Shown here piece by piece: positions 1-64,000 of a stretch of DNA of 64,000 nucleotides. The stretch's first letter is position 1; the number at the start of each line of letters is the position of its first letter. The position numbers were made by a program, and so were the translations under genes. The notes below the pieces were generated by a model. That model searched no databases. It saw nothing but the letters and a program-made list of their open reading frames with translations, and was not told the origin of the DNA. The stretch is from NCBI GenBank assembly GCA_003584705.1, contig AP018536.1, forward strand, positions 1-64,000, written 5' to 3'. Source of the DNA: Lachnospiraceae bacterium GAM79. Its GTDB lineage: Bacteria; Bacillota; Clostridia; Lachnospirales; Lachnospiraceae.

Positions 1-27
1 TATCCATGACCTGTTCATAACTTACAT

Positions 28-56
28 TTGAATTATTTTTAATTCTATTATACAAT
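28..56 (+). promoter_or_regulatory. Putative sigma-A promoter of dnaA
   Basis: A TTGAAT element at 28-33 is followed after 17 bases by TACAAT at 51-56, a good match to the housekeeping consensus. It lies about 45 bases upstream of the dnaA start, with a GGGAGG ribosome site just before position 100. No transcript data are available, so this is inference from sequence. Confidence 0.5.
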
Positions 57-100
57 GAAATGGAGTTTCGCACAGTGGGACTCTTAGCGGGAGGAAATTA

Positions 101-1465
101 ATGGACGCAATCAAAGAAAACTGGACAACTGTCAAAGAAGCTGTCAGAAGAGAATACAGTCTTTCTGACATTTCTTATCATACATGGGTGGAGCCTTTGG
201 AGTTTCATAATGTAGTGAATGATGTAGTGAGCATTATCATTCCTTCGGACCAGGCCCATGCCCTAAATTACATTTCATCAAAATATAAGAGCTTTTTTCA
301 GGTAACTATTACCGAAATGTTCGATCATCCTTATGATATCAACTTTATCCTGGAGAAGGATGTCAAGGCAGAAGAACCTGCTGAGAATGAAATGGCTGTT
401 CCTAATCAGATCTATGGTGTTAATTATGAAGATGCCCATCTGAACCCTAAGTACAAATTCGATACCTTTGTCGTGGGAAGTAATAACAAATTTGCTCATT
501 CCGCATCCCTTGCGGTAGCGGAATCTCCGGGAGAAGTCTACAATCCTCTCTATTTATATGGAGGTCCCGGTCTGGGCAAGACTCACCTGATGCATTCCAT
601 CGGACATTTTATTTTAGAACAGGATCCGGACAAAAAGGTTCTCTACGTTACCAGTGAGGAATTCACAAACGAAGTAATCGAATCCATTCGTAGTGGTAAT
701 GCGGCTTCCATGACCAAGCTGCGTGAGAAATACCGTAACGTGGATGTTCTCATGGTCGATGACGTACAATTTATTATAGGTAAGGAAAGTACCCAGGAGG
801 AATTCTTCCATACTTTCAATGCCTTGCATGCTGCCCATAAACAGATCATTCTTTCTTCCGATAAACCGCCCAAGGAAATGGAAACTCTGGATGAAAGATT
901 CCGTTCCCGTTTCGAATGGGGCCTGATTGCTGATATCCAGCCGCCCGATTATGAGACCCGAATGGCAATTTTACGGAAAAATGCAGAGACCTACGATCGT
1001 CAGATTGATGAAGAGATCATCAAATACATTGCCACAAATATTAAATCCAATATTCGTGAACTGGAAGGCGCATTTAACAAGATCATTGCTTTTGCAAAAT
1101 TAAATAAGGTAGATCTGACACTCTCTCTGGCCGAAGAAGCCCTGAAGGATGTCATCTACCCCAACAAGCCAAAGGAGATCACTCCTACTCTCATTATTAA
1201 TGTAGTGGCAGAGCATTTTGGCGTAAAGCCGGAAGATATTACTTCCAAAAAGAGAAATTCCGAGTTCGTACAGCCCCGTCAGGTCGTAATGTACCTGTGC
1301 AGAGAGCTGACGGATACCTCCTTCACTAATATAGGAAAGCTTTTGGGCAAAAAAGACCATACAACGATCATTCACGGCGTAAATAAAGTGTCTGCGGAGA
1401 TCCAGACGAACGAAGAACTTCGTAATAAAATCGATATTATTACAAAGAAGATAAATCCTTCTTAG
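101..1465 (+). CDS. dnaA: Chromosomal replication initiator protein DnaA
   Basis: DnaA is the AAA+ ATPase that binds DnaA boxes and melts oriC to start chromosome replication. The 454-residue product has the usual length and order: an N-terminal helicase-loading domain, a variable linker near residues 90-110, an AAA+ core with Walker A GGPGLGKTH at about residue 154 and Walker B VLMVDDVQF near residue 215, and a C-terminal DNA-binding domain with the DHTTIIHG signature near residue 418. The ATG at 101 has a GGGAGG ribosome site about 6 bases upstream. It heads the classic origin cluster with dnaN and recF downstream, and DnaA boxes follow immediately, which suggests autoregulation. Confidence 0.98.
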   Translation: MDAIKENWTTVKEAVRREYSLSDISYHTWVEPLEFHNVVNDVVSIIIPSDQAHALNYISSKYKSFFQVTITEMFDHPYDINFILEKDVKAEEPAENEMAVPNQIYGVNYEDAHLNPKYKFDTFVVGSNNKFAHSASLAVAESPGEVYNPLYLYGGPGLGKTHLMHSIGHFILEQDPDKKVLYVTSEEFTNEVIESIRSGNAASMTKLREKYRNVDVLMVDDVQFIIGKESTQEEFFHTFNALHAAHKQIILSSDKPPKEMETLDERFRSRFEWGLIADIQPPDYETRMAILRKNAETYDRQIDEEIIKYIATNIKSNIRELEGAFNKIIAFAKLNKVDLTLSLAEEALKDVIYPNKPKEITPTLIINVVAEHFGVKPEDITSKKRNSEFVQPRQVVMYLCRELTDTSFTNIGKLLGKKDHTTIIHGVNKVSAEIQTNEELRNKIDIITKKINPS

Positions 1466-1785
1466 AAGATATCTGTTAATAATTTTTCTTATTCTGAGGA
1501 CAAGTTGTGTATATCTTTGGAATAAACGGTGCTCACCTGTTGATAACTTGTTTTAAGGTTCCGGAACAGAATCTGGACGGTGTGAATAATCTGAGAGTTA
1601 TTCTTAGGTTATTCTGCCAAATCCACTAAGATTTCCATTCCATTTTGCCTTGAAAAATAGTATAATAAGACTGGTTATGCACATATCAACACCCCTTATT
1701 AAGGTGACTACGAAATTCTTTTATTATTTTTATATAACGCGTATCCGCGCGTACGCAAATCAACCAGAAAGGAAGTTATGCACAC
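1466..1785. other. oriC: Putative chromosomal origin (oriC) between dnaA and dnaN
   Basis: This 320-base gap has no credible gene. It contains three exact matches to the DnaA box TTATNCACA: 1581-1589 (reverse strand), 1675-1683 and 1776-1784. There is also a one-mismatch reverse-strand box at 1539-1547. An A+T-rich stretch around 1709-1740 is a candidate DNA unwinding element. The dnaA-dnaN interval is the usual position of the downstream half of bipartite Firmicute origins. The last box abuts the dnaN start codon, so DnaA binding could also affect dnaN expression. Confidence 0.8.
1661..1666 (+). promoter_or_regulatory. Putative -10 element of the dnaN promoter
   Basis: A perfect TATAAT lies 120 bases upstream of dnaN, but the -35 region 17 bases before it is a poor match. 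A DnaA box begins 9 bases downstream, over the expected transcription start, so DnaA could regulate this promoter. Confidence 0.4.
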
Positions 1786-2895
1786 ATGAAATTAGTCTGT
1801 TCGAAAGCCAATCTTTTAAATGGCGTACAAACTGTATCAAAAGCTGTTCCCAGTAAGACTACCATGTCTATTCTGGAATGTATTTTAGTAGATGCTACCA
1901 ATGGAGAGATCAAGTTAACTGCCAACGATATGGAACTTGGTATCGAGACTACCATAGAAGGACAGATCGTAGAAAAAGGTATCATTGCTCTGGATGCAAA
2001 AATGTTCCTGGAAATCGTACGTAAACTTCCTGACAGTGACATTACCATTGAGACTGATGCTTCCTTCAAGGTAGTTATTACCTGTGAAAAAGCAAAATTC
2101 ACGATCATCGGTAAATCTGGTGAAGATTTCTCTTATTTACCGGCAGTAGAAAAAGATGACAGTATTGTCATGAGTCAGTTTACACTGAAAGAGGTTGTAA
2201 GACAGACCATCTTCTCTATCTCTGACAATGATAACAATAAGCTGATGACAGGTGAACTTTTTGATATTAACGGAGAAGAGTTCAAGATCGTGTCCCTGGA
2301 CGGACACCGTATCTCCATTCGTAAGATCCAGCTGAAGAACAGCTATTCTCCGAAAAAGGTAGTTGTTCCCGGCAAGACTCTGAACGAGGTAAGTAAGATT
2401 TTACCCGGAGATGCAGACAGTGATGTAACGATTTCCTTTACGGAAAAACATATTGTATTTGAATTTGATAAGACCGTTGTAGTATCCCGTCTGATCGAGG
2501 GAGAATATTTTAAGATCGACCAGATGCTTTCCAGCGATTATGAGACCAAAGTAAGAGTCAACAAGAAAGAGTTCTTAAGCTGTATCGATCGTGCTACTCT
2601 TCTGGTAAAGGAAGGCGATAAGAAACCTATTATCGTAAATATCACAGACAGTGGAATGGAACTTAAAATCAATTCCGCTCTGGGAAGCATGAACGAAGAA
2701 ATCGATATTCAGAAACAGGGTAAGGATCTGATGATTGGATTCAATCCCAAGTTCCTGATCGATGCTCTCCGTGTCATCGATGATGAGGAAGTGGATCTGT
2801 ATATGGTAAATCCCAAGGCACCCTGTTTTATCAAGAATGCAGAGGAAAGCTATATTTACCTGATCCTTCCCGTGAACTTTACAACAGTTGCTTAA
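1786..2895 (+). CDS. dnaN: DNA polymerase III beta subunit (sliding clamp)
   Basis: The clamp forms a ring around DNA and tethers the replicative polymerase. The 369-residue length is typical for this family, and the sequence shows the three-fold domain repeat. The N terminus (MKLVCSKANLLNGVQTVSKA) and the C terminus ending near YLILPVNF are characteristic; the latter is next to the hydrophobic pocket that binds polymerase and MutS/Hda-type clamp motifs. The ATG at 1786 has an AAAGGAAG ribosome site immediately upstream that overlaps a DnaA box. The genes for an S4 protein and recF follow closely, so they are probably co-transcribed. Confidence 0.97.
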   Translation: MKLVCSKANLLNGVQTVSKAVPSKTTMSILECILVDATNGEIKLTANDMELGIETTIEGQIVEKGIIALDAKMFLEIVRKLPDSDITIETDASFKVVITCEKAKFTIIGKSGEDFSYLPAVEKDDSIVMSQFTLKEVVRQTIFSISDNDNNKLMTGELFDINGEEFKIVSLDGHRISIRKIQLKNSYSPKKVVVPGKTLNEVSKILPGDADSDVTISFTEKHIVFEFDKTVVVSRLIEGEYFKIDQMLSSDYETKVRVNKKEFLSCIDRATLLVKEGDKKPIIVNITDSGMELKINSALGSMNEEIDIQKQGKDLMIGFNPKFLIDALRVIDDEEVDLYMVNPKAPCFIKNAEESYIYLILPVNFTTVA

Positions 2896-2918
2896 ACTTA
2901 AGAACAGAGGTTAAATCA

Positions 2919-3125
2919 ATGCATACGATCCGTTTAAAGGATGATTATATTAAGCTTGGTCAGGCATTAAAGGCAGCCGGTGTGGTAGAATCCGGCGTGG
3001 ATGCCAAGTTCGCCGTACAGGATGGCCTGGTAAAGGTGAACGGACAGACAGAAACCCAGCGTGGCAAAAAACTGGTATCCGGAGATAAAGTGGAATATGA
3101 TGGCGAGACCATCGTGATAGAATAA
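2919..3125 (+). CDS. rlbA: S4-domain RNA-binding protein of the YaaA/RlbA type
   Basis: A 68-residue protein made almost entirely of one S4 fold: the IKLGQALKAAGVVESGVDAKFAVQDG and VKVNGQTE segments (split here only as motifs) match the alpha-L RNA-binding element. Family members sit between dnaN and recF in many Firmicutes and are thought to act in ribosome assembly. Its position, 23 bases after dnaN and 10 bases before recF, supports both the call and operon membership. The exact RNA target cannot be read from sequence. Confidence 0.9.
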   Translation: MHTIRLKDDYIKLGQALKAAGVVESGVDAKFAVQDGLVKVNGQTETQRGKKLVSGDKVEYDGETIVIE

Positions 3126-3135
3126 GCAGGTTACT

Positions 3136-4287
3136 ATGATCATCAAATCAATCGAATTGGCAGATTACAGGAATTATGATTCTCTTGTCCTGCAGTTTGA
3201 CCGGGGGACAAATATCCTCTACGGAGACAATGCGCAGGGCAAGACCAATATTCTGGAAGCAATCTATGTAGCTGCCACCACAAAATCGCATAAGGGAAGC
3301 AAGGACAGAGAAATCGTTAATTTCGACAAGGAAGAGGCACATATCAGAACTTATCTCGAGAAAGACAGTAAAGAAATTCGTGTGGATATGCATCTGAGAA
3401 AGTCCAAATCCAAAGGAATTGCCATAGATGGCCAGAAGATCAAGAAAGCAGCGGATCTTCTGGGGCTTTGTAATGTTGTGTTTTTTTCTCCGGAAGACTT
3501 GGGAATCATTAAAAATGGTCCCTCTGAGCGGAGAAGATTTGTAGATATGGAACTGTGCCAGCTGGACAATTTCTATCTCTACAATCTCAATCATTACAAC
3601 AAGATCGTCAATCAGCGTAACAAGCTTCTCAAGGATATGTATATGAATCCGGATCTGAAGGAGACATTGACAATCTGGGATATGCAGCTGGTATCTTACG
3701 GAAGTAAGATCATAGAGAGAAGAAAGCTGTTCGTAGAACAGCTCAATGAGATCATTTATGAGATTCATAAAAAATTATCCGGTGGCCGGGAAGAAATCCG
3801 TATCCAGTATGAGCCGGATGTGGAACTGGATGAATTTGAAAGTAAGCTGAGAAACAGTCAGGACCGGGATATGCGGGCAAAGATGACATCTGTGGGACCC
3901 CACAGAGATGATTTTTCTTTTCTGGTAGGGGACGTGGATATCCGTAAGTTCGGATCCCAGGGGCAACAGCGTACTGCTGCTCTCTCTCTGAAATTATCTG
4001 AGATCGAGCTGGTAAAAAGGATTACGAAAGATACGCCGGTATTATTACTTGACGATGTATTGTCTGAACTGGACAGTAACCGGCAAAACTATCTGTTGAA
4101 CAGTATCGGGGATATTCAGACCATCATTACCTGTACCGGTCTGGAGGAATTTGTAAATAACCGGTTTGAAATCAACCGGGTATTCAAAGTATCCGCCGGA
4201 ACTGTCACCTGTGTAAATGAAAATATGGGACTGAAATCCGAACCGGAAGAAACTCCGGCAGATGAGTATAATTTTGGCAGCCTGTAG
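3136..4287 (+). CDS. recF: DNA replication and repair protein RecF
   Basis: RecF is an SMC-like ATPase that helps load RecA at gapped DNA. The 383-residue protein has Walker A GDNAQGKTN at about residue 30, the ABC signature region FGSQGQQRTAALSLKLSE near residue 275, and Walker B VLLLDDVLSELD near residue 305. It is slightly longer than many homologues because of an acidic C-terminal tail. The start at 3136 follows the S4 gene by 10 bases, and gyrB begins 18 bases after it ends, so dnaN, rlbA, recF and gyrB probably form one transcription unit. Confidence 0.97.
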   Translation: MIIKSIELADYRNYDSLVLQFDRGTNILYGDNAQGKTNILEAIYVAATTKSHKGSKDREIVNFDKEEAHIRTYLEKDSKEIRVDMHLRKSKSKGIAIDGQKIKKAADLLGLCNVVFFSPEDLGIIKNGPSERRRFVDMELCQLDNFYLYNLNHYNKIVNQRNKLLKDMYMNPDLKETLTIWDMQLVSYGSKIIERRKLFVEQLNEIIYEIHKKLSGGREEIRIQYEPDVELDEFESKLRNSQDRDMRAKMTSVGPHRDDFSFLVGDVDIRKFGSQGQQRTAALSLKLSEIELVKRITKDTPVLLLDDVLSELDSNRQNYLLNSIGDIQTIITCTGLEEFVNNRFEINRVFKVSAGTVTCVNENMGLKSEPEETPADEYNFGSL

Positions 4288-4299
4288 GGCAGAATGTGA

Positions 4300-6549
<2,250 letters not shown>

Positions 6550-6586
6550 TAACTATTCAGAGCCGTTATCAGGCTCTGAATAGTTA
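6550..6586. terminator. Perfect 15-bp hairpin between gyrB and gyrA
   Basis: TAACTATTCAGAGCC at 6550-6564 and its exact reverse complement at 6572-6586 enclose a 7-base loop. The stem starts right at the gyrB stop. No T run follows on the plus strand, so it may stabilise or process the mRNA rather than terminate efficiently. Confidence 0.6.
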
Positions 6587-6635
6587 CGGTATTTAATAAT
6601 AGAGAGTCGTATTTTACGACAGATTGTGAGGAAAC

Positions 6636-9236
6636 ATGAACGACGATATTTTTGATAAGCCTTCGGAGGCTGAGATTGATAAAATCCATGAAGTCGATCT
6701 GAAAGAAAAAATGGAAACTTTCTATATCGACTATGCCATGAGTGTTATCGCATCCCGTGCGCTTCCGGATGTGAGGGATGGTCTGAAGCCGGTACAGAGA
6801 CGTGTACTTTATTCTATGATCGAACTGAACAATGGTCCCGACAAGCCGCATCGTAAGAGTGCCCGTATTGTCGGTGATACCATGGGTAAATATCATCCTC
6901 ATGGTGACAGCTCCATCTACGGTGCATTGGTTAATATGGCACAGGACTGGTCTACCCGTTATCCTCTGGTAGATGGCCACGGTAACTTCGGTTCCATGGA
7001 TGGTGACGGTGCTGCAGCAATGCGTTATACCGAGGCAAGACTTTCCAAGATTTCCATGGAGCTTCTGGCAGATATCGGTAAGAATACCGTAGATTTTGTA
7101 CCGAACTTTGATGATACCGAAAAAGAACCTGTCGTACTGCCCAGCCGTTATCCAAACCTGCTGGTCAACGGTACTACCGGTATTGCCGTAGGTATGGCTA
7201 CCAATATTCCACCTCACAACCTTCGTGAAGTGGTACAGGCTGTTGTTAAAATTATTGATAATCGTGTAGAAGAAGACAGAGATACTACGATCGATGAGAT
7301 TCTTCCCATTGTGAAAGCTCCCGATTTTCCTACCGGAGGACTGATTCTGGGTACCAGAGGCTGTGAGGAAGCTTACCGTACCGGCCGTGGTAAGATCAGA
7401 GTCCGTGCAGTGACCAATATCGAGACACTACCTAACGGCAAGAGCCAGATCATTGCCACCGAACTGCCATATATGGTCAATAAGGCCAATCTGATCATCA
7501 AGATTGCTGAGCTGGTAAAACTGAAAAAGATCGACGGTATCACAGATATCCGTGATGAATCCAACCGTGAAGGTGTCCGCGTGGTTATTGAGCTTCGTAA
7601 GGATGCCAATGCCAATGTTATTCTGAATCAGCTGTACAAGCATACACAGCTTCAGGATACTTTTGGTGTGATCATGCTGGCGCTGATCAACAATCAGCCT
7701 AAGGTCATGAATCTGCTGGATATGCTGACTTATTACCTGAAACATCAGGAAGATGTCGTTACCAGAAGAACCAAATATGATCTGAACAAGGCAGAGGAAA
7801 GAGATCATATTTTACAGGGATTGTTAAAGGCTCTGGATTTCATTGATGAAGTCATTACGATCATCCGTGGCAGTCAGAATGCGCAGATTGCAAAAGAAAG
7901 ACTGATGGAAAGATTTGAACTGTCCGATGTCCAGGCACAGGCTATTGTGGATATGCGTCTGCGTGCTCTGACAGGTCTGGAAAGAGAGAAGCTGGAAAAC
8001 GAGCATCAGGATCTGGTAGCAAAAATTGCGGAGTTGAAGGCTATTTTGGCAGATGAAAAGCTGTTATTAGGTGTTATTAAGACAGAGATGACTGCGATTG
8101 CTGAAAAATACGGCGATGACAGACGCAGTAAGATCGGTTATGACGAACTGGATATCTCCATGGAGGATCTGATTCCGAGGGAAAATACTATTATTGCCAT
8201 GACCAGTCTCGGTTATATCAAACGTATGACCGTAGATAATTTCAAAGCACAGAACCGCGGCGGCCGAGGTATCAAGGGAATGCAGACCATCGATGAGGAT
8301 TACATTGAGGATCTGTTGATGACGACGACTCATCATTATCTGAACTTCTTCACCAATATGGGAAGAGTATACAGATTAAAAGCATATGAGATCCCGGAGG
8401 CAGGCCGTACCGCAAGAGGTACTGCTATCGTGAACCTCTTGCAGCTGGCACCCGGTGAAAAGATCACCGCTATGATTCCTATTCATGAATACAGTGATGA
8501 TAAGAATCTGTTCATGGTAACTAAGACCGGTATTGTGAAGAAGACCCCTCTGATGGAGTTCTCCAATGTCAGAAAGAACGGACTGACAGCGATTAACTTA
8601 CGAGAAGAGGATGAGCTGATCGAGGTGAAAATCACTGACTGCAGCAGTGAAATCTTCCTGGTAACCAAACAGGGTATGTGCATCCGCTTCCAGGAGACGG
8701 ATGTCCGGGCTACGGGCAGAGCTTCCATGGGTGTCATCGGTATGAACTTATCTCCCGGGGATGAGATCATCGGTATGCAGTTACAGACCCAGGGCAGCGA
8801 TCTGCTGATCGTATCCGAGAACGGTATGGGCAAACGTACCAATATGGATGAATTTACCGTACAGAAACGTGGCGGTAAGGGTGTAAAATGCTACAAGATC
8901 GTAGAAAAGACCGGTGATGTGGTAGGTGCCAAGGCTGTAAATGATGATAACGAGATCATGATGATCACTACCGAAGGAATTATTATTCAGCTGCGTGTGC
9001 AGGATATCTCCACTTTGAGCAGAATTACATCAGGTGTAAAGCTGATCAATCTGGATGAGGGTGTTAAGGTTGCACAGATTGCCAAGGTACGTGAGAAGCT
9101 TTCCAACGGAGACCATGAATTCGACAATCTTGAGGAAGCCATGGAAGAAGTAGCACAGGAAGCTGTTTCTGAGGATGAGGAAGAAGCAGAAGAAAATCTG
9201 ATTTTCCCTACCGAGGATTCTGAAGATGATGAATAA
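6636..9236 (+). CDS. gyrA: DNA gyrase subunit A
   Basis: GyrA cuts and rejoins DNA in the gyrase tetramer. The 866-residue product has the catalytic tyrosine at about residue 131 in [12 protein letters not shown]. The quinolone-region sequence is [17 protein letters not shown], and the C-terminal beta-pinwheel has the GyrA box [11 protein letters not shown] (near residue 540). The C terminus is strongly acidic, as in many Clostridia. The position matching E. coli Ser83 is Ser, while that matching Asp87 is Gly. The start at 6636 has a GAGGAAAC ribosome site. A long-stem terminator-like repeat follows the stop. Confidence 0.97.
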
Positions 9237-9255
9237 ATAAGAGTTAATGATTAAG

Positions 9256-9313
9256 TTGAGCACTTTTCATATTGCAGAAAAAGATATATATGTGATATAA
9301 CAAAAGTGCTCAA
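9256..9313 (+). terminator. Inverted repeat downstream of gyrA
   Basis: TTGAGCACTTTT at 9256-9267 pairs perfectly with 9302-9313 around a 34-base A+T-rich loop, followed by TTTAG. It sits about 20 bases after the gyrA stop. The large loop is unusual for an intrinsic terminator, but the location is typical. Confidence 0.55.
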
Positions 9314-9474
9314 TTTAGTGAGACACAGATAAAAGCAAGCGGCTGCGAAGCAGATATTTGTTTTTATAGGCTCACAAGTGAACGAATATCCCGCAAAGCA
9401 GGATGTAAAATGCAATAGCACGAATTCGTGAAGTTATAATGTAATAACTTAAATGAAAAAGAGGGGTATGAAAA
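9314..9474. repeat. Intergenic stretch with several mini-palindromes
   Basis: The spacer upstream of the antiporter gene holds a series of very short hairpins: CTGCGAAGCAG at 9343-9353, TCACAAGTGA at 9372-9381 and CACGAATTCGTG at 9419-9430. They resemble degenerate members of small palindromic repeats common between Lachnospiraceae genes. No gene is seen here. Confidence 0.4.
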
Positions 9475-10653
9475 ATGGAATCTTATAGTATTTTCAGAGA
9501 TTTGGCAATTATTATTGTATTTGCCAAGGTGTTTGGTATCATTGCGAGAAAATGTAAGGCACCACAGGTGGTAGGTGAGATCATTGCCGGTCTGTTGATC
9601 GGACCCAGTGTACTGGGACTGGTACAACAATCGGATTTTCTGATCCAGATGGCGGAGATCGGTGTTATCCTGCTGATGTTCTCCGCCGGACTGGAGACGA
9701 ATCTGAAGGATCTGATGAAGACGGGATTTGTGGCATTTCTGATCGCATGCATGGGTGTATTTGTTCCTTTGGTAGGAGGAACATTGTTGTACATGGGATT
9801 TTACGGAGTGGCACCCTGGGGCTCTGAGAAATTCTATGAAGCTGTATTTATCGGTGTCATTATGACGGCTACCAGTGTAAGTATTACTGTGCAGTCTCTG
9901 AAAGAACTGGGAAAACTGAAAGGTAAAGTCGGCACAACAATCATGAGTGCCGCTATTATCGATGATGTCATTGGTATTATTGTACTTACTTTTGTCATCG
10001 GATTTAAAAATCCGGATTCCAATCCAGGAAGTGTAGTAATTTCTACTCTTCTGTTCTTTCTTTTTGCAATTGGTGTGGGATTTGTATTGTTCAAGGTATT
10101 CCAGTATCTGGATAACAAATATCCGCATACAAGACGTATTCCTATTTTAGGTCTGGCGCTCTGTTTTATTTTTGCTTATGTAGCGGAAGTATTCTTCGGT
10201 ATTGCGGATATTACAGGTGCTTACGTGGCAGGTATTATCCTGTGTTCTATTCAGGATTCGGAATACATAGCCGAGAAGATGGATATCAATTCTTATATGA
10301 TCTTCGGACCGATTTTCTTCGCAAGTATCGGACTTAAGACCAGCTTTGACCATTTGAACGGAGAATTTGTACTGTTCTCTATCGGATTTGTTATTGTTGC
10401 TCTGCTGTGCAAGATCATCGGTTGCGGTCTAATGGCGAGAATCTGCAGATTCAAAGGACCGGATGCCTTGAAAATCGGTGTCGGTATGATGACCAGAGGC
10501 GAGGTTGCCTTGATCGTAGCACAGAAGGGATTGTCTGTGGGAATGATCGGTGCGGAATACTTTACAGCAGTCATTCTGCTGATCATTGTATCCAGTATCT
10601 CCACTCCTATCCTGCTTAAGATTCTGTATACGAAGCATGCCGAGATTGATTAA
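9475..10653 (+). CDS. Cation/proton antiporter of the CPA2 (KefB/NapA-like) family
   Basis: A 392-residue polytopic membrane protein with about 11-12 hydrophobic segments and no C-terminal TrkA/RCK domain. Diagnostic features are the N-terminal APQVVGEIIAGLLIGPSVLG motif, the ion-site region AAIIDDVIGIIVL, and the late GMMTRGEVALIVAQKGL motif. It should exchange Na+ or K+ for H+ across the cytoplasmic membrane, though the ion cannot be assigned. The start at 9475 is preceded by GAGGGG. It is followed 5 bases later by an unknown gene, suggesting co-transcription. Confidence 0.9.
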   Translation: MESYSIFRDLAIIIVFAKVFGIIARKCKAPQVVGEIIAGLLIGPSVLGLVQQSDFLIQMAEIGVILLMFSAGLETNLKDLMKTGFVAFLIACMGVFVPLVGGTLLYMGFYGVAPWGSEKFYEAVFIGVIMTATSVSITVQSLKELGKLKGKVGTTIMSAAIIDDVIGIIVLTFVIGFKNPDSNPGSVVISTLLFFLFAIGVGFVLFKVFQYLDNKYPHTRRIPILGLALCFIFAYVAEVFFGIADITGAYVAGIILCSIQDSEYIAEKMDINSYMIFGPIFFASIGLKTSFDHLNGEFVLFSIGFVIVALLCKIIGCGLMARICRFKGPDALKIGVGMMTRGEVALIVAQKGLSVGMIGAEYFTAVILLIIVSSISTPILLKILYTKHAEID

Positions 10654-10658
10654 AAAAT

Positions 10659-11408
10659 ATGGATCATATGGATCAGAAGCGTTTTGAAGAAGCTAAGAGA
10701 AAAATAATAGGCGTGGACCGTCAGAGACTGGGAATCGGAACTCTCTCAGAGAAGACGGTTCATGCTATTTTTAAGGACTATTATGAGTCGGACGAGGATC
10801 ATCAGGAGATTCCCATAGAGAATTATGTAGCGGATATTTATAGGGATGGAGAGATCATAGAGATTCAGACGAGACAGTTTAACCGGATGCGGGGAAAATT
10901 GCAGACCTTTCTTCCTTTATATCCTGTGACTATTGTCTATCCGATCCCTTATGAAAAATGGCTGATCTGGATCGATGAAGACAGCGGAGAACTGAGTAAA
11001 AAACGGAAATCACCGAAAAAAGGCTGCACCTATCAGGCTTTTAAGGAACTATATAAGATCAAAATGTTCCTGAAGGATCCGAATATCCGATTTAAGTTCG
11101 TATTGGTAAATATGGAGGAATACCGGCTGTTGAACGGCTGGAGCCATGATAAGAAAAAGGGCTCCACACGGTATGACAGGATTCCAACGGATCTGGTCGA
11201 AGAGGTGGAAATCAGACAACCGGAGGATTATCTGCAATTTGTGCCCTATGAGCTGGAAGAACCTTTTCACAGTAAAGATTTTGCAAAAGCCGCCCACATC
11301 CCTCTCTCACTGGCTCAGACCGTATTGAATATTCTGTTTGAAATGGGAACAGTGGAACGGGTAGGAAAACAGGGAAACAGTTATCTATATCGTGTCGTGG
11401 ATGTATAA
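10659..11408 (+). CDS. Conserved protein of unknown function, possibly PD-(D/E)XK nuclease-like
   Basis: A 249-residue soluble protein I do not recognise as a named family. Residues about 45-70 read NYVADIYRDGEIIEIQTRQF, which has the spacing of an acidic-strand motif (D...E-x-Q) seen in PD-(D/E)XK folds. The C-terminal 60 residues (FHSKDFAKAAHIPLSLAQ...MGTVERVGKQGNSYLYRV) look like a winged helix-turn-helix. A nuclease-like core plus DNA-binding tail is therefore a guess from pattern only. It starts 5 bases after the antiporter gene and ends facing the converging kinase gene. Confidence 0.55.
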   Translation: MDHMDQKRFEEAKRKIIGVDRQRLGIGTLSEKTVHAIFKDYYESDEDHQEIPIENYVADIYRDGEIIEIQTRQFNRMRGKLQTFLPLYPVTIVYPIPYEKWLIWIDEDSGELSKKRKSPKKGCTYQAFKELYKIKMFLKDPNIRFKFVLVNMEEYRLLNGWSHDKKKGSTRYDRIPTDLVEEVEIRQPEDYLQFVPYELEEPFHSKDFAKAAHIPLSLAQTVLNILFEMGTVERVGKQGNSYLYRVVDV

Positions 11409-11429
11409 AAAGAGGAATAAGCTGTAAGC

Positions 11430-12857
11430 TTAGTCCTCCTCGTCTTCCTGATGGGATTTCGGCAGGGAGAAAATAAATTCACTTCCCACGCCGGGAGTAC
11501 TGATCACATTGATATGCTCATCATGTGCATTGATGATCTCTTTTACAATGGAAAGTCCCAGGCCGGTTCCTTTTTTATCTTTGCCACGGGATAAGTCCGA
11601 TTTGTAAAACCGATCCCAGATCAGCTTCAGATCTTCTTTCGGAATACCGATTCCTGTGTCTTTTACGGAGACAAATAATTTATTTTTCTTCTCCGAGGTC
11701 TCAATGTGGATCACAGAATCATGGTGGCTGAACTTAATTGCATTGTCCATGAGATTATAGAGTACCTGCTGAATTTTGCCCATATCTGCATGGACATACA
11801 TTTCATTGCCGGTCAGGATCATCTCAATAGCAATGGATTTGTTATGACAGGTGCCCTCAAAGGTACTTGCAGTATTACGGATCACTTGATTGATATCAAA
11901 ATCTGTTTTATCTAAGAGCATTCCTTTGGTGTTCAGATTATTCAGAGTCAGCAGGCTGTTGGTCAGCTTTGTCAGTCGTTCTGTTTCATTTAATACGATA
12001 GTAATGTATTTTTCGTGCATTTCCGGTGGAATCGTGCCATCCAGCATGGCTTCCAGATATCCTCTTATAGAGGTCAGAGGGGAACGGAAATCGTGGGATA
12101 CATTGGCTACAAACTTTTTCTGATCATCCTCGGAACGGGCAATTTCGCTTGCCATATAATTCAGACAGGAAGCCAGATAACCGATTTCATCCTCACTATC
12201 CACCTGAAATTCATAATGCATATTACCGGCAGCATACTGCTCTGTGGCATGAGTGATCTTCCTCAGAGGAATATATACGATCTCAGTGAAAAAGATCAGA
12301 ATGATCAGGGATAGCAGGAACAGGATTGCCAGGGTGATATAGGAAATATTCAGCAGGCTGTTACAGGATTTCTGAATATCATTCATATCGGTATGGATGA
12401 CTACATAGCCTTTTACCTTGTAGTTGGAGGTAATGGGAGCAAATACAGTAAGTACATCCGAATCAAAATTACCGAAGAAATCACCAACAATGTAATAAGA
12501 GCCGCTGGTTACGGTCGAATCAAAATTCTCGATGACTACCACATTCTCCACATCTAAGGGACTATTGGTATCCAGTACCAGTCGTCCGGAGGGATTGATG
12601 ATGCGAATCTCGGAATTCAGGTAGACCGCCAGGGAGTCCAGCTGCATTTTAACAGTCTCCAAAGTTGTTTCACTGGTGTACAATCCGCCGGCATAGGTTC
12701 CGGCGATCAGGGTTGCTTCGGAATAGAGACTTTCTGCCTTTTCCCGGATCAGGTGTTCTTTGGTCATATTGGGAACAAAAGTTGTAACAATGATGAAACC
12801 AAATACACCAAAAATAAAATATGCAAGTATAAATTTTAGATAAAGTGTTTTTTTCAT
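11430..12857 (-). CDS. Membrane sensor histidine kinase with HAMP domain
   Basis: A 475-residue kinase. Transmembrane segments lie at about residues 7-28 and 172-192 and flank an extracytoplasmic sensor region of about 145 residues. HAMP follows, then a dimerisation/phosphoacceptor domain with His255 in FVANVSHDFRSPL. The ATP-binding motifs are NLMDNAIKFS, DTGIGIPKED and GTGLGLSI. The gene lies 24 bases downstream of the response regulator gene and is its obvious partner. The signal sensed cannot be inferred. The overall layout resembles the PhoR/ResE/WalK-like class. Confidence 0.93.
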   Translation of the reverse strand: MKKTLYLKFILAYFIFGVFGFIIVTTFVPNMTKEHLIREKAESLYSEATLIAGTYAGGLYTSETTLETVKMQLDSLAVYLNSEIRIINPSGRLVLDTNSPLDVENVVVIENFDSTVTSGSYYIVGDFFGNFDSDVLTVFAPITSNYKVKGYVVIHTDMNDIQKSCNSLLNISYITLAILFLLSLIILIFFTEIVYIPLRKITHATEQYAAGNMHYEFQVDSEDEIGYLASCLNYMASEIARSEDDQKKFVANVSHDFRSPLTSIRGYLEAMLDGTIPPEMHEKYITIVLNETERLTKLTNSLLTLNNLNTKGMLLDKTDFDINQVIRNTASTFEGTCHNKSIAIEMILTGNEMYVHADMGKIQQVLYNLMDNAIKFSHHDSVIHIETSEKKNKLFVSVKDTGIGIPKEDLKLIWDRFYKSDLSRGKDKKGTGLGLSIVKEIINAHDEHINVISTPGVGSEFIFSLPKSHQEDEED

Positions 12858-12881
12858 AACAAATCCTGCTTTTGGTATGAC

Positions 12882-13583
12882 TTAATTACGTACTTCGAAT
12901 TTATAGCCGATGCCCCAGATGGTGCTGATCTTCCAGTTGGCATGATCCTTGATCTTCTCACGGAGACGTTTGATGTGCACATCCACGGTACGGGTATCAC
13001 CGATATATTCATAGCCCCAGATCTGATCCAGGAGCTGTTCTCTGGTGAATACATGGTTCGGTGAGGATGCTAAAAAGTAGAGAAGCTCCAGTTCCTTCGG
13101 CGGCATTTCCACGGTGTGTCCCATATAGATGACGGAATAATTGGTCAGGTTAATGGTCAGATCCTCATATTCCACACACTTGTCGTTGGGATTCTCTGTG
13201 GGGGCATTGGAGGGCTTGTAGCGTCTGAGGACTGCTTTGGCACGGGCCACCAGTTCCTTGGAATCAAAAGGTTTTTCCATATAATCATCCGCACCCAGCT
13301 CCAGTCCCAATACCTTGTCGAAGACTTCACCTTTTGCGGAAAGCATGATGATGGGAACGGAGTATTGTGCCCTAACCTCTCTGCACACCTGATAACCATC
13401 AATACCGGGAAGCATCAGATCCAACAGAATCAGATTCGGAGCAAAGGTCTCCATAGCCGGCATCACGGATTCTCCGTCATTGACGATCATGGTATCAAAA
13501 CATTCCTTCGTCAGATATAGGGAGATCAGTTCCGCAATATTATTATCATCATCTACAATGAGAATTTTCTGTTTACTTACCAT
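12882..13583 (-). CDS. OmpR/PhoB-family response regulator
   Basis: A 233-residue regulator: receiver domain with phosphoacceptor Asp55 in LILLDLMLPG and the conserved acidic pocket (VDDD) near residue 10, then a winged-helix DNA-binding domain (LELLYFLASSPNHVFTREQL; DTRTVDVHIKRLREK). It is the first of two genes with the kinase downstream, and lies 24 bases after the mutS2 stop, so mutS2, regulator and kinase may share a leftward transcript. Confidence 0.94.
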   Translation of the reverse strand: MVSKQKILIVDDDNNIAELISLYLTKECFDTMIVNDGESVMPAMETFAPNLILLDLMLPGIDGYQVCREVRAQYSVPIIMLSAKGEVFDKVLGLELGADDYMEKPFDSKELVARAKAVLRRYKPSNAPTENPNDKCVEYEDLTINLTNYSVIYMGHTVEMPPKELELLYFLASSPNHVFTREQLLDQIWGYEYIGDTRTVDVHIKRLREKIKDHANWKISTIWGIGYKFEVRN

Positions 13584-13607
13584 GTAGTATAGGCCTCCTG
13601 TCAGTTA

Positions 13608-15989
13608 TTATTTAAAAGTAACAATGGTTACACCGGCATCGCCTTCACCATATTCACCCAACCGGTATTCTTTGACGTATTTCAGACGTTTTAAGTGAGA
13701 CTGTACGGCACTGCGCAGAGCACCGGTGCCTTTTCCATGCACGACTCTCACACTGGGGAGATGAGCCAGATAAGCGTCATCCAGGTATTTATCCAGTTTT
13801 GCAATGGCTTCATCTACCGTACATCCCAAAAGGTTTATCTCGGAGGACACGGAGAAGGACTTGGACATTTTCAACTTGCCGGTGTTGGTACGCTGCAGGG
13901 CAGGTGCTGTAATGGTCTCTTCTTTTACCGGTACGAGATCGTTAATATTCGTCTGCATTCTCATAATTCCGCATTGTACGAAGAGGTTGCCCCTGGCATC
14001 CGGCAGTGTATTCACAATTCCTTTCAGATTCATGGAAATGATCTTTACGGAATCTCCTTTTTTCAGTTTCTTGGGATCCACGGTCTTCTGGTTGGCCGGC
14101 TTCTTTTGGTTATTACCAAGAGCCAATTTTCCGTTCTTTTCGTTGATCTTGTCACGGACCTTCTGTCTCTTTTTCTCTAGTTCCTTGATGTCGGCGGAAG
14201 CACCTACTTTATTGAAATCACGGATGGTTTCGTCAGCTACATCCTTTGCTTCCTGAAGGATGGCTCTTGCTTTTTCATTGGCATCCCGCAGAATCTTATC
14301 CTTTGCCTGATCGATTTTCTCGTTTTTCCTCTGTAACTGTTCCTGTAACGTGCGGATCCGTTCCTTATATTCTGCAATCTCCTGCTGTTCTTTTTCAATG
14401 GTTACGCGGCTCTGTTCCAGATCTGCGATGACGTCTTCAAAGCTTTCGTCTTCTTTGCTGATCTGTTCTTTCGCGGCATTGATGATCTCATCGGACAGTC
14501 CCAGCTTGGAAGAAATGGCGAAAGCATTACTTTTACCGGGAATACCGATGAGCAGACGGTAGGTAGGGCGAAGGGTCTCCACGTCAAATTCACAGCATGC
14601 ATTTTCTACGAAATTAGTGGAAAGTGCATAGATTTTCAGCTCGCTGTAATGCGTGGTAGCCATAGTACGGATGCCACGGTCATGCAGATAATTTAAAATA
14701 GCAATTGCCAGAGCGGCACCCTCCGTAGGATCTGTTCCAGCACCGAGTTCATCAAATAAACACAGGGAATCCGCATCTGCGTGCTGCAAAATGTGGACAA
14801 CTCTGGTCATATGAGAAGAAAATGTGGACAAACTCTGCTCAATACTCTGCTCATCCCCGATATCTGCATAAACTTCCGAAAAAATGGACAGTTCGGAACG
14901 ATCCAGTGCCGGAATATGCAGTCCCGCCTGTCCCATCAGAGTAAAAAGTCCCACTGTCTTCAGAGACACGGTCTTACCACCGGTATTGGGACCTGTGATC
15001 ACCAACAAGTCAAAATCTTTCCCCAGACGGACATCAATGGGAACAGCCTTTTTCTTATCCAACAGTGGATGACGGCCCTTACGGATCTGGATGTAATGCT
15101 CAGTGTTGAAAATAGGCTCTGTGGCATTCTGTTCCATGGCGAGTTTTGCCTTGGCAAAAATAAAGTCCAGCGTAGTCATGATCTTCTGATCCGCAGCAAG
15201 CTCTGAGGTATGAACAGCAGCCTGACTGCTCAGATCACCCAGAATAACTTCAATCTCCTCCTGCTCCTGCAGATCCAGTTCTTTTAACTGGTTGTTCAGA
15301 TTCACGACAGCAGCCGGCTCGATGAAAAAGGTGGAACCGGTGGAGGACTGGTCATGCACCATACCGCTCACCTGGCTCTTATATTCGGCTTTTACGGGGA
15401 TACAGTAGCGGTTATCACGCATGGTAATGACTGCATCCTGTAAAAAGGTACGGTAAGCGCCATTTACCATAGAGGTCAGCTGGCTGTGGATCTTTTCGTT
15501 GGTGGACAGCTTGGAACGACGGATACTCTTTAATCTTGGGCTGGCATCATCAGCCATCTCTTCTTCCGACAGGATACAGCGGTTGATTTCGTTAGCCAGC
15601 TGTGTCATAGGAGTAAGGCCTTCAAAGTAGGCATCCAGACTGTCATTTGGGAGGTCTTCACGCTCTTTTTTCCCGTAGGTCTTGATTCGGTTGACGTTGT
15701 CCAGAAAAGATGCCAGCTTCAGCAGTTCGGACATAGACAGAGAACTGCCGATTTCCAGAGAACGGATCGAAAATCCTAGATCTCTGTTGCTGCCAAAAGA
15801 GGTGCTTCCAATACGGAAGAGACGGGCCAAGGCATCTTTGGTCTCCCGCTGGGCTGTTCTGATGGCGGAAAGGTCGGTAGAAGGCACCAGCTCTCTGCAT
15901 AGTTTTTTACCGGGCTCGGAGTCGGCCTTCTCTGTGAGAAGGTCGATGATTTTCGTATATTCTAAAGTAGTGAGTACTTTTGTGTTCAT
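13608..15989 (-). CDS. mutS2: Endonuclease MutS2
   Basis: MutS2 is the MutS paralogue of Firmicutes, linked to recombination suppression and rescue of collided ribosomes rather than mismatch repair. The 793-residue product has the expected length. It has an N-terminal core, an ATPase domain with GPNTGGKTVSLKT at about residue 331, and Walker B LCLFDELGAGTDP. A long coiled coil lies around residues 510-610, a KOW-like segment near 640, and a C-terminal Smr domain (LLGCTVDEAIAKLDKYL and VVHGKGTGALR). The upstream region is the repeat-rich gap to the divergent HtrA-like gene. Confidence 0.96.
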   Translation of the reverse strand: MNTKVLTTLEYTKIIDLLTEKADSEPGKKLCRELVPSTDLSAIRTAQRETKDALARLFRIGSTSFGSNRDLGFSIRSLEIGSSLSMSELLKLASFLDNVNRIKTYGKKEREDLPNDSLDAYFEGLTPMTQLANEINRCILSEEEMADDASPRLKSIRRSKLSTNEKIHSQLTSMVNGAYRTFLQDAVITMRDNRYCIPVKAEYKSQVSGMVHDQSSTGSTFFIEPAAVVNLNNQLKELDLQEQEEIEVILGDLSSQAAVHTSELAADQKIMTTLDFIFAKAKLAMEQNATEPIFNTEHYIQIRKGRHPLLDKKKAVPIDVRLGKDFDLLVITGPNTGGKTVSLKTVGLFTLMGQAGLHIPALDRSELSIFSEVYADIGDEQSIEQSLSTFSSHMTRVVHILQHADADSLCLFDELGAGTDPTEGAALAIAILNYLHDRGIRTMATTHYSELKIYALSTNFVENACCEFDVETLRPTYRLLIGIPGKSNAFAISSKLGLSDEIINAAKEQISKEDESFEDVIADLEQSRVTIEKEQQEIAEYKERIRTLQEQLQRKNEKIDQAKDKILRDANEKARAILQEAKDVADETIRDFNKVGASADIKELEKKRQKVRDKINEKNGKLALGNNQKKPANQKTVDPKKLKKGDSVKIISMNLKGIVNTLPDARGNLFVQCGIMRMQTNINDLVPVKEETITAPALQRTNTGKLKMSKSFSVSSEINLLGCTVDEAIAKLDKYLDDAYLAHLPSVRVVHGKGTGALRSAVQSHLKRLKYVKEYRLGEYGEGDAGVTIVTFK

Positions 15990-16043
15990 ATGGGACTCCT
16001 TAAATAAAATATTCGCAATATAAGCTCACTGCCGAGCTTACAA

Positions 16044-16172
16044 TAACACGATTCTCCGTGCTGCGCACTCTCGAAATCGTTACATCCATTCGCAATCCGG
16101 GATATCGCCCTTCTTGCTCATGTAGTACAAGCTCGAAAATGCTTCGCATTTCCTTGCTGTCGGGCTTTCGCC
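16044..16172. repeat. Direct repeat copy A in the mutS2/HtrA-like intergenic region
   Basis: About 129 bases that recur with few changes at 16261-16391, a period of 217 bases. The unit contains small hairpins such as AAATGC-TTC-GCATTT and ends in a GGGC...GCCC pair. Its sub-segment TATCGCCCTTCTTGCTCATG occurs a third time near 16383. No open frame within it looks like a gene. Confidence 0.85.
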
Positions 16173-16173
16173 C

Positions 16174-16237
16174 TATCAAAATCGGATCTGTCAATTTCGC
16201 CTGCAAGCAGTCGAATTGACATCTCTCGATTTTGGTA
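16174..16237. repeat. Long hairpin 1 with loop GCCTGCAAGCAGTC
   Basis: CAAAATCG at 16177-16184 pairs with 16227-16234, and the inner TGTCAATT and CG pair with CGAATTGACA. They enclose the loop at 16199-16212. The same 14-base loop sequence occurs in hairpin 2 (16436-16449), whose stem is unrelated. Confidence 0.75.
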
Positions 16238-16260
16238 TTGCTCAATGCTGGTTTACATAA

Positions 16261-16391
16261 TAACACGATTTCTTCGTGCTGCGCACTCTCGAAATCGTTA
16301 CATCCATTCGCAATCCGGGCTATCGCCCTTCTTGCTCATGTAGTACAAGCTCGAAAATGCTTCGCATTTCCTTGCTGTCGGGCTATCGCCC
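16261..16391. repeat. Direct repeat copy B
   Basis: The second copy of the roughly 130-base unit described at 16044-16172. Differences are a few substitutions (for example CGATTTCTTCG for CGATTCTCCG at the start and GGGCTATCG for GGGATATCG in the middle). Confidence 0.85.
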
Positions 16392-16418
16392 TTCTTGCTC
16401 ATGTCTGTTTGCTCCTCT

Positions 16419-16465
16419 CATAGTGACCATGCCTTGCCTGCAAGCAGTCATGCATGGTCACTATG
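16419..16465. repeat. Perfect 14-bp hairpin 2 with loop GCCTGCAAGCAGTC
   Basis: CATAGTGACCATGC at 16419-16432 is the exact reverse complement of 16452-16465. The 19-base loop contains the 14-base sequence also found in hairpin 1. The stem could act as a bidirectional terminator or transcript stabiliser, but it is upstream of both flanking genes, so termination is not the obvious role. The rest of 16,466-16,588 holds the HtrA-like gene's promoter region. Confidence 0.8.
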
Positions 16466-16588
16466 GATGAGCTTATTATATCTCATTATACCATTCAGTT
16501 GCGTTTTTGGGTACAGTTTTGTATAATTGAGATATTAGAGTCCTAAGGAAAAGCCGAGGTATCTGTAGGCAGCAGAGGAGGCATATTT

Positions 16589-17947
16589 ATGGCGGATTCC
16601 CAAGAAAATAAGCAGAAGGAACAAAATGACGTTTCTGAGAAAAAATTTATGATAGAAAAAATCAAGGAACGTCCGGTAAATAAGAAAAAGCTGTTGCGCA
16701 GGACTTTGATCACGGCTTCTATGGCAGTGATTTTCGGTCTGGTAGCATGTTTCACATTTCTGGTATTGGAACCGGTAATCAGTAACTGGCTGTATCCGGA
16801 GGAGGAACCGCAGGTCGTGGTATTCCCGGAAGATCAGGATGAAATGTCTCCGGAACAGATGTTAGCGGAGAATATGCAGCAGGAGAACCAGAGTAGCCAG
16901 TCCTCTTCTGCTCCCAGTGAAGTCATGGAACAGGAACAGATCCGGGAACTGTTATCCGGGATCATATTGAATCTGGACAATTACAAACAGATTTACAGTG
17001 CTCTTGCCCAGTATGTAGCAGAGATGAATCGCTCCATGGTCACTGTGACAGGAGTGTCATCCGGTGTGGACTGGTTCAATAATGTAAATGAGAGCAAAAA
17101 TCAGTCATCCGGTGTGATCATAGCGCAAAATGGAAAGCAATTACTGATTTTAACCGATTATTCTCCGGTAAAACAAGCAGATGACATCATTGTCACATTC
17201 AACGAGGGCACCCAGGCAGATGCATCTTTGAAGGAAAAAGATGAGACTACAGGTCTGGCTGTGATTGCTGTAGAACTGGATACTCTGAATGAAGATTTTC
17301 TGAAGAATGATATTACGATCGCTACTTTTGGATCTTCTAATATCAAAGATATTGCCGGACTTCCGGTGGTGGCTTTGGGACGCCCCATGGGTACCAACGG
17401 TTCCGTGGGCTATGGTATCATTACCTCTTCCGCCAGTGAGTCGGCGGTATCGGATACCACTTACCGGATTCTGCAGACCAATATTGTAGGAAGTCAGAAT
17501 GCAGGCGGTGTATTGTTTAATCTCCAGGGACAGGTCATCGGTATCATTACAAATGGCAAGTCTGCCACGGATATGAAAAATATGGTATGTGCTTACGGCA
17601 TTACGGAATTAAAGCGCCATATTGAGAAAATGTCAAACGGGGAAAAATTTGCATATCTGGGTCTGAAGGGTGTGGGTGTCACCGAAGAAGCCAACAGTGA
17701 ACTGGGAGTTCCCTACGGTGCTTATATTACAGAGGTGGAAATGGACTCTCCCGCTATGTTGGCGGGAATCCAGCAGGGAGATGTCATCACAGGATTCGGT
17801 GAACATGTGATCGTCAGCTTTGACGAGTATACGAACTCTCTGCTCAGTATGAAACCGGGAGATAGTGTAGAACTGACGATTATGCGGCAGTCACAGCAGG
17901 AATATAAAGAGATGAAATTCGACATCACATTAACGGTGTTGAAATAG
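16589..17947 (+). CDS. HtrA/DegP-like membrane protein lacking the catalytic triad (pseudoprotease) with PDZ domain
   Basis: The 452-residue protein has a cytoplasmic charged N terminus, a membrane anchor at about residues 38-62, an acidic Gln/Ser-rich linker, a trypsin-like domain and a C-terminal PDZ domain (about 350-450; YLGLKGVGV...GAYITEVEMDSPAMLAGIQQGD). All three catalytic positions differ from active HtrA. The usual T-N-x-H-V reads TDYSP (Ser192 for His), the usual DLAV reads TGLAV (Gly222 for Asp), and the usual GNSGG reads QNAGG (Ala305 for Ser). The frame is intact, so it looks like a preserved non-catalytic paralogue, perhaps a peptide-binding envelope-stress component. Function beyond that is inference. 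Confidence 0.85.
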   Translation: MADSQENKQKEQNDVSEKKFMIEKIKERPVNKKKLLRRTLITASMAVIFGLVACFTFLVLEPVISNWLYPEEEPQVVVFPEDQDEMSPEQMLAENMQQENQSSQSSSAPSEVMEQEQIRELLSGIILNLDNYKQIYSALAQYVAEMNRSMVTVTGVSSGVDWFNNVNESKNQSSGVIIAQNGKQLLILTDYSPVKQADDIIVTFNEGTQADASLKEKDETTGLAVIAVELDTLNEDFLKNDITIATFGSSNIKDIAGLPVVALGRPMGTNGSVGYGIITSSASESAVSDTTYRILQTNIVGSQNAGGVLFNLQGQVIGIITNGKSATDMKNMVCAYGITELKRHIEKMSNGEKFAYLGLKGVGVTEEANSELGVPYGAYITEVEMDSPAMLAGIQQGDVITGFGEHVIVSFDEYTNSLLSMKPGDSVELTIMRQSQQEYKEMKFDITLTVLK

Positions 17948-17973
17948 ATTGACAGAAAGGTTTGGACAACAAT

Positions 17974-18921
17974 ATGAAATTCATTAAAGAGTTAAAAGAA
18001 GGCGACAGAGTATTTGATATTTATCTGTGCAAGCATAAGCAGGAGGCTGTAACCAAAAACGGTAAACCCTATGAAAGCGTGATTCTGCAGGATAAGACCG
18101 GAACCATTGATGCCAAGGTATGGGAGCCGAACAATCCGGGCATCGGAGATTATGATGATCTGGATTACATAGAAGTATACGGTGATGTGACGAATTTCCA
18201 GGGACAGTTACAGATCAGCGTGAAGCGGATCCGTGTCTGCCGCGAGGGAGAATACAATCCTTCCGATTATCTGCCGGTGAGTTCCAAGGGCATCGACACG
18301 ATGTATAATGAGTTAAAGACTTTGATCGGAAGCATTAAGAATACTTATCTGCATCAGCTGTTGCAGGATCTGTTTATCGAGGATGCCGATTTCGTGAAGA
18401 AGTTCTGTAATTCTTCCGCAGCCAAGACAGTGCATCATGGTTTCGTGGGCGGATTGCTGGAGCATACCTTAGGAGTTACCAAGCTGTGTGACTACTACTG
18501 CTCTGCTTATCCTATTTTACAGAGAGATCTGCTTCTGACGGCGGCTATGTGCCATGATATCGGAAAGGTAAAAGAGATTTCCGCTTTTCCGGTAAACGAT
18601 TATACCGATGACGGACAGTTATTGGGACATATCGTGATGGGCGCACAGATGCTTGGGGAACGTGCCGCTAAGATCGACGGATTCCCTCACAATCTGCTGG
18701 CAGAATTACAGCATTGTATTCTGGCTCATCACGGCAAACTGGAATACGGCTCCCCCAAGGTGCCTGCACTGATCGAGGCAGTGGCTCTGAATTATGCGGA
18801 TGATACCGATGCCAAGATGGAGACCTTTAAGGAAATTTTGGAAAACAACAGTGAAAACAGTGGCTGGCTGGGTTACAACAGATTGTTTGAATCTAATCTG
18901 CGGGCTACCAGAATGGAGTAA
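17974..18921 (+). CDS. 3'-5' exoribonuclease YhaM-like (OB-fold plus HD domain)
   Basis: The product has an N-terminal OB-fold nucleic-acid-binding domain (about residues 10-95) and an HD hydrolase domain with HHGFVGGLLEHTLGV and the metal-binding pair CHDIGK. A distal HH lies in HCILAHHGKLEYG. This matches the YhaM family, which trims RNA and DNA 3' ends in Firmicutes. The ATG at 17974 gives the usual MKFIKELKEGD start and lies 13 bases after AGAAAGG. A TTG at 17962 is in frame but too close to that ribosome site. The encoded length is 315 residues, typical for the family. Confidence 0.9.
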   Translation: MKFIKELKEGDRVFDIYLCKHKQEAVTKNGKPYESVILQDKTGTIDAKVWEPNNPGIGDYDDLDYIEVYGDVTNFQGQLQISVKRIRVCREGEYNPSDYLPVSSKGIDTMYNELKTLIGSIKNTYLHQLLQDLFIEDADFVKKFCNSSAAKTVHHGFVGGLLEHTLGVTKLCDYYCSAYPILQRDLLLTAAMCHDIGKVKEISAFPVNDYTDDGQLLGHIVMGAQMLGERAAKIDGFPHNLLAELQHCILAHHGKLEYGSPKVPALIEAVALNYADDTDAKMETFKEILENNSENSGWLGYNRLFESNLRATRME

Positions 18922-18975
18922 ATGACAGGATAAATACTATAAATTCTGTGAACAGACAGGAAAGAGAGGAAGAAT

Positions 18976-20142
18976 ATGGAGATCAGTACATGTGTAAAAT
19001 ATGTGGGTGTAAACGACCATCAGGTGGATTTGTTCGAGGGACAGTATAAGGTTCCGAATGGAATGTCTTACAATTCCTATGTGATCCTGGATGAGAAAAT
19101 CGCCGTTATGGATACGGTGGATGGATTTTTTACCGAAGAATGGCTGAACAATGTAGAACAGGTACTTTCCGGAAAAACACCGGATTATCTTGTGATTCAA
19201 CATATGGAGCCGGATCATTCCGCCAGCATTCCTGCTTTCTTAAAAAAATATCCCAAAACCACAGTGGTATCCACAGCGAAGGGATTCCAGTTCATGGAAC
19301 AGTTTTTCCCGGAGTTTTTCGCCGTGCAGGGATTACCTGCGGAACAACACATCGTTGCGGCGAATGATGGTGTCCTGGAGCTTGGACAGCACAGCCTGCA
19401 TTTTGTCTATGCTCCCATGGTGCATTGGCCGGAGGTTATGATGACTTATGAAGCAACCGAGAAAATACTGTTTGCGGCAGATGGTTTCGGTAAATTCGGT
19501 GCTTTGGACGTAGAGGAAGAATGGGCGAATGAAGCCCGCCGCTACTATATCGGTATTGTCGGAAAATATGGTCCCCAGGTACAGGCGGTTCTGAAAAAAG
19601 CGGCAGGACTGGACATTCAGACCATCTGCTCTCTTCACGGTCCGGTACTTAAGGAGAATCTGGGATTCTATCTGGAAAAATATGATAAGTGGTCTTCCTA
19701 TCAGCCGGAAGAATCCGGAGTGGTAATTGCTTATGCTTCTGTCTATGGCAATACCAGAAATGCTGCGGAGTATCTGGCGGATGTTTTACAGGAAAAAGGA
19801 CAGAAAACAGTACTGTATGACCTGGCAAGATGCGATAAAGCAAAAGCTGTTGCCGATGCTTTCCGTTATGACAGACTGGTGCTGGCGGGTATTACTTATA
19901 ATGGAGACCTCTTCCCCTGCATGCGCAGTTTTATCGAAGGTCTGACCGAGCGTAATTACCAGAATCGTAAGGTGGCAATCATTGAGAACGGCACCTGGGC
20001 ACCCATGACAGGCAAGTTGATTCTGGGAATGTTTGAAAAGAGTAAAAATCTGACATTTACAGAGACAAAAGTAAGCATCAAGTCGGCTATGAATGCGCAG
20101 AACAAAGAAGAAATTGGAAAACTGGCAGAGGAACTTTCCTGA
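18976..20142 (+). CDS. Flavo-diiron protein (FprA/rubredoxin:oxygen-oxidoreductase type)
   Basis: The 388-residue protein joins a metallo-beta-lactamase-like diiron domain to a C-terminal flavodoxin domain. Iron ligands are visible in HMEPDHSAS (H-x-E-x-D-H), in the MVHWPEVM region, in AADGFGKFG and in SLHGPVL. The FMN-binding loop is ASVYGNTRNAAEYL near residue 255. Such enzymes reduce O2 to water or NO to N2O and protect anaerobes. The gene has its own GAGAGGAAG ribosome site and appears to be a single-gene unit. Confidence 0.94.
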   Translation: MEISTCVKYVGVNDHQVDLFEGQYKVPNGMSYNSYVILDEKIAVMDTVDGFFTEEWLNNVEQVLSGKTPDYLVIQHMEPDHSASIPAFLKKYPKTTVVSTAKGFQFMEQFFPEFFAVQGLPAEQHIVAANDGVLELGQHSLHFVYAPMVHWPEVMMTYEATEKILFAADGFGKFGALDVEEEWANEARRYYIGIVGKYGPQVQAVLKKAAGLDIQTICSLHGPVLKENLGFYLEKYDKWSSYQPEESGVVIAYASVYGNTRNAAEYLADVLQEKGQKTVLYDLARCDKAKAVADAFRYDRLVLAGITYNGDLFPCMRSFIEGLTERNYQNRKVAIIENGTWAPMTGKLILGMFEKSKNLTFTETKVSIKSAMNAQNKEEIGKLAEELS

Positions 20143-20164
20143 GAAAGTTTTTCACACGTAAATT

Positions 20165-20260
20165 TGTGCCTGCACAGTGTACCAAAGTACAAGGGACTGA
20201 TGTAAGCAATATTGGAAGTACACGGTACTGAAGTACCGGAAAATTTGTAGGCTACGGAAA
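20165..20260. repeat. Mini-palindromes in the spacer before the rRNA methyltransferase gene
   Basis: Two related short hairpins occur in the spacer: GTAC-CAAA-GTAC near 20177-20188 and GGTAC-TGAA-GTACC near 20223-20236. They are similar in design to those upstream of the antiporter gene. Role unknown. Confidence 0.35.
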
Positions 20261-20275
20261 GGCATAAGGATATTT

Positions 20276-21784
20276 ATGGAATATAAGAAAAATGATCGTG
20301 TAACGCTGACCATAGAGGATATGGGAAGTGACGGAGAAGGAATCGGTAAAGTAGACGGTTTTACCCTCTTTATCAAAGATGCCGTTATCGGCGATCAGGT
20401 GGAAGCCAAGATCATAAAAAGTAAAAAGCACTACGCTTATGCCAGATTAGAGAAGGTGTTACAGCCTTCTCCTTTTCGTGTAGAACCGAAATGTGCATAC
20501 CACAGACAGTGCGGCGGCTGCCAGTTGCAGGCACTTTCCTACTCTGAGCAGCTGCATTTCAAGGAACAGAAGATCCGCAACAATCTGATCCGGATCGGTG
20601 GGTTCGATGCGGAATACATTGATGAACGCATGCAGCCTATTGTAGGCATGGAGGAACCCTTCCACTATCGTAATAAAGCGCAGTACCCCATAGGAACTGA
20701 TAGAGACGGTAATGTTATCACCGGTTTCTATGCCGGACGCACCCATACCATCATTGCCAATACAGACTGCGCCCTTGGTGCTTCTGAGAATCAGCAGATC
20801 CTCGAAACCATACTCTCCTATATGCGGAAAAATAAAGTAACTGCCTATGACGAAGTCACTGGCAAGGGTCTGGTACGTCATGTATTGATCAGGAAAGGCT
20901 TCACCAGTGGACAGTTGATGGTATGTCTGGTCATTAACAAGAAAATGACAAAAATGTCATACCCTACTGCCGGAGTACAGAAGAATACGAATGAGTTTTT
21001 ACCAAATCAGGGAGAATTACTGGCTGCACTGGCAAAAATCCAAGGTATGACAAGTGTGTCAGTCAGTATCAATGCCGAGAAAACCAATGTGATCATGGGT
21101 ACCATGATCCATAATCTCTGGGGTGAGAGCACCATTGAGGATACGATCCACGTAAGGGACATGCAGAAAGAAAATTACCCTTATACCGGGGATGCATTAA
21201 CCTTCAAAATCTCTCCTCTCTCCTTCTATCAGGTAAATCCCATACAGACCGAGAAGCTTTACAGCCTGGCACTGGAATATGCGGGACTGACCGGAAAAGA
21301 GACCGTTTGGGATCTCTACTGTGGTATCGGAACCATCTCTCTCTTCCTGGCGGGCAAAGCCAAAAAGGTGTGTGGCGTGGAGATCATCCCCCAGGCCATC
21401 GACGATGCCAGAGAGAATGCAAAGAGAAACCATATTGAAAATGCTGAGTTTTTCGTGGGCAAAGCAGAGGAAGTCCTGCCGGAATTCTACGAAAAGGCAA
21501 CTACAGAAGCATCTTCCGATGAAATGCTCCATCCGGATGTCATCGTTGTCGATCCACCAAGAAAAGGCTGTGACGATGCCTGCTTAAACACCATGCTCCG
21601 CATGCAACCCGGACGCATCGTATACGTCAGCTGCGACTCCGCCACCCTCGCCAGAGACCTGAAGATCCTCTGCGATGGAGGCTATGAGATCCGAAAAGTC
21701 CGTGGTGTGGACCAGTTCGGCATGACGGTGCACGTTGAGTGCGTGATAATGATGCAGTATTGTGGAAAAGAGAAGAAAAAGTAA
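20276..21784 (+). CDS. rlmCD: 23S rRNA (uracil-5-)-methyltransferase, RlmCD/RumA-type
   Basis: The 502-residue enzyme has an N-terminal TRAM domain (about 1-60) and an iron-sulfur cysteine cluster (CAYHRQCGGCQ near residues 73-83). The SAM-binding motif is DLYCGIGTISLFLA, and the catalytic cysteine is at about residue 453 in YVSCDSATLARDL. It methylates uridine at C5 in 23S rRNA using SAM. Firmicute homologues can modify two sites, so the choice of RlmCD over RlmD rests on taxonomy. The 3' end of this gene is a known integration target for mobile elements, and a conjugative element begins immediately downstream. Confidence 0.92.
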   Translation: MEYKKNDRVTLTIEDMGSDGEGIGKVDGFTLFIKDAVIGDQVEAKIIKSKKHYAYARLEKVLQPSPFRVEPKCAYHRQCGGCQLQALSYSEQLHFKEQKIRNNLIRIGGFDAEYIDERMQPIVGMEEPFHYRNKAQYPIGTDRDGNVITGFYAGRTHTIIANTDCALGASENQQILETILSYMRKNKVTAYDEVTGKGLVRHVLIRKGFTSGQLMVCLVINKKMTKMSYPTAGVQKNTNEFLPNQGELLAALAKIQGMTSVSVSINAEKTNVIMGTMIHNLWGESTIEDTIHVRDMQKENYPYTGDALTFKISPLSFYQVNPIQTEKLYSLALEYAGLTGKETVWDLYCGIGTISLFLAGKAKKVCGVEIIPQAIDDARENAKRNHIENAEFFVGKAEEVLPEFYEKATTEASSDEMLHPDVIVVDPPRKGCDDACLNTMLRMQPGRIVYVSCDSATLARDLKILCDGGYEIRKVRGVDQFGMTVHVECVIMMQYCGKEKKK

Positions 21785-21790
21785 GGTTTG

Positions 21791-21859
21791 ACCACAAGAT
21801 GTTGTGGTTTTAGGGCAAAAATTAGACCGAAAATTGGCTAGTTTTTGCCCGATTTTTTT
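21791..21859 (+). terminator. Tandem intrinsic terminators after rlmCD
   Basis: The first hairpin is ACCACAA-GATG-TTGTGGT (21791-21808) followed by TTTT. The second is GGGCAAAAA (21813-21821) paired with TTTTTGCCC (21842-21850) and followed by GATTTTTTT, a strong intrinsic terminator. They insulate rlmCD from the element downstream. Confidence 0.85.
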
Positions 21860-21951
21860 GCCCAATTTTATAGATGCATAGGACTGGAAAAATGGTTTTG
21901 GGAGTGATTTGGAGAAAAACGAAAAGGAGGGAGTGGTAAGCAAAGTTAAAA

Positions 21952-22005
21952 ATGAATATGGGCAGGGATGAACGCAAGGCGGTACTTATTTTAGAAATAG
22001 AATAG
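21952..22005 (+). CDS. Possible 17-codon leader peptide upstream of the element's first gene
   Basis: An ATG-initiated short frame (MNMGRDERKAVLILEIE) ends in TAG inside the stem of the downstream terminator-like hairpin. A good AAGGAGG site lies about 20 bases upstream, further than ideal. It fits a GTG frame at 21934 better, and that frame stops at 21972. The geometry recalls leader-peptide attenuation, but whether it is translated is unknown. Confidence 0.35.
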   Translation: MNMGRDERKAVLILEIE

Positions 22006-22023
22006 GTGCCGCCTTATTTTTTT
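21976..22023 (+). promoter_or_regulatory. Attenuator-like terminator at the head of the conjugative element
   Basis: AAGGCGGTACTTATT and AATAGGTGCCGCCTT form a stem with two G-U pairs, followed by ATTTTTTT that runs straight into the GGAGGTG ribosome site of the next gene. A terminator this close upstream of a gene, overlapped by a short leader frame, is typical of transcription attenuation. Stem and T tract are seen; the regulatory role is inferred. Confidence 0.6.
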
Positions 22024-22033
22024 GGAGGTGGAA

Positions 22034-22642
22034 ATGTCAAAATTATTTTGTGTGAGTCCGGGACTTCGGGTGCTGGAAAGGCAGATGCAGCAGCCACCGG
22101 GGTACAGACCGAGAGGATATGGTATCTGTGTGATGGATGTGGACTGGAGGAGCAGGGGAAATTATTCTGAAATCGTTGACTGCGTGATCAGCAGAATGCA
22201 GATGGAGCATCTGAAGAAAAGGGTGGATGAAATTTTTTGTGAAGTGGATAAGGAACTGATATTCCGTAATCCAAAGCACAGAAATGATTTCTATTCCTTG
22301 CTGATGGGGAAGAGGGCAAAGACATTGCAGTATGCACCGGGATATGCTGCCGCAGTCTTTTTATTGTCTGCTGATGGAATTTTATGGGAGAAGATCCGCA
22401 AAAATGTTCTGGATACCGGGATTTACTTTGACAGAGTAAGGCTTGGAGGCGTGACACTGGAGCACTACATTCTGTTTCATGCGGCCAAGGATGTTTATAG
22501 CGGAACAAAGCATATCCGCTTGTCAGAACTGACAGACCGGGAACTGATACCCGATGAGATACTCCGCCTTATCGTGAATGCTTTTGTCATCGAGAAGTGC
22601 GGAGTGGAAATTATAAAGCAGGAGGTGTGGAATGCGGATTAA
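22034..22642 (+). CDS. DUF6075-like protein of conjugative elements, function unknown
   Basis: A roughly 202-residue soluble protein. The segment from about residue 75 (ELIFRNPKHRNDFYSLL) through AAVFLLSADGILW, RVRLGGVTLEHYILFHAAKDVYSG and LRLIVNAFVIEKCG matches what I recall of DUF6075 proteins, which ride on phages and ICEs. The annotation is from memory of the pattern, not a search. The ATG at 22034 is 5 bases from GGAGG; an upstream TTG overlaps that site and is unlikely. The stop overlaps the next start by 11 bases, indicating translational coupling. Confidence 0.6.
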   Translation: MSKLFCVSPGLRVLERQMQQPPGYRPRGYGICVMDVDWRSRGNYSEIVDCVISRMQMEHLKKRVDEIFCEVDKELIFRNPKHRNDFYSLLMGKRAKTLQYAPGYAAAVFLLSADGILWEKIRKNVLDTGIYFDRVRLGGVTLEHYILFHAAKDVYSGTKHIRLSELTDRELIPDEILRLIVNAFVIEKCGVEIIKQEVWNAD

Positions 22643-24263
22643 GGTGCTGAGTGGTGGCCGAAAAAGTATAGAACTGCCATTGTCGGATGCGGAATTAAAT
22701 TTCCAGATGAAGAGAATCGGTATTGAAGAAACAGTACCTGTGTGCAGGCTGGTGGAAGCATCAGAGAAGGATAATCCCCTTTGTAAATTCGAGGGGCAGA
22801 CCGTGAACATGGATGAGGTCAATTTTTTCGCTAAACGGATGGATTGTCTCACGGAGTATGAACGCAAGGTATTGTATTCCTATGTCACTGACTACGGTGT
22901 GGGAACGATGCAGGATTTGATCAATCTGACCTTCAGCATGAAGGGACTTTCTCTGATTACAGATTTTTCAGACGCGGAGCAGGTAGGAAAGCGTCTCTAT
23001 CTGGATGAATTCATAGCCATGCCAGAAGAGGAAAAGCAGCAGACAAACTTTATAAAGTTTGCGGAAAAGACTTTCAAGGAAAGCCGGGTGGAAGTCCTGC
23101 CCTATGGAGTTTTTGTGGAGCATGGCTTTGAAATGCAGGAGGTATATAACGGAAAGACATTCCCGGAATACTTTGCATCCGATGAAATCGTGGCAGCAAT
23201 CGAGGTACAGAATCAGGCAGGGGACACCGAATATCTGTATCTGCCTACCGATATCTGTTCCATGAACAAGGTGAAGGAACGATTGCAGGTCATGGATTTC
23301 TGGGAAATGAAAGTTACAGATATTCACAATATACGCCTGCCGGATATTCTGGTGCCGATGCCGGAGAACATTGATTGTGTGGAGGCACTGACATTATTTA
23401 ATGAAACGTGTCAGGCGGTAAGGCATTTTGATGAAGTGCAGATGAAGCAGCTTGCCATGGTGGTGGAATTTACCGGGTTTAGTAGTCATACTGAGGTGAC
23501 AAGCCTTGCAAAACTGCTTGGGGAATTTGAAGTAAATCCTTTCGTACACAACGATGAAGAGTATGGAAAGTACATGGTGGAGGAGTCCGGGTTATTTGAT
23601 GTGGATGAATTATTGCTCCCTCACATCAATTATGCTTCCTTTGCAGCGGACAAGAGACAGGGGACACTTGTAACAAGCGGTTATGTGGAGGATGGTTTTG
23701 TGGGAGCCACCAGAGAACTGTCGGAGTACCAGCAGTATAATGGAGAGTTTGCTGATCCGCTGGAAATTGATGAGAGCTGCTATGAAACTTTCCGGCTTTA
23801 CAGTCCGTTGACAGCAGGTTTCTATGAGGAAGGATTCGAACAGGGGAAGTTATACCGCAGTGACCTGACACCATATGCGGAAGAAATTGCGGAAGCAATT
23901 GAAAAGGAATATTGTGTCGGGGAAGAGCCAAGAGGACTCATGCATTACTTTGATCGGAGTCCGGCGGTAGCCGCAAAGGTAATGTCAGCTCATCCGAAAG
24001 TAGAGATTGTGGATGGAGAACTGTATGGAGTGCTGGAGTGTAAAATCGCTGAAGCCTTAACAGAGCATGACATTGAAGTGTTAAAGGAATACTGGACCGG
24101 ACAGATGAGTGATGGCTGGGGCGAAGGCTTTGAACAGCATCCGATTACCGTGGAGGATGGAGAAATCTATGTCAGTTTCTGGAACAGTGAAAACTTCTGG
24201 AGTGTCATGACAGAGGAAGAACTGATGGGAGGACAGGTGCAGGGAATGAATATGTCCTGTTAA
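22632..24263 (+). CDS. Antirestriction protein, ArdA-like
   Basis: The 543-residue acidic protein resembles the large ArdA-type proteins of Gram-positive conjugative elements. ArdA mimics B-form DNA with its acidic surface and blocks type I restriction during establishment in a new host. The density of Asp/Glu across the protein and repeats such as LPDILVPMPENID and the C-terminal DGWGEGFEQHPI region support the call. It is much longer than classic 165-residue ArdA and may contain more than one related module. The last residues, GGQVQGMNMSC, are an example of the Met-rich tail shared by many proteins of this element. Confidence 0.7.
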   Translation: MRIKVLSGGRKSIELPLSDAELNFQMKRIGIEETVPVCRLVEASEKDNPLCKFEGQTVNMDEVNFFAKRMDCLTEYERKVLYSYVTDYGVGTMQDLINLTFSMKGLSLITDFSDAEQVGKRLYLDEFIAMPEEEKQQTNFIKFAEKTFKESRVEVLPYGVFVEHGFEMQEVYNGKTFPEYFASDEIVAAIEVQNQAGDTEYLYLPTDICSMNKVKERLQVMDFWEMKVTDIHNIRLPDILVPMPENIDCVEALTLFNETCQAVRHFDEVQMKQLAMVVEFTGFSSHTEVTSLAKLLGEFEVNPFVHNDEEYGKYMVEESGLFDVDELLLPHINYASFAADKRQGTLVTSGYVEDGFVGATRELSEYQQYNGEFADPLEIDESCYETFRLYSPLTAGFYEEGFEQGKLYRSDLTPYAEEIAEAIEKEYCVGEEPRGLMHYFDRSPAVAAKVMSAHPKVEIVDGELYGVLECKIAEALTEHDIEVLKEYWTGQMSDGWGEGFEQHPITVEDGEIYVSFWNSENFWSVMTEEELMGGQVQGMNMSC

Positions 24264-24290
24264 GTTAAAAGGAATCGAGAAAGGAGAAGC

Positions 24291-25037
24291 ATGTTAAAGA
24301 GAGAAGAGATAGCACGGCTTAAAGAAAAGTATCCCAAAGGCACACCGATTCGTCTTTACAACATGGCAGGAGAGACTTCGGTGCCGCCGGGCAGCAAGGG
24401 CATCGTCGATTATGTGGATGACATCGGGCAGATTCACATGAAGTGGGAGAATGGAAGCTGCCTTGCATTAAATGTAGAGGAGGATCGGTTTGATATCATC
24501 ACGAAACAGGATGAGATAGCAGAAATCAAACAGCAGGAGTTTATCGATAAGATAAATGAAATCCTGGAAAAGACAGATTTTAAGCTGTTAAATATGTCCT
24601 GCAACAGTGAGAATACTTCCTATGCTGCAGAAAAACTTTTTGCCATGCATCAGGCATTTGAGGAAGTGTATGGCGAGGGATATGTGGAAGAAGGGTATGG
24701 AATGGTCATGATGCCTGCGGTCATAAGGGGCAGAGAATCCGGAATCCATGCACTGGCAGTGGTAACACTGGACTTGGAATCATCGGGAGAGCATTGGGGG
24801 ACTACATTTTTATCACCGGGCGGTCCTTTGGTACAGGGATATGTTTACTTGACGGAAGAACAGAAGCAGGCCATCAAGGAATATTATGTCCCTTATGATT
24901 ACTGGTACACACCGCTTGTGGAACGTGACAATCATGTGGACTTTACCGATATGCCGGATTCGGTTGCAAATATCCGGAAGATGGTGGATGAATATCTGGT
25001 CACCGGGCAGTCGCAGGCGATGGATGGGCCAAAGTAA
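24291..25037 (+). CDS. DUF4314-domain protein with a second unknown domain
   Basis: Residues 1-70 (KYPKGTPIRLYNMAGE...VPPGSKGIVDYVDDIGQIHMKWENGS) match DUF4314, a small beta-rich domain frequent in ICEs. The remaining 175 residues look like a separate globular domain that I do not recognise. It ends GQSQAMDGPK, a weak version of the shared tail. The start at 24291 has AAAGGAGAAG 6 bases before it, and the gene lies between the ArdA-like and Dam-like genes in the same orientation. Function unknown. Confidence 0.65.
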   Translation: MLKREEIARLKEKYPKGTPIRLYNMAGETSVPPGSKGIVDYVDDIGQIHMKWENGSCLALNVEEDRFDIITKQDEIAEIKQQEFIDKINEILEKTDFKLLNMSCNSENTSYAAEKLFAMHQAFEEVYGEGYVEEGYGMVMMPAVIRGRESGIHALAVVTLDLESSGEHWGTTFLSPGGPLVQGYVYLTEEQKQAIKEYYVPYDYWYTPLVERDNHVDFTDMPDSVANIRKMVDEYLVTGQSQAMDGPK

Positions 25038-25054
25038 AGGAGGGCAGAAGTGAA

Positions 25055-26056
25055 TTGAATAGTATTATCAGCTGGGTGGGCGGTAAGAAGGCACTCCGGG
25101 ATCTGATATATCAGCGCATGCCGGTCAGCTATGACCGCTACATAGAAGTATTCGGCGGAGGCGGCTGGGTGTTATTCGGCAAGCCGCCTGATAAATGTAT
25201 GGAGGTTTACAATGATTTTAATTCAAATCTTGCAAACCTCTTTTATTGTGTCAAGGAAAGACCAATGGCTCTGTTAAAGGAATTGTCTTTCCTACCGCTC
25301 AATTCCAGAGATGAGTTTGTGACACTTAGAAAATTCCTTTCGATGGAAGAATTTAAGAGTGAGCATCTGGCTGAAGAGCTGGAGATAGCGACACATTTCC
25401 TGAAGGAGCCGGAGGTGGCAGAAATCAGGGACATCCTTATGGAGCGCGCCAGCGTTGGAGCTGTAAAACGGGCGGCGGCATTTTATAAAATCATCCGTTA
25501 CAGTTATGGAAGCGGATGCACTTCCTATGGCTGCCAGCCGTTTGACATCCGAAAGACCTTTACCATCTTGTGGGAAGCAAACCGGAGGCTAAAGGATACG
25601 GTAATCGAGAATAAAGATTTTGAGGCACTCATCCGTCAGTATGACAGACCGAATGCCTTTTTTTATTGCGATCCGCCGTACTATGAAACTGAAGGACATT
25701 ATGAGGTTGTGTTCCGTAAGGAGGATCATGTAAGACTCCGGGATACACTGGCAGGCATCGAAGGAAAATTCATGGTTTCTTACAATGACTGTGAATATAT
25801 CAGGGAACTGTATCAGGATTTCCGGATAGAGGCGGTTACAAGAATCAATAATCTGGCACAGAGGTATGACAACGGAAGTGAATTCCCGGAGGTGCTGATA
25901 GCCAATTATGACATGGAGGAAAGAAGAAACAGTCTGCCTACGCAGATGAATCTGTTTGAACTGTGTGGAGAACAGGAATCAGTCGTGTGGAAGTGCAGCA
26001 AACGGAAGGAGGATGAAGATGTTTCAGTTAGTGGAGATCAAGGGAAAAGTGAATGA
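25055..26056 (+). CDS. D12-class (Dam-like) DNA adenine methyltransferase
   Basis: The 333-residue protein has the N-terminal SAM motif SWVGGKKALRDLIYQRMP, EVFGGGGWVLFGK, and the catalytic DPPY at about residues 206-209 (FFYCDPPYYETEGHY), all features of N6-adenine methylases of the Dam family. No restriction nuclease is adjacent, so it is an orphan methylase that may protect the element or adjust its methylation. The likely start is TTG at 25055, 11 bases after AAAGGAGG; a GTG just upstream is stopped at once. The end overlaps the next gene by 38 bases. Confidence 0.88.
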   Translation: MNSIISWVGGKKALRDLIYQRMPVSYDRYIEVFGGGGWVLFGKPPDKCMEVYNDFNSNLANLFYCVKERPMALLKELSFLPLNSRDEFVTLRKFLSMEEFKSEHLAEELEIATHFLKEPEVAEIRDILMERASVGAVKRAAAFYKIIRYSYGSGCTSYGCQPFDIRKTFTILWEANRRLKDTVIENKDFEALIRQYDRPNAFFYCDPPYYETEGHYEVVFRKEDHVRLRDTLAGIEGKFMVSYNDCEYIRELYQDFRIEAVTRINNLAQRYDNGSEFPEVLIANYDMEERRNSLPTQMNLFELCGEQESVVWKCSKRKEDEDVSVSGDQGKSE

Positions 26057-26471
26057 AAAGGGGTGCATTGAAATCCCTGTGATATTGCTAGAACAGACAG
26101 GGATAAGAACCGGGGAAGAGGTAAAACTTTTATACCTTGCGGCAGGAGAAAAGGATTTTAAGAATGAGTCGAAAGAGTTTCTGCTCGTTCGTGCAGGTGA
26201 AAATCCCGCTGGCGAGCTTATGAAAGAAGAAAACGTGGAACTTAGACTGCCGCCGGAACTGCTTGCGGATGCCAAAATTCCCATGGATGCCGATCTGGAT
26301 ATTGTCTGCACGGACAGAAAGATTGTGATTCTGCCTACAGAAGATGTGGTGGCAGGAGAAGTGCCGGAGGAACTTCTTGGTATCTGTGAAGAACTTGGAA
26401 TCCCGAAGGAAAAAGTAAATATTGTGTTACGCATGACAGAGGAGGGAAGAGATGAAAAAACCGGTGTATAA
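26019..26471 (+). CDS. AbrB-like domain protein, probable element regulator
   Basis: About 150 residues. The N-terminal 40 (VEIKGKVNEKGCIEIPVILLEQTGIRTGEEVKLLYL) have the swapped-hairpin pattern of AbrB/MazE domains. The C-terminal half (LPPELLADAKIPMDADLDIVCTDRKIVIL) repeats the same pattern, suggesting a tandem or internally duplicated fold. The best start is ATG 26019, 6 bases after AAGGAGG; ATG 26013 is directly on it. It overlaps the Dam-like gene upstream and a second AbrB-like gene downstream by 20 bases. Confidence 0.65.
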   Translation: MFQLVEIKGKVNEKGCIEIPVILLEQTGIRTGEEVKLLYLAAGEKDFKNESKEFLLVRAGENPAGELMKEENVELRLPPELLADAKIPMDADLDIVCTDRKIVILPTEDVVAGEVPEELLGICEELGIPKEKVNIVLRMTEEGRDEKTGV

Positions 26472-26739
26472 GGTGCTGGATGAAAAAGGCAGGGTGCTGA
26501 TACCTCTTGAAATGCGGCAGAAAGCGGAGATGGAGAAAGGGGATATCTTAAAGGTTTCCATAAACTCCGGGAAGATTGTCATATCCAAGGTAGACATTCT
26601 GGAAGTAGGAAAGCAGGATGCAGAAGCTGTGGAGGCCTATGTGAATGCTGCTGTGAAAACCATGAGCCATGAAAAGCAGGTGGCACTTGCTGCAAGAATC
26701 TTAAGCCTCGCACAGCAGGAGGGAGGAAAGGATTGTTAA
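26452..26739 (+). CDS. AbrB/MazE/SpoVT-family DNA-binding protein
   Basis: A 95-residue protein whose first 45 residues (KVLDEKGRVLIPLEMRQKAEMEKGDILKVS...KIVISKVD) are a standard AbrB DNA-binding domain, followed by a short helical tail. Such proteins are dimeric transition regulators. It overlaps the previous gene by 20 bases and the next by 7 bases, so it belongs to the element's regulatory cassette. No toxin partner is visible next to it. Confidence 0.85.
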   Translation: MKKPVYKVLDEKGRVLIPLEMRQKAEMEKGDILKVSINSGKIVISKVDILEVGKQDAEAVEAYVNAAVKTMSHEKQVALAARILSLAQQEGGKDC

Positions 26740-26972
26740 AAGGTAAGTACAGGGCATTTGAAATTCAGGATGATAAGGTAAAGGAAACACTGGTGGAGGG
26801 AAATCTGCCTGCCATTGCAGACTGTATCCGGGGATGTCAAAAAGACAGCATTATCCTGATACAGAACATGGAAGGAGAGCCTTTTCTGGTTGGGTTATCA
26901 AAGATGTTTTTGTATTGCGAAGACAATGACTTCCTGAATACCCAGCTGCTTCCCTATCTGCATGGCATGTGA
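26733..26972 (+). CDS. Small hypothetical protein of the element
   Basis: A 79-residue product beginning with TTG at 26733 and preceded by GGAGGAAAGGA. I do not recognise it. It has no membrane segment or Cys motif and is rich in acidic residues. Tight packing with both neighbours supports a real gene. Confidence 0.6.
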   Translation: MLKGKYRAFEIQDDKVKETLVEGNLPAIADCIRGCQKDSIILIQNMEGEPFLVGLSKMFLYCEDNDFLNTQLLPYLHGM

Positions 26973-26985
26973 ATGGAGATGCAGT

Positions 26986-27516
26986 ATGAAAAACATATAT
27001 TTTCGTAACGGAGTCCTTATTTACTATGGAAATCCGGCAGGGTATCTGTCAGATGGAAAAGTAATTCTGGACTCCATTTTTGATAAAGGGGAAATCAAAG
27101 AGTTCCTATCAGAGAAGGAAAAGCTGGCAGTAGAGGTCAGGGACGGAGTGTATGACCGTCTGTCAGAGGGTGGAGGGATGGAAGAAGTGAAGATACAGGG
27201 CAGGGAAAGGAGGATAAAAATACATCAGCTGAAACAGGGCAGTCCGCTCATGATGCGGTTTATCAGTCTGGCAGAAAGGGAAAACAGGGGCTATGGAAAA
27301 CCGCAGGCAGAGGAGTATGCACTGGTTTATGAAGGAGAAGTGGAAAACTTTAGTCTGGAAGAGGTCTGGGAGAAGTTCGGAAGAAGAGTACCGAAGGATT
27401 TTGAAGGACACGCACTATCCATATCGGATGTTGTGGAACTGATAGAAGACGAGGCAAGCCGCTTTTTCTATGTAGAGCCGAAAGGCTTTGCAGAAATTGT
27501 ATTTCAATCAGAATAG
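26986..27516 (+). CDS. YodL-domain protein
   Basis: About 176 residues. The C-terminal 100 (IKIHQLKQGSPLMMRFISL... YALVYEGEVENFSLEEVWEKFG...PKDFEGHALSISDVVELIEDEASRFFYVEPKGFAEI) match the YodL-type domain that occurs in ICE and phage proteins of Clostridia. Its biochemical role is unknown. The likely start is ATG 26986, about 7 bases after GGAG; the in-frame ATG at 26962 lies inside the preceding gene. The last bases overlap the region before the SpoVG-like gene. Confidence 0.7.
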   Translation: MKNIYFRNGVLIYYGNPAGYLSDGKVILDSIFDKGEIKEFLSEKEKLAVEVRDGVYDRLSEGGGMEEVKIQGRERRIKIHQLKQGSPLMMRFISLAERENRGYGKPQAEEYALVYEGEVENFSLEEVWEKFGRRVPKDFEGHALSISDVVELIEDEASRFFYVEPKGFAEIVFQSE

Positions 27517-27538
27517 CCGGGAGGCGGAAAGGAAGAAC

Positions 27539-27943
27539 ATGGCAGGAAAAGGAACAAAAAATAATCAGCAGAATACACAGGGCGAAGCACAGTCCGGGCA
27601 GCCGAAACAGCCGCTGGAGTTTGATGTGCGCATCCAGTCAATCAAACCCAGTGATTCCATCAAAGGCACTGCATCCGTGAACATTAACGGAGCCTTTGCC
27701 ATCAGGGGTGTGAAAATTATTGAAGGGACAAACGGATTGTTTGTATCCATGCCCAGCTACAAGGTAGGAAACGATTATAAGGATATCTGTTTCCCTATCA
27801 CACCGGAATGCAGAAAGCAGTTAAATGATGCGGTGCTTGGTGCTTATGAACAGGCACTTACACAGAGCCAGAACAGTGTGGCAAAGCATCATGAAATGCA
27901 GCAGGCACCGGAAGGTCAGGCAATGGACATGACCGGGATGTAA
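27539..27943 (+). CDS. SpoVG-family nucleic-acid-binding protein, copy 1
   Basis: A 134-residue protein with a low-complexity Gln-rich N terminus and a SpoVG-like core (FDVRIQSIKPSDSIKGTASVNINGAFAIRGVKII...LFVSMPSYK...FPITPECRKQLNDAVLGAYEQAL). SpoVG homologues bind DNA or RNA and act as pleiotropic regulators. The tail is GQAMDMTGM, part of the element-wide Met-rich tail family. The ATG at 27539 follows GGAAAGGAAG. A pilin-like gene separates it from a second SpoVG-family gene. Confidence 0.82.
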   Translation: MAGKGTKNNQQNTQGEAQSGQPKQPLEFDVRIQSIKPSDSIKGTASVNINGAFAIRGVKIIEGTNGLFVSMPSYKVGNDYKDICFPITPECRKQLNDAVLGAYEQALTQSQNSVAKHHEMQQAPEGQAMDMTGM

Positions 27944-27997
27944 GGCAACTTAAGTCAGGAAACCAAATAAAATCAAACAATTATGGAGGAAAAATCG

Positions 27998-28228
27998 ATG
28001 AGAAAGATGATGAACAAAGTAGCAGGAAGCATGAAGGCAACCGCAGCAAAGGCAGTACATCTGTTGAAGGACAAGAGAGGCGAGAACTACGTGGATACCG
28101 CAGTTAAGATTTTGATTGCAGTGGTAATCGGTGCCCTCCTGCTTGCAGGATTGTATGCCCTCTTCGGAGATGTGGTAATGCCTACCCTTACCAGAAGAAT
28201 TCAGGAAATGTTTAACTATGCAGGCTAA
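27998..28228 (+). CDS. Small pilin-like membrane protein (DUF6133-type)
   Basis: A 76-residue protein with a basic N-terminal region, the sequence KDKRGENYVDTAVKILIAV leading into one hydrophobic helix (about residues 38-58) and a short polar tail. The K-D-x-R-G before the hydrophobic segment recurs in two proteins of the Tad cluster (34163 and 34564), as expected for substrates of the prepilin peptidase encoded at 28756. The start is ATG 27998 after GGAGGAAAAA; the in-frame ATG at 27983 contains that ribosome site. Likely the major pilin (inference). Confidence 0.72.
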   Translation: MRKMMNKVAGSMKATAAKAVHLLKDKRGENYVDTAVKILIAVVIGALLLAGLYALFGDVVMPTLTRRIQEMFNYAG

Positions 28229-28229
28229 A

Positions 28230-28310
28230 ACGAAAAGGATTTCTAAGCCTGTAAAAAACACAGACTAAGAAATCCCAAGTTTCGTTTAGGAGAATCGCAA
28301 GACGATTCTC
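28230..28310 (+). promoter_or_regulatory. Two adjacent hairpins between the pilin-like gene and SpoVG copy 2
   Basis: A long imperfect stem joins ACGAAA and GGATTTCT on the left (28230-28245) with AGAAATCC and TTTCGT on the right (to 28285). A second perfect stem, GAGAATCG-CAAGA-CGATTCTC, spans 28290-28310. Neither has a clear T tract. A role in mRNA processing or differential expression of the abundant pilin is plausible but unproven. Confidence 0.5.
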
Positions 28311-28359
28311 CGTAGGTTTCGGATAAGTACTATGAAAATGAAGAAGGAGGAAATAGAAT

Positions 28360-28752
28360 ATGCCGAGAAGAGCAGATACACAGGAAAATACAAATACAGC
28401 AGAACCCATGGAACAGCAGGTGCCTTTTGAGGTCACCATCACAGAACATAACCCGGAGAGAGGTGTGCTTGCCACGGCGGATGTTAAGGTGGGGAACATG
28501 ATGACCATCCGCAACGTAAAAATCAAGGAGGATGACTATGGGCTTACCGTAACCATGCCCCGGACCAAGGTGCCCCATGCGGAGCAGTATAAGGATTCTG
28601 TATATTTTGCGGATAAGTCCATGAAGCAGCAGTTTGATCAGGCGGTGGAGAAAGCCTATCAGGAAAATGTTCTTGCACCGGTGCTTGATCAGGATGAGGC
28701 CGAAGAGGAGATGGAACAGGAAGAATCCGCCGGCATGAACATGGGAATGTAG
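28360..28752 (+). CDS. SpoVG-family nucleic-acid-binding protein, copy 2
   Basis: A 130-residue homologue of the gene at 27539: PFEVTITEHNPERGVLATADVKVGNMMTIRNVKI...LTVTMPRTKV...DSVYFADKSMKQQFDQAVEKAYQ fits the SpoVG fold. It has a Thr/Glu-rich N terminus and ends EESAGMNMGM, the clearest form of the shared Met-rich tail. The ribosome site AAGGAGGAAA is 8 bases before ATG 28360. It lies directly upstream of the Tad pilus genes and could regulate them. Confidence 0.75.
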   Translation: MPRRADTQENTNTAEPMEQQVPFEVTITEHNPERGVLATADVKVGNMMTIRNVKIKEDDYGLTVTMPRTKVPHAEQYKDSVYFADKSMKQQFDQAVEKAYQENVLAPVLDQDEAEEEMEQEESAGMNMGM

Positions 28753-28755
28753 CCG

Positions 28756-29184
28756 ATGTTATCTGAGGTCAGGCTCATTTCCTTTTTTATTGTTCTGGTG
28801 TTGGCGGCAGTTTCTGATATCAGAAAGAGAGAAATTCCGGACGGGATACCACTGTTAGTCACCATCGTGAGCCTGATCCCACTGGAGTCCGTGCAGTTAT
28901 CAGGACTCTTGGTGGCATTGCCTCTTTTGATGATCGGGGTAACAGCAGGCGGTATCGGTGGTGGGGATATCAAGCTGACAGGAGCCTGTGGACTGGTGCT
29001 TGGGTTTGGGAGAACCCTGATCGGACTTATCACAGGGCTTCTGTTGCTGCTTGTCTTTCATGCAGCAAGGCAGTGCGTAAAGAGAATCAAAAAAGAAAAT
29101 CGAGAAAGAGGGAAGGAGCAGGCATATCCGCTTGTTCCTTTCTTGCTGTTGGGAATGCTTATAAGCATTCAGATTGGAGGTTAA
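28756..29184 (+). CDS. Prepilin peptidase, A24 family (CpaA/TadV-like)
   Basis: A 142-residue membrane protein with about four to five hydrophobic segments. The two catalytic aspartates of A24 peptidases are visible in VSDIRKREIPDG (about residue 22) and GGGDIKLTGA (about residue 75, GxGD motif). It cleaves class III-like signal peptides of Tad/Flp pilins at the cytoplasmic face. It starts 3 bases after SpoVG copy 2 ends and leads the pilus operon. Confidence 0.85.
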   Translation: MLSEVRLISFFIVLVLAAVSDIRKREIPDGIPLLVTIVSLIPLESVQLSGLLVALPLLMIGVTAGGIGGGDIKLTGACGLVLGFGRTLIGLITGLLLLLVFHAARQCVKRIKKENRERGKEQAYPLVPFLLLGMLISIQIGG

Positions 29185-29186
29185 CC

Positions 29187-29282
29187 ATGAAAAAAATGTT
29201 CGTAATCGCCGGTGTGCTGGCAGCTATCGCAGGCGTGGCAACTGCAGTGTGCAGAAGCCGGAAAAAATATGCACAGATGTGA
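29187..29282 (+). CDS. 31-residue single-pass membrane microprotein
   Basis: ATG 29187 follows a GGAGG site by 6 bases, and the frame ends at 29282. The product (MKKMFVIAGVLAAIAGVATA then VCRSRKKYAQM) is one hydrophobic helix with a basic C terminus. It sits between the prepilin peptidase and CpaB-like genes in the pilus operon. The good ribosome site and conserved spacing support a real gene. Function unknown. Confidence 0.6.
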   Translation: MKKMFVIAGVLAAIAGVATAVCRSRKKYAQM

Positions 29283-29306
29283 ACAAATGACTAGGAGGAA
29301 TTCAGA

Positions 29307-30176
29307 ATGAAATTATTTAAGAACCGAACTGTTCTGGGAATTTTCTGCATTGCAGTTTCCCTGCTTATCTGCTTTGCCATTACGCCTCTTGTGAATGCCG
29401 GGCTGTCTAAGAAGGTCGCCATTGTTCGTTTTAACCAGATGGTGCAGGAGGGAGAACAGATTACCAAAAACATGGTGGATGTGGTAGAGGTAGGAAACCA
29501 TAACCTGCCCGAAAATGTGGTAAGAAACCTTGCAGATGTGGAAGGAAAGTATCTGACTGCAACCGTTTATGCAGGGGATTACATCTTAACGGATAAAATT
29601 TCCGAGGAACCGTCTGCGGAGAATAAGTATCTCTATAACTTAAATGGAGAAAAACAGGCCATGTCCATTACCATTAACACCTTTGCGGAAGGCTTGTCCG
29701 GCAAGTTAAAGAGTGGAGATATCGTATCCGTGATTGCGCCGGATTACCTTGGCAGTGGAGAGACAGTCATTCCGGCAGAACTAAAGTACGTGGAGGTCAT
29801 TGCAGTGACTGCCAAGTCCGGCTATGATGCCAACACGGAGGAACAGAGGACAGAAGAGGAAGAAAAGGAACTGCCGTCTACTGTGACCATTCTGGTAAGA
29901 CCGGAACAGAGCAGACTCCTTGCAAGACTGGAAGCGGAGGGTGAAATCCATCTGTCTCTGGTATTCCGTGGAGAAGCAGAGAAGGCTTCTGAGTTTATAG
30001 AGGCACAGGATCAGGTACTGGATGAGATGAAGGCAGAGGAAGAGGCAGACACGCAGGGAGATGGTGCGACTGAGGAGGGAGTAACATCTGAAGATGGAAA
30101 GATTTCCCCTCAAATGAATGCAGACAGTGAAGCCAGAACCGGGGAAACAGAAACAAATACAGATGGGGAGGAATAG
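29307..30176 (+). CDS. CpaB/RcpC-like SAF-domain pilus assembly protein
   Basis: The 289-residue protein has an N-terminal membrane anchor or signal (about residues 8-28), a SAF domain (VRFNQMVQEGEQITKNMVDVVEVGN... YLTATVYAGDYILTDKI) and an acidic, Glu/Thr-rich C terminus from about residue 230. CpaB homologues sit at the cell surface in Tad systems. The GGAGGAATT ribosome site precedes ATG 29307, and the ParA-like gene follows after 3 bases. Confidence 0.8.
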   Translation: MKLFKNRTVLGIFCIAVSLLICFAITPLVNAGLSKKVAIVRFNQMVQEGEQITKNMVDVVEVGNHNLPENVVRNLADVEGKYLTATVYAGDYILTDKISEEPSAENKYLYNLNGEKQAMSITINTFAEGLSGKLKSGDIVSVIAPDYLGSGETVIPAELKYVEVIAVTAKSGYDANTEEQRTEEEEKELPSTVTILVRPEQSRLLARLEAEGEIHLSLVFRGEAEKASEFIEAQDQVLDEMKAEEEADTQGDGATEEGVTSEDGKISPQMNADSEARTGETETNTDGEE

Positions 30177-30179
30177 ATT

Positions 30180-30986
30180 GTGAACTTTAAACAGAATTCC
30201 CTGTTTACCAGAAATACAGGATATGAAGAGGAACCGATGGAGTCTCAGGGCGGTGTGCTTGCCGTATGGGGAAGTCCCTCATCCGGCAAGACTGTCGTTT
30301 CCGTAAAGCTTGCAGATTACCTTGCCAGAAAAAGGAAGAATGTACTGCTGATTTTTGCAGACATGACTGCACCGCCGCTGCCCTGTATCTGTGCGTCCTC
30401 CGATCTGGAAGGGGAAAAATCCCTTGGGAGCATTCTTGCTGCAACCCATGTAACGGAAAACCTGATTAAGAAAAACTGTATGTTCTACAGAAAAAATGAT
30501 TACTTAAGCATGATCGGGATGTTAAAAGGCGAGAACGTGTTTACTTATCCGCCTTATGACCAGACGCAGGCGGCGGAACTGATTGAACAGGCAAGGGAAG
30601 TAGCACCCTATGTCATTATCGACTGCGGCAGTACCATTGCATCGGATGTATTATCCGCAGTGGCATTGATGGAAGCAGATACGGTGCTTAGACTGGTAAA
30701 CTGTGATTTAAAATCCATCAGCTACCTGTCTTCACAGCTGCCGCTGCTTAGGGACAATAAGTGGGATGCAGATAAACAGCTTAAGGTGGCATCCAATGTC
30801 AAACAGCAGGAGGCAAGCAGCCACATTGAACAGGTGCTTGGTAAGGTGGCCTTTCAGATTCCCCACAGCAGGGAAGTGGAAACCCAGTGTCTGGAGGGAG
30901 ATATGCTTGCCGAGCTTGGGTTAAAGGAAAGCAGGGCTTTCCGGAAAGGGATTGAAAAAATCAGTAAGGAGGTGTTCGGGGTATGA
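30180..30986 (+). CDS. TadZ/CpaE-like P-loop ATPase
   Basis: The 268-residue protein starts at GTG 30180 after GGGGAGGAA. It has a Walker A GSPSSGKTV at about residue 31 and the ParA/MinD-like layout (LIFADMTAPP, YVIIDCGSTIASD as Walker B region). TadZ proteins localise the Tad machinery. The deviant Lys of classic MinD Walker A (KGGxGKT) is absent, so it is a divergent member. It overlaps the CpaF gene by 4 bases. Confidence 0.78.
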   Translation: MNFKQNSLFTRNTGYEEEPMESQGGVLAVWGSPSSGKTVVSVKLADYLARKRKNVLLIFADMTAPPLPCICASSDLEGEKSLGSILAATHVTENLIKKNCMFYRKNDYLSMIGMLKGENVFTYPPYDQTQAAELIEQAREVAPYVIIDCGSTIASDVLSAVALMEADTVLRLVNCDLKSISYLSSQLPLLRDNKWDADKQLKVASNVKQQEASSHIEQVLGKVAFQIPHSREVETQCLEGDMLAELGLKESRAFRKGIEKISKEVFGV

Positions 30987-32338
30987 CAGGAAATAATCAG
31001 AGCCTTTTCTTTTCCCCGGAAGAGAAGGGAAGAGCATTTTCCGATGTGTTAAAGGAAGTGCAGGAATACATCTCCAGCAAATACTCCACGCTGATGGTGG
31101 AGGGCGGCAATGAAGAAGTAAAACAGCAGGTCAAGAGGTACATCGCAAAATATGTTGCAGATTACCGCATTAGCGTAAAGGGAAAGATCAGAGAGCAGCT
31201 TATCGATGATCTATACACAGAGATGGCTGAGTTTTCCTTTTTGACAAAGTACATTTTCGGAACCGGTATTGAGGAAATTGACATCAACTCATGGAAAGAC
31301 ATTGAGGTGCAGTACAGCGACGGCAGATGTGAAAAGCTGGAGGAACACTTTGAATCACCGGAGCATGCCATTAATGTTATCCGGAGAATGCTCCATGTGT
31401 CCGGCATGGTGCTGGACAATGCTTCTCCGGCAGTGCTTGGGCATCTGAGCAAGAACATCCGTATTGCCGTATTAAAGACGCCCCTTGTGGATGAGGATGT
31501 GGGTATTGCAGCCTCCATCCGAATCGTAAATCCACAGAGTCTGAAAAAGTGCGACTTTGTGGATGGAGGAACTGCAACAGAAGAAATGCTGGATTTTCTG
31601 GCAGAGTGTCTGCGGTATGGCATCAGCATCTGTGTGGCAGGCGCCACCAGCTCCGGCAAGACTACACTGGCAGGGTGGCTCCTTACCACCATTCCTGACA
31701 ACAAGCGAATTTTTACCATTGAAAACGGAAGCAGGGAGCTGGCTCTGGTAAGGGAAAAGGATGGAAAGGTAACCAATAGCGTGATCCATACGCTGACCAG
31801 ATTCAGCGAGAATGAAAAGCAGAACATCGATCAGGACATGCTCCTTGACATGGCTCTGCGTTTTAACCCGGAGATTATCTGTGTGGGAGAGATGAGAAGC
31901 TCCGAAGCCTATACCGCACAGGAGTCTGCAAGAACCGGCCATACCGTGCTTACCACCATTCACAGCAACAGCTGTGAAGCTACCTACAGCCGAATGAGAA
32001 CGCTATGTAAAAGAAAATATGATATGGATGATGAGGTGTTAATGGACTTGGTAACCGAGGCATTCCCCATCGTAGTGTTTACAAAGCAGCTTGAGAATAA
32101 GAAAAGAAGGCTGATGGAGATCATGGAGTGCGAGATTACCAGGGATGGAAAGAGGCACTTTAATTCCCTGTTCCGCTATGAGATTACGGAGAACCGGGTG
32201 GAAGGGGATGAATTCATTATCAACGGTACCCATCAAAAGGTATCCGGCATTTCAGAGAGCCTGAAGAAAAGATTTCTGGAAAACGGAATGCCGAAGGATG
32301 TATTAAACCGCATTACAGGGGGAGGTGGAAAGACATGA
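30983..32338 (+). CDS. Tad secretion ATPase TadA/CpaF (VirB11 family)
   Basis: The 451-residue ATPase has the N-terminal domain typical of CpaF and Walker A GATSSGKTTLAGW at about residue 220. The Asp-box region is ALRFNPEIICVGEMRSSEAYTAQESARTGHTVLTTIH, with the conserved GEMR and His motifs. It powers pilus extension and possibly retraction. ATGA overlaps join it to the TadZ-like gene upstream and the TadB gene downstream. Confidence 0.92.
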   Translation: MTGNNQSLFFSPEEKGRAFSDVLKEVQEYISSKYSTLMVEGGNEEVKQQVKRYIAKYVADYRISVKGKIREQLIDDLYTEMAEFSFLTKYIFGTGIEEIDINSWKDIEVQYSDGRCEKLEEHFESPEHAINVIRRMLHVSGMVLDNASPAVLGHLSKNIRIAVLKTPLVDEDVGIAASIRIVNPQSLKKCDFVDGGTATEEMLDFLAECLRYGISICVAGATSSGKTTLAGWLLTTIPDNKRIFTIENGSRELALVREKDGKVTNSVIHTLTRFSENEKQNIDQDMLLDMALRFNPEIICVGEMRSSEAYTAQESARTGHTVLTTIHSNSCEATYSRMRTLCKRKYDMDDEVLMDLVTEAFPIVVFTKQLENKKRRLMEIMECEITRDGKRHFNSLFRYEITENRVEGDEFIINGTHQKVSGISESLKKRFLENGMPKDVLNRITGGGGKT

Positions 32339-33264
32339 TAGCAATGCAGGTAGTTGCCTGTCTCGGAATTATGGCCGGGTGTTTTCTGCTGTTTGGCATC
32401 AGCCTGACGGATTTCACAGGAAACATTTTTACAAAGCTTCTGGATGGCCCAAAAGGCATCCGGGAGGAAATTTTGGAACAGACACAGAGAAAGAAAAAAT
32501 CCTTTTTCCGCAGGGAGATCGAAGAGGTGCAGAGCATCTTAAAAGCAACGGACCGTGAGAATACATTTCCGCTGCTGTGTACGGTATCCCTGCTTTTGTT
32601 TGCGGCTGGAGCCGCCGGTGCAGCCATGCTTGGCAACTTCTTTCTGGTGCCGGTTTTAGCAGTAGGATTTATGTTCCTGCCCTTCTGGTATATCAAGCTG
32701 ACCGCATCCCATTTCAAAAAGGATGTGTCTGCGGAACTGGAAACTGCCCTGTCCATCATAACCACAGCCTACATTAGAAGTGAGGATATCTTAACTTCTG
32801 TGGAGGAAAATCTGGAATACCTAAATCCGCCGGTAAAAAATATTTTTCAGGATTTTGTGTCCAGAATCCGGCTGATTGATCCGGACTTGGAGGCAGCTCT
32901 GGATGAACTTCGTAACAGAATCTCAGATGATGTGTTCCGGGAATGGGTGGATGCCTTAAAAGCCTGTCTGTATGACAGGTCCCTAAAGACAACGCTGACA
33001 CCCATCGTGGCCAAGTTGTCTGATATGCGTATTGTAAATGCAGAGCTGGAGTACATGGTTATGGAGCCGAGAAAGGAATTCATCACCATGGTGGTGCTGG
33101 TGGTAGGAAACATTCCGCTTTTGTATTTTTTGAATCAGGACTGGTATCATACGCTGATGCACACGGTAGTAGGACAGATCATGCTGGCCATTGCAGGCAC
33201 GGTTATATTTGTTTCCACCGCCCATGTGATCCGGCTGACAAAGCCAATCGAGTACAGATCGTAG
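32335..33264 (+). CDS. Tad inner-membrane platform protein TadB-like
   Basis: The 309-residue protein has hydrophobic segments near residues 4-20, 80-120 and 245-300. A cytoplasmic T2SS-F-type region (ELETALSIITTAYIRSEDILTSVEEN...) lies between them. It should form the membrane platform with TadC. It overlaps the ATPase gene by 4 bases, and the next gene follows after 12 bases. Confidence 0.82.
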   Translation: MIAMQVVACLGIMAGCFLLFGISLTDFTGNIFTKLLDGPKGIREEILEQTQRKKKSFFRREIEEVQSILKATDRENTFPLLCTVSLLLFAAGAAGAAMLGNFFLVPVLAVGFMFLPFWYIKLTASHFKKDVSAELETALSIITTAYIRSEDILTSVEENLEYLNPPVKNIFQDFVSRIRLIDPDLEAALDELRNRISDDVFREWVDALKACLYDRSLKTTLTPIVAKLSDMRIVNAELEYMVMEPRKEFITMVVLVVGNIPLLYFLNQDWYHTLMHTVVGQIMLAIAGTVIFVSTAHVIRLTKPIEYRS

Positions 33265-33276
33265 AAAGGAGGCAGT

Positions 33277-34149
33277 ATGAATCTGACATTATTTTTTGTG
33301 TTTCTTACCTTTACATCAGGACTTTTTCTGCTGCTTTCGGGTGTAATGCACCTGCCAACCCTTAGAACCAGCAGGGTCATGATGGATACGGGCAGGGAAG
33401 GAAAGAAGCTGTCAAAGACACTGGATGCATTATTTTTAGACGGAGCAGTCAGACTGTCACCCTATATCCGGATAAATGCTTATAAAAGGAGCCGCATGAA
33501 CAGTGTACTGAAGGCATCGGGAATGGGGATGACACCGGAGATTTATACCGCTTATGCCTATATCAAGGCAGGAAGTGTGTTTCTCCTGATTATTCCGGCA
33601 TTATATATCTTTCCTCTGGCAGCGTTGTTTGTGATACTGTTAGGGATTATGGTGTACTACAGGGAAATCCAGAAAGCCGATGAAATGCTTCGGGAAAAAA
33701 GGGAGCAGATAGAGGAAGAACTGTACCGCTTTGTGTCCACCATTACGCAGGAACTGAAAAACAGCAGGGATGTGTTATCCATGCTGGAGCATTATAAGGA
33801 AAATGCAGGTGCAGCCTTCCGAAAGGAACTGGACATTGTGTGTGCGGATATGCGCTCCAGCAGCTATGAAGCAGCCTTAACCCGTTTTGAGGCAAGACTC
33901 AATTCCCCACAGTTATCGGATGTGGTCAGGGGACTTATTGGTGTGCTTCGTGGAGATGACGGAGCTGTGTACTTCCAGATGTTAACTCATGATTTTAAGC
34001 AGGCGGAGCTTCAGAGACTGAAAGCAAAGGCGGCAAAGATACCGCCTAAGATCAGGGTATATTCCTTTGCCATGCTGATGTGTTTTCTGGCAACCTACTT
34101 CGCCATCATCATCTACGAGATTATCAGATCGATGGGGACGCTGTTCTAG
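33277..34149 (+). CDS. Tad inner-membrane platform protein TadC-like
   Basis: A 290-residue membrane protein with an N-terminal helix, two central helices around residues 95-128 and a C-terminal helix. They flank a T2SS-F-like cytoplasmic region (EEELYRFVSTITQELKNSRDVLSMLEHY). Position after the TadB-like gene and similar layout support the TadC call. The ribosome site AAAGGAGG is 8 bases upstream. Confidence 0.8.
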   Translation: MNLTLFFVFLTFTSGLFLLLSGVMHLPTLRTSRVMMDTGREGKKLSKTLDALFLDGAVRLSPYIRINAYKRSRMNSVLKASGMGMTPEIYTAYAYIKAGSVFLLIIPALYIFPLAALFVILLGIMVYYREIQKADEMLREKREQIEEELYRFVSTITQELKNSRDVLSMLEHYKENAGAAFRKELDIVCADMRSSSYEAALTRFEARLNSPQLSDVVRGLIGVLRGDDGAVYFQMLTHDFKQAELQRLKAKAAKIPPKIRVYSFAMLMCFLATYFAIIIYEIIRSMGTLF

Positions 34150-34162
34150 TATGGAGGTGTGC

Positions 34163-34567
34163 ATGAAACAGATAAGAAAGATACTGCGTGATAAAAGAGG
34201 CGAGGGGTACATTGATGTGGCGGTCATGGTGCTCTGCGTTATGCTGGTCATTGCCCTTGGAGTAAGGCTGTTTCCCATTTTTATCACGAAGATGCAAGTG
34301 GATAACTTTGCCGATGAACTGGTAAGGGAGGCTGAAATCAGCGGCAGGGTAGGAAGTGAAACATCAAACAGGCAGAGAGTCTTGGAAGAAAAGACCGGTA
34401 TCCACCCTGCCGTGCAATGGTCGAATACCGGGAATCTGCAATTAAATGAAGAAGTAACGGTAACAGTGACCATACAAAAGGATCTGGGGCTGTTCGGGAA
34501 TTTTGGTTCGTTCCCCATTACGATCCGGGCAAGAGCCTCCGGCAAAAGCGAGGTGTACTGGAAATGA
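34163..34567 (+). CDS. DUF4320-type pilin-like protein
   Basis: About 134 residues. The N terminus IRKILRDKRGEGYIDVAVMVL then one hydrophobic helix copies the arrangement of the small pilin-like protein at 27998. The C-terminal part is a beta-rich extracellular domain. DUF4320 proteins are regular members of such Tad clusters in Clostridia. The ATG at 34163 is after GGAGGTG; ATG 34151 contains that site and is unlikely. ATGA overlap with the next gene. Confidence 0.75.
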   Translation: MKQIRKILRDKRGEGYIDVAVMVLCVMLVIALGVRLFPIFITKMQVDNFADELVREAEISGRVGSETSNRQRVLEEKTGIHPAVQWSNTGNLQLNEEVTVTVTIQKDLGLFGNFGSFPITIRARASGKSEVYWK

Positions 34568-35112
34568 GGAAATATTTGAAACGTGCCGCCCTTCTTTTGA
34601 AAGACCGCAGGGGGAACATGCTTCCGTTAGTGGTGGCGGTTACCATAGGGATGCTGTTAATCATCCTCGGAGTATCGGAATACATGCGTCTGGTGATTAC
34701 AGCCGCAGGCATCAAAGATGCAATGGAATCTGCAGTGATCTCCACGGTCAATGATAACTATAACGAGGTTTATCATTGTGTGAGGGAAGGCTATGCTGCA
34801 GGCTATGAGCCGGATGGGGAATCCTTTGCGGCATCGGTGGATTATGGAGATATCTACAGCCGGATGAGTTTCCTGCTTGGACTGGAGGAGGACGGAGATG
34901 GTTATGTGAGGATCAATAACGGCGGGGAACAGGAATATCGTCTGAGTAATCTGTCCGTGTCCATACCGAACAATGCACTTGGAGCCGGTGGCGGTTCGTA
35001 TTATGCAGATGCATCCATACGGCTGGAAATTCCGGTGCGGTTTGCAGGGAAAATCATCACAAATATGTCAATAAACCTGAAGGTTCGGGCAGCTTATACA
35101 GAGAAGTTTTAG
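34564..35112 (+). CDS. TadE/TadG-like minor pilin-type membrane protein
   Basis: The 182-residue protein starts with KRAALLLKDRRGNMLPLVVAVTIG, the same D-x-R-G before the hydrophobic helix, and then has an extracellular domain of about 140 residues. This layout matches pseudopilins of Tad systems. It overlaps the DUF4320 gene by 4 bases. A specific family is not assignable from sequence alone. Confidence 0.6.
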   Translation: MRKYLKRAALLLKDRRGNMLPLVVAVTIGMLLIILGVSEYMRLVITAAGIKDAMESAVISTVNDNYNEVYHCVREGYAAGYEPDGESFAASVDYGDIYSRMSFLLGLEEDGDGYVRINNGGEQEYRLSNLSVSIPNNALGAGGGSYYADASIRLEIPVRFAGKIITNMSINLKVRAAYTEKF

Positions 35113-35228
35113 TAAGATGTTACAGATATCGTCCGACTTATTACATTTTGATAGACTTTGGAAAAAGAGTGTGATAGGTTGTGGATTGAGAAGAGAGTAT
35201 TCAAAAATTACATACAGGAGGGATTGCC

Positions 35229-35783
35229 ATGAAGGATAAAACGAAAAAAGGACTTATCATAGCAGGACTTGCAGCCGTGTGCGTAATCGCAGTATTCGGA
35301 ATCAGCAGGGTTCTTTACAAGGAACCGGTGCAGACACTGCCGGAAGAGAGCAAAGCGACGGAAGAACTGGAGCTTATGATAGATACGGACGAAACTGTGC
35401 AGGTGCCGGAAGAGACGGAAAGCACAGAGAAAAAAACAGATTTGGTCATCGAAGTAGAAACGGATAATTCGGTAGAAAGCGGGGCACAGGAAATCCAGCC
35501 GAACCCGGAAAAGACAGAGGATGAAAAACCACAGGAACCGCCGGTACTGGCAGAGGATGCGGATGTAACAAATCCGGATACAAAGCCTGCTTATGAAGAA
35601 GAGCCAGAAAAAAAGCCGGAGAATCCTACACCGCCCGTGGATGACACACCGAAAACAGGAGACACTAAGGACGGAATGGTATATGTGGAAGGATTCGGAT
35701 GGTTACCTGATGAGGGTGCCGGTTCTGGGACTGCCGCAGATGACATGTATGAAAACGGTAATAAAGTAGGGATTATGGATTAA
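35229..35783 (+). CDS. DUF6550-like membrane-anchored acidic protein
   Basis: A 184-residue protein with one membrane anchor (about residues 8-27), followed by a long disordered stretch rich in Glu, Pro and Thr, and a C-terminal motif TGDTKDGMVYVEGFGWLPDEG. The anchor plus extended linker suggests an envelope-spanning tether for the pilus or secretion system. The final motif is the part I recall from DUF6550 proteins. The ribosome site is CAGGAGGG. Confidence 0.65.
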   Translation: MKDKTKKGLIIAGLAAVCVIAVFGISRVLYKEPVQTLPEESKATEELELMIDTDETVQVPEETESTEKKTDLVIEVETDNSVESGAQEIQPNPEKTEDEKPQEPPVLAEDADVTNPDTKPAYEEEPEKKPENPTPPVDDTPKTGDTKDGMVYVEGFGWLPDEGAGSGTAADDMYENGNKVGIMD

Positions 35784-35799
35784 GGAATCGAAAGAGAAG

Positions 35800-35866
35800 G
35801 CACAGTAAAAATGCTGTGCTTTTTCTATGCAACGAGCCACCTGCAACAGCAGGTGGCTCGTTGCAT
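35800..35866 (+). terminator. Terminator followed by an 18-bp perfect hairpin
   Basis: GCACAG (35800-35805) and CTGTGC (35814-35819) form a hairpin followed by TTTTT. Two bases later a perfect 18-bp inverted repeat with loop AACA spans 35827-35866. The next gene's GGGAGG site starts about 6 bases later. The pair separates the pilus operon from the exported-protein gene. Confidence 0.75.
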
Positions 35867-35881
35867 TTGAAGGGAGGCAAC

Positions 35882-37648
35882 ATGAAACGATTTAAGCGTT
35901 GGGTTCTGACCTTTCTGTTAATCGTATCCACGCTGGCACCCATGACGGTGTACGCCGAGGGCGAGGGAAACATTGACAACGGTGGTGGAGGATTAGGACA
36001 AGGAACGAACACAAACTACTGGAATAAAGGGGATGAAGGAGTCAGAGCCACTGTGGTAAGTGCAAGTGATGGAAGTGCAGTGACAGCATCCATTGATTTG
36101 ACTAACAGAAGTCCAAGTGATATCAAGGTACATTTTGGAAAGGTGTGTAAGTCTGATTACAGGGGAGGAGCAGGTCTCTCTGCAAAGGTAGGAGGTTATG
36201 ATTATTATGTTCCTGCGCAGTCGCTGCCTAAAATCATTACAACATCATCAGGGAGTGCAAGTATTGCCGCCATCAAAAGTTACTTTACGGATGAGCAGGT
36301 CATCAGAAGTATAGCAGGATATGTGGGGATGGATTACGACACCCTGACAGGTGGAGATTATAAGTTATTATTGGAACCCATTGCCTATGTGACTTTTGAA
36401 GGAGTACGAACAGCCTTTACAGCAACGGAGGCAGCTATGTATAACCAAGTCAGAGGGGGCATGGTACGAAAAAAGCTGACTTCACTGACACACAAAAATC
36501 TGCCTCTTGCCATGTTCCTTGAAACATCTGATCTGGGATATCCGGCTTGGGGAGGCAGTAAGAACCAGAAGGTATCCGATGAGGAGATTATCGGTTCGTT
36601 AGGTCTTGGTATTGTACGTTTTAATGAGGTGGTCACGCCGGAAGTGATTGCTGCAGACTATGAGTACCGGGTAAATACCGATGTGGTAACAGCCGTAACG
36701 GTCAGCGGAGGACAGAGTGATCCAGACAATCCCGTGAGTGTGACTTTTCACATCCTTGGGAGAAGTTATACCGTAAATAATGTGTATTATCCGGAAGACG
36801 GACAGCAGCTGGTGTGGGTAAAATGGCATACACCATCCACCGAACAGCATATCACGATCAGCGTAAGCGTCAGCGGAGGAGGAAGTTCAAACAGGGGAAC
36901 CATTACTGCCAATATCGTAAACCTTGATAAGAATCCACCGCCCAATCCGGTAGCCGATGACAGAAACGATTCTTACAATGCAGGCAATGCCATTGTCCCG
37001 GCAAATCCGCAGAAGACAAACGCATCATGGAGTGTGTGGAGACCGTGGTGGAAAGAATACTGGGTATGGCATAGTGACTGGAAATGGCATTCCGGCTCAC
37101 ATTCTTCGTCCTGTTCTCCGGGATGTTCCAGTAGCCACGGACATTGGGAAGATGAGGGAGAATATGTGGATGAAGGCTGGTGGGAATTTGATTTAGACCG
37201 GTATTCCGCTTCCCTTTCTGCATCCATGGAACTTAGTGCGGATGAAAAATCCCCGACAGCAACGGACACCACCATCAAGAGTGGCTATGGAGTCAATATC
37301 CTTGTGAATGCCAGTGCATCCACAAGCCAGTCCTCGGCAACCACGCCGCCACAGACAGCCGTCAGTTATTTCCCGGAGTTTTATTATAAGACCTACTGGA
37401 GATTACTGGATAGGACAAGAAGCGGATACCATGCCGGGTTTGAATTTAAAAACAACCATTATTCCACCTATAACCGCAGGACGCACTTTACACCCATCTG
37501 GATGCCGGATGGTACCTATACGGTCTACACTTATTTACTGGACTGCTGGACACCGGATGGAATGCTTTGTGTGAATCTGACCGATTCGGTTCGGATATCC
37601 GGGGACTTATGGGATGACTGGCATATCGCACCGCAGAAAGTAAGGTAA
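35882..37648 (+). CDS. Large exported protein with Trp/His/Cys-rich segment
   Basis: The likely start is ATG 35882 after GGGAGGC, giving about 588 residues and a classic signal peptide (KRFKRWVLTFLLIVSTLAPMTVYAE). The frame continues upstream to 35816, but that stretch is the hairpin. The secreted domain has beta-rich segments. At about residues 380-440 there is a striking run of Trp with His and Cys (motifs WSVWRPWWKEYWVW, HSGSHSSSCSPGC). No C-terminal anchor or sortase motif is seen. I do not recognise the family. It lies between the Tad and type IV secretion modules and may be a surface adhesin. Confidence 0.7.
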   Translation: MKRFKRWVLTFLLIVSTLAPMTVYAEGEGNIDNGGGGLGQGTNTNYWNKGDEGVRATVVSASDGSAVTASIDLTNRSPSDIKVHFGKVCKSDYRGGAGLSAKVGGYDYYVPAQSLPKIITTSSGSASIAAIKSYFTDEQVIRSIAGYVGMDYDTLTGGDYKLLLEPIAYVTFEGVRTAFTATEAAMYNQVRGGMVRKKLTSLTHKNLPLAMFLETSDLGYPAWGGSKNQKVSDEEIIGSLGLGIVRFNEVVTPEVIAADYEYRVNTDVVTAVTVSGGQSDPDNPVSVTFHILGRSYTVNNVYYPEDGQQLVWVKWHTPSTEQHITISVSVSGGGSSNRGTITANIVNLDKNPPPNPVADDRNDSYNAGNAIVPANPQKTNASWSVWRPWWKEYWVWHSDWKWHSGSHSSSCSPGCSSSHGHWEDEGEYVDEGWWEFDLDRYSASLSASMELSADEKSPTATDTTIKSGYGVNILVNASASTSQSSATTPPQTAVSYFPEFYYKTYWRLLDRTRSGYHAGFEFKNNHYSTYNRRTHFTPIWMPDGTYTVYTYLLDCWTPDGMLCVNLTDSVRISGDLWDDWHIAPQKVR

Positions 37649-37653
37649 CAAAG

Positions 37654-38118
37654 ATGGCATATGAAAGAATCGATAAACCAAAAGGTCTGCTCTATCACTA
37701 CACAAAACGAGAGAACGTGGAATCCATCTTAAGAGATGGAAGGATACGGAAATTTAAGGACTCGGAATGCTGGTTCTGTACTTCGCTGGAGGATACCTTG
37801 CGATTAATGGAACTGACGGTAATGCAGGAGGGGAAGTTATACTTTGATGCAAACGGATTTCCAAGACAGTATCCGAAGTTTGTACCGGAAGATTATGTCA
37901 TCTTAGAACTGGCACCCCGGCATCAGAACGGAGAATGGGTGCGATGGAATCAGGAACTTCCGAAAGATGTACCGGAGGCTCTGCTGAAACTTGGAGAAGA
38001 GTTCAGTCATTTGAAAGCAGGATTCAGGGGAGATTTGAGGTTTTATGAAAATCCAAATGTATATGAGGTTGCAGAACTGCTTCAGGAGCAGACACCAGCC
38101 ATGCAGATGGATATGTAA
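37654..38118 (+). CDS. Unknown protein, possibly ADP-ribosyltransferase-fold
   Basis: The 154-residue protein begins KGLLYHYTKRENVESILRDGRIRKF and continues CWFCTSLEDTLRLM. The LYHYT...SIL..G.I pattern is typical of ADP-ribosyltransferase-like folds (DarT, RNA 2'-phosphotransferase and related DUF families). The full catalytic set is not provable by eye. It ends EQTPAMQMDM, one of the clear Met-rich tails. It follows the exported-protein gene by 5 bases and precedes a terminator. Confidence 0.55.
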   Translation: MAYERIDKPKGLLYHYTKRENVESILRDGRIRKFKDSECWFCTSLEDTLRLMELTVMQEGKLYFDANGFPRQYPKFVPEDYVILELAPRHQNGEWVRWNQELPKDVPEALLKLGEEFSHLKAGFRGDLRFYENPNVYEVAELLQEQTPAMQMDM

Positions 38119-38135
38119 CGAAAAAACAGAGAAGA

Positions 38136-38164
38136 AAAAGGCTGCATCCGTGCAGTCTTTTTTC
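38136..38164 (+). terminator. Intrinsic terminator before the VirB2-like gene
   Basis: AAGGCTGCA-TCCG-TGCAGTCTT has a stem of about nine pairs including one G-U, followed by a run of T. It lies 18 bases after the stop of the ART-like gene and 40 bases before the VirB2-like start, so it may be a terminator or an attenuator for the secretion operon. Confidence 0.75.
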
Positions 38165-38205
38165 GCGAATAAGGGCAGGAAGTCCGACAAAGAAAGGAAA
38201 ATTAG

Positions 38206-38544
38206 ATGAAAAAGAAGAAATGGTTAGTTATGGTAACGCTGGTGTTTGTATTTTCCCTCATGTTCGGGACAACGGTATCTGCGGCAGGAACCGGAGATGT
38301 GGCAGGAGCCATTGAGGGAACATGGAATGACGCATCAGAGCAGATTAAGACGGTGGTAAACAAGGTTGTGTTTCCGGCAATTGATTTGATCCTTGCGGTA
38401 TTTTTCTTTGCAAAGCTGGGTACCGCATATTTTGATTACAGAAAGCACGGACAGTTTGAGTGGGCAGCACCGGCAATCCTGTTTGCCTGCCTTGTGTTTA
38501 CCTTAACGGCACCTGCATATATCTGGACAATTCTTGGAATATAG
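38206..38544 (+). CDS. VirB2/TrbC-like pilin candidate (DUF3852-like)
   Basis: The 112-residue protein has a cleavable signal peptide (KKKKWLVMVTLVFVFSLMFGTTVSAAG) and two more hydrophobic segments (about 60-77 and 90-111). This is the usual architecture of small T4SS pilin-like subunits in Gram-positive ICEs. The DUF3852 label is from memory. The gene overlaps the next start region and heads the conjugation module. Confidence 0.7.
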   Translation: MKKKKWLVMVTLVFVFSLMFGTTVSAAGTGDVAGAIEGTWNDASEQIKTVVNKVVFPAIDLILAVFFFAKLGTAYFDYRKHGQFEWAAPAILFACLVFTLTAPAYIWTILGI

Positions 38545-38554
38545 GAGGCAGGGC

Positions 38555-38995
38555 ATGACTTTTTTTGAGGAAGAATTAAAAAAGATTATGGCAGAAAGTG
38601 CCATTTTAAAAGACCAGAGGTATGTAGGGCGAATCTGCTATGGAACCATCGGGGAGGATCTGCGAGCAAGGATTGAGTTTGTAACACTCGGCATAAGCAA
38701 CCAGTATGCAGGACTTAAGGCATCCATTTTCAACAGAAAAGAAGGCGTGGTAGACAGCGTGCTTCTCCGGTTTATGGATGTCTGGGGCAAACAAAAGGTG
38801 GGCAATCCGAATTTCAGGGAGGGTGTGGAACCGCACATCTGGGCAGACGGGGGAAAAACGGACTGGTATGTGTTCCATCCGTCAAAGGCAGACTACCAGA
38901 AGCTGGCAGCCGGAGTGGAGAGGTATCTGTCCGTATTTCAGGATATGGAAATGACACAGTCCCCAAGTTACGGGAGCCAGCAGATAAGCCCGTAA
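38555..38995 (+). CDS. Conserved conjugative-element protein of unknown function
   Basis: About 146 residues from ATG 38555, 6 bases after GGAGG; the upstream in-frame ATG at 38534 falls within the previous gene. The sequence shows no membrane segment. Phrases such as IEFVTLGISNQYAGLKASIFNRKEGVVDSVLLRFMDVWG have an alpha/beta look. Its position between VirB2-like and VirB6-like genes suggests a cytoplasmic accessory role in transfer. Confidence 0.6.
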   Translation: MTFFEEELKKIMAESAILKDQRYVGRICYGTIGEDLRARIEFVTLGISNQYAGLKASIFNRKEGVVDSVLLRFMDVWGKQKVGNPNFREGVEPHIWADGGKTDWYVFHPSKADYQKLAAGVERYLSVFQDMEMTQSPSYGSQQISP

Positions 38996-39025
38996 AACAG
39001 GCAGCCGACAGAAAGGTGGTGTGAT

Positions 39026-39886
39026 ATGTTTATATTTGATTTTGTGGCAGAGACTGTGCTGGACCAGATCATAGACTGGCTGTATGGAAAAATCATTGGT
39101 TTCTTAAATGATTTCTTTGTCATGATGAACAACATGGGAGTGGAACTGTTTGACCTGCCTTGGGTGGAAGCAGTTACCACTTTTTTTGGTTACTTTGGAT
39201 GGGCATTGTTTGGTGTCGGCCTTGTGGTGGGAGCCTTTGAGTGCGCCATTGAATATCAGGGAGGAAGGGGCAGCATTAAGGATACAGCCATGAACTATAT
39301 TAAGGGGTTCATGGCTGTAAATCTGTTCACCATTGTGCCTGTCAACCTGTATTCCCTCTGTGTTTCCCTGCAAGGAACCTTCGGCTCGGCGATTACAGGC
39401 ATTATAGATACGGAAAGCATCGGGCTGACGGCACAGCAGGTGTTAATGTCTGCGTCTTTTCCGGGTGTAGGAAATCCTATCCTGCAAATATTCTGTGCCA
39501 TTATGATGGGATATGCCGTGATAAAGGTGTTCTTTGCAAACTTAAAAAGGGGAGGCATTCTGCTGATCCAGATCGCAGTAGGAAGCCTTTATATGTTCTC
39601 CGTTCCAAGGGGATACATAGACGGCTTTATTCAGTGGTGCAAGCAGGTCATCGGAATCTGCATGACTGCCTTTTTGCAGTCCACCATCTTAACCGCAGGA
39701 CTGATGGTGTTTAAAGACCATCCGCTGTTAGGGCTTGGACTCATGCTGTCCAGTACGGAAGTGCCCCGGATTGCAGGACAGTTTGGTTTGGATACCAGCA
39801 CCAAGACCAATATCATGAGCAGTGTATATGCAGCCCAGACCGCCATCAACATGACCAGAACTGTTGTGAAAGCAGTGGCCGCATAA
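39026..39886 (+). CDS. VirB6/TrbL-like polytopic membrane protein (DUF6045-like)
   Basis: The 286-residue protein has about six hydrophobic segments and an N-terminal amphipathic region (LDQIIDWLYGKIIGFLNDFF). Such proteins form the inner-membrane core of conjugative type IV secretion. The sequence GFMAVNLFTIVPVNLYSL is typical of these Gram-positive homologues. The AAAGGTGGTG ribosome site precedes ATG 39026. A cytosine methylase gene follows after 19 bases. Confidence 0.75.
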   Translation: MFIFDFVAETVLDQIIDWLYGKIIGFLNDFFVMMNNMGVELFDLPWVEAVTTFFGYFGWALFGVGLVVGAFECAIEYQGGRGSIKDTAMNYIKGFMAVNLFTIVPVNLYSLCVSLQGTFGSAITGIIDTESIGLTAQQVLMSASFPGVGNPILQIFCAIMMGYAVIKVFFANLKRGGILLIQIAVGSLYMFSVPRGYIDGFIQWCKQVIGICMTAFLQSTILTAGLMVFKDHPLLGLGLMLSSTEVPRIAGQFGLDTSTKTNIMSSVYAAQTAINMTRTVVKAVAA

Positions 39887-39905
39887 GGATGGTGATACTA
39901 TCGAA

Positions 39906-41438
39906 ATGAAATTAGGAAGCCTGTTTGATGGAATCGGCGGTTTCCCTCTTGCCGCCACCATGAACGGTATCAGACCGGTATGGGCAAGCGAGATAGAACC
40001 CTTTCCGATGGCGGTAACGGCATACCGGTTCCCGGAGATGAAGCACATGGGAGATATCACAAAACTGCATGGAGAAAGCCTGCCCGTGGTGGATATTATT
40101 GCAGGAGGTTCCCCGTGTCAGGATTTGTCCGTGGCCGGGAAGAGGGAAGGACTGTCCGGGGATCGTTCCGGCTTATTCATGGAGCAGGTCAGAATCGTAA
40201 AGGAAATGAGAAAACAGGATGGAAGGAGGATGAGGAACCATAGAAGACGGACAGATGAGTTTATTCGACCTCGGTATATGCTCTGGGAAAATGTGCCGGG
40301 AGCCTTCTCAAGCGGAGAATCCTACGGAGCAGATTTCCACAAGGTCCTTGAAGAAGTCTGCTCCATCAAGGAGGCAGGCATATCTCTACCTGGACCGCCG
40401 GGAGGGGCATGGACTCCTGCCGGGATTATTATGGGAGAAGGATTCTCTGTCGCTTGGAGGATATTGGACGCTCAATTTTGGGGTGTCCCCCAAAGAAGAA
40501 ATCGCATCTTCCTTGTCGCAGATTTTGGAGGATACAGTGCCGGAGAAATATTATTTGAGTCCGACAGCGTGTGGAGGAATTATCAGAAGAAGCGAAAAGA
40601 GGGGAAAGGAATTACCTGCTATCTTAAAGCAGGCTCTGCTGATGCAGGCAGGCCAAAACATACAGAACCCCAGAAAGACTATGTAATCTGTCTTTTGGAT
40701 CAGGGCGGAGAGCGGATGGATGTGTGTGAAAATATCAGCGGAACGCTGCTTGCACACGGACGTTCCAATCCGCCTATTATTATGGCTACCAGTCAGGGAA
40801 ATGCAGAGATAGGAGTCGGCTATTGCCCCACCATTACAGCAGCGGCAGGAATGGCAGGAAATAACCAGCCGATCCTGTTTGACAATCATGGACCGGATAC
40901 GCGCTATACCGGTCCTGTGGAGGTGGCCCAGACCATCACTTCGGCACTTGGCACAGGGGGAAATAATACACCGCTTGCCGTAAATAAAGAGCCTTTCTGT
41001 ATTGCCGGAAACATTGTAAACAGGAAAGAAAAAAATGGCGGAAACGGCTGCGGTTACCAGCAGGGCATCAGTTATACCCTGACCACAGAGGACAGGCATT
41101 GTATCTACATTCCCCACGAACAAGAAGAACCTTACCAGAAGGTAATCGGAAGCCTGTGTGCCGGGGATGAAAAGATGATCGGCAATCAGTATGTGGAGCA
41201 GGGCAAGTGCATTGTGGATGCGACCAGACTTGTGCGCAGGCTGATTCCGTTGGAATGTGAACGCCTGATGGGGTTCCCGGATTACTGGACGGACATACCA
41301 AGGGCAAGTGACAGTGCAAGATACAGAGCGCTGGGGAACAGTGTGGCGGTGCCATGCGTAGATTTTATTCTATGCGGCATCGCCATGTACTTATCAAAAA
41401 TGGGAGAGGAGGAAGAGGATGTATATCTATCCCGATAA
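39906..41438 (+). CDS. C5-cytosine DNA methyltransferase
   Basis: The 510-residue enzyme has all main motifs: LFDGIGGFPLA (I), the catalytic PCQ with Cys71 in GGSPCQDLS (IV), LWENVPGAFSS (VI), QRRNRIFLV (VIII), and the C-terminal RALGNSVAVPCV (X). The target-recognition region between motifs VIII and IX is long. No restriction gene is nearby, so it is an orphan methylase that could shield the element from host cleavage. Its end overlaps the PrgI gene by 20 bases. Confidence 0.92.
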   Translation: MKLGSLFDGIGGFPLAATMNGIRPVWASEIEPFPMAVTAYRFPEMKHMGDITKLHGESLPVVDIIAGGSPCQDLSVAGKREGLSGDRSGLFMEQVRIVKEMRKQDGRRMRNHRRRTDEFIRPRYMLWENVPGAFSSGESYGADFHKVLEEVCSIKEAGISLPGPPGGAWTPAGIIMGEGFSVAWRILDAQFWGVPQRRNRIFLVADFGGYSAGEILFESDSVWRNYQKKRKEGKGITCYLKAGSADAGRPKHTEPQKDYVICLLDQGGERMDVCENISGTLLAHGRSNPPIIMATSQGNAEIGVGYCPTITAAAGMAGNNQPILFDNHGPDTRYTGPVEVAQTITSALGTGGNNTPLAVNKEPFCIAGNIVNRKEKNGGNGCGYQQGISYTLTTEDRHCIYIPHEQEEPYQKVIGSLCAGDEKMIGNQYVEQGKCIVDATRLVRRLIPLECERLMGFPDYWTDIPRASDSARYRALGNSVAVPCVDFILCGIAMYLSKMGEEEEDVYLSR

Positions 41439-41688
41439 CTTGAAGGCAAAGGCAACCATGTGGCTGTGGGGATTAAAGGACTTAGCCATTGTCGGAATCA
41501 TTATTTTATTCTCTGTGTTTGCGTTCGCCTATGCAGGGGTGTGGTTCCCGTTAGTCATCGCAGGAGCCTATGCCTTTCTGACCATACAGGTGGAGGATAC
41601 GACCATTATGGATTTTATCCGGTATGCCTGTGCTTATTTTTTCATGGATCAGCAGCAATATGAATGGAGGTACACACCGGATGAGTAA
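41419..41688 (+). CDS. PrgI/VirB3-like conjugation membrane protein
   Basis: The 89-residue protein has two hydrophobic segments (about 24-40 and 44-58) and the ending MDQQQYEWRY, the layout of PrgI-family VirB3-like proteins. It sits, as expected, immediately before the VirB4 genes. It overlaps the methylase gene upstream and the next gene by 8 bases. Confidence 0.82.
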   Translation: MYIYPDNLKAKATMWLWGLKDLAIVGIIILFSVFAFAYAGVWFPLVIAGAYAFLTIQVEDTTIMDFIRYACAYFFMDQQQYEWRYTPDE

Positions 41689-42253
41689 AAAGAACATGGA
41701 ATCCACCAGAGAACTGATGGGAACCAGAGAAGTGACGGATTACAGTATCCGAACATACAGGAATGAGGAGCTGGTTTACTTTTTAATCCAGCCCAGCAAC
41801 ATTTCCGTGCTGTCGGAGGAGAGTCTGTCAGCCAGAATTTATGGACTGATGACGGTGCTTAAGGGCATCACGGAAATCGAAATGATGTGCTTAAATTCCA
41901 GAGAGAATTTTGAGGACAACAAAAGATATCTGAAGAAGCGGATGGAGGAAGAAACCAATCCTGTGGTAAGAAAACTGCTGGAAAAGGATGCAAATTACTT
42001 AGACCGCATGCAGGTACAGATGGCAACAGCAAGGGAGTTTCTGCTGATCATCAGGCTTCGTGAAAAGAAGGAAAATGAAATTTTTTCCTACTTAAACCGC
42101 ATTGAAAAGATGCTGGCAGAGCAGGGATTTACATCCAAGAGGGCAGAGGAAGAGGATATCAAAAGAATCCTTGCAGTGTATTTTGAGCAGAATGTGACAA
42201 CCGAAAAATTCGAGGAATTTGACGGAGAAAGGTGGATTATTTTAAATGAATAA
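41681..42253 (+). CDS. VirB4-associated conjugation protein
   Basis: The 190-residue product from ATG 41681 (GGAGG 9 bases upstream) is largely helical. Its segments REVTDYSIRTYRNEELVYFLIQPSNISVLSEESLSARI and KGITEIEMMCLNSRENFEDNKRYLKKR resemble the N-terminal domain that precedes the ATPase in other VirB4 proteins. It may be a split-off N-terminal half of VirB4. It overlaps the VirB4 start by 8 bases. Confidence 0.7.
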   Translation: MSKKNMESTRELMGTREVTDYSIRTYRNEELVYFLIQPSNISVLSEESLSARIYGLMTVLKGITEIEMMCLNSRENFEDNKRYLKKRMEEETNPVVRKLLEKDANYLDRMQVQMATAREFLLIIRLREKKENEIFSYLNRIEKMLAEQGFTSKRAEEEDIKRILAVYFEQNVTTEKFEEFDGERWIILNE

Positions 42254-44081
42254 AAACAGAAAGAAAAACAGGGAAACAGAATCCACAGCAGAGGCAAAGC
42301 TGAAAGGGTTTCTGGATATGATTGCCCCGTCAGTCATCCAGTTTTATACGGATCACTATATCTGTGGAAATACCTACCGGAGTGTCTGGGCACTCCGTGA
42401 ATACCCGACAGCCACGGATGAACAGGCGATTTTAAGACACCTTGGGGAAAAGGATGGTGTTACCTTAAGAATCTACACCAGACAGGTGACACCGGCAGAG
42501 GAGAAAAAGATCATCAGCAATGCGGCCAACAAGAACCGCATGAAACAGGGGAACACAGAGAACTTACAGGAAACGGTTACCGCAGCAAGCAACTTACAGG
42601 ATGTGACGGCCATCATTTCCACCATGCACAGGAATCGGGAGCCGCTTTTACACACCGCTGTGTTTCTTGAACTGTCTGCACCGGATATGGAAAAGCTGAA
42701 ACTGCTGCAGACGGAGGTGTTGACAGAATTAATCCGCTCCAAGTTAAATGTGGACAAGCTCCTGCTGCGCCAGAAGCAGGGCTTTCTGTGTGTCCACCCG
42801 GCAGGAAGAAATGTGTTCCGTGAGCAGTTTGAACGGGCACTCCCTGCCTCCAGTGTAGCAAATCTGTTCCCTTTTAACTATTCCGGCAAGACAGATAAGA
42901 ATGGCTTTTATATCGGCAGGGATAAGTTTGGAAGCAATGTCATTGTGGACTTTAACCAGAGAGCCGATGACAAGACCAATGCCAATATCCTGATCCTTGG
43001 AAACTCCGGACAGGGAAAGTCCTATCTGTTAAAGCTGATACTGACCATTTTAAGGGAATCCGGTATGAAGGTCATCTGCCTTGATCCGGAGCATGAATAC
43101 ATCGACCTTACCAATAATCTGGGCGGATGCTTTGTGGATCTGATGAGCGGAGAATATATCATCAACGTGCTGGAGCCAAAGACTTGGGATGAGAACGGAA
43201 GCCCGGAGGACACGGATGCACCATATACGTTCCGCTGTTCCTCCAGATTAAGCCAGCACATCTCTTTCTTAAAGGACTTTTTTGGTACCTACAAGAATTT
43301 CACGGACAGCCAGATTGATACCATTGAAATCATGTTAGGAAAGCTGTATGAGAAGTGGAATATCCGGGATGATACGGACTTTAGTAAGCTGACACCGGAA
43401 GATTACCCCATCCTTTCAGATCTTTATGATCTGATGGAAGAGGAATACAGGCACTACGATGCCAAAAAGAAAGAACTGTATACCGCAGAATTATTGCAGG
43501 AAATCTGTTTAGGACTTCACTCCATGTGTAAAGGAGCGGAGTCCAAATTTTTTAACGGACATACCAACATCACGGACAGCAGCTTCCTGACATTCGGTGT
43601 CAAAGGACTGCTGCAGGCAAGCAGAAATGTGAAGGATGCCATGTTGTTTAACATTCTTTCCTACATGTCCAATGAACTGCTTACCAATGGACATACTGCC
43701 GCCAGCATCGATGAGTTTTATCTGTTCTTGACCAACCTGACAGCGGTGGAATATATCCGCAACTTCATGAAACGTGTCCGTAAAAAGGAAAGTGCAGTCA
43801 TTCTCGCCAGCCAGAATCTGGAGGACTTTAATATTGACGGTATCAGAGAATATACAAAACCGCTGTTTTCCATTCCGACACATGCCTTTTTATTCAATGC
43901 CGGAAATATCGATGCCAGATTTTACATCGATACTTTGCAGCTTGAGAAGAGTGAGTACAACCTGATCCGTTATCCCCAGAGAGGTGTGTGTCTCTATAAG
44001 TGCGGCAACGAAAGGTATAACCTGATGGTTCATGCACCGGAATATAAGGAGAAGCTGTTTGGTAATGCAGGAGGCCGCTAA
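42246..44081 (+). CDS. VirB4-family conjugation ATPase
   Basis: The 611-residue ATPase has Walker A LGNSGQGKSYLLK at about residue 252, Walker B IDEFYLFLT, and the conserved KKESAVILASQNLEDF region. It energises type IV secretion assembly and substrate transfer at the cytoplasmic membrane. The adjacent upstream genes (PrgI-like and the 190-residue protein) confirm the context. It carries no Met-rich tail (ends NAGGR). Confidence 0.92.
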   Translation: MNKNRKKNRETESTAEAKLKGFLDMIAPSVIQFYTDHYICGNTYRSVWALREYPTATDEQAILRHLGEKDGVTLRIYTRQVTPAEEKKIISNAANKNRMKQGNTENLQETVTAASNLQDVTAIISTMHRNREPLLHTAVFLELSAPDMEKLKLLQTEVLTELIRSKLNVDKLLLRQKQGFLCVHPAGRNVFREQFERALPASSVANLFPFNYSGKTDKNGFYIGRDKFGSNVIVDFNQRADDKTNANILILGNSGQGKSYLLKLILTILRESGMKVICLDPEHEYIDLTNNLGGCFVDLMSGEYIINVLEPKTWDENGSPEDTDAPYTFRCSSRLSQHISFLKDFFGTYKNFTDSQIDTIEIMLGKLYEKWNIRDDTDFSKLTPEDYPILSDLYDLMEEEYRHYDAKKKELYTAELLQEICLGLHSMCKGAESKFFNGHTNITDSSFLTFGVKGLLQASRNVKDAMLFNILSYMSNELLTNGHTAASIDEFYLFLTNLTAVEYIRNFMKRVRKKESAVILASQNLEDFNIDGIREYTKPLFSIPTHAFLFNAGNIDARFYIDTLQLEKSEYNLIRYPQRGVCLYKCGNERYNLMVHAPEYKEKLFGNAGGR

Positions 44082-44087
44082 GCGGGA

Positions 44088-45113
44088 ATGCCGATGGATT
44101 TACGGGAGCAGAAATTCGGGATTGAAATAGAACTGACCGGTCTTACCAGAAAAAGGGCGGCAGAGGTAATTGGAAAGTATCTGGGGCAGGAACCCCATTA
44201 CGATGGCGGCTATTATGAGGAATACAGTGTCAGGGACGGACAGGGAAGAAAGTGGAAAGTCATGTATGACTCCAGTATTGTTGCAGTGAAAAAGGGAGGC
44301 GGTTCTGCCGGGGATGAGTACAAGGTGGAATTTGTATCCCCCATCTGTGAGTATGCAGATATCCCAACGATTCAGGAACTGGTACGGCAGTTAAGACACG
44401 CAGGAGCCATAGCCGGGGAAAATGCCGGTATCCATGTTCATGTGAATGCAGCACCCTATACGGCAAGAACACTCCGCAACATTACAAACATCATGTACTG
44501 CAAGGAGGATCTGATTTATAAAGCATTGCAGGTAGATGTGGAGAGGGAACACAGATACTGCAAAAAAGTGGAGGAAAGTTTTTTGCAGGAACTGAACCAG
44601 AAAAAACCAAAGTCCATAGATGAAGTCAGCAACATCTGGTACCAGGGAAGGGATGGCAGAAACAGGCATTACCATGAGAGCAGATACCACTGTCTGAACC
44701 TGCACAGTGTGTTCCAGAAGGGAACCATTGAGTTTAGGCTCTTTAATTCCACTACCCACGCAGGAAAAATCAAGACCTATATACAGCTCTGCCTTGCCAT
44801 CTCTGCACAGGCGTTAAACCAGAGCAGTGCCAGCCGTATCAAGACAACCAGCACCAACGAGAAATATACCTTCCGCACATGGCTTCTCCGTCTGGGAATG
44901 ATCGGGGATGAGTTTAAGACCGCCCGTAAGTTTCTTTTGGAGAACCTTGAAGGCGGGATTGCATGGAAGGACCCGGAACAGGCAGAGAGACAAAAGGAGA
45001 GACTTAGAGCAAAAAAGGAAAAAGAAGAAGCAAATCAGACAGCGGAGGCAGAGAACCTTCAGTTAGAAGAAGGTGCGGAAGAAGAGTCACAGGGAATGCA
45101 TATGACCATGTAA
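44088..45113 (+). CDS. Amidoligase-family protein
   Basis: The 341-residue protein has the signature of the Amidoligase_2 family: FGIEIELTGL near residue 10, EFVSPI near residue 80, AGIHVHVNA near residue 120, and the arginine-bearing RYHCLNLHSVF...GTIEFRLFNST. These are ATP-grasp/glutamine-synthetase-like enzymes thought to form amide or isopeptide links. A GGCT-like gene follows after 32 bases, a pairing reported for this family by Iyer, Aravind and co-workers. The C terminus is Lys/Glu-rich and ends EESQGMHMTM. The substrate is unknown. Confidence 0.85.
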   Translation: MPMDLREQKFGIEIELTGLTRKRAAEVIGKYLGQEPHYDGGYYEEYSVRDGQGRKWKVMYDSSIVAVKKGGGSAGDEYKVEFVSPICEYADIPTIQELVRQLRHAGAIAGENAGIHVHVNAAPYTARTLRNITNIMYCKEDLIYKALQVDVEREHRYCKKVEESFLQELNQKKPKSIDEVSNIWYQGRDGRNRHYHESRYHCLNLHSVFQKGTIEFRLFNSTTHAGKIKTYIQLCLAISAQALNQSSASRIKTTSTNEKYTFRTWLLRLGMIGDEFKTARKFLLENLEGGIAWKDPEQAERQKERLRAKKEKEEANQTAEAENLQLEEGAEEESQGMHMTM

Positions 45114-45145
45114 ACAATTAGAGATTTTAAGAAAGGCAGAGAGAA

Positions 45146-45652
45146 ATGGAAAAGAGAAAGAAATATATCGCTTACGGCTCCAATCTGAATCTGGAGCAGA
45201 TGGCAAGAAGATGTCCCACGGCAAAGGTAATCGGAGCGGGAGAAATCAGGGATCATGAGTTACTGTTCCGGGGATATCGGGAGTCGGCAGTGGCAACGGT
45301 GGAACCAAAGAAGGGAGCCAGCGTTCCTGTTCTTATCTGGGAGATTGGACCGGAGGATGAAAGAAATCTGGATATTTACGAAGGGCATCCGAGGCTTTAT
45401 GGCAAGGTGAATCTGGAAGTGCAGATGGAAAATGGCTCAGAATCCATCATGGCTTATACCATGAATGAAGGACATGAAATCGGAATCCCATCGGTACATT
45501 ATCTGGAAACCATCACAACCGGATATCTGGAGGCAGGCTTTGATGTCAACCGTCTGCTGGAGAGTGTATCCCATTGTAAGGAACTGGCAGAAAGAGAACC
45601 TGTTTGTGAGGGAATGGAGGAGAACCCATGGAACCAGCAACTGCTGCAATGA
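45146..45652 (+). CDS. Gamma-glutamylcyclotransferase (AIG2/YtfP)-like protein
   Basis: The 168-residue protein has the substrate-binding loop AYGSNLNLEQM at about residue 8 and the catalytic-Glu region LDIYEGHPRLYG near residue 75, which define the GGCT fold. GGCT enzymes release 5-oxoproline from gamma-glutamyl amines. Next to an amidoligase it may reverse or recycle an isopeptide product. The gene overlaps the NlpC/P60 gene by 25 bases. Confidence 0.85.
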   Translation: MEKRKKYIAYGSNLNLEQMARRCPTAKVIGAGEIRDHELLFRGYRESAVATVEPKKGASVPVLIWEIGPEDERNLDIYEGHPRLYGKVNLEVQMENGSESIMAYTMNEGHEIGIPSVHYLETITTGYLEAGFDVNRLLESVSHCKELAEREPVCEGMEENPWNQQLLQ

Positions 45653-46713
45653 TTGCCAAAGCTGCCATCGCAGTGGGTACCAATAAGAAGGTCTGGACAG
45701 GAATCGCTTCCGTGATTGCCGCGTTGTGTCTGCCGTTTATCCTGATTATTGTGTGCATCTTGAGCATTGCATCCGGCGGGGCAGATCATAACCGGTCTGC
45801 GGTCCGTCTGGCATTTGAAGGAGGAACCATCCCTTCCGGCATGCCTGCTGATTACCGGGAATACATCGGACAGATGCAGGAAAGCTTCGGGGAACTGGAT
45901 ACGGTTCTTGGCGAAATCGACAATATGACAGAAGGAGAGCTTACAGACCGCTATCTGGTCAAAGCCGTGTTCTATTCTCTGTATTTCGGCGCCGACAGGG
46001 TCCGGCTGGAAGCTTCTGATTACCAGCGGTTTGCGGAGTGCTTTGTGAATTATGAGGAACGCACCAAAACAATAGAAAACCCGGATGGCAGTGAGAGTGA
46101 AGAAACCTATGTGGTGGCAGTGGCGGTCACGGATAAGGTGGAGCTGTTTGAAAAGATCAGCACTGACTATGGAACGTCCCTCACGTATGAGCAGCAGTCT
46201 AATGCTGTGAATGTGTGGTATCTGGCAAAATACAATACCACCGCACCACAGGAAGGAGATGCTTTTGAGGACTGGTCGGGCTGGAGTGTGTCCGGGGAAG
46301 TCACTTATTATGACCTGCCTGCAAGCGAGGTTGGAGGAAAGGTAGTAGAGCTTGCCATGTCAAGGCTGGGACATCCCTATTCACAGACCTATCGCGGAAA
46401 GGGCAATTATACGGATTGCAGCTATCTGACCATGTGGTGTTACAGACATGCAGGCATCACCATACCCGGAACTGCGGCAGAGCAGGGAAGGTACATGGTG
46501 GAACATGACCTTACGATTGCAAAGGAGGATTTGCAGCCGGGGGACCTTGTGTTCTGGAGCCATAAACCAAACGGGAGATTTATGAACATTACCCATGTGG
46601 GTATTTATGCAGGAAATGGAATGGTGGTGGATGCATCCTATTCCAAGGGAAAAGTAGTACATCGGAATTTATTTGACAGTGATAAACAGGTGCTGTATGG
46701 CAGACCACAGTAG
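45628..46713 (+). CDS. NlpC/P60 peptidoglycan hydrolase of the conjugation system
   Basis: The 361-residue protein has a membrane anchor at about residues 30-50, a helical middle region, and a C-terminal NlpC/P60 domain (about 235-361). The catalytic Cys is in TDCSYLTMWCYRHAG, the His in ITHVGIYAGNG and the third polar residue in the VVDASYSKG strand. It corresponds to the CwlT/VirB1 cell-wall-opening component. A lysozyme-like domain, often present in relatives, is not obvious. Confidence 0.85.
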   Translation: MEPATAAMIAKAAIAVGTNKKVWTGIASVIAALCLPFILIIVCILSIASGGADHNRSAVRLAFEGGTIPSGMPADYREYIGQMQESFGELDTVLGEIDNMTEGELTDRYLVKAVFYSLYFGADRVRLEASDYQRFAECFVNYEERTKTIENPDGSESEETYVVAVAVTDKVELFEKISTDYGTSLTYEQQSNAVNVWYLAKYNTTAPQEGDAFEDWSGWSVSGEVTYYDLPASEVGGKVVELAMSRLGHPYSQTYRGKGNYTDCSYLTMWCYRHAGITIPGTAAEQGRYMVEHDLTIAKEDLQPGDLVFWSHKPNGRFMNITHVGIYAGNGMVVDASYSKGKVVHRNLFDSDKQVLYGRPQ

Positions 46714-46720
46714 TTTTTGT

Positions 46721-46766
46721 GATGCCAGGGGCATCTGTTTTGTTTTACAGGAGAAACTTTCTCCTG
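46721..46766 (+). promoter_or_regulatory. Terminator plus possible ribosome-site switch
   Basis: GATGCC-AGG-GGCATC (46721-46735) is followed by TGTTTTGTTTT, a terminator-like element. Then CAGGAGA (46748-46754) pairs with TCTCCTG (46760-46766). TCTCCT is also complementary to the true ribosome site AGGAGG (46772-46777) of the next gene. Alternative pairing could control translation. The structures are seen; the switch idea is inference. Confidence 0.5.
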
Positions 46767-46785
46767 CGGAAAGGAGGAAAGAGAA

Positions 46786-47157
46786 ATGGCAGAGAGAGAA
46801 ATCAAGATCGGGTTTCCCGAAGCAAAAATGGAGGCACTGGAGTTTTTCTTAAAGGAGAATGATACCACTGTAGAGAAGGTGTTAAGGGAGCATCTGGATA
46901 AGACCTATGAGAAAAGTGTGCCCCAGCAGGTCAGAAAATTTGTGGAAAGCAAGATGACTCCCCAGACGGAGGAGCCTGCCCAGAATGAAGCCGGAAATGC
47001 AAGACATGGCAGAGGACAGGGAAGAAGAAGCACCAGACAGCAGACCGCAAGAGAGACTGTTTCGGAGCAGGAAAATAACGGAGCAGAACAGGCTGCGGAG
47101 CAGGAAACACAGGAACCGGAACAGGAGCAGACTGGCGGTATGTCCATGAGTATGTAG
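46786..47157 (+). CDS. DUF6103-like protein, paralogue 1
   Basis: The 123-residue protein has an N-terminal helix-rich domain (LEFFLKENDTTVEKVLREHLDKTYEKSVPQQVRKFVESK) shared with the gene at 48441, then a disordered Gln/Glu/Arg-rich tail that ends EQTGGMSMSM. The domain has the size of a small DNA-binding or dimerisation module. The ATG at 46786 has AAGGAGGAAA upstream. Confidence 0.65.
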   Translation: MAEREIKIGFPEAKMEALEFFLKENDTTVEKVLREHLDKTYEKSVPQQVRKFVESKMTPQTEEPAQNEAGNARHGRGQGRRSTRQQTARETVSEQENNGAEQAAEQETQEPEQEQTGGMSMSM

Positions 47158-47178
47158 AGAACAGGAGGTAAGAGACTT

Positions 47179-48363
47179 ATGAATTATGAAGGCTTTAAAC
47201 AATATGTGGCAGACCATATCAAAGAGTTTTTGCCACAGGATTATAGTGTGCATGAGATCAGTATCACGAAACAGAGAAAGAACAATGACGTGGTTTGGGA
47301 TGCACTTTCCATTAAGGGAGACAGCAATATTGTACCTGTCATTTATCTGGAACCATACTATCAGGCCTATACAGATGGAGCCAGGATGGATGACATTTTA
47401 CAGAAAATAGCAGACATGTACATGAAGAGTATGGAGCAGGTAAGTGAATTTCCTATCGAAAGTTTTCAGTATGATAGTGTAAAGAACAGCATTTTTGTTG
47501 TGGTACAGAATGCCGGGATGAATCAGGAATTGCTGGAGAAGGTACCGCATGAACTGAGGGAGGATCTGGCTCTTCTTTACAGAGTCAATATGGAGCTTCC
47601 CAATGGAGAAAAGGGAAGTGTATTAATTCATAATAACCATTTGGAAATGTGGGGAATCGATGAAAAAACATTAAAGGAAGTGGCATGGGACAATATGCAT
47701 AACTATTTTCCGCCGGAGTTTGCTTCCTTGGGCAAAGTATTACGTTCCCTTGGTTATAATGAAATACCGGAAGGTGCAGAACTTATTGAGATGTATGTCC
47801 TCACTAATAAGGATAAACACTATGGCGCTGCTTATATGTTTGACAAGGAAGTCATGAGCAGGATAGCAGAAGAGATGGGTGGGGACATTGTGGTTTTACC
47901 ATCCTCTATCCATGAAAGTATTTTGTTAAAGAAGGAAAAAGATACAGATTTTGATACACTGCGTGAAATGGTAAAAGAGGTGAACCGCGCACAGCTTCTT
48001 CCGACTGAAATTTTATCAGATGAAGTATATCAGTACAGCAGAGATACGCAGACCTTATCCCGTGTGGTGGCGGTATCGCAGGAAGAAATTCCAATGCCGG
48101 ATAAGGTAAGTATGGAAGAGATGCATGACTACGGGTACACGTGGGATGGCATGCTTCCGCTTACGAAGGAAAGGGCATTAGAACTGCTGGATACAGAACT
48201 GGTATTACATAAGCTGTACAATGACGGAGCCGAAGCCACATTGGATAGCAGGAATGAAATCCTTTCTCATGATGGTCTGTTTGGTGTAGAAAGAGATTCG
48301 TGGATGGAGTATTTGAATGCCCAGAGTCAGATTGAAACCAATGGGATGATACAGGAAATGTGA
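47179..48363 (+). CDS. DUF5688-family protein
   Basis: The 394-residue protein matches the pattern I recall for DUF5688 (VVWDALSIKGDSNIVPVIYLEPYYQAYTDGARMDDI at about residue 40; PSSIHESILL near 255; LQKIADMYM). It has no membrane segment. Members are common in Clostridia ICEs and in some secretion loci, with unknown function. It ends IETNGMIQEM, a variant of the shared tail. The GGAGGTAAG site precedes ATG 47179. Confidence 0.75.
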   Translation: MNYEGFKQYVADHIKEFLPQDYSVHEISITKQRKNNDVVWDALSIKGDSNIVPVIYLEPYYQAYTDGARMDDILQKIADMYMKSMEQVSEFPIESFQYDSVKNSIFVVVQNAGMNQELLEKVPHELREDLALLYRVNMELPNGEKGSVLIHNNHLEMWGIDEKTLKEVAWDNMHNYFPPEFASLGKVLRSLGYNEIPEGAELIEMYVLTNKDKHYGAAYMFDKEVMSRIAEEMGGDIVVLPSSIHESILLKKEKDTDFDTLREMVKEVNRAQLLPTEILSDEVYQYSRDTQTLSRVVAVSQEEIPMPDKVSMEEMHDYGYTWDGMLPLTKERALELLDTELVLHKLYNDGAEATLDSRNEILSHDGLFGVERDSWMEYLNAQSQIETNGMIQEM

Positions 48364-48440
48364 TACAGCAGGATGTCTTTCCGTGCTGTGTTTGGCAGAA
48401 AAAATATAATAATTATTTGGAAATACGGAGGTAGATGAAC

Positions 48441-48698
48441 ATGAAACAGGCAGTGGTGACCATCAAGTATGAAGAGGAAAAGCTGAATGCGATCAAGCAG
48501 TATATGGGTAAAAAGGATGCAGACTTTGAGTCTGAATTGAACGAAGTGCTGGGAAAAATGTATGAAAAATATGTTCCCCAGGCCGTGAGAGAATACATCG
48601 ACAGCAGGGGAGATGTTCCGGCAGCCATCAAGAAAAGCAATAAAAATACTGCGAGAGGCACTGGAGCATCTGCCGGAATGCCTGCGCAGAATGAGTAA
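48441..48698 (+). CDS. DUF6103-like protein, paralogue 2
   Basis: About 85 residues. KYEEEKLNAIKQYMGKKDADFESELNEVLGKMYEKYVPQAVREYIDSR is clearly homologous to paralogue 1 (shared L..MYEK.VPQ.VR pattern). The low-complexity tail ends SAGMPAQNE, where only the GM remains of the common tail. ATG 48435 and ATG 48441 are both possible; the latter has the better spacing to GGAGG at about 48428. Confidence 0.65.
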   Translation: MKQAVVTIKYEEEKLNAIKQYMGKKDADFESELNEVLGKMYEKYVPQAVREYIDSRGDVPAAIKKSNKNTARGTGASAGMPAQNE

Positions 48699-49109
48699 AA
48701 GCAGAGGAGTGGCGGTTGGAAAGCAGGGAGAAGGAAAAGCAAATCTCCCCCTGTGACCGTCCGTGAGCCGATTTGTGCCCTTGTTTTACAAAAGTGGATA
48801 AAGTGACCGACCAGCACTTGTTCTGCCCTGTGTGAGCCGATTTGGAGAAACATAACTGAAACATCCGGGAATGGCAGCTTTTGTGAGCGTGGGAAAGCCT
48901 AAAAACCGGGGAAATTAGGGCTGTAAATATAGGGTCGAAAATAGTGCAGGTTAAAGGGGTTATGCCGCTTTGGGGCAGCTTAACCCTTGAAACAACCCAC
49001 AAAGGCAGGCAGTGCCAGCCTTTGCAGAGCCGTTGGGAGATTTGTGGTATGGCATAACAATTCCTGATTTTAAGGGAAAGGTTATGCCTGTTTTAATATT
49101 TTCTCAAGG
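48699..49109. other. Gene-free region with direct and inverted repeats, candidate oriT
   Basis: No convincing gene is seen in this roughly 410-base gap. It holds two copies of GTGAGCCGATTTG (48763-48775 and 48832-48844), GGTTATGCC at 48958-48966 and 49080-49088, and its inverse GGCATAAC at 49051-49058. The last two form an 8-bp stem over a 22-base loop. A further imperfect hairpin, AAAGGCAGG...CCAGCCTTT, lies near 49001-49023. Repeats of this kind in a conjugative element suggest a transfer origin or accessory-protein sites, but no nick site is provable. Confidence 0.45.
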
Positions 49110-49904
49110 TTGAAAGGCAGAAGGAGAGCCATCTTTTTATGCCATTTCAATAAAAACTGTATACAGAAAGCGAAAAAGCAGGGAAAGGAGAAAGATAGCC
49201 TCAACGGACGTGTCCGTTTGGATAATGGTGCGCACCGCTATCGGTATGAGGCTATAAAAGTATTGGAATTATTTGCAGGAACGAGAAGTATCGGGAAAGC
49301 ATTTGAAAAAAGAGGTCATGAAGTATTTAGTGTGGAGTGGTCAAAGGATTTTGCAGGCATTGATTTGTATGAGGATATCAGCAAAGTAACGGCAGAAGAT
49401 ATCCTGCGGCTGCTTGGTCAGCCGGATGTGATATGGGCGAGTCCCGACTGTACCACCTTCAGTATTGCAGCAATCAGTCATCACCGCAGAAAGAATCCGG
49501 TAACAGGGAGCTTAGAGCCGGTCAGTGAGTATGCAAAATTCTGTGACAGAGTGGATACCCATGTGCTGGAACTGATTAGAGAATTACAGCCAAGATATTA
49601 TTTTATTGAGAATCCCAGAGGCGGTATGCGGAAGATGGAGTGGATGAGAGGTCTGCCGAGGTATACGGTCACTTACTGCCAGTACGGCGATAACCGCATG
49701 AAGCCTACGGATATCTGGACCAATCACCCGGAACCGAAGTTTTTACCGATGTGTCATAACGGGGATTCGTGTCATGTGGCAGCTCCCAGAGGGAGCAAGA
49801 CCGGGACACAGGGATTAAAGGGAGCAAGAGAGCGGAGCATCATTCCGCAGAAACTGTGTGAGCATATCGTAGACATCTGTGAGGAAGGGGAGAAAGATAA
49901 GTGA
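49110..49904 (+). CDS. Phage-type DNA cytosine methyltransferase-like protein, start uncertain
   Basis: The conserved protein begins KVLELFAGTRSIGKAF (SAM motif I) at about 49257. It has the active-site motif ASPDCTTFS in place of PPCQ, YYFIENPRGGMRKM in place of ENV, and a C-terminal part YCQYGDNRMKPTDIW. This suits the small cytosine methylases of phages and ICEs. The frame is open from TTG 49110, but the first 49 residues look non-coding. No ATG occurs before the conserved region, and an ATA or TTG at 49254-49265 could be the start. The real coding region is probably about 49254-49904. Confidence 0.75.
   Translation: MKGRRRAIFLCHFNKNCIQKAKKQGKEKDSLNGRVRLDNGAHRYRYEAIKVLELFAGTRSIGKAFEKRGHEVFSVEWSKDFAGIDLYEDISKVTAEDILRLLGQPDVIWASPDCTTFSIAAISHHRRKNPVTGSLEPVSEYAKFCDRVDTHVLELIRELQPRYYFIENPRGGMRKMEWMRGLPRYTVTYCQYGDNRMKPTDIWTNHPEPKFLPMCHNGDSCHVAAPRGSKTGTQGLKGARERSIIPQKLCEHIVDICEEGEKDK
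49195..49255 (+). promoter_or_regulatory. Three-way-junction-like structure over the MTase start region
   Basis: An outer stem ATAGCCTCA (49195-49203) pairs with TGAGGCTAT (49247-49255). Inside are ACGGAC-GT-GTCCGT (49204-49217) and a second arm, GATA..GGTGCGCACC..TATC (49221-49242). The strong AAGGAG site lies just 5 bases before the structure and the conserved coding begins just after it, so folding could bring the ribosome site close to the start. Inference only. Confidence 0.5.
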
Positions 49905-50482
49905 AAACAAATGCAATTTATACCATTCATGAGAAAGGAACAGACTTTTATTTTTATACGGAGCATGCAGGAGGATTTGGATATCCGTTTGCGGCGGCTG
50001 ATTTTCTTCACAGTCTGAAATATGCCATAAAATCTTCAATGGTGTCACAAAAGAACATTTGTGTTTCGCCATTATTGGAACAGATGGAAGGAGATTATCA
50101 CTTTCCGGATGAGTTGGAAAATAAGAGAATATTTACGAAAGCAGAAAAAGAACACTTGTTGAAACTTGCGACAAGACAGAAAATACCGATGGCAATTGAA
50201 ATCGATATGGATGCAGATACCGTGTCCTTTCATTTCAGGGAAGATGAGGAGGAACTTCAGGATTTGTGTGATGTCACATTTTCGAGATATATAAGCCGCG
50301 AACAGAAATATGACGGCTCCTATTGCAGGCAGGTATTGGACAACTTAATGGTGAGTGATATGTTTGATGAACGTGACAGGCATATTTGGGAACAGCAGGA
50401 AGAGGCATACAGACATGTCATTCAAAAGGCATCAAAGGAACTTATGGAGCAGCAGGATCAGGGCATGCAGCAAATAATGTGA
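49901..50482 (+). CDS. Hypothetical protein with the shared Met-rich tail
   Basis: A 193-residue protein from GTG 49901, overlapping the methylase stop by 4 bases (GTGA). The N-terminal half (IYTIHEKGTDFYFYTEHAGGFGYPFAAADFLHSLKYAI) has an alpha/beta pattern I cannot assign. The C-terminal helices end EQQDQGMQQIM. It overlaps nothing downstream and precedes a ribbon-helix-helix gene by 7 bases. Function unknown. Confidence 0.65.
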   Translation: MKTNAIYTIHEKGTDFYFYTEHAGGFGYPFAAADFLHSLKYAIKSSMVSQKNICVSPLLEQMEGDYHFPDELENKRIFTKAEKEHLLKLATRQKIPMAIEIDMDADTVSFHFREDEEELQDLCDVTFSRYISREQKYDGSYCRQVLDNLMVSDMFDERDRHIWEQQEEAYRHVIQKASKELMEQQDQGMQQIM

Positions 50483-50489
50483 GGAAACA

Positions 50490-50897
50490 ATGGGTGAAGA
50501 AAAGAGCAAAGTAAGAAAAGCATTTTACATTGAAGAGGATATTCTGGAGCAGGTTGACAGCCTGCTCCAACAGGCCGATGTGAAATCTCGAAATGAATTT
50601 TTGAATCAGGCGTTGAAGTTTTATATTGGCTATCTGACCTCTGCGAAGATAGAAAATTATATGCTGTCTTCCATCTCTTCCGTTATGCACGCAACCGTCA
50701 AGGACAGCGAGAACCGGATGGCTAGGGCGATGTTCAAACTGGCGGTAGAAACCTCCAAGCTGGCAAATGTGATTGCATACAGTCAGGAAATTGATGAGGA
50801 GAGTATGGGAAAGCTTCATGTGAGATGTATGGAAGAAGTGAAGCGGATTAATGGGGCTGTGAAGTTTGAAGATGCGTATGAATATCAGCATGATTGA
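50490..50897 (+). CDS. Ribbon-helix-helix protein, probable relaxosome accessory factor
   Basis: The 135-residue protein starts with a strand and two helices typical of a ribbon-helix-helix domain (KAFYIEEDILEQVDSLLQQADVKSRNEFLNQALKFYIG, about residues 10-48), followed by long helices. Proteins of this type bind oriT and help relaxases nick. It lies upstream of the relaxase but separated from it by a small A+T-rich insert (50.9-52.06 kb). The specific role is inferred from context. Confidence 0.75.
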   Translation: MGEEKSKVRKAFYIEEDILEQVDSLLQQADVKSRNEFLNQALKFYIGYLTSAKIENYMLSSISSVMHATVKDSENRMARAMFKLAVETSKLANVIAYSQEIDEESMGKLHVRCMEEVKRINGAVKFEDAYEYQHD

Positions 50898-51043
50898 TAG
50901 TCAGAAAAAATACTCCATTTTGCTTTAATATATACATTTGTATTTGTGACGATTGGGGCATACATTGAAAAATTCTTGTTCATATGATAGGATACAGACA
51001 AGTTAAAAGAAGTGAAAATCTTTTGGATTTATGGAGGCGAAAG

Positions 51044-51235
51044 ATGAAAAAGATTATTGGTCTTATCTTAAAAGAAAAAGGAAATAAGTCTGTTTCGATT
51101 ATAGGTGCAGGGGATGGTCCGACTTCTGTATTTCTTGCAGGGAAGATAGGCAGAGATTATTCTGTTTTTACGTTTATTATTGGTATTATTCTTTTTGTTA
51201 TCGCAGTAGTTATTTACTTCAAGCACAAACATTAA
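51044..51235 (+). CDS. 63-residue membrane microprotein with an OadB-like GAGDGPTSVF motif
   Basis: The ATG at 51044 follows GGAGGCG by 7 bases; the longer in-frame start at 50984 is less likely. The product has a cytoplasmic part with SIIGAGDGPTSVFLAGK, matching the ion-site signature of the beta subunit of Na+-translocating decarboxylases (GAADGPT-type), and then one hydrophobic helix. The full transporter is over 300 residues, so this is a standalone fragment-like protein. Similar small proteins are sometimes annotated as decarboxylase beta subunits, which is probably misleading. Confidence 0.6.
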   Translation: MKKIIGLILKEKGNKSVSIIGAGDGPTSVFLAGKIGRDYSVFTFIIGIILFVIAVVIYFKHKH

Positions 51236-51264
51236 AATTTCGGTTTGCAGGGGGAGATAGCAGA

Positions 51265-52056
51265 ATGTCTAAGAAAACAAATAATGAAATTAATAATATT
51301 ATTCAAAGTGTTTTACAAGATTATGCTTTAACTTGCGGTGTTACACCTTTTAATGGAAAAGTAATTATTACAGAAGATATGGCGAAGTCATATCTTGACT
51401 TGAGGAGTGATCTTGTACAAAACGGAATGTCTGATATTACCGATATTCAAAGATACCACGGATTAACTGTACAGCCTATGGTTGCAGATGGAACTTTTAC
51501 AATACTCTTGAATAAGGATTATATTGTAGAATCAATGAACAAACAGAATGTTGATTGGCTAGGAACTCTTGTGCATGAGGCGGTTCATGTAAATGATTTC
51601 AAAGATTATTTTAGAATAATTTCCCCTGATTCCTATGACGAGTTGTATGATTATAATCAACATCGTATATTTCAGTATTGGACAGAATTTCATGCAAGAG
51701 CGATTGGACATTACTTTTTGAGAAAATATACTCTTGATAATTTTAAAGATGCAGTTTATATTGAAAATCTTTTAAATGTAGAACTACCATATCAAATTAA
51801 CTATATGGTAACAGAAGTTGCTGCAACTGATAATGCAGATAGACAAATGTATGTAGTTGTTCATTTCCTGGGTAGACTTGCGACATGGCAACATCTGTAT
51901 CCAGATACATTTAATGCGAGGTTTATTAAAATGTTAACGAACAGTAATCCGTGGCTAGAGGAGCTATATTATTCACTTACAAAATACGATACATTAGAAG
52001 ATGCTTATCTGCATTTTACGGATATAAAAGGTATTTTGGATAAACATTTTTCATGA
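51265..52056 (+). CDS. Putative zinc metallopeptidase-like protein (HEAVH)
   Basis: The 263-residue protein has one HExxH motif, TLVHEAVHVNDFKDYF (near residue 97), and a later conserved FWTEFHARAIGHYF-like stretch (HxRxxGH). This is in line with a metal-dependent hydrolase. No signal peptide is present, so it acts in the cytoplasm. Codon use is visibly richer in A+T than its neighbours, and the gene sits between the RHH gene and relaxase gene, suggesting later-acquired cargo. It is close to the relaxase start (10 bases). Substrate unknown. Confidence 0.6.
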   Translation: MSKKTNNEINNIIQSVLQDYALTCGVTPFNGKVIITEDMAKSYLDLRSDLVQNGMSDITDIQRYHGLTVQPMVADGTFTILLNKDYIVESMNKQNVDWLGTLVHEAVHVNDFKDYFRIISPDSYDELYDYNQHRIFQYWTEFHARAIGHYFLRKYTLDNFKDAVYIENLLNVELPYQINYMVTEVAATDNADRQMYVVVHFLGRLATWQHLYPDTFNARFIKMLTNSNPWLEELYYSLTKYDTLEDAYLHFTDIKGILDKHFS

Positions 52057-52066
52057 GGAGAAGAAG

Positions 52067-54916
52067 ATGCCCAAACTAATCCTACGCTGTAACTACCTAA
52101 AAAACGCTCCGCCATCTCACTTACAGAACTTTGTGCAATACATAGGAACCCGTGAAGGAGTGGAAAAAGTATCCGACACCACAGCACTGCTCCCGGCAAC
52201 CGCCAAGCAGAAAGAACTGATACAGGACATTCTGAACCGTATTGAAGATGCAGACCGGATGCATGAATATTACGATTACATCCAGAAACCTACAAGGGAG
52301 AATGCCTCGGAATTTATTACACAGGCATTGGAAAACAATCTGGATATTATTGCCAAGAAAAAGAACTACATAGATTACCTTGCAAACAGACCAAGAGTGG
52401 AACGAATCGGCACGCATGGTCTGTTTTCTTATGCGGGGGAATCCGTGGTGCTTTCCAAAGTGGCAGAGGAAGTGGCAAGCCATGAGGGAGTCATCTGGAC
52501 CAATGTCATCAGTCTGCGAAGGGAAGATGCAGAGAGACTCGGCTATGACAGTGCGGCTCAGTGGCAGGAGCTGTTGCGGAGCCGGGTGCAGACCTTTGCG
52601 GAGAATTATAAAATCGACAGCACCAACCTGAAATGGTATGCGGCATTTCACAATGAGTCCCATCACCCACATGTACATCTGGTTATTTATTCGCAGAATC
52701 CGCACGAAGGCTATCTGACCAGACAGGGAATTGAAACCATGCGGTCTGTGCTGGCACATGATATCTTCCGTCAGGACTTTATGAGTATTTATGAAAGAAA
52801 GACCAAGCAGAGGAATCTGTTAAAAGAGCAGGCAGAGGATACTCTGCAAAGACTTATCCGGCAGATGCAGACCGGCGTGTGCCACAATGAAAAGATTATG
52901 GAGCAGATGCTCCTATTGGCAAAGCGGCTGCAGAATACCGGAGGAAAAAAAGTATACGGCTATCTGAAAGCCGATGTGAAAAAGATTGTAAACGGCATCG
53001 TAGATACGCTGACAGAAGAAACTATGGTGGCTGAGTGTTACCGTAAGTGGCAGGAATGCCAGAACGAGGTGTATCGGACTTACAAAGATACCATACCGGA
53101 ATATCCGCCCCTGTCCGGACAGAAAGAATTTAAGAGTATCAAAAATATGGTCATTTCCGAAGCGGTGAAATTAGGGAATGGCTCTTTTTATTTTGATGAT
53201 GCCGGATATGAACAGAGGGAAAATTATATCGGGGTGGAGACAGCACAGCAGGCAGGAGAGGAAGTAATCCCTGACATTGCGGAAATGCAGGAAATGATGG
53301 AACAGGAAATCGGGGAACAGGAAACCCCGGAGCCGGAAGTCACAGCTCCGGCAGCTCCCGATTCCAATCAGGTGGCTCAGTCATCAGACACAGTCCGGTA
53401 TTATTACGCCGACTGGACGGACACCTACAAAGAGGCAAGAGGCTATCTCTACGGAACCGAGGAAGCAGAGCCGGACAAGGAAGCCGCCTATGAGATTATG
53501 CTGGAAGAGGCAGAGAACGGCAATGCCCTTGCCATGTATGATGTGGCAAAAATGTATAAACAGGGCATTCATGTAGAGCCGGACGAAACGGCAGCGGCAG
53601 AGTGGTATCAGAAATCCTTTCAGGCATTCTGCTATGCAGAACGGAACGCAGTAAAGCCAAATCATCATGCCTATCTGGAATACCGCATCGGAAAGATGCA
53701 CCAGTATGGACTTGGCACAGAAGAAGACTTCGGGAAAGCAGCAGAATGGTTTCAAAGGGCGTCAGATAAGAACCACAAATATGCACAATACTCATTAGCC
53801 ATGCTCTACCGGCAGGGAAAAGGCGTGCCGCAGGATGACAGGGAAGCACACCGCCTATTTCAGTGTTCCCATAAACAGGGCAATGCTTATGCCTCCTATG
53901 AACTGGCAAAGATGTATGAACAGGGAATCGGAATATCGGTCAATCCGGAACTGGCAACGGACTGTTACCGGGTAGCATTCTTAGGATTTCTAGGCATGGC
54001 GAAAAAGGGAAAGGATGATACCCTGCTGTACCGCATCGGTGCCATGTATCTGCATGGAAAAGGAACGGAACCGGAGGAAGCAAAGGCAGTACAGTATTTT
54101 GAAAAGTCAGCAGAGTATGGAAATGTTCATGCAAAGTACCAGCTTGCCAGAATTTATCTCAAACGGGAAAAAGAAAAACTGGAAGCAGGACAACCGGCGG
54201 AGGAAGAAAAAGTCAGACAGGCAATCACATGGCTGACGGAATTTGCAGATCAGGGAAATGACTTTGCAGCTTATGCCCTGGGAAGCCTGTACCTGGAAGG
54301 TGTGCTGACAGAACGGGATATCAGTAAAGCAATTCTCTATCTGACACAGGCGGCAGACCAGAACCATGTGTATGCACAATTCCGTCTGGGAAAATTGTAT
54401 CTGACGGAAGAATGTCAGGACATCACAAAAGCCATCCATTATCTGAAGCTGGCAGCAAATCAGTGCAACAGCTTTGCCGCATACCGTCTCGGCAGGCTGT
54501 ATCTTTTGGGAGAGCAGGTACAGAAGGATGTGGAACAGGCAGTCCGCTATCTGTTACAGTCCGCCGATGCAGGCAATTCCTATGCACAGTATGCCATTGG
54601 AAAGCTGTACCTCATAGGGAAAGAGATACCGCAGGATAAGGAAAAAGCAGAAATCTATCTGACAATGGCAGCAGAACAGGGCAACGAATATGCAGCTTAT
54701 TTACTGGAACACTGGCAGGAGGCTGTAAGTTCGGATGTGTTTCTGATGACAACCAGACTGCTCCGCCATTTGGGAAATGTGTTCGCAGATGAGAGTGAGC
54801 GCAGGAGAAGCGGCAGCGGAGCAACGGTGGATAGAAAGCTCCGCCGGAAAATCCGGGAGAAGAAAATCGCACAGGGACATGCGGAAGATGACCATGCACA
54901 GGTACAGACCATGTAG
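52067..54916 (+). CDS. MobP-type relaxase fused to Sel1-like repeats
   Basis: The 949-residue protein has an N-terminal relaxase domain. The start KLILRCNYLKNAP and the metal-binding HHPHVHLVIYSQNP motif (about residues 198-211) match MobP3-like relaxases. A middle region follows, then from about residue 470 to 890 a series of nine or so Sel1-like repeats (A-x-Y-x-L-A-x-M-Y-x-x-G pattern). The relaxase nicks oriT and leads DNA into the recipient. Sel1 repeats are protein-binding scaffolds, unusual for a relaxase. The C terminus ends AQVQTM, resembling the shared tail. Confidence 0.88.
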   Translation: MPKLILRCNYLKNAPPSHLQNFVQYIGTREGVEKVSDTTALLPATAKQKELIQDILNRIEDADRMHEYYDYIQKPTRENASEFITQALENNLDIIAKKKNYIDYLANRPRVERIGTHGLFSYAGESVVLSKVAEEVASHEGVIWTNVISLRREDAERLGYDSAAQWQELLRSRVQTFAENYKIDSTNLKWYAAFHNESHHPHVHLVIYSQNPHEGYLTRQGIETMRSVLAHDIFRQDFMSIYERKTKQRNLLKEQAEDTLQRLIRQMQTGVCHNEKIMEQMLLLAKRLQNTGGKKVYGYLKADVKKIVNGIVDTLTEETMVAECYRKWQECQNEVYRTYKDTIPEYPPLSGQKEFKSIKNMVISEAVKLGNGSFYFDDAGYEQRENYIGVETAQQAGEEVIPDIAEMQEMMEQEIGEQETPEPEVTAPAAPDSNQVAQSSDTVRYYYADWTDTYKEARGYLYGTEEAEPDKEAAYEIMLEEAENGNALAMYDVAKMYKQGIHVEPDETAAAEWYQKSFQAFCYAERNAVKPNHHAYLEYRIGKMHQYGLGTEEDFGKAAEWFQRASDKNHKYAQYSLAMLYRQGKGVPQDDREAHRLFQCSHKQGNAYASYELAKMYEQGIGISVNPELATDCYRVAFLGFLGMAKKGKDDTLLYRIGAMYLHGKGTEPEEAKAVQYFEKSAEYGNVHAKYQLARIYLKREKEKLEAGQPAEEEKVRQAITWLTEFADQGNDFAAYALGSLYLEGVLTERDISKAILYLTQAADQNHVYAQFRLGKLYLTEECQDITKAIHYLKLAANQCNSFAAYRLGRLYLLGEQVQKDVEQAVRYLLQSADAGNSYAQYAIGKLYLIGKEIPQDKEKAEIYLTMAAEQGNEYAAYLLEHWQEAVSSDVFLMTTRLLRHLGNVFADESERRRSGSGATVDRKLRRKIREKKIAQGHAEDDHAQVQTM

Positions 54917-54996
54917 CAGAAAGCAGAACCTGAAAGGGAAATATCACACAGCACAAAGCTGCATCATCAAAGGAGGGAAGAATTATCGGAGATTTT

Positions 54997-56502
54997 GTGT
55001 ATTTTACAGAGGAACAGAAGGAACGAGCAAATGCCGTACCGATTGCAGACATCTTAAGCAGGGAGCATGAAGAAGTGGAACGGTCCGGCAACGAGTGTCG
55101 GTGGAAGCGGCACAGAAGCGTGACCTTTCGTGGAAACAGGTGGTACCGTCACAGTGAGCAGGTGGGGAGTCATGCCATTGACTTTATGCAGGAGTTTTTC
55201 GGAATGAATTTTCCGGAAGCTGTCACCTATCTGTTAAACGGAGAAACAGGACAGGTCATACAGGGAAAAAAACATATCACACCGGAGCAGGGAAAAGTGA
55301 CAGGGCAAAGAAATGTGGCAGAACAGAAAAAAGTAAAAGAACAGAGAAAGCAGCCAGAGCCGAATCTGGAAGCCCCTAAGCAATTAGTAATCCCGGAGAA
55401 AAATGACACCATGAAGCGTGTCTATGCTTATCTCATGCAGAAACGCTACATTGACAGGGATATTCTGTCCTTCTTTGCCAAGAGAGGAACGCTCTACGAA
55501 TCCAAAGAGCATCACAATGCCGTGTTTGTGGGGGTAGATAAAAACGGAGAACCGAAGCATATCCACAAGAAGGGGACTTATTCCGAAGGCGGGAGCTTCC
55601 GCATCAATGAGGAAGGCTCTGATCCCTGCTATGGATTTGGCTATGCCGGCACAGGGAACCGCCTATATGTGTTTGAGGCGCCGATTGACTTCCTGTCATT
55701 TCTGACACTCTATCCGAAGGACTGGCAGAAACACAGTTACATTGTTCTGAACGGAGTAGCAGAACACGCCATGCTGCAGATGCTGTGTGATTATCCGCAG
55801 ATTGATACCGTCAGCTTCTGTCTCGACTACGATCCGGCAGGCATAGAGAATTCCTATCGTCTGGCTGAAATTGCAAAGGAACGATATCCGAAGATAAAGC
55901 TGGAGAGACTGATGTCTGTAAACAAGGACTGGAACGAAGACTTGAAAGCAAAAAATGGAGAGAAACCTATCCCCGGCAGGGAACATCCGAAAATCGTAGA
56001 ATGCTGGGCATGGTGTGGGCAGCTAAAGCAGGTGGCAGAAAACATAGACATGAAATATGCCACAGACGAATACTTAAAACGCTATCACTATGGCATGTAT
56101 CAGGCATTAAAGCAGGGAACGGATGTGAAATATCTGGAAGAAGCCTTTGACGGGGACGGAATGCTGTTGTCCGGCATTGCTGTGAGAATCATGGAAAAGT
56201 ATGGAAGGGAGATGGCATACGAAGCAACCGCAGGAAAGATACTGGATAACTTGTGTAACCGGTACCGTCCGCATAAGGACAAAGGAAATCTGAAAACAAG
56301 AATCACTTCCCTGCAAAAAGCCTTTGAGGAAGTCATGGAGTGTTATCCGAAGAATGAAAATGCAAGCAGGGAAGACAAAGAAATATTGGTAAAGAAGTGT
56401 ATGAGCCTGACGATGGAGTGCATCAGGGCTCATATTTTTGTGGCCGAAAAAATGCAGAGCCAGAGAATGGAAGGGGGCATGGAACAAAAATGCAGCCAGT
56501 AA
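54997..56502 (+). CDS. DUF3991/TOPRIM-domain primase-like protein
   Basis: The 501-residue protein starts at GTG 54997 (CGGAG 5 bases before). It has an N-terminal zinc-finger-like/CHC2-related segment (HEEVERSGNECRWKRHRSVTFRGNRWYRH) and a TOPRIM-like domain in the middle with FEAPIDFLSF and the catalytic-type CLDYDPAGIENSY. It probably primes or processes transferred DNA. The C terminus is helical. The last 13 bases overlap the VirD4 gene. Confidence 0.8.
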   Translation: MYFTEEQKERANAVPIADILSREHEEVERSGNECRWKRHRSVTFRGNRWYRHSEQVGSHAIDFMQEFFGMNFPEAVTYLLNGETGQVIQGKKHITPEQGKVTGQRNVAEQKKVKEQRKQPEPNLEAPKQLVIPEKNDTMKRVYAYLMQKRYIDRDILSFFAKRGTLYESKEHHNAVFVGVDKNGEPKHIHKKGTYSEGGSFRINEEGSDPCYGFGYAGTGNRLYVFEAPIDFLSFLTLYPKDWQKHSYIVLNGVAEHAMLQMLCDYPQIDTVSFCLDYDPAGIENSYRLAEIAKERYPKIKLERLMSVNKDWNEDLKAKNGEKPIPGREHPKIVECWAWCGQLKQVAENIDMKYATDEYLKRYHYGMYQALKQGTDVKYLEEAFDGDGMLLSGIAVRIMEKYGREMAYEATAGKILDNLCNRYRPHKDKGNLKTRITSLQKAFEEVMECYPKNENASREDKEILVKKCMSLTMECIRAHIFVAEKMQSQRMEGGMEQKCSQ

Positions 56503-58304
56503 TCATGTTATTAATGTCCGGAATTTTTATGTTTGCTGTCATCGGGGGGATATCCCTGCTGGCACATTATTATACCTTAAACGGAATCAAGTCAAAGACG
56601 GTGGGTGACGGTCAGCATGGAACGGCACGGTTTGCCACCAGAGAAGAAATAAGGGATACCTACGAGCAGATACCTTACGAACCGGAACTGTGGAGAAAGG
56701 GAGAACACCTACCAACGGCACAGGGCATTATCCTCGGAAGTGTGGAGCAGCATGGGAAGCTCTATGCTCTGGTGGATACGGATGATGTACACTGTCTGAT
56801 GATTGGGGCGGCAGGCATCGGCAAAACCGCCAACTTCCTCTATCCCAACTTAGAATACGCCTGTGCCTGTGGCATGAGTTTCCTTACCACAGATACGAAG
56901 GGCGATTTATACCGTAACTATGGCGGTATCGCCAAGAAATACTATGGTTATGAGGTGGCAGTCATTGATCTACGAAATCCAACCCGCAGTGACGGTGACA
57001 ATATGCTCCATCTGGTCAATAAATATATGGATGAGTATCTGATGGACAGCCGGAACTTGAGTGCCAAAGCAAAAGCAGAAAAGTATGCCAAGATTACAGC
57101 CAAGACCATCATATCTTCCGGCGGGGGAGGGGATGTGGCCAGCTATGGGCAAAATGCCTTTTTCTATGATGCAGCAGAGGGAATCCTGACGGCTGTCATT
57201 CTGCTAATCGCAGAATATTGTCCTCCGGAGAAACGGCACATCGTCAGCGTGTTTAAGCTGATACAGGACTTAATGGCTCCCTCCAAGATAAAAGGCAGAA
57301 ACCAGTTTCAATTACTTATGGCAAAACTTCCCGATGACCATAAGGTGAAATGGTTTGCAGGGGCGGCATTAAACACGGCAGAACAGTCCATGCAGTCGGT
57401 ACTTTCCACGGCACTGTCCCGACTCAATACCTTTTTGGATTCGGAGCTGGAACAGATACTCTGCTTTGATACCGCTATCGATGCCGAGCAGTTCTGTAAA
57501 AAGAAAACAGCAATTTTTCTTGTCATGCCGGAGGAAGACAATACCAAATACTTTATTATCTCTCTAATTTTGCAGCAGCTTTACAGGGAGTGTCTGGTGG
57601 TGGCAGATGAGAATGGCGGGAAACTGGAGAACCGCATTGTATTTTATTGGGATGAGGTAGGTACGATTCCAAAGATTGAAAGTGCCGAGATGATGTTCTC
57701 CGCATCACGCTCCAGACGAATCAGCATTGTTCCCATGATACAGTCCTTTGCACAGCTCCAGAAGAATTACGGAAAAGAGGGCATGGAAATCATCGTGGAT
57801 AACTGTCAGGACACCATCTTCGGCGGTTTTGCACCGAACTCAGAATCTGCCGAGGTGCTGTCCAAGAGCCTGGGCAACAAGACAGTCATGTCCGGCTCCA
57901 TCAGCAGGGGAAAGAACGATCCCAGCCAGTCTCTCCAGATGATACAAAGACCGTTGATGACACCGGATGAATTAAAATCATTGCCGAAAGGGAACTTTAT
58001 TGTGTCAAAAACCGGGGCACATCCCATGCGGACCAGACTGAAGCTGTTCTTAAAATGGGGCATTACCTTTGAAGAACCTTATGAGATAGCAGAGAAATCG
58101 GCTAGACAGGTGGCATACGCAGACAAGCAGGAACTGGAAGAGGAAATCATCCGCAGAAAAGTGTGCTGTATGGAAGAAGAGGAAGAAGTCGATGCAGAAC
58201 CGGAAGCAGAACAGACCGCATCCGGCAGGGCAGGCGGCATGCAGCAGGCACAGATGAATGAAACCATATCCAAGATGCGTCAGGTGTTGCGAACCGGAGA
58301 CTAA
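56490..58304 (+). CDS. VirD4/TraG-family coupling ATPase
   Basis: From ATG 56490 the product has 604 residues with an N-terminal membrane anchor (PVIMLLMSGIFMFAVIGGISLLA), Walker A GAAGIGKTANF near residue 106 and Walker B FYWDEVGTIPKI near residue 385. VirD4 proteins hand the relaxase-DNA complex to the secretion channel. The ORF extends upstream to 56397, but this region belongs to the preceding gene. Near the C terminus GRAGGMQQAQM is a possible internal version of the shared tail. Confidence 0.92.
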   Translation: MQPVIMLLMSGIFMFAVIGGISLLAHYYTLNGIKSKTVGDGQHGTARFATREEIRDTYEQIPYEPELWRKGEHLPTAQGIILGSVEQHGKLYALVDTDDVHCLMIGAAGIGKTANFLYPNLEYACACGMSFLTTDTKGDLYRNYGGIAKKYYGYEVAVIDLRNPTRSDGDNMLHLVNKYMDEYLMDSRNLSAKAKAEKYAKITAKTIISSGGGGDVASYGQNAFFYDAAEGILTAVILLIAEYCPPEKRHIVSVFKLIQDLMAPSKIKGRNQFQLLMAKLPDDHKVKWFAGAALNTAEQSMQSVLSTALSRLNTFLDSELEQILCFDTAIDAEQFCKKKTAIFLVMPEEDNTKYFIISLILQQLYRECLVVADENGGKLENRIVFYWDEVGTIPKIESAEMMFSASRSRRISIVPMIQSFAQLQKNYGKEGMEIIVDNCQDTIFGGFAPNSESAEVLSKSLGNKTVMSGSISRGKNDPSQSLQMIQRPLMTPDELKSLPKGNFIVSKTGAHPMRTRLKLFLKWGITFEEPYEIAEKSARQVAYADKQELEEEIIRRKVCCMEEEEEVDAEPEAEQTASGRAGGMQQAQMNETISKMRQVLRTGD

Positions 58305-58339
58305 ACCGAAGAAAAGTCCAGCCAGAGAGGAGGGGATGT

Positions 58340-58597
58340 GTGTCAGAACGAAGAAAAATCTATGAAGCAGAGCTGCCCCACCGGGCGGTAGCTGTTTATT
58401 TGTATTTGCAGGATCGTGCCAATGCGGAAGGAACCTGTTACCCAGCAATCGGTACCATTGCCAGAGAACTGAGTCTGTCCGTCAGCACGGTTAAGCGTGC
58501 CATCAGTGACCTCGAAAAGAATGGATTTTTGAGAAAGAAACAAAGGTGGCGTGAAAATGGAGGCAGGAGCAGTCTGCTCTATAAAATCTTAAAATAA
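58340..58597 (+). CDS. Helix-turn-helix DNA-binding protein
   Basis: An 85-residue protein starting at GTG 58340 after AGAGGAGGGG. The segment GTCYPAIGTIARELSLSVSTVKRAISDLEKNGFLRKKQRW is a winged HTH of the type seen in replication-initiator and ICE proteins (HTH_36-like). It closes the conjugation block, where a replication or transfer regulator would be expected. Confidence 0.8.
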   Translation: MSERRKIYEAELPHRAVAVYLYLQDRANAEGTCYPAIGTIARELSLSVSTVKRAISDLEKNGFLRKKQRWRENGGRSSLLYKILK

Positions 58598-58998
58598 GCA
58601 CCAAGGGGATACTGCGTAGACACTGTGAACTATGGTATGGTTCACGGTGGGCTATGCAGGGAAGGTAACACTTTAATTCTATTAAAACAGAGAAAATAAA
58701 GGGAAAATAAAGAGAATTTGCTATGGCTTTCATCTGTGCTTGATAGTATAATATTTTTATTATAGATTTTGCACATTGATTTTTCATGTGATTTGAATTT
58801 TGTGTTGAGGTTATATGAAATGGTAATATTAAAAAGCAAATACATAAATTATGAAGAAATGGTACGGGGAAATAAATCAAAGAGGAGTGGAGTGAGGGGA
58901 CTCTGTAAGAAATAAGATTATTGTTTAGAAAGGACGGGGATTGAAAAACCTGTCCTTTTTGATACGATAGAAACTATCAGAAACAGGGAGAATGTAAA
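58598..58998. other. A+T-rich intergenic region after the conjugation genes
   Basis: No gene is seen. It holds a 10-pair hairpin (CACTGTGAAC at 58621-58630 with GTTCACGGTG at 58640-58649, one G-U) with no T tract, and a clear intrinsic terminator at 58929-58960 (AAAGGAC paired with GTCCTTT, then T run). The base composition changes to A+T-rich from about 58,670 on, a likely boundary of the conjugation module. Confidence 0.6.
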
Positions 58999-59370
58999 AT
59001 GGATAAATATAAACAACTAATAGTAATTTTTTCAGATGTCCTTAAAAAGTCAAAAGATTATCATATTGCATATATACATGGCGTAGGTTATGCATCTGTT
59101 ATAGGAGTATATCAAAAAGGAAATAAGATGAATAGTTCGATGCAGATTGATGTGATTTTTGGTTCGCCACAAGAGATGGCAGACAACTTACTACAGAACT
59201 GGAGATGGCAGTGGTATTATCGAAATAGGAAGTATATGCAAGGTAAGGATTATGCAGATATTCGTGAGATTGATTGTGATATACCTGAGTCATTAAGAGA
59301 AAATTATAACAAACGTATTCAGGAACTGCAAAATAAGGTGTATAATGTTTTGTGTGCTAATGGCGATTAA
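58999..59370 (+). CDS. Hypothetical protein converging on agrB
   Basis: A 123-residue soluble protein with no recognised family. It has an alpha/beta N-terminal half (YHIAYIHGVGYASVIGVYQKG) and a helical C terminus (MADNLLQNWRWQWYYRN; LRENYNKRIQELQNK). The GGGAG site is 8 bases before ATG 58999. The end overlaps the agrB stop on the other strand by 4 bases, so the genes converge tightly. Confidence 0.6.
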   Translation: MDKYKQLIVIFSDVLKKSKDYHIAYIHGVGYASVIGVYQKGNKMNSSMQIDVIFGSPQEMADNLLQNWRWQWYYRNRKYMQGKDYADIREIDCDIPESLRENYNKRIQELQNKVYNVLCANGD

Positions 59371-59936
59371 TTCTTTTTATAGAGTATCCGTCCGATAAGC
59401 GCAGTAATACCTATGAAAAGGAAGATGACGGCTTGAAGAAACATATATTTTGCATTTCCTATAACTGAAAAGATAATTGCAGTTGAAAGGCTAAAAAGTA
59501 TTGTAAGATATGTTTTTCTGATAAAAATATGGTTGTCATGGGAATCGACTTCTCTATTGGGATGGTCAACGGGACCTATGACCAAAATTAGGATGGCAAA
59601 AAATATATACAAGATTAGCGAAACTATTATTGAAACAGCAATATATTTCACTGCTAGCAAAGTGGAAATTAGTACAATGATTGAAGCTAAGAAGCAAGAA
59701 AAATAGGTCTTTAAATGCAGACCACCACTAAAGGAACGCAGCGGAATGAATAACAAAAAGAAAAAGAGACACTCTGGGAGCATATGCAGTAATAATGCAA
59801 TAACGATACTACAGATAGTGCTGACAGAAATTTCTAAAAAGCATTGAAATCCATACTGGTAGATATCATACGAATCCTGTTTGATAATTTCTTTTTTTAA
59901 TATGTAATCAGTTAGCCTACACGATAAGTATTCCAT
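59367..59936 (-). CDS. agrB: AgrB-like peptide-processing membrane endopeptidase
   Basis: The 189-residue protein has five to six hydrophobic segments. RSFSGGLHLKTYFSCF carries the His and Cys of the AgrB active site, and GPVDHPNREV the conserved D-H-x-N region. AgrB cleaves and cyclises an AgrD peptide. The best start is ATG at 59936, 9 bases after GGAGGAG; an upstream ATG at 59963 overlaps that site. It is the last gene of a leftward agr-like group. No agrD-like frame is seen next to it. Confidence 0.9.
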   Translation of the reverse strand: MEYLSCRLTDYILKKEIIKQDSYDIYQYGFQCFLEISVSTICSIVIALLLHMLPECLFFFLLFIPLRSFSGGLHLKTYFSCFLASIIVLISTLLAVKYIAVSIIVSLILYIFFAILILVIGPVDHPNREVDSHDNHIFIRKTYLTILFSLSTAIIFSVIGNAKYMFLQAVIFLFIGITALIGRILYKKN

Positions 59937-60020
59937 GTTAGAAGTCTCCTCCATCAAAACCATATTATAAATTGAGCAATTGTAAAAATTTAGGGAAAGG
60001 TGAAAATAAGAATGTATAAG

Positions 60021-61325
60021 TCATTTTTCCCCGTCAGAGCCATACATTACCACTGACACCCGGAACTCGTTCCCTGTTCCTTCAGCAGTCATCTCGCCGT
60101 GATAACAGGATACTGCCTGTTCTACGGATGACAGCCCGATGCCGTGATCCAGCGTGTCCTTCTTTGTGGTAAGATATCTGCCGGAACTGTCTTTTCTATG
60201 TGTTGCATGATAACTGTTGCGTATGCATATCTGAAGCATTTCCTTTACATAGGATATATCCAGCTTTATGTACCGCTGTCCTTCCGGTACGCCTCGGCAT
60301 GCCTCCAGAGCATTGTCCAGCAGATTCCCCAAAATAACTGCAAGGTGTCCGCTTTGGAATGGCAGGGACACAGGAATGAATACATTGGCTTCAAACATAA
60401 TCCCTTCTTTTTCGGCAAGGTCATGTTTATAGTTGACCAGCGAATCCACCACAATGTTACCGCTGCGGGAAACTTCCGAAGTTCTGTTGCTGATTCCGTC
60501 ATTCAGCATTTCCTGTATAAGCATCTCCGCTTCCTTCTTTTCACCTGTCTGCACTGCACCCAGAAGGCAGGAAAGATAATTCTTCATGTCATGACGGAGA
60601 CGCCTTATTTCAAGATAAAGACTTTCCCGTTCCTCTGCCTGCCGGCTACATAGTTCAAGCTGTTGTCCGTAGAGGCGGTTCTGCTCCCTGACCATTGCAT
60701 CCCGGCTCATCCAGTCATATATCTCAAAAACCACGTAATTGACAAGGAGAAGCATGAGACTGGCAAAAACAGAAAATTTGGAGAATTCATCATATACTGC
60801 TGCAATGATAAATATGTTGTGCATGATATATATGCTGCTTGCCGGAACCAGCAGGATGACAAGAAAATACCTGAGGGAAATCTCAGGACTGTTTTTGACT
60901 TTCATATAGTGGCTGATCAGGACGGAAAGCAGAAGCATGCAGAGCTTGGAGATGACATTGCCGGCATCTGAAAGGGTAGCGTTTTGCGCTCCGGCTACCG
61001 TCAGTACCATTGCACACAGAACCTCAACCAGCATCCATACAGAACAGATCAGTATGGTAAACACACACCTCAGCTTTATGCTTTTTCTGGCAGTAACAGT
61101 ACTAATCAGAAATACCAGAATGATATTTCCTGTAATCAATACTAATGGCGACACGTGAAAGACCTTATTTGTAAGAAACAGAAAAATGTAATAACCCATC
61201 CAAGCGATAACACTTTTATAACTGCGTTTTCCAGGTCCCAGAAAAGCAGTCATGCATCTCTGCATAATCAGAAGATGCAGAAAAAGAAAAAACAAATCAG
61301 ACACTGTCATCAGAAGCTGTTTCAT
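60021..61325 (-). CDS. AgrC-like sensor histidine kinase
   Basis: The 434-residue protein has about six to seven N-terminal membrane segments (to about residue 205). A coiled coil with the phosphoacceptor motif EIRRLRHDMKNYLSC follows, then an ATPase domain of the GHKL type with LGNLLDNALEACR and DHGIGLSSVEQAV. This fits the HPK10 class typical of quorum-sensing kinases. It overlaps the LytTR regulator stop by 4 bases. The agrB gene follows after 84 bases. Confidence 0.92.
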   Translation of the reverse strand: MKQLLMTVSDLFFLFLHLLIMQRCMTAFLGPGKRSYKSVIAWMGYYIFLFLTNKVFHVSPLVLITGNIILVFLISTVTARKSIKLRCVFTILICSVWMLVEVLCAMVLTVAGAQNATLSDAGNVISKLCMLLLSVLISHYMKVKNSPEISLRYFLVILLVPASSIYIMHNIFIIAAVYDEFSKFSVFASLMLLLVNYVVFEIYDWMSRDAMVREQNRLYGQQLELCSRQAEERESLYLEIRRLRHDMKNYLSCLLGAVQTGEKKEAEMLIQEMLNDGISNRTSEVSRSGNIVVDSLVNYKHDLAEKEGIMFEANVFIPVSLPFQSGHLAVILGNLLDNALEACRGVPEGQRYIKLDISYVKEMLQICIRNSYHATHRKDSSGRYLTTKKDTLDHGIGLSSVEQAVSCYHGEMTAEGTGNEFRVSVVMYGSDGEK

Positions 61326-62062
61326 TCTATAACCGCCTTTCCTCCTGCAATCTCGCAGAGTTGCCGGCGGACTTCCTTCTGTCTGTCCTCGCTGATTTTT
61401 AACTCCATCTCCCTCTCCCCGATATATACGGTCACATTAAAAAAATTCATCTTTTTTATGTAATCATAATTCACAAGAAAAGACTGATGGATACGCAGAA
61501 AATAACACCTGCTGTCAGCAAGTTCCTTTTCCACACCATTCAGTTTTCCATAAAAGTATTCTGTATGACCGCTGCTGAGAACGATATGTACAACACGGTT
61601 GCGGCTTTCAAAATACACTATATTATTCAGCGGAACTTTTCTGATTTCCTTGTTAAATGTGAACTGATAGAAAACTTCCGTTTCTCCAATCCGCTGGCAC
61701 GCCTCCTTATAGTAGCGGCAGAACAGTTCCTTCTCTAGCGGTTTTGAAAGGAAACGGAATGGCTCCACCTCAAACAGCTCCTTTAAATAGCTGTCATATC
61801 CGGAAATATAAATAAACAGCACACTGCGGTCAGTCTCCCTGATGAGACGTGCCGCTGATATGCCGTCAACGTGTTTCATTTCAATATCTAAAAAAATAAG
61901 ACCGTAGCGTTCTCCTGCCCGGATATGTTCCACAAGGGTTTTACCGTCAGCAAACACTTCGGTCCCTACGCGGATGCCAAGTTTCCTGTTTTCTGCCATA
62001 ACCAGTGTCTCAAGACTACCTGCAAATCTCAAATCATCATCACATATAGCTATCTTTAGCAT
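61322..62062 (-). CDS. AgrA-like LytTR response regulator
   Basis: The 246-residue regulator has a receiver domain with phosphoacceptor Asp59 in LIFLDIEMKHVDG and a C-terminal LytTR domain (RKVPLNNIVYFESRNRVVHIV... FLRIHQSFLVNYDYIKKM). LytTR domains bind direct repeats near quorum-regulated promoters. It overlaps the XRE gene by 23 bases and the kinase by 4, indicating one transcript. Confidence 0.93.
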   Translation of the reverse strand: MLKIAICDDDLRFAGSLETLVMAENRKLGIRVGTEVFADGKTLVEHIRAGERYGLIFLDIEMKHVDGISAARLIRETDRSVLFIYISGYDSYLKELFEVEPFRFLSKPLEKELFCRYYKEACQRIGETEVFYQFTFNKEIRKVPLNNIVYFESRNRVVHIVLSSGHTEYFYGKLNGVEKELADSRCYFLRIHQSFLVNYDYIKKMNFFNVTVYIGEREMELKISEDRQKEVRRQLCEIAGGKAVIE

Positions 62063-62438
62063 AGTCCCCCACGTCCTTTATATATAATTCCTTTTCTTCT
62101 AATTGTGCCTGCTCTAGCCTTTTTAGAACACAAGATAAAGTCTTTTTATTTGTTTCTGTCAGGTTGCGGTAATGAAGCACAATATCGTAACAGTCCTCCA
62201 TTTCCTGATTCATTCGCATCTGTCCGTTAAGGTCTCTCTTAATATCAGAAATACCAAGAAGATATCCTGTGGAGACATTAAAATATTCTGACATCATTAT
62301 AAGTGCTTTGGCGGTTATGGTTTGCGTATTATTCTCCATTCTGCTTATTGATTGCTGGGTAGAATCAATGATTGTGGCAAGAGCTTCCTGTGACAACCCA
62401 TGACTTGTCCTAATTTCACGAATACGATTTACTATCAT
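62040..62438 (-). CDS. XRE-family HTH regulator at the head of the agr-like locus
   Basis: The 132-residue protein has an N-terminal Cro/C1-type HTH (IREIRTSHGLSQEALATIIDSTQQSISRMEN, about 5-35) and a helical C terminus. It overlaps agrA by 23 bases and heads the leftward operon. The divergent promoter region upstream (62439-62755) also serves the lanthipeptide-like gene, so it may regulate both. Confidence 0.85.
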   Translation of the reverse strand: MIVNRIREIRTSHGLSQEALATIIDSTQQSISRMENNTQTITAKALIMMSEYFNVSTGYLLGISDIKRDLNGQMRMNQEMEDCYDIVLHYRNLTETNKKTLSCVLKRLEQAQLEEKELYIKDVGDYAKDSYM

Positions 62439-62755
62439 AGTTATAATTTCCTTTCTATTGTCATTTTACACAAAACAATAGCAGAATATTACAACGTATA
62501 TGATTATCTAAATACTAATATATGGATATTCTTAAGAATTTTAGTTCTATATAGGGAATTGAATATAAAAGAAAAAATTTAAGGGCATAAATATTTCCCC
62601 ACACAAGGGAAAAATGACAAAAAAGTAGGTAAATATTACGAGGTAAGAAAAAAAGCTTTGTTGCTGATATAATAAATAATAGGATTGTAAATTAGTAATA
62701 GAGTGCTAAGTTTTTTGAAAAATCATACATTTTAGATTGTAAAAGGAGGTAGCAT
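62439..62755. promoter_or_regulatory. A+T-rich divergent promoter region between the agr-like operon and the lanthipeptide-like gene
   Basis: There is no gene in these 317 bases. A perfect TATAAT lies at 62668-62673, about 80 bases before the lanthipeptide-like start, with no good -35 element at the expected spacing, consistent with an activator-dependent promoter. No clear LytTR direct repeats were identified by eye. A GGAGGT ribosome site lies just before 62756. Confidence 0.5.
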
Positions 62756-62992
62756 ATGGGAAATTACAGTGATTTTGATCTTGATATTCGTTCAGGAGAA
62801 CCTGCAGAACCTGCAGCAATCACATCAAAGGCTTGTGAGGTTTTATGGGAAATGGCAACAGCTTCAATTGATTATTGTGGTAAAATCAGTGAATTGATTT
62901 GCCCAACAGATGCATGTACAGTGGGATGTTCAAGCGATACTTGTTCTGCATGTCATTCATATTGTGGAGCTGCATGTCGTAGAATCGGATAA
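62756..62992 (+). CDS. Putative class I lanthipeptide precursor with FDLDI leader box
   Basis: The 78-residue peptide begins GNYSDFDLDIRSGE, carrying the F-x-L-D box that class I dehydratases recognise, and continues with PAAITSKAC, similar in place to the nisin ITSISLC core start. The predicted core of about 55 residues has nine Cys and about twelve Ser/Thr, including C..SSDTCSACHSYCGAAC. It has a strong ribosome site (AAAGGAGG) and a perfect terminator after it. No LanB, LanC or transporter is inside the window; they may lie beyond 64 kb. Confidence 0.72.
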   Translation: MGNYSDFDLDIRSGEPAEPAAITSKACEVLWEMATASIDYCGKISELICPTDACTVGCSSDTCSACHSYCGAACRRIG

Positions 62993-63060
62993 TTAAAAAG
63001 TTTAAAACTGTGTTATAGAAAATAAGCATTAAGCAGCACTCTTATTATTAATTTCAATGT

Positions 63061-63089
63061 AAAGCGATAAGGGGAAACCTTATCGCTTT
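63061..63089. terminator. Perfect 12-bp hairpin terminator after the lanthipeptide-like gene
   Basis: AAAGCGATAAGG (63061-63072) and its exact reverse complement (63078-63089) enclose the loop GGAAA. The stem ends are A/T-rich on both sides, so it may terminate in either direction between the precursor gene and the converging membrane-protein gene. Confidence 0.8.
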
Positions 63090-63134
63090 ATTAAAAGAAG
63101 AATGTGGGATTGATAATCATTTAATTTTACATAA

Positions 63135-63581
63135 TTAGATGTCAGTAGAAAGTTTATTAATTTTTCTTAGAGCAATACGATAAGAAATGTAAAAAAATAA
63201 CAATGTTACAAGGAAATAAACAGTTAGAAATATTAAGGAGACTATAATTCTTTGATTAATTAGTTCAAGATAGAAAAAAGTATCAATTTGGGAACTCATA
63301 ACAAAAATGGTAATACTATTTAAACTAGAATAGCATAGTGCAAATAGCCAACACCAGTGTGGAAAATGTTGGGTTCCATTAAAAAGAACTCCTTTTATTG
63401 ACATCCAAATGATTAACGCACAAGGCGCTAATGAAATAACCCAACCGTTTAAGCTTGTTTGAAAAAAATAATCTAGTAGATTAGTAAGATTATCTAATAT
63501 AATTATACCCCAAAAAAGTTTAACATAAATTGTGTTCCGAATATTTGTGATCCTTTCATCACAGTGAATGGTGGTTTTCAT
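63135..63581 (-). CDS. Small membrane protein paired with an XRE regulator
   Basis: From the ATG at 63581 (overlapping the regulator's TGA as ATGA) the product is about 148 residues with four hydrophobic segments. It begins KTTIHCDERITNIRNTIYVKLF. This layout, an HTH gene followed by a four-helix membrane protein with a short DER-containing N terminus, is common in Firmicutes (DUF6773-like in pattern). It may act as an antagonist or sensor for the regulator. Function unknown. Confidence 0.7.
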   Translation of the reverse strand: MKTTIHCDERITNIRNTIYVKLFWGIIILDNLTNLLDYFFQTSLNGWVISLAPCALIIWMSIKGVLFNGTQHFPHWCWLFALCYSSLNSITIFVMSSQIDTFFYLELINQRIIVSLIFLTVYFLVTLLFFYISYRIALRKINKLSTDI

Positions 63582-63781
63582 AAGTTGTCCTCCTCCCAAA
63601 ATAAATCGTTTAATGTTTTGTTAAGTACTTTGCATATCCGAATACAAAGCTGAAGACTGGGATTAAACTTTCCGCCTTCTAGTAAGTTGATAGTAGGGCG
63701 TGTAACATTAACTTTGGCAGCCAGTTCTTCTTGAGAAAGATTCATCTCAACGCGCGCTAATTTAAGACGCATATTTTTCAT
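63578..63781 (-). CDS. Small XRE-family HTH regulator
   Basis: A 67-residue protein consisting of one Cro/C1 HTH: LKLARVEMNLSQEELAAKVNVTRPTINLLEGGKFNPSLQLCIRICKVLN. Small regulators of this type usually control their own small operon. It is translationally coupled to the membrane-protein gene by ATGA. It faces away from the gene starting at 63982, so the 200-base A+T-rich gap between them carries divergent promoters. Confidence 0.85.
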   Translation of the reverse strand: MKNMRLKLARVEMNLSQEELAAKVNVTRPTINLLEGGKFNPSLQLCIRICKVLNKTLNDLFWEEDNL

Positions 63782-63981
63782 TTATATAACCTCCTTTCTA
63801 TATATATTATATGATATATCAAACAAAATGTAAAGTATATAATACAAAAAATAATAAATATATAACGTTATGTGAAAAAGATTATTATGTTTTGGTAATA
63901 GAACTTTTAAGTATTTGATTCAAGTGTCGGAGTAATAAAAGAGTTACGAAATAAAGTAAAAGCAAATTAGGAGGAATTGAT

Positions 63982-64000
63982 ATGATGCCATATGAAGTAG
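63982..64000 (+). CDS. Start of a gene cut by the window edge
   Basis: ATG 63982 (or ATG 63985) follows AGGAGG by 8 bases, and only MMPYEV is encoded before the window ends. It could be a biosynthetic partner of the lanthipeptide-like gene, but nothing in six residues shows this. Confidence 0.5.

Follow-up and report, generated by a model that had tools for sequence, protein, structure and literature searches.

Two adjacent genes encoding an amidoligase and a GGCT were recognized in the T4SS operon of an ICE, which lies in the window, i.e., the whole stretch of 64,000 nucleotides that was analysed. The amidoligase, an Amidoligase_2 protein (GS-superfamily carboxylate-amine ligase), was assigned to 44088..45113 (+ strand, 341 aa, PF12224), and the GGCT-fold gamma-glutamyl cyclotransferase to 45146..45652 (+, 168 aa, PF06094), leaving a gap of 32 bp between the two ORFs. 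The gene directly upstream encodes a VirB4-type T4SS ATPase (42246..44081, +), and the amidoligase ORF starts 6 bp on from its stop at 44081. This VirB4 was matched to NF045975 with an E-value of 2e-88 and 297 bits, under the model cut-off of 590. The downstream gene, an NlpC/P60 protein (45628..46713, +; PF00877, E 1.8e-15), overlaps the GGCT end by 25 bp. The placement of the pair between VirB4 and NlpC/P60, as given in an earlier note on this DNA, was confirmed with exact coordinates and with matches to PF12224 and PF06094. A terminator-like hairpin after NlpC (46721..46735, +) was found by consensus scan only, which covered 6.2 kb and gave 10 sites of this kind vs 4.8 expected; two of the sites on the + strand fall inside genes, i.e., the ligase (44711) and the GGCT (45313). 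A C5-cytosine methylase (PF00145) belongs to the same gene run. In the anti-phage defence search with PADLOC-DB 2.0.0 (E 0.01), 0 families were hit by the amidoligase or GGCT, and a reading of the pair as a known defence system was rejected for lack of a PADLOC match.

The amidoligase showed high similarity to PF12224 (E 5.9e-79, 265.8 bits, cut-off 22), with positions 2-244 of the 245 in the profile covered. The motifs described in the earlier note were intact. The ExE motif (Glu13 and Glu15; 44124..44132, +) was conserved at each residue in 61/63 relatives and invariant across 34 alignment rows; by analogy with GS, we take these residues to be putative metal/ATP ligands. The HxH motif (His116 and His118; 44433..44441, +) and the ExR motif (Glu215 and Arg217; 44730..44738, +) were each found in 63/63 relatives. 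No sequence relative was detected in the PDB profile search with the ligase, and one single-sequence match (E 1.3) was taken as chance. The structure model (pLDDT 92) was aligned to 1tt4 with Z 13.8 over 234 residues at rmsd 3.9, and to YbdK and plant glutamate-cysteine ligase with Z 13.7 each (VIA-align). The Pup ligase/depupylase PafA/Dop was also considered in the fold comparison, in which Dop reached Z 10.9 and the gamma-glutamyl ligases 13.7-13.8. The gamma-glutamyl ligases are the closest folds to the predicted structure. The window ligase has the same fold as the glutamate-cysteine ligase/YbdK/glutamine synthetase superfamily but differs in sequence, and this likeness (Z ~11-14, 8-16% identity in aligned rows) leaves the carboxylate donor unfixed. 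The window ligase also shares ExE and ExR-type motifs with this superfamily. An apparent amidoligase-GGCT fusion in one related locus (L104) was rejected, since the long GGCT ORF was not in the frame of the ligase match.

The GGCT was matched to PF06094 with an E-value of 2.6e-10 and 41.3 bits (cut-off 22.8), and its structure model had a pLDDT of 93. The YGSN substrate loop (residues 10-13; 45173..45184, +), each residue of which was kept in 58/59 relatives, and Glu79 of the YEG motif (78-80; 45380..45382, +), kept in 59/59, were both found as previously described. Glu79 is putatively catalytic, as we assume by analogy with GGCT enzymes. Human GGCT shares the fold and the YGSN/Glu residues (profile E 4.1e-22, 81.7 bits; Foldseek E 8.6e-14), although the two proteins are only 22-24% identical. 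GGACT, the gamma-glutamylamine cyclotransferase, was matched at profile E 0.0018 (20.9-21.1 bits) and Foldseek E 7.7e-6. The window protein is nearer to the GGCT than to the GGACT subgroup, though PF06094 is named 'GGACT' by Pfam. For a GGCT to release 5-oxoproline, the alpha-amine of the gamma-glutamyl group must be free. Because of this need, the unit added by the ligase is probably free L-Glu. These results support a paired write/erase chemistry, which would be of the gamma-glutamyl kind. Of the earlier suggestion that the pair forms and removes isopeptide links, the forming and removing can be kept, and the word isopeptide should be narrowed to what is probably a free L-Glu unit.

The pair was found as a unit in other genomes. 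The GGCT was located downstream of the ligase on the same strand in 66/69 related loci, and the three misses were contig ends. The ligase and GGCT distance matrices were correlated (r 0.71 for 85 pairs), with a maximum of 0.19 in 1000 permutations. The search for the pair in other ICEs, which the earlier note had proposed, was anchored on VirB4. Regions with VirB4 of at least 75% identity, among them the second ICE of the same genome (L164) and a region overlapping L030 (L167), carried the ligase in 12/12 and the GGCT in 11/12; in L168 the ligase was present and no GGCT was found. Among VirB4 relatives of 73% identity or lower, the pair was present in 1/6 and absent in 5/6, with two of the ligase-less regions (L170, L171) stopping at contig ends ~4-5 kb past VirB4. 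These regions came from 18 of the 21 VirB4 sites besides the window; the sites left out were G445:C50 (stops), G290:C32 (VirB4 split), and G463:C69 (partial). At G290:C32, the ligase lies beside the split VirB4. The ligase-GGCT pair is ICE backbone, not cargo, and is fixed in one VirB4 clade across a wide range of Clostridia ICEs. This answers in part the objection that the pair is unrelated cargo.

The neighbouring NlpC/P60 gene did not follow the pair. With the window NlpC as the only query, NlpC was found within 2.5 kb after the GGCT in 38/59 ICE loci, whereas in 14 ICE loci it either preceded the pair (3) or was not detected nearby (11). In non-ICE neighbourhoods NlpC/P60 was near the pair in 1/54, by a weak match. 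Because of these non-ICE loci and the 14 ICE loci, the adjacency is considered to follow the T4SS operon. The neighbourhood test thus gave no support to a cell-wall/NlpC link of the pair. The cell-wall stem peptide, previously suggested as the target, is disfavoured by the same count and by the location of the pair near phage terminase genes.

Phage modules of Amidoligase_2 and GGCT were found in Terrisporobacter TPDSL_ph1, C. clostridioforme prophages, and module B of C. difficile Tn6164. They belong to the same families as the window genes (phrog_2443 and phrog_2520), with the ligase first, and the window pair has the same layout, i.e., close genes on the same strand in that order. Matches were obtained in 91 of 50,697 phage records, one of them filed as Ca. 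Heliusvirales (57%); among plasmid records there were 4 matches, none covering 80% of the query. Viral contigs encoded tailless full-length ligase relatives of up to 65% identity (L082; among the best 80 of 89). The phage pair sits by the terminase, commonly in the order TerS-Dcm-MetK-AMDL-GGCT-TerL-ParB/methylase (each member Pfam-checked by one representative), and some loci have a second divergent amidoligase and a second GGCT. The earlier idea of a mating-specific protein as the target does not agree with this occurrence of the same pair next to terminase genes in phages.

The methylase and SAM synthetase genes of this gene order were examined from two anchors. In 54 of 85 amidoligase-anchored loci (ligase ORF E <1e-60; including some genome contigs besides the viral ones; L080, L081, L088, and L133 left out), ParB-methylase was found in 37, Dcm in 16, and MetK in 16. 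In the terminase-anchored set (35 loci with enough flank out of at least 80), the GGCT was present in 17/24 loci with the ligase and 0/11 without it, among the loci listed. In these listed loci, ParB-methylase was present in 20/24 with the ligase vs 10/11 without, Dcm in 14/24 vs 4/11, and MetK in 4/24 vs 8/11, i.e., rarer with the ligase. Judging from the terminase-anchored counts among the loci listed, only the GGCT, not the methylases, depends on the ligase. The DNA-methylation link, which had looked strong in the amidoligase-anchored loci, was gone in this control and was rejected.

In the ligase tree of 111 rows, from which L002, L072-L079, and all tail columns were excluded, the ICE/other label needs 2 changes. 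L064 is the remaining exception; it has a very long branch and lies beside a 66-aa GGCT fragment. L088 keeps the ICE label in the tree and groups with L064.

The ICE ligases differ from the phage ligases at the C-terminus. The window ligase carries an ICE-specific extension (44973..45110, +), composed of a long helix, an acidic stretch, and the Met tail SQGMHMTM; in the model, a helix spans residues 296-338 and is followed by low pLDDT. Phage ligases end near residue 295-300, without the acidic extension or Met tail, and their last residues were AA, VA, or TA in 31/47 distinct ends. With the context judged from T4SS or relaxase genes alone, [MLF]x[ML]-COOH was found on 49/55 distinct ligase ends in T4SS context and 1/48 outside. 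Four viral contigs (L080, L081, L088, and L133) had first been grouped with the ICEs owing to their tails. L080 and L081 have T4SS/relaxase genes, L133 has NlpC only, and L088 has neither, its tailed ligase having no T4SS gene within 11.6 kb. The count was 50/56 vs 0/47 with the four as ICEs and 48/53 vs 0/47 without them. Across 56 distinct ICE ends, Asp/Glu made up 40% of positions -20 to -7 vs 12% across 47 others, in a set that leaves out L015 and L053 (ligase cut at contig end). The ICE ligases thus have an acidic stretch near the C-terminus, as do T4SS substrates with a Glu-rich C-terminal signal. ORF ends were called mechanically and a few may be spurious, e.g., that of the L175 ligase, which seems to be frameshifted. 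The DNA pattern for [G/A]M.M.M followed by TRR occurred at 8 sites in the 4.08-Mb genome, 4 of which are ORF ends of this ICE; the reversed control gave 0 sites. Of the remaining four, two end in TGG (no stop); the other two do have a stop but fall within genes, one in an ftsE-like gene (L079) and one where a relaxase-like ORF begins (L077). Because half of the genome sites are ICE ORF ends and the reversed control has none, the GMHMTM tail that the earlier note had pointed out is real and beyond chance.

Such tails were also found on other proteins of the ICE. By the Met rule (at least 2 Met in the last 6 residues), 8/41 ICE ORFs on the + strand (at least 60 aa) were tailed vs 2/351 chromosomal ORFs (at least 100 aa). 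The ArdA-like protein (22632..24263, +; PF07275, 25.9 bits, just below the cut-off of 27) ends in GMNMSC, and two SpoVG proteins end in AMDMTGM (27488..27943, +; PF04026, 96.4 bits) and GMNMGM (28360..28752, +; PF04026, 48.3 bits), both tails being found in the window only. Family tails were counted for an uncharacterised ORF without Pfam match (37654..38118, +; AMQMDM, 5/7 distinct tails), the DUF6103 protein (46786..47157, +; PF19598, GMSMSM, 8/37), the DUF5688 protein (47179..48363, +; PF18941, GMIQEM, 7/9), and another uncharacterised ORF (49901..50482, +; GMQQIM, 10/12). The cytosolic ICE proteins with such tails are ArdA-like, primase, DUF5688, DUF6103, and several unnamed ones. In channel parts, the Met rule gave distinct tails in 1/34 VirB3-like proteins (named by reading, without Pfam match), 0/82 of the VirB4 cluster (including the window ORF at 41624), and 0/33 VirB6/TrbL; NlpC gave 0/55 and the coupling protein 0/23. 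The window GGCT has no tail, and ICE GGCTs had one in 2/51 by the Met rule and 9/51 by a looser rule, with WW at 13/40 distinct ends. The looser rule also catches the membrane family DUF3852 (VirB2-like by reading) in 10/23. The MobP3 relaxase with Sel1 repeats (52067..54916, +; NF041499, 393 bits) ends in VQTM, a weak tail form. The relaxase is certain cargo and was expected to have the strongest tail; its family fits the Met rule in just 2/41 and the looser rule in 15/41.

The tail was also considered as the substrate of the amidoligase. This was rejected as the main reading because tailed ORFs persist where an ICE region lacks the ligase: in 5/5 such regions by the looser rule (5, 1, 2, 4, and 1 ORFs, including one for a membrane protein) and in 4/5 by the Met rule (4, 0, 1, 4, and 1 ORFs). 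The tail could also serve stability or docking only. The Dot/Icm Glu-rich E-block signals likewise lie at the very C-terminus of cytosolic proteins that are unrelated to each other, and they pair an acidic stretch with a short hydrophobic end. However, they belong to another T4SS class, whereas the tails described here are those of a Gram-positive ICE and show a Met-rich alternation.

Taken with the phage relatives, these observations suggest a self-contained gamma-glutamyl write/erase module shared with phages, whose ICE writer bears a T4SS-type signal. We give this explanation about even weight, the substrate and the function of the signal being our interpretation. The amidoligase would use ATP to form an amide between the gamma-carboxylate of L-glutamate and an amine, and the GGCT would remove the gamma-glutamyl group again as 5-oxoproline. 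The module, common to the terminase region of phages and to one Clostridia ICE clade, probably entered the T4SS operon once and then became backbone. The acidic extension and the hydrophobic-x-hydrophobic tail, mostly MxM, may be what the coupling protein or the T4SS recognizes, so the tailed ligase would be docked at, or delivered through, the channel. It might then modify a host component, i.e., a defence or surface precursor, on entry of the element into a new cell. A broader version, tentative and on balance doubtful, is that the acidic + [MLF]x[ML] C-terminus is an undescribed export signal of a Gram-positive ICE family, sending anti-restriction, SpoVG, primase, relaxase, and ligase proteins into the recipient with the DNA. 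As a conjugation effector, the ligase would gamma-glutamylate a recipient target, and the GGCT would allow the mark to be reversed in the donor and afterwards in the transconjugant. To our knowledge, how Gram-positive conjugation systems deliver proteins has been little explored, and the limited open-access literature searched gave no cargo signal shared among these systems.

Other roles of the pair were weighed. For phiEco32 amidoligases, passages of PMC11253131 and PMC11318856, both citing Iyer 2009, give a prediction of surface modification and exclusion and apply it to prophages with amidoligase and GGCT. Here a wall precursor would receive glutamate or a peptide from the ligase, and competing phages or elements would be blocked. 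Such exclusion would be of use to phages and ICEs alike, and NlpC/P60, overlapped by the window GGCT and close behind it in most ICE loci, could be part of the theme. We consider this unlikely: outside ICEs NlpC was nearly absent, in the 14 ICE loci it was upstream or not found, no wall-synthesis gene was among the nameable recurrent phage clusters, and neither a signal peptide nor a membrane span was evident by eye in the ligase or GGCT. The phiEco32/LUZ24-like systems, as far as the 2009 prediction of Iyer et al. is quoted there, likewise have Amidoligase_2 and AIG2/GGCT. A table in PMC3890496 places both in one early-gene region of UFV-P2. The table further contains genes for ATP-grasp and glutamine amidotransferase, whereas neither was seen among the window proteins scanned (a subset of ICE ORFs).

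It is distinctly improbable that the pair is required for mating through modification of a T4SS or relaxosome protein within the donor. Its place beside VirB4 within the T4SS operon, its fixation in one VirB4 clade, and a tail that could dock the ligase on the machine would fit; the same pair in phages and its absence from most VirB4 relatives of 73% identity or lower (5/6) argue against it. Small-molecule amine detoxification or salvage, as metabolic cargo, is highly improbable. The ligase folds resemble gamma-glutamyl-amine synthetases, e.g., naphthylamine GS and GmaS, and in PHROGs the GGCT is classed as moron/auxiliary metabolic gene. However, the fixed place in many Clostridia ICEs and the recurrent tail are unlike passing cargo, and no transporter or catabolic enzyme was among the nameable recurrent phage clusters. 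We give the least credence to a chemistry of DNA modification or anti-restriction in which the pair would act with the methylases and SAM synthetase nearby. The frequent phage gene order and the window C5-cytosine methylase suggested it, but the methylases at the listed terminase loci do not depend on the ligase.

For the phage-shared module with a tailed ICE writer, the amidoligase has a big meaning as a natural control, i.e., one enzyme with the tail in ICEs and without it in phages. Should the tail prove to be a T4SS signal, conjugation effectors in Clostridia could be sought by a sequence rule, and the role of an enzyme pair that is widespread in phages could be tested directly. Otherwise, any function of the pair must still suit a phage as well as an ICE, and this argues against a role confined to mating or that of a wall hydrolase. 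The Met tail, which was noted earlier and not used in the first reading, was the most informative feature of the locus.

The integrative and conjugative element (ICE) in the window extends from roughly 21.8 kb to 58.3 kb or beyond, both limits being approximate. Two SpoVG genes, Tad/Flp pilus genes (28756-35112), a TrbL/VirB6 protein (PF19511), a coupling protein (PF02534) and a MobP3 relaxase (52067-54916) were assigned to it. In its type IV secretion system (T4SS) run, a VirB4-type ATPase stops at 44081 and is followed after 6 bp by the amidoligase, i.e., the ligase (44088-45113). The GGCT gene (45146-45652) begins 32 bp further on, and NlpC/P60 (45628-46713) overlaps it by 25 bp. This arrangement, with conserved enzyme motifs, confirmed what the earlier note had observed. 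By consensus scan, no promoter-like site was found on the + strand from the VirB4 end to NlpC/P60, and a terminator-like hairpin was located directly 3' of NlpC/P60. Two further + strand terminator-like sites lay within the ligase and GGCT genes, one in each, and 10 such sites were observed against 4.8 expected, so the scan is weak evidence. The pair is probably co-expressed with the T4SS. The relaxase is a fusion with about seven Sel1 repeats.

The ligase belongs to PF12224 (265.8 bits). Its model (pLDDT 92) predicted a glutamine-synthetase (GS) superfamily fold. The best VIA-align rows, counted as ties when differing by Z 1 or less, were 1tt4 (Z 13.8), YbdK (13.7) and plant glutamate-cysteine ligase (13.7), followed by GshF, naphthylamine GS and E. 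coli gamma-glutamylcysteine synthetase (11.6 each), many glutamine synthetases, and Dop (10.9). The motifs ExE, HxH and ExR were conserved in 61-63 of 63 relatives. Cys158 (44559-44561) was invariant in all 63, at a position which we take to lie outside the known GS motifs; a role as acyl carrier or in structure is possible.

The GGCT profile matched human GGCT (E 4.1e-22) and far more weakly GGACT (0.0018). Its model (pLDDT 93) likewise gave a predicted fold match to human GGCT (E 8.6e-14). Every YGSN residue was present in 58/59 relatives and Glu79 in 59/59. A C-terminal WW, e.g., LKWW, was seen in 13/40 distinct ICE GGCT ends and 0/35 phage or other ends; the window GGCT ends in QQLLQ.

The ligase and GGCT are a real pair. 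Searching with nothing but the ligase sequence yielded 69 genome loci, of which 66 carry GGCT downstream on the ligase strand; the remaining three are cut off by a contig end 30 bp or less from the ligase match. Divergence of the two proteins was correlated (r 0.71, 85 pairs; maximum of 0.19 among 1000 permutations), also within ICEs only (r 0.88 versus 0.24) and phage or other loci only (0.58 versus 0.39). GGCT enzymes act on a gamma-glutamyl group with a free alpha-amine and release 5-oxoproline. From this chemistry, the GGCT identity and the fold neighbours of the ligase, we infer that the ligase would link the gamma-carboxylate of L-Glu to an amine and that GGCT would take the Glu off again, a mechanism held with moderate confidence.

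VirB4, MobP3 or coupling-protein matches accompanied 59/69 ligase loci. To avoid selection on the ligase, VirB4 was used as the anchor in 150 genomes of the family and 391 of the class, and 18 of 21 places were read. The pair is ICE backbone and not the unrelated cargo that the earlier note had considered as an alternative: where VirB4 was at least 75% identical, the ligase was present in 12/12 regions and GGCT in 11/12, and below 75% the ligase was present in 1/6. Another ICE of this kind in the GAM79 genome carries the pair at the equivalent position.

Tailless full-length relatives of the ligase, up to 65% identical, were found in viral contigs, and 91 of 50,697 phage records gave matches. 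One of these, a Faecalimonas phage filed as Ca. Heliusvirales, has genes for methylase, HNH, terminase and portal proteins close by. A frequent phage order was TerS, Dcm, MetK, ligase, GGCT, TerL and ParB-methylase; for each named cluster, one representative was checked against Pfam, and the portal label was given by reading. The cassette TerS-Dcm-MetK-amidoligase-GGCT-TerL recurs in L085, L091, L093, L094, L128 and other viral loci. Loci L106, L112, L118, L119 and L122 have at least two divergent amidoligase ORFs arranged in tandem, and several carry two GGCT ORFs as well; they look as if 1:1 pairs had been duplicated.

Methylases were considered as partners of the pair. In 35 terminase-anchored loci, ParB-methylase (20/24 with ligase, 10/11 without) and Dcm (14/24, 4/11) were independent of the ligase, and MetK was rarer with it (4/24 versus 8/11). 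Among the genes compared, only GGCT was tied to ligase presence (17/24 with, 0/11 without). The methylases therefore belong to the terminase region and not to the pair. The earlier note's interpretation was half right: its reading of ligase and GGCT as a pair is supported, and a cell-wall partner was not supported by the neighbourhood control.

In a tree of 111 ligases with tail columns removed, the ICE/other label takes two changes; the exception is L064, a long-branch locus placed beside locus L088. Ligase matches occurred in 15/196 class genomes at 22 places, seven reaching model position 329-339 (ICE length) and 15 ending at 296-302 (phage length).

ICE ligases end in a mostly Met, hydrophobic-x-hydrophobic tail after an acidic stretch (positions -20 to -7; 40% Asp/Glu, 12% in others). 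Met or Leu occupied position -1 in 52/56 distinct ICE ends and position -3 in 52/56. When only T4SS genes were used to set the context, 49/55 distinct ligase ends in T4SS context and 1/48 others (L088) had the form [MLF]x[ML]. Phage and other C-termini were AA, VA or TA in 31/47 distinct ends.

By the Met rule, i.e., at least two Met among the last six residues, 8/41 window ICE ORFs were tailed versus 2/351 chromosomal ORFs. Among distinct tails of 79 ICE loci, it was satisfied by ligase (46/58), the ORF-49901 (10/12), ORF-38534 (14/17) and ORF-37654 (5/7) families, DUF5688 (7/9), primase (17/36), ArdA-like (5/25), DUF6103 (8/37), relaxase (2/41) and GGCT (2/51). Channel-side families gave 1/34 (VirB3-like), 0/82 (VirB4 cluster) and 0/33 (VirB6), NlpC 0/55 and coupling protein 0/23. 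A looser rule gave relaxase 15/41 and ArdA-like 16/25, and also caught the membrane family DUF3852 (10/23). SpoVG tails were found in the window only. Tailed ORFs also occurred in five ICE regions without the ligase (four by the Met rule), so the tail is a property of the element, not of the ligase.

Signals for T4SS transport may sit at the C-terminus and be positively charged or hydrophobic (PMC3297438). DotM binds Glu-rich T4SS signals (PMC5802825), and proteins travel with or beside the DNA of conjugative elements, the cited case being ArdC (PMC5512222). By analogy with such signals and such transfer, delivery of the tailed ICE proteins by the T4SS is a fair hypothesis; the poor fit of the relaxase to the tail counts against it. 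The seen part of a 2025 T4SS review contained nothing on such signals (PMC12857230).

Amidoligase and GGCT are listed in C. difficile Tn6164 (PMC3485107), C. clostridioforme prophages (PMC11318856), a Terrisporobacter prophage (PMC11253131) and UFV-P2 (PMC3890496). A surface-exclusion idea is credited in this literature to Iyer et al. 2009. Within a limited open-access set of papers, no publication describing the pair in an ICE operon, or the tail, was found. To that extent, four points appear new: that the pair is ICE backbone, that ligases split into phage and ICE forms, that the control removes methylases and wall genes as partners, and that the tail exists.

The Tad/Flp region encodes a leader peptidase (PF01478), RcpC/CpaB (PF16976), AAA_31, a T2SSE ATPase and DUF4320, with a T2SSF match slightly below cut-off; Pfam gave no meaningful match for the TadB-like gene at 32335. 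Immediately past the T4SS module, on the minus strand (59367-62062), AgrB (PF04647), GHKL histidine kinase and LytTR response regulator genes were found. The second GAM79 ICE (loci L164 and L278, 290-327 kb of the genome) belongs to this family too; the pair likewise follows VirB4 there, and the ligase is 62% identical. Its Tad ATPase gene appears split by a 608-aa reverse-transcriptase ORF (PF00078), perhaps a group II intron.
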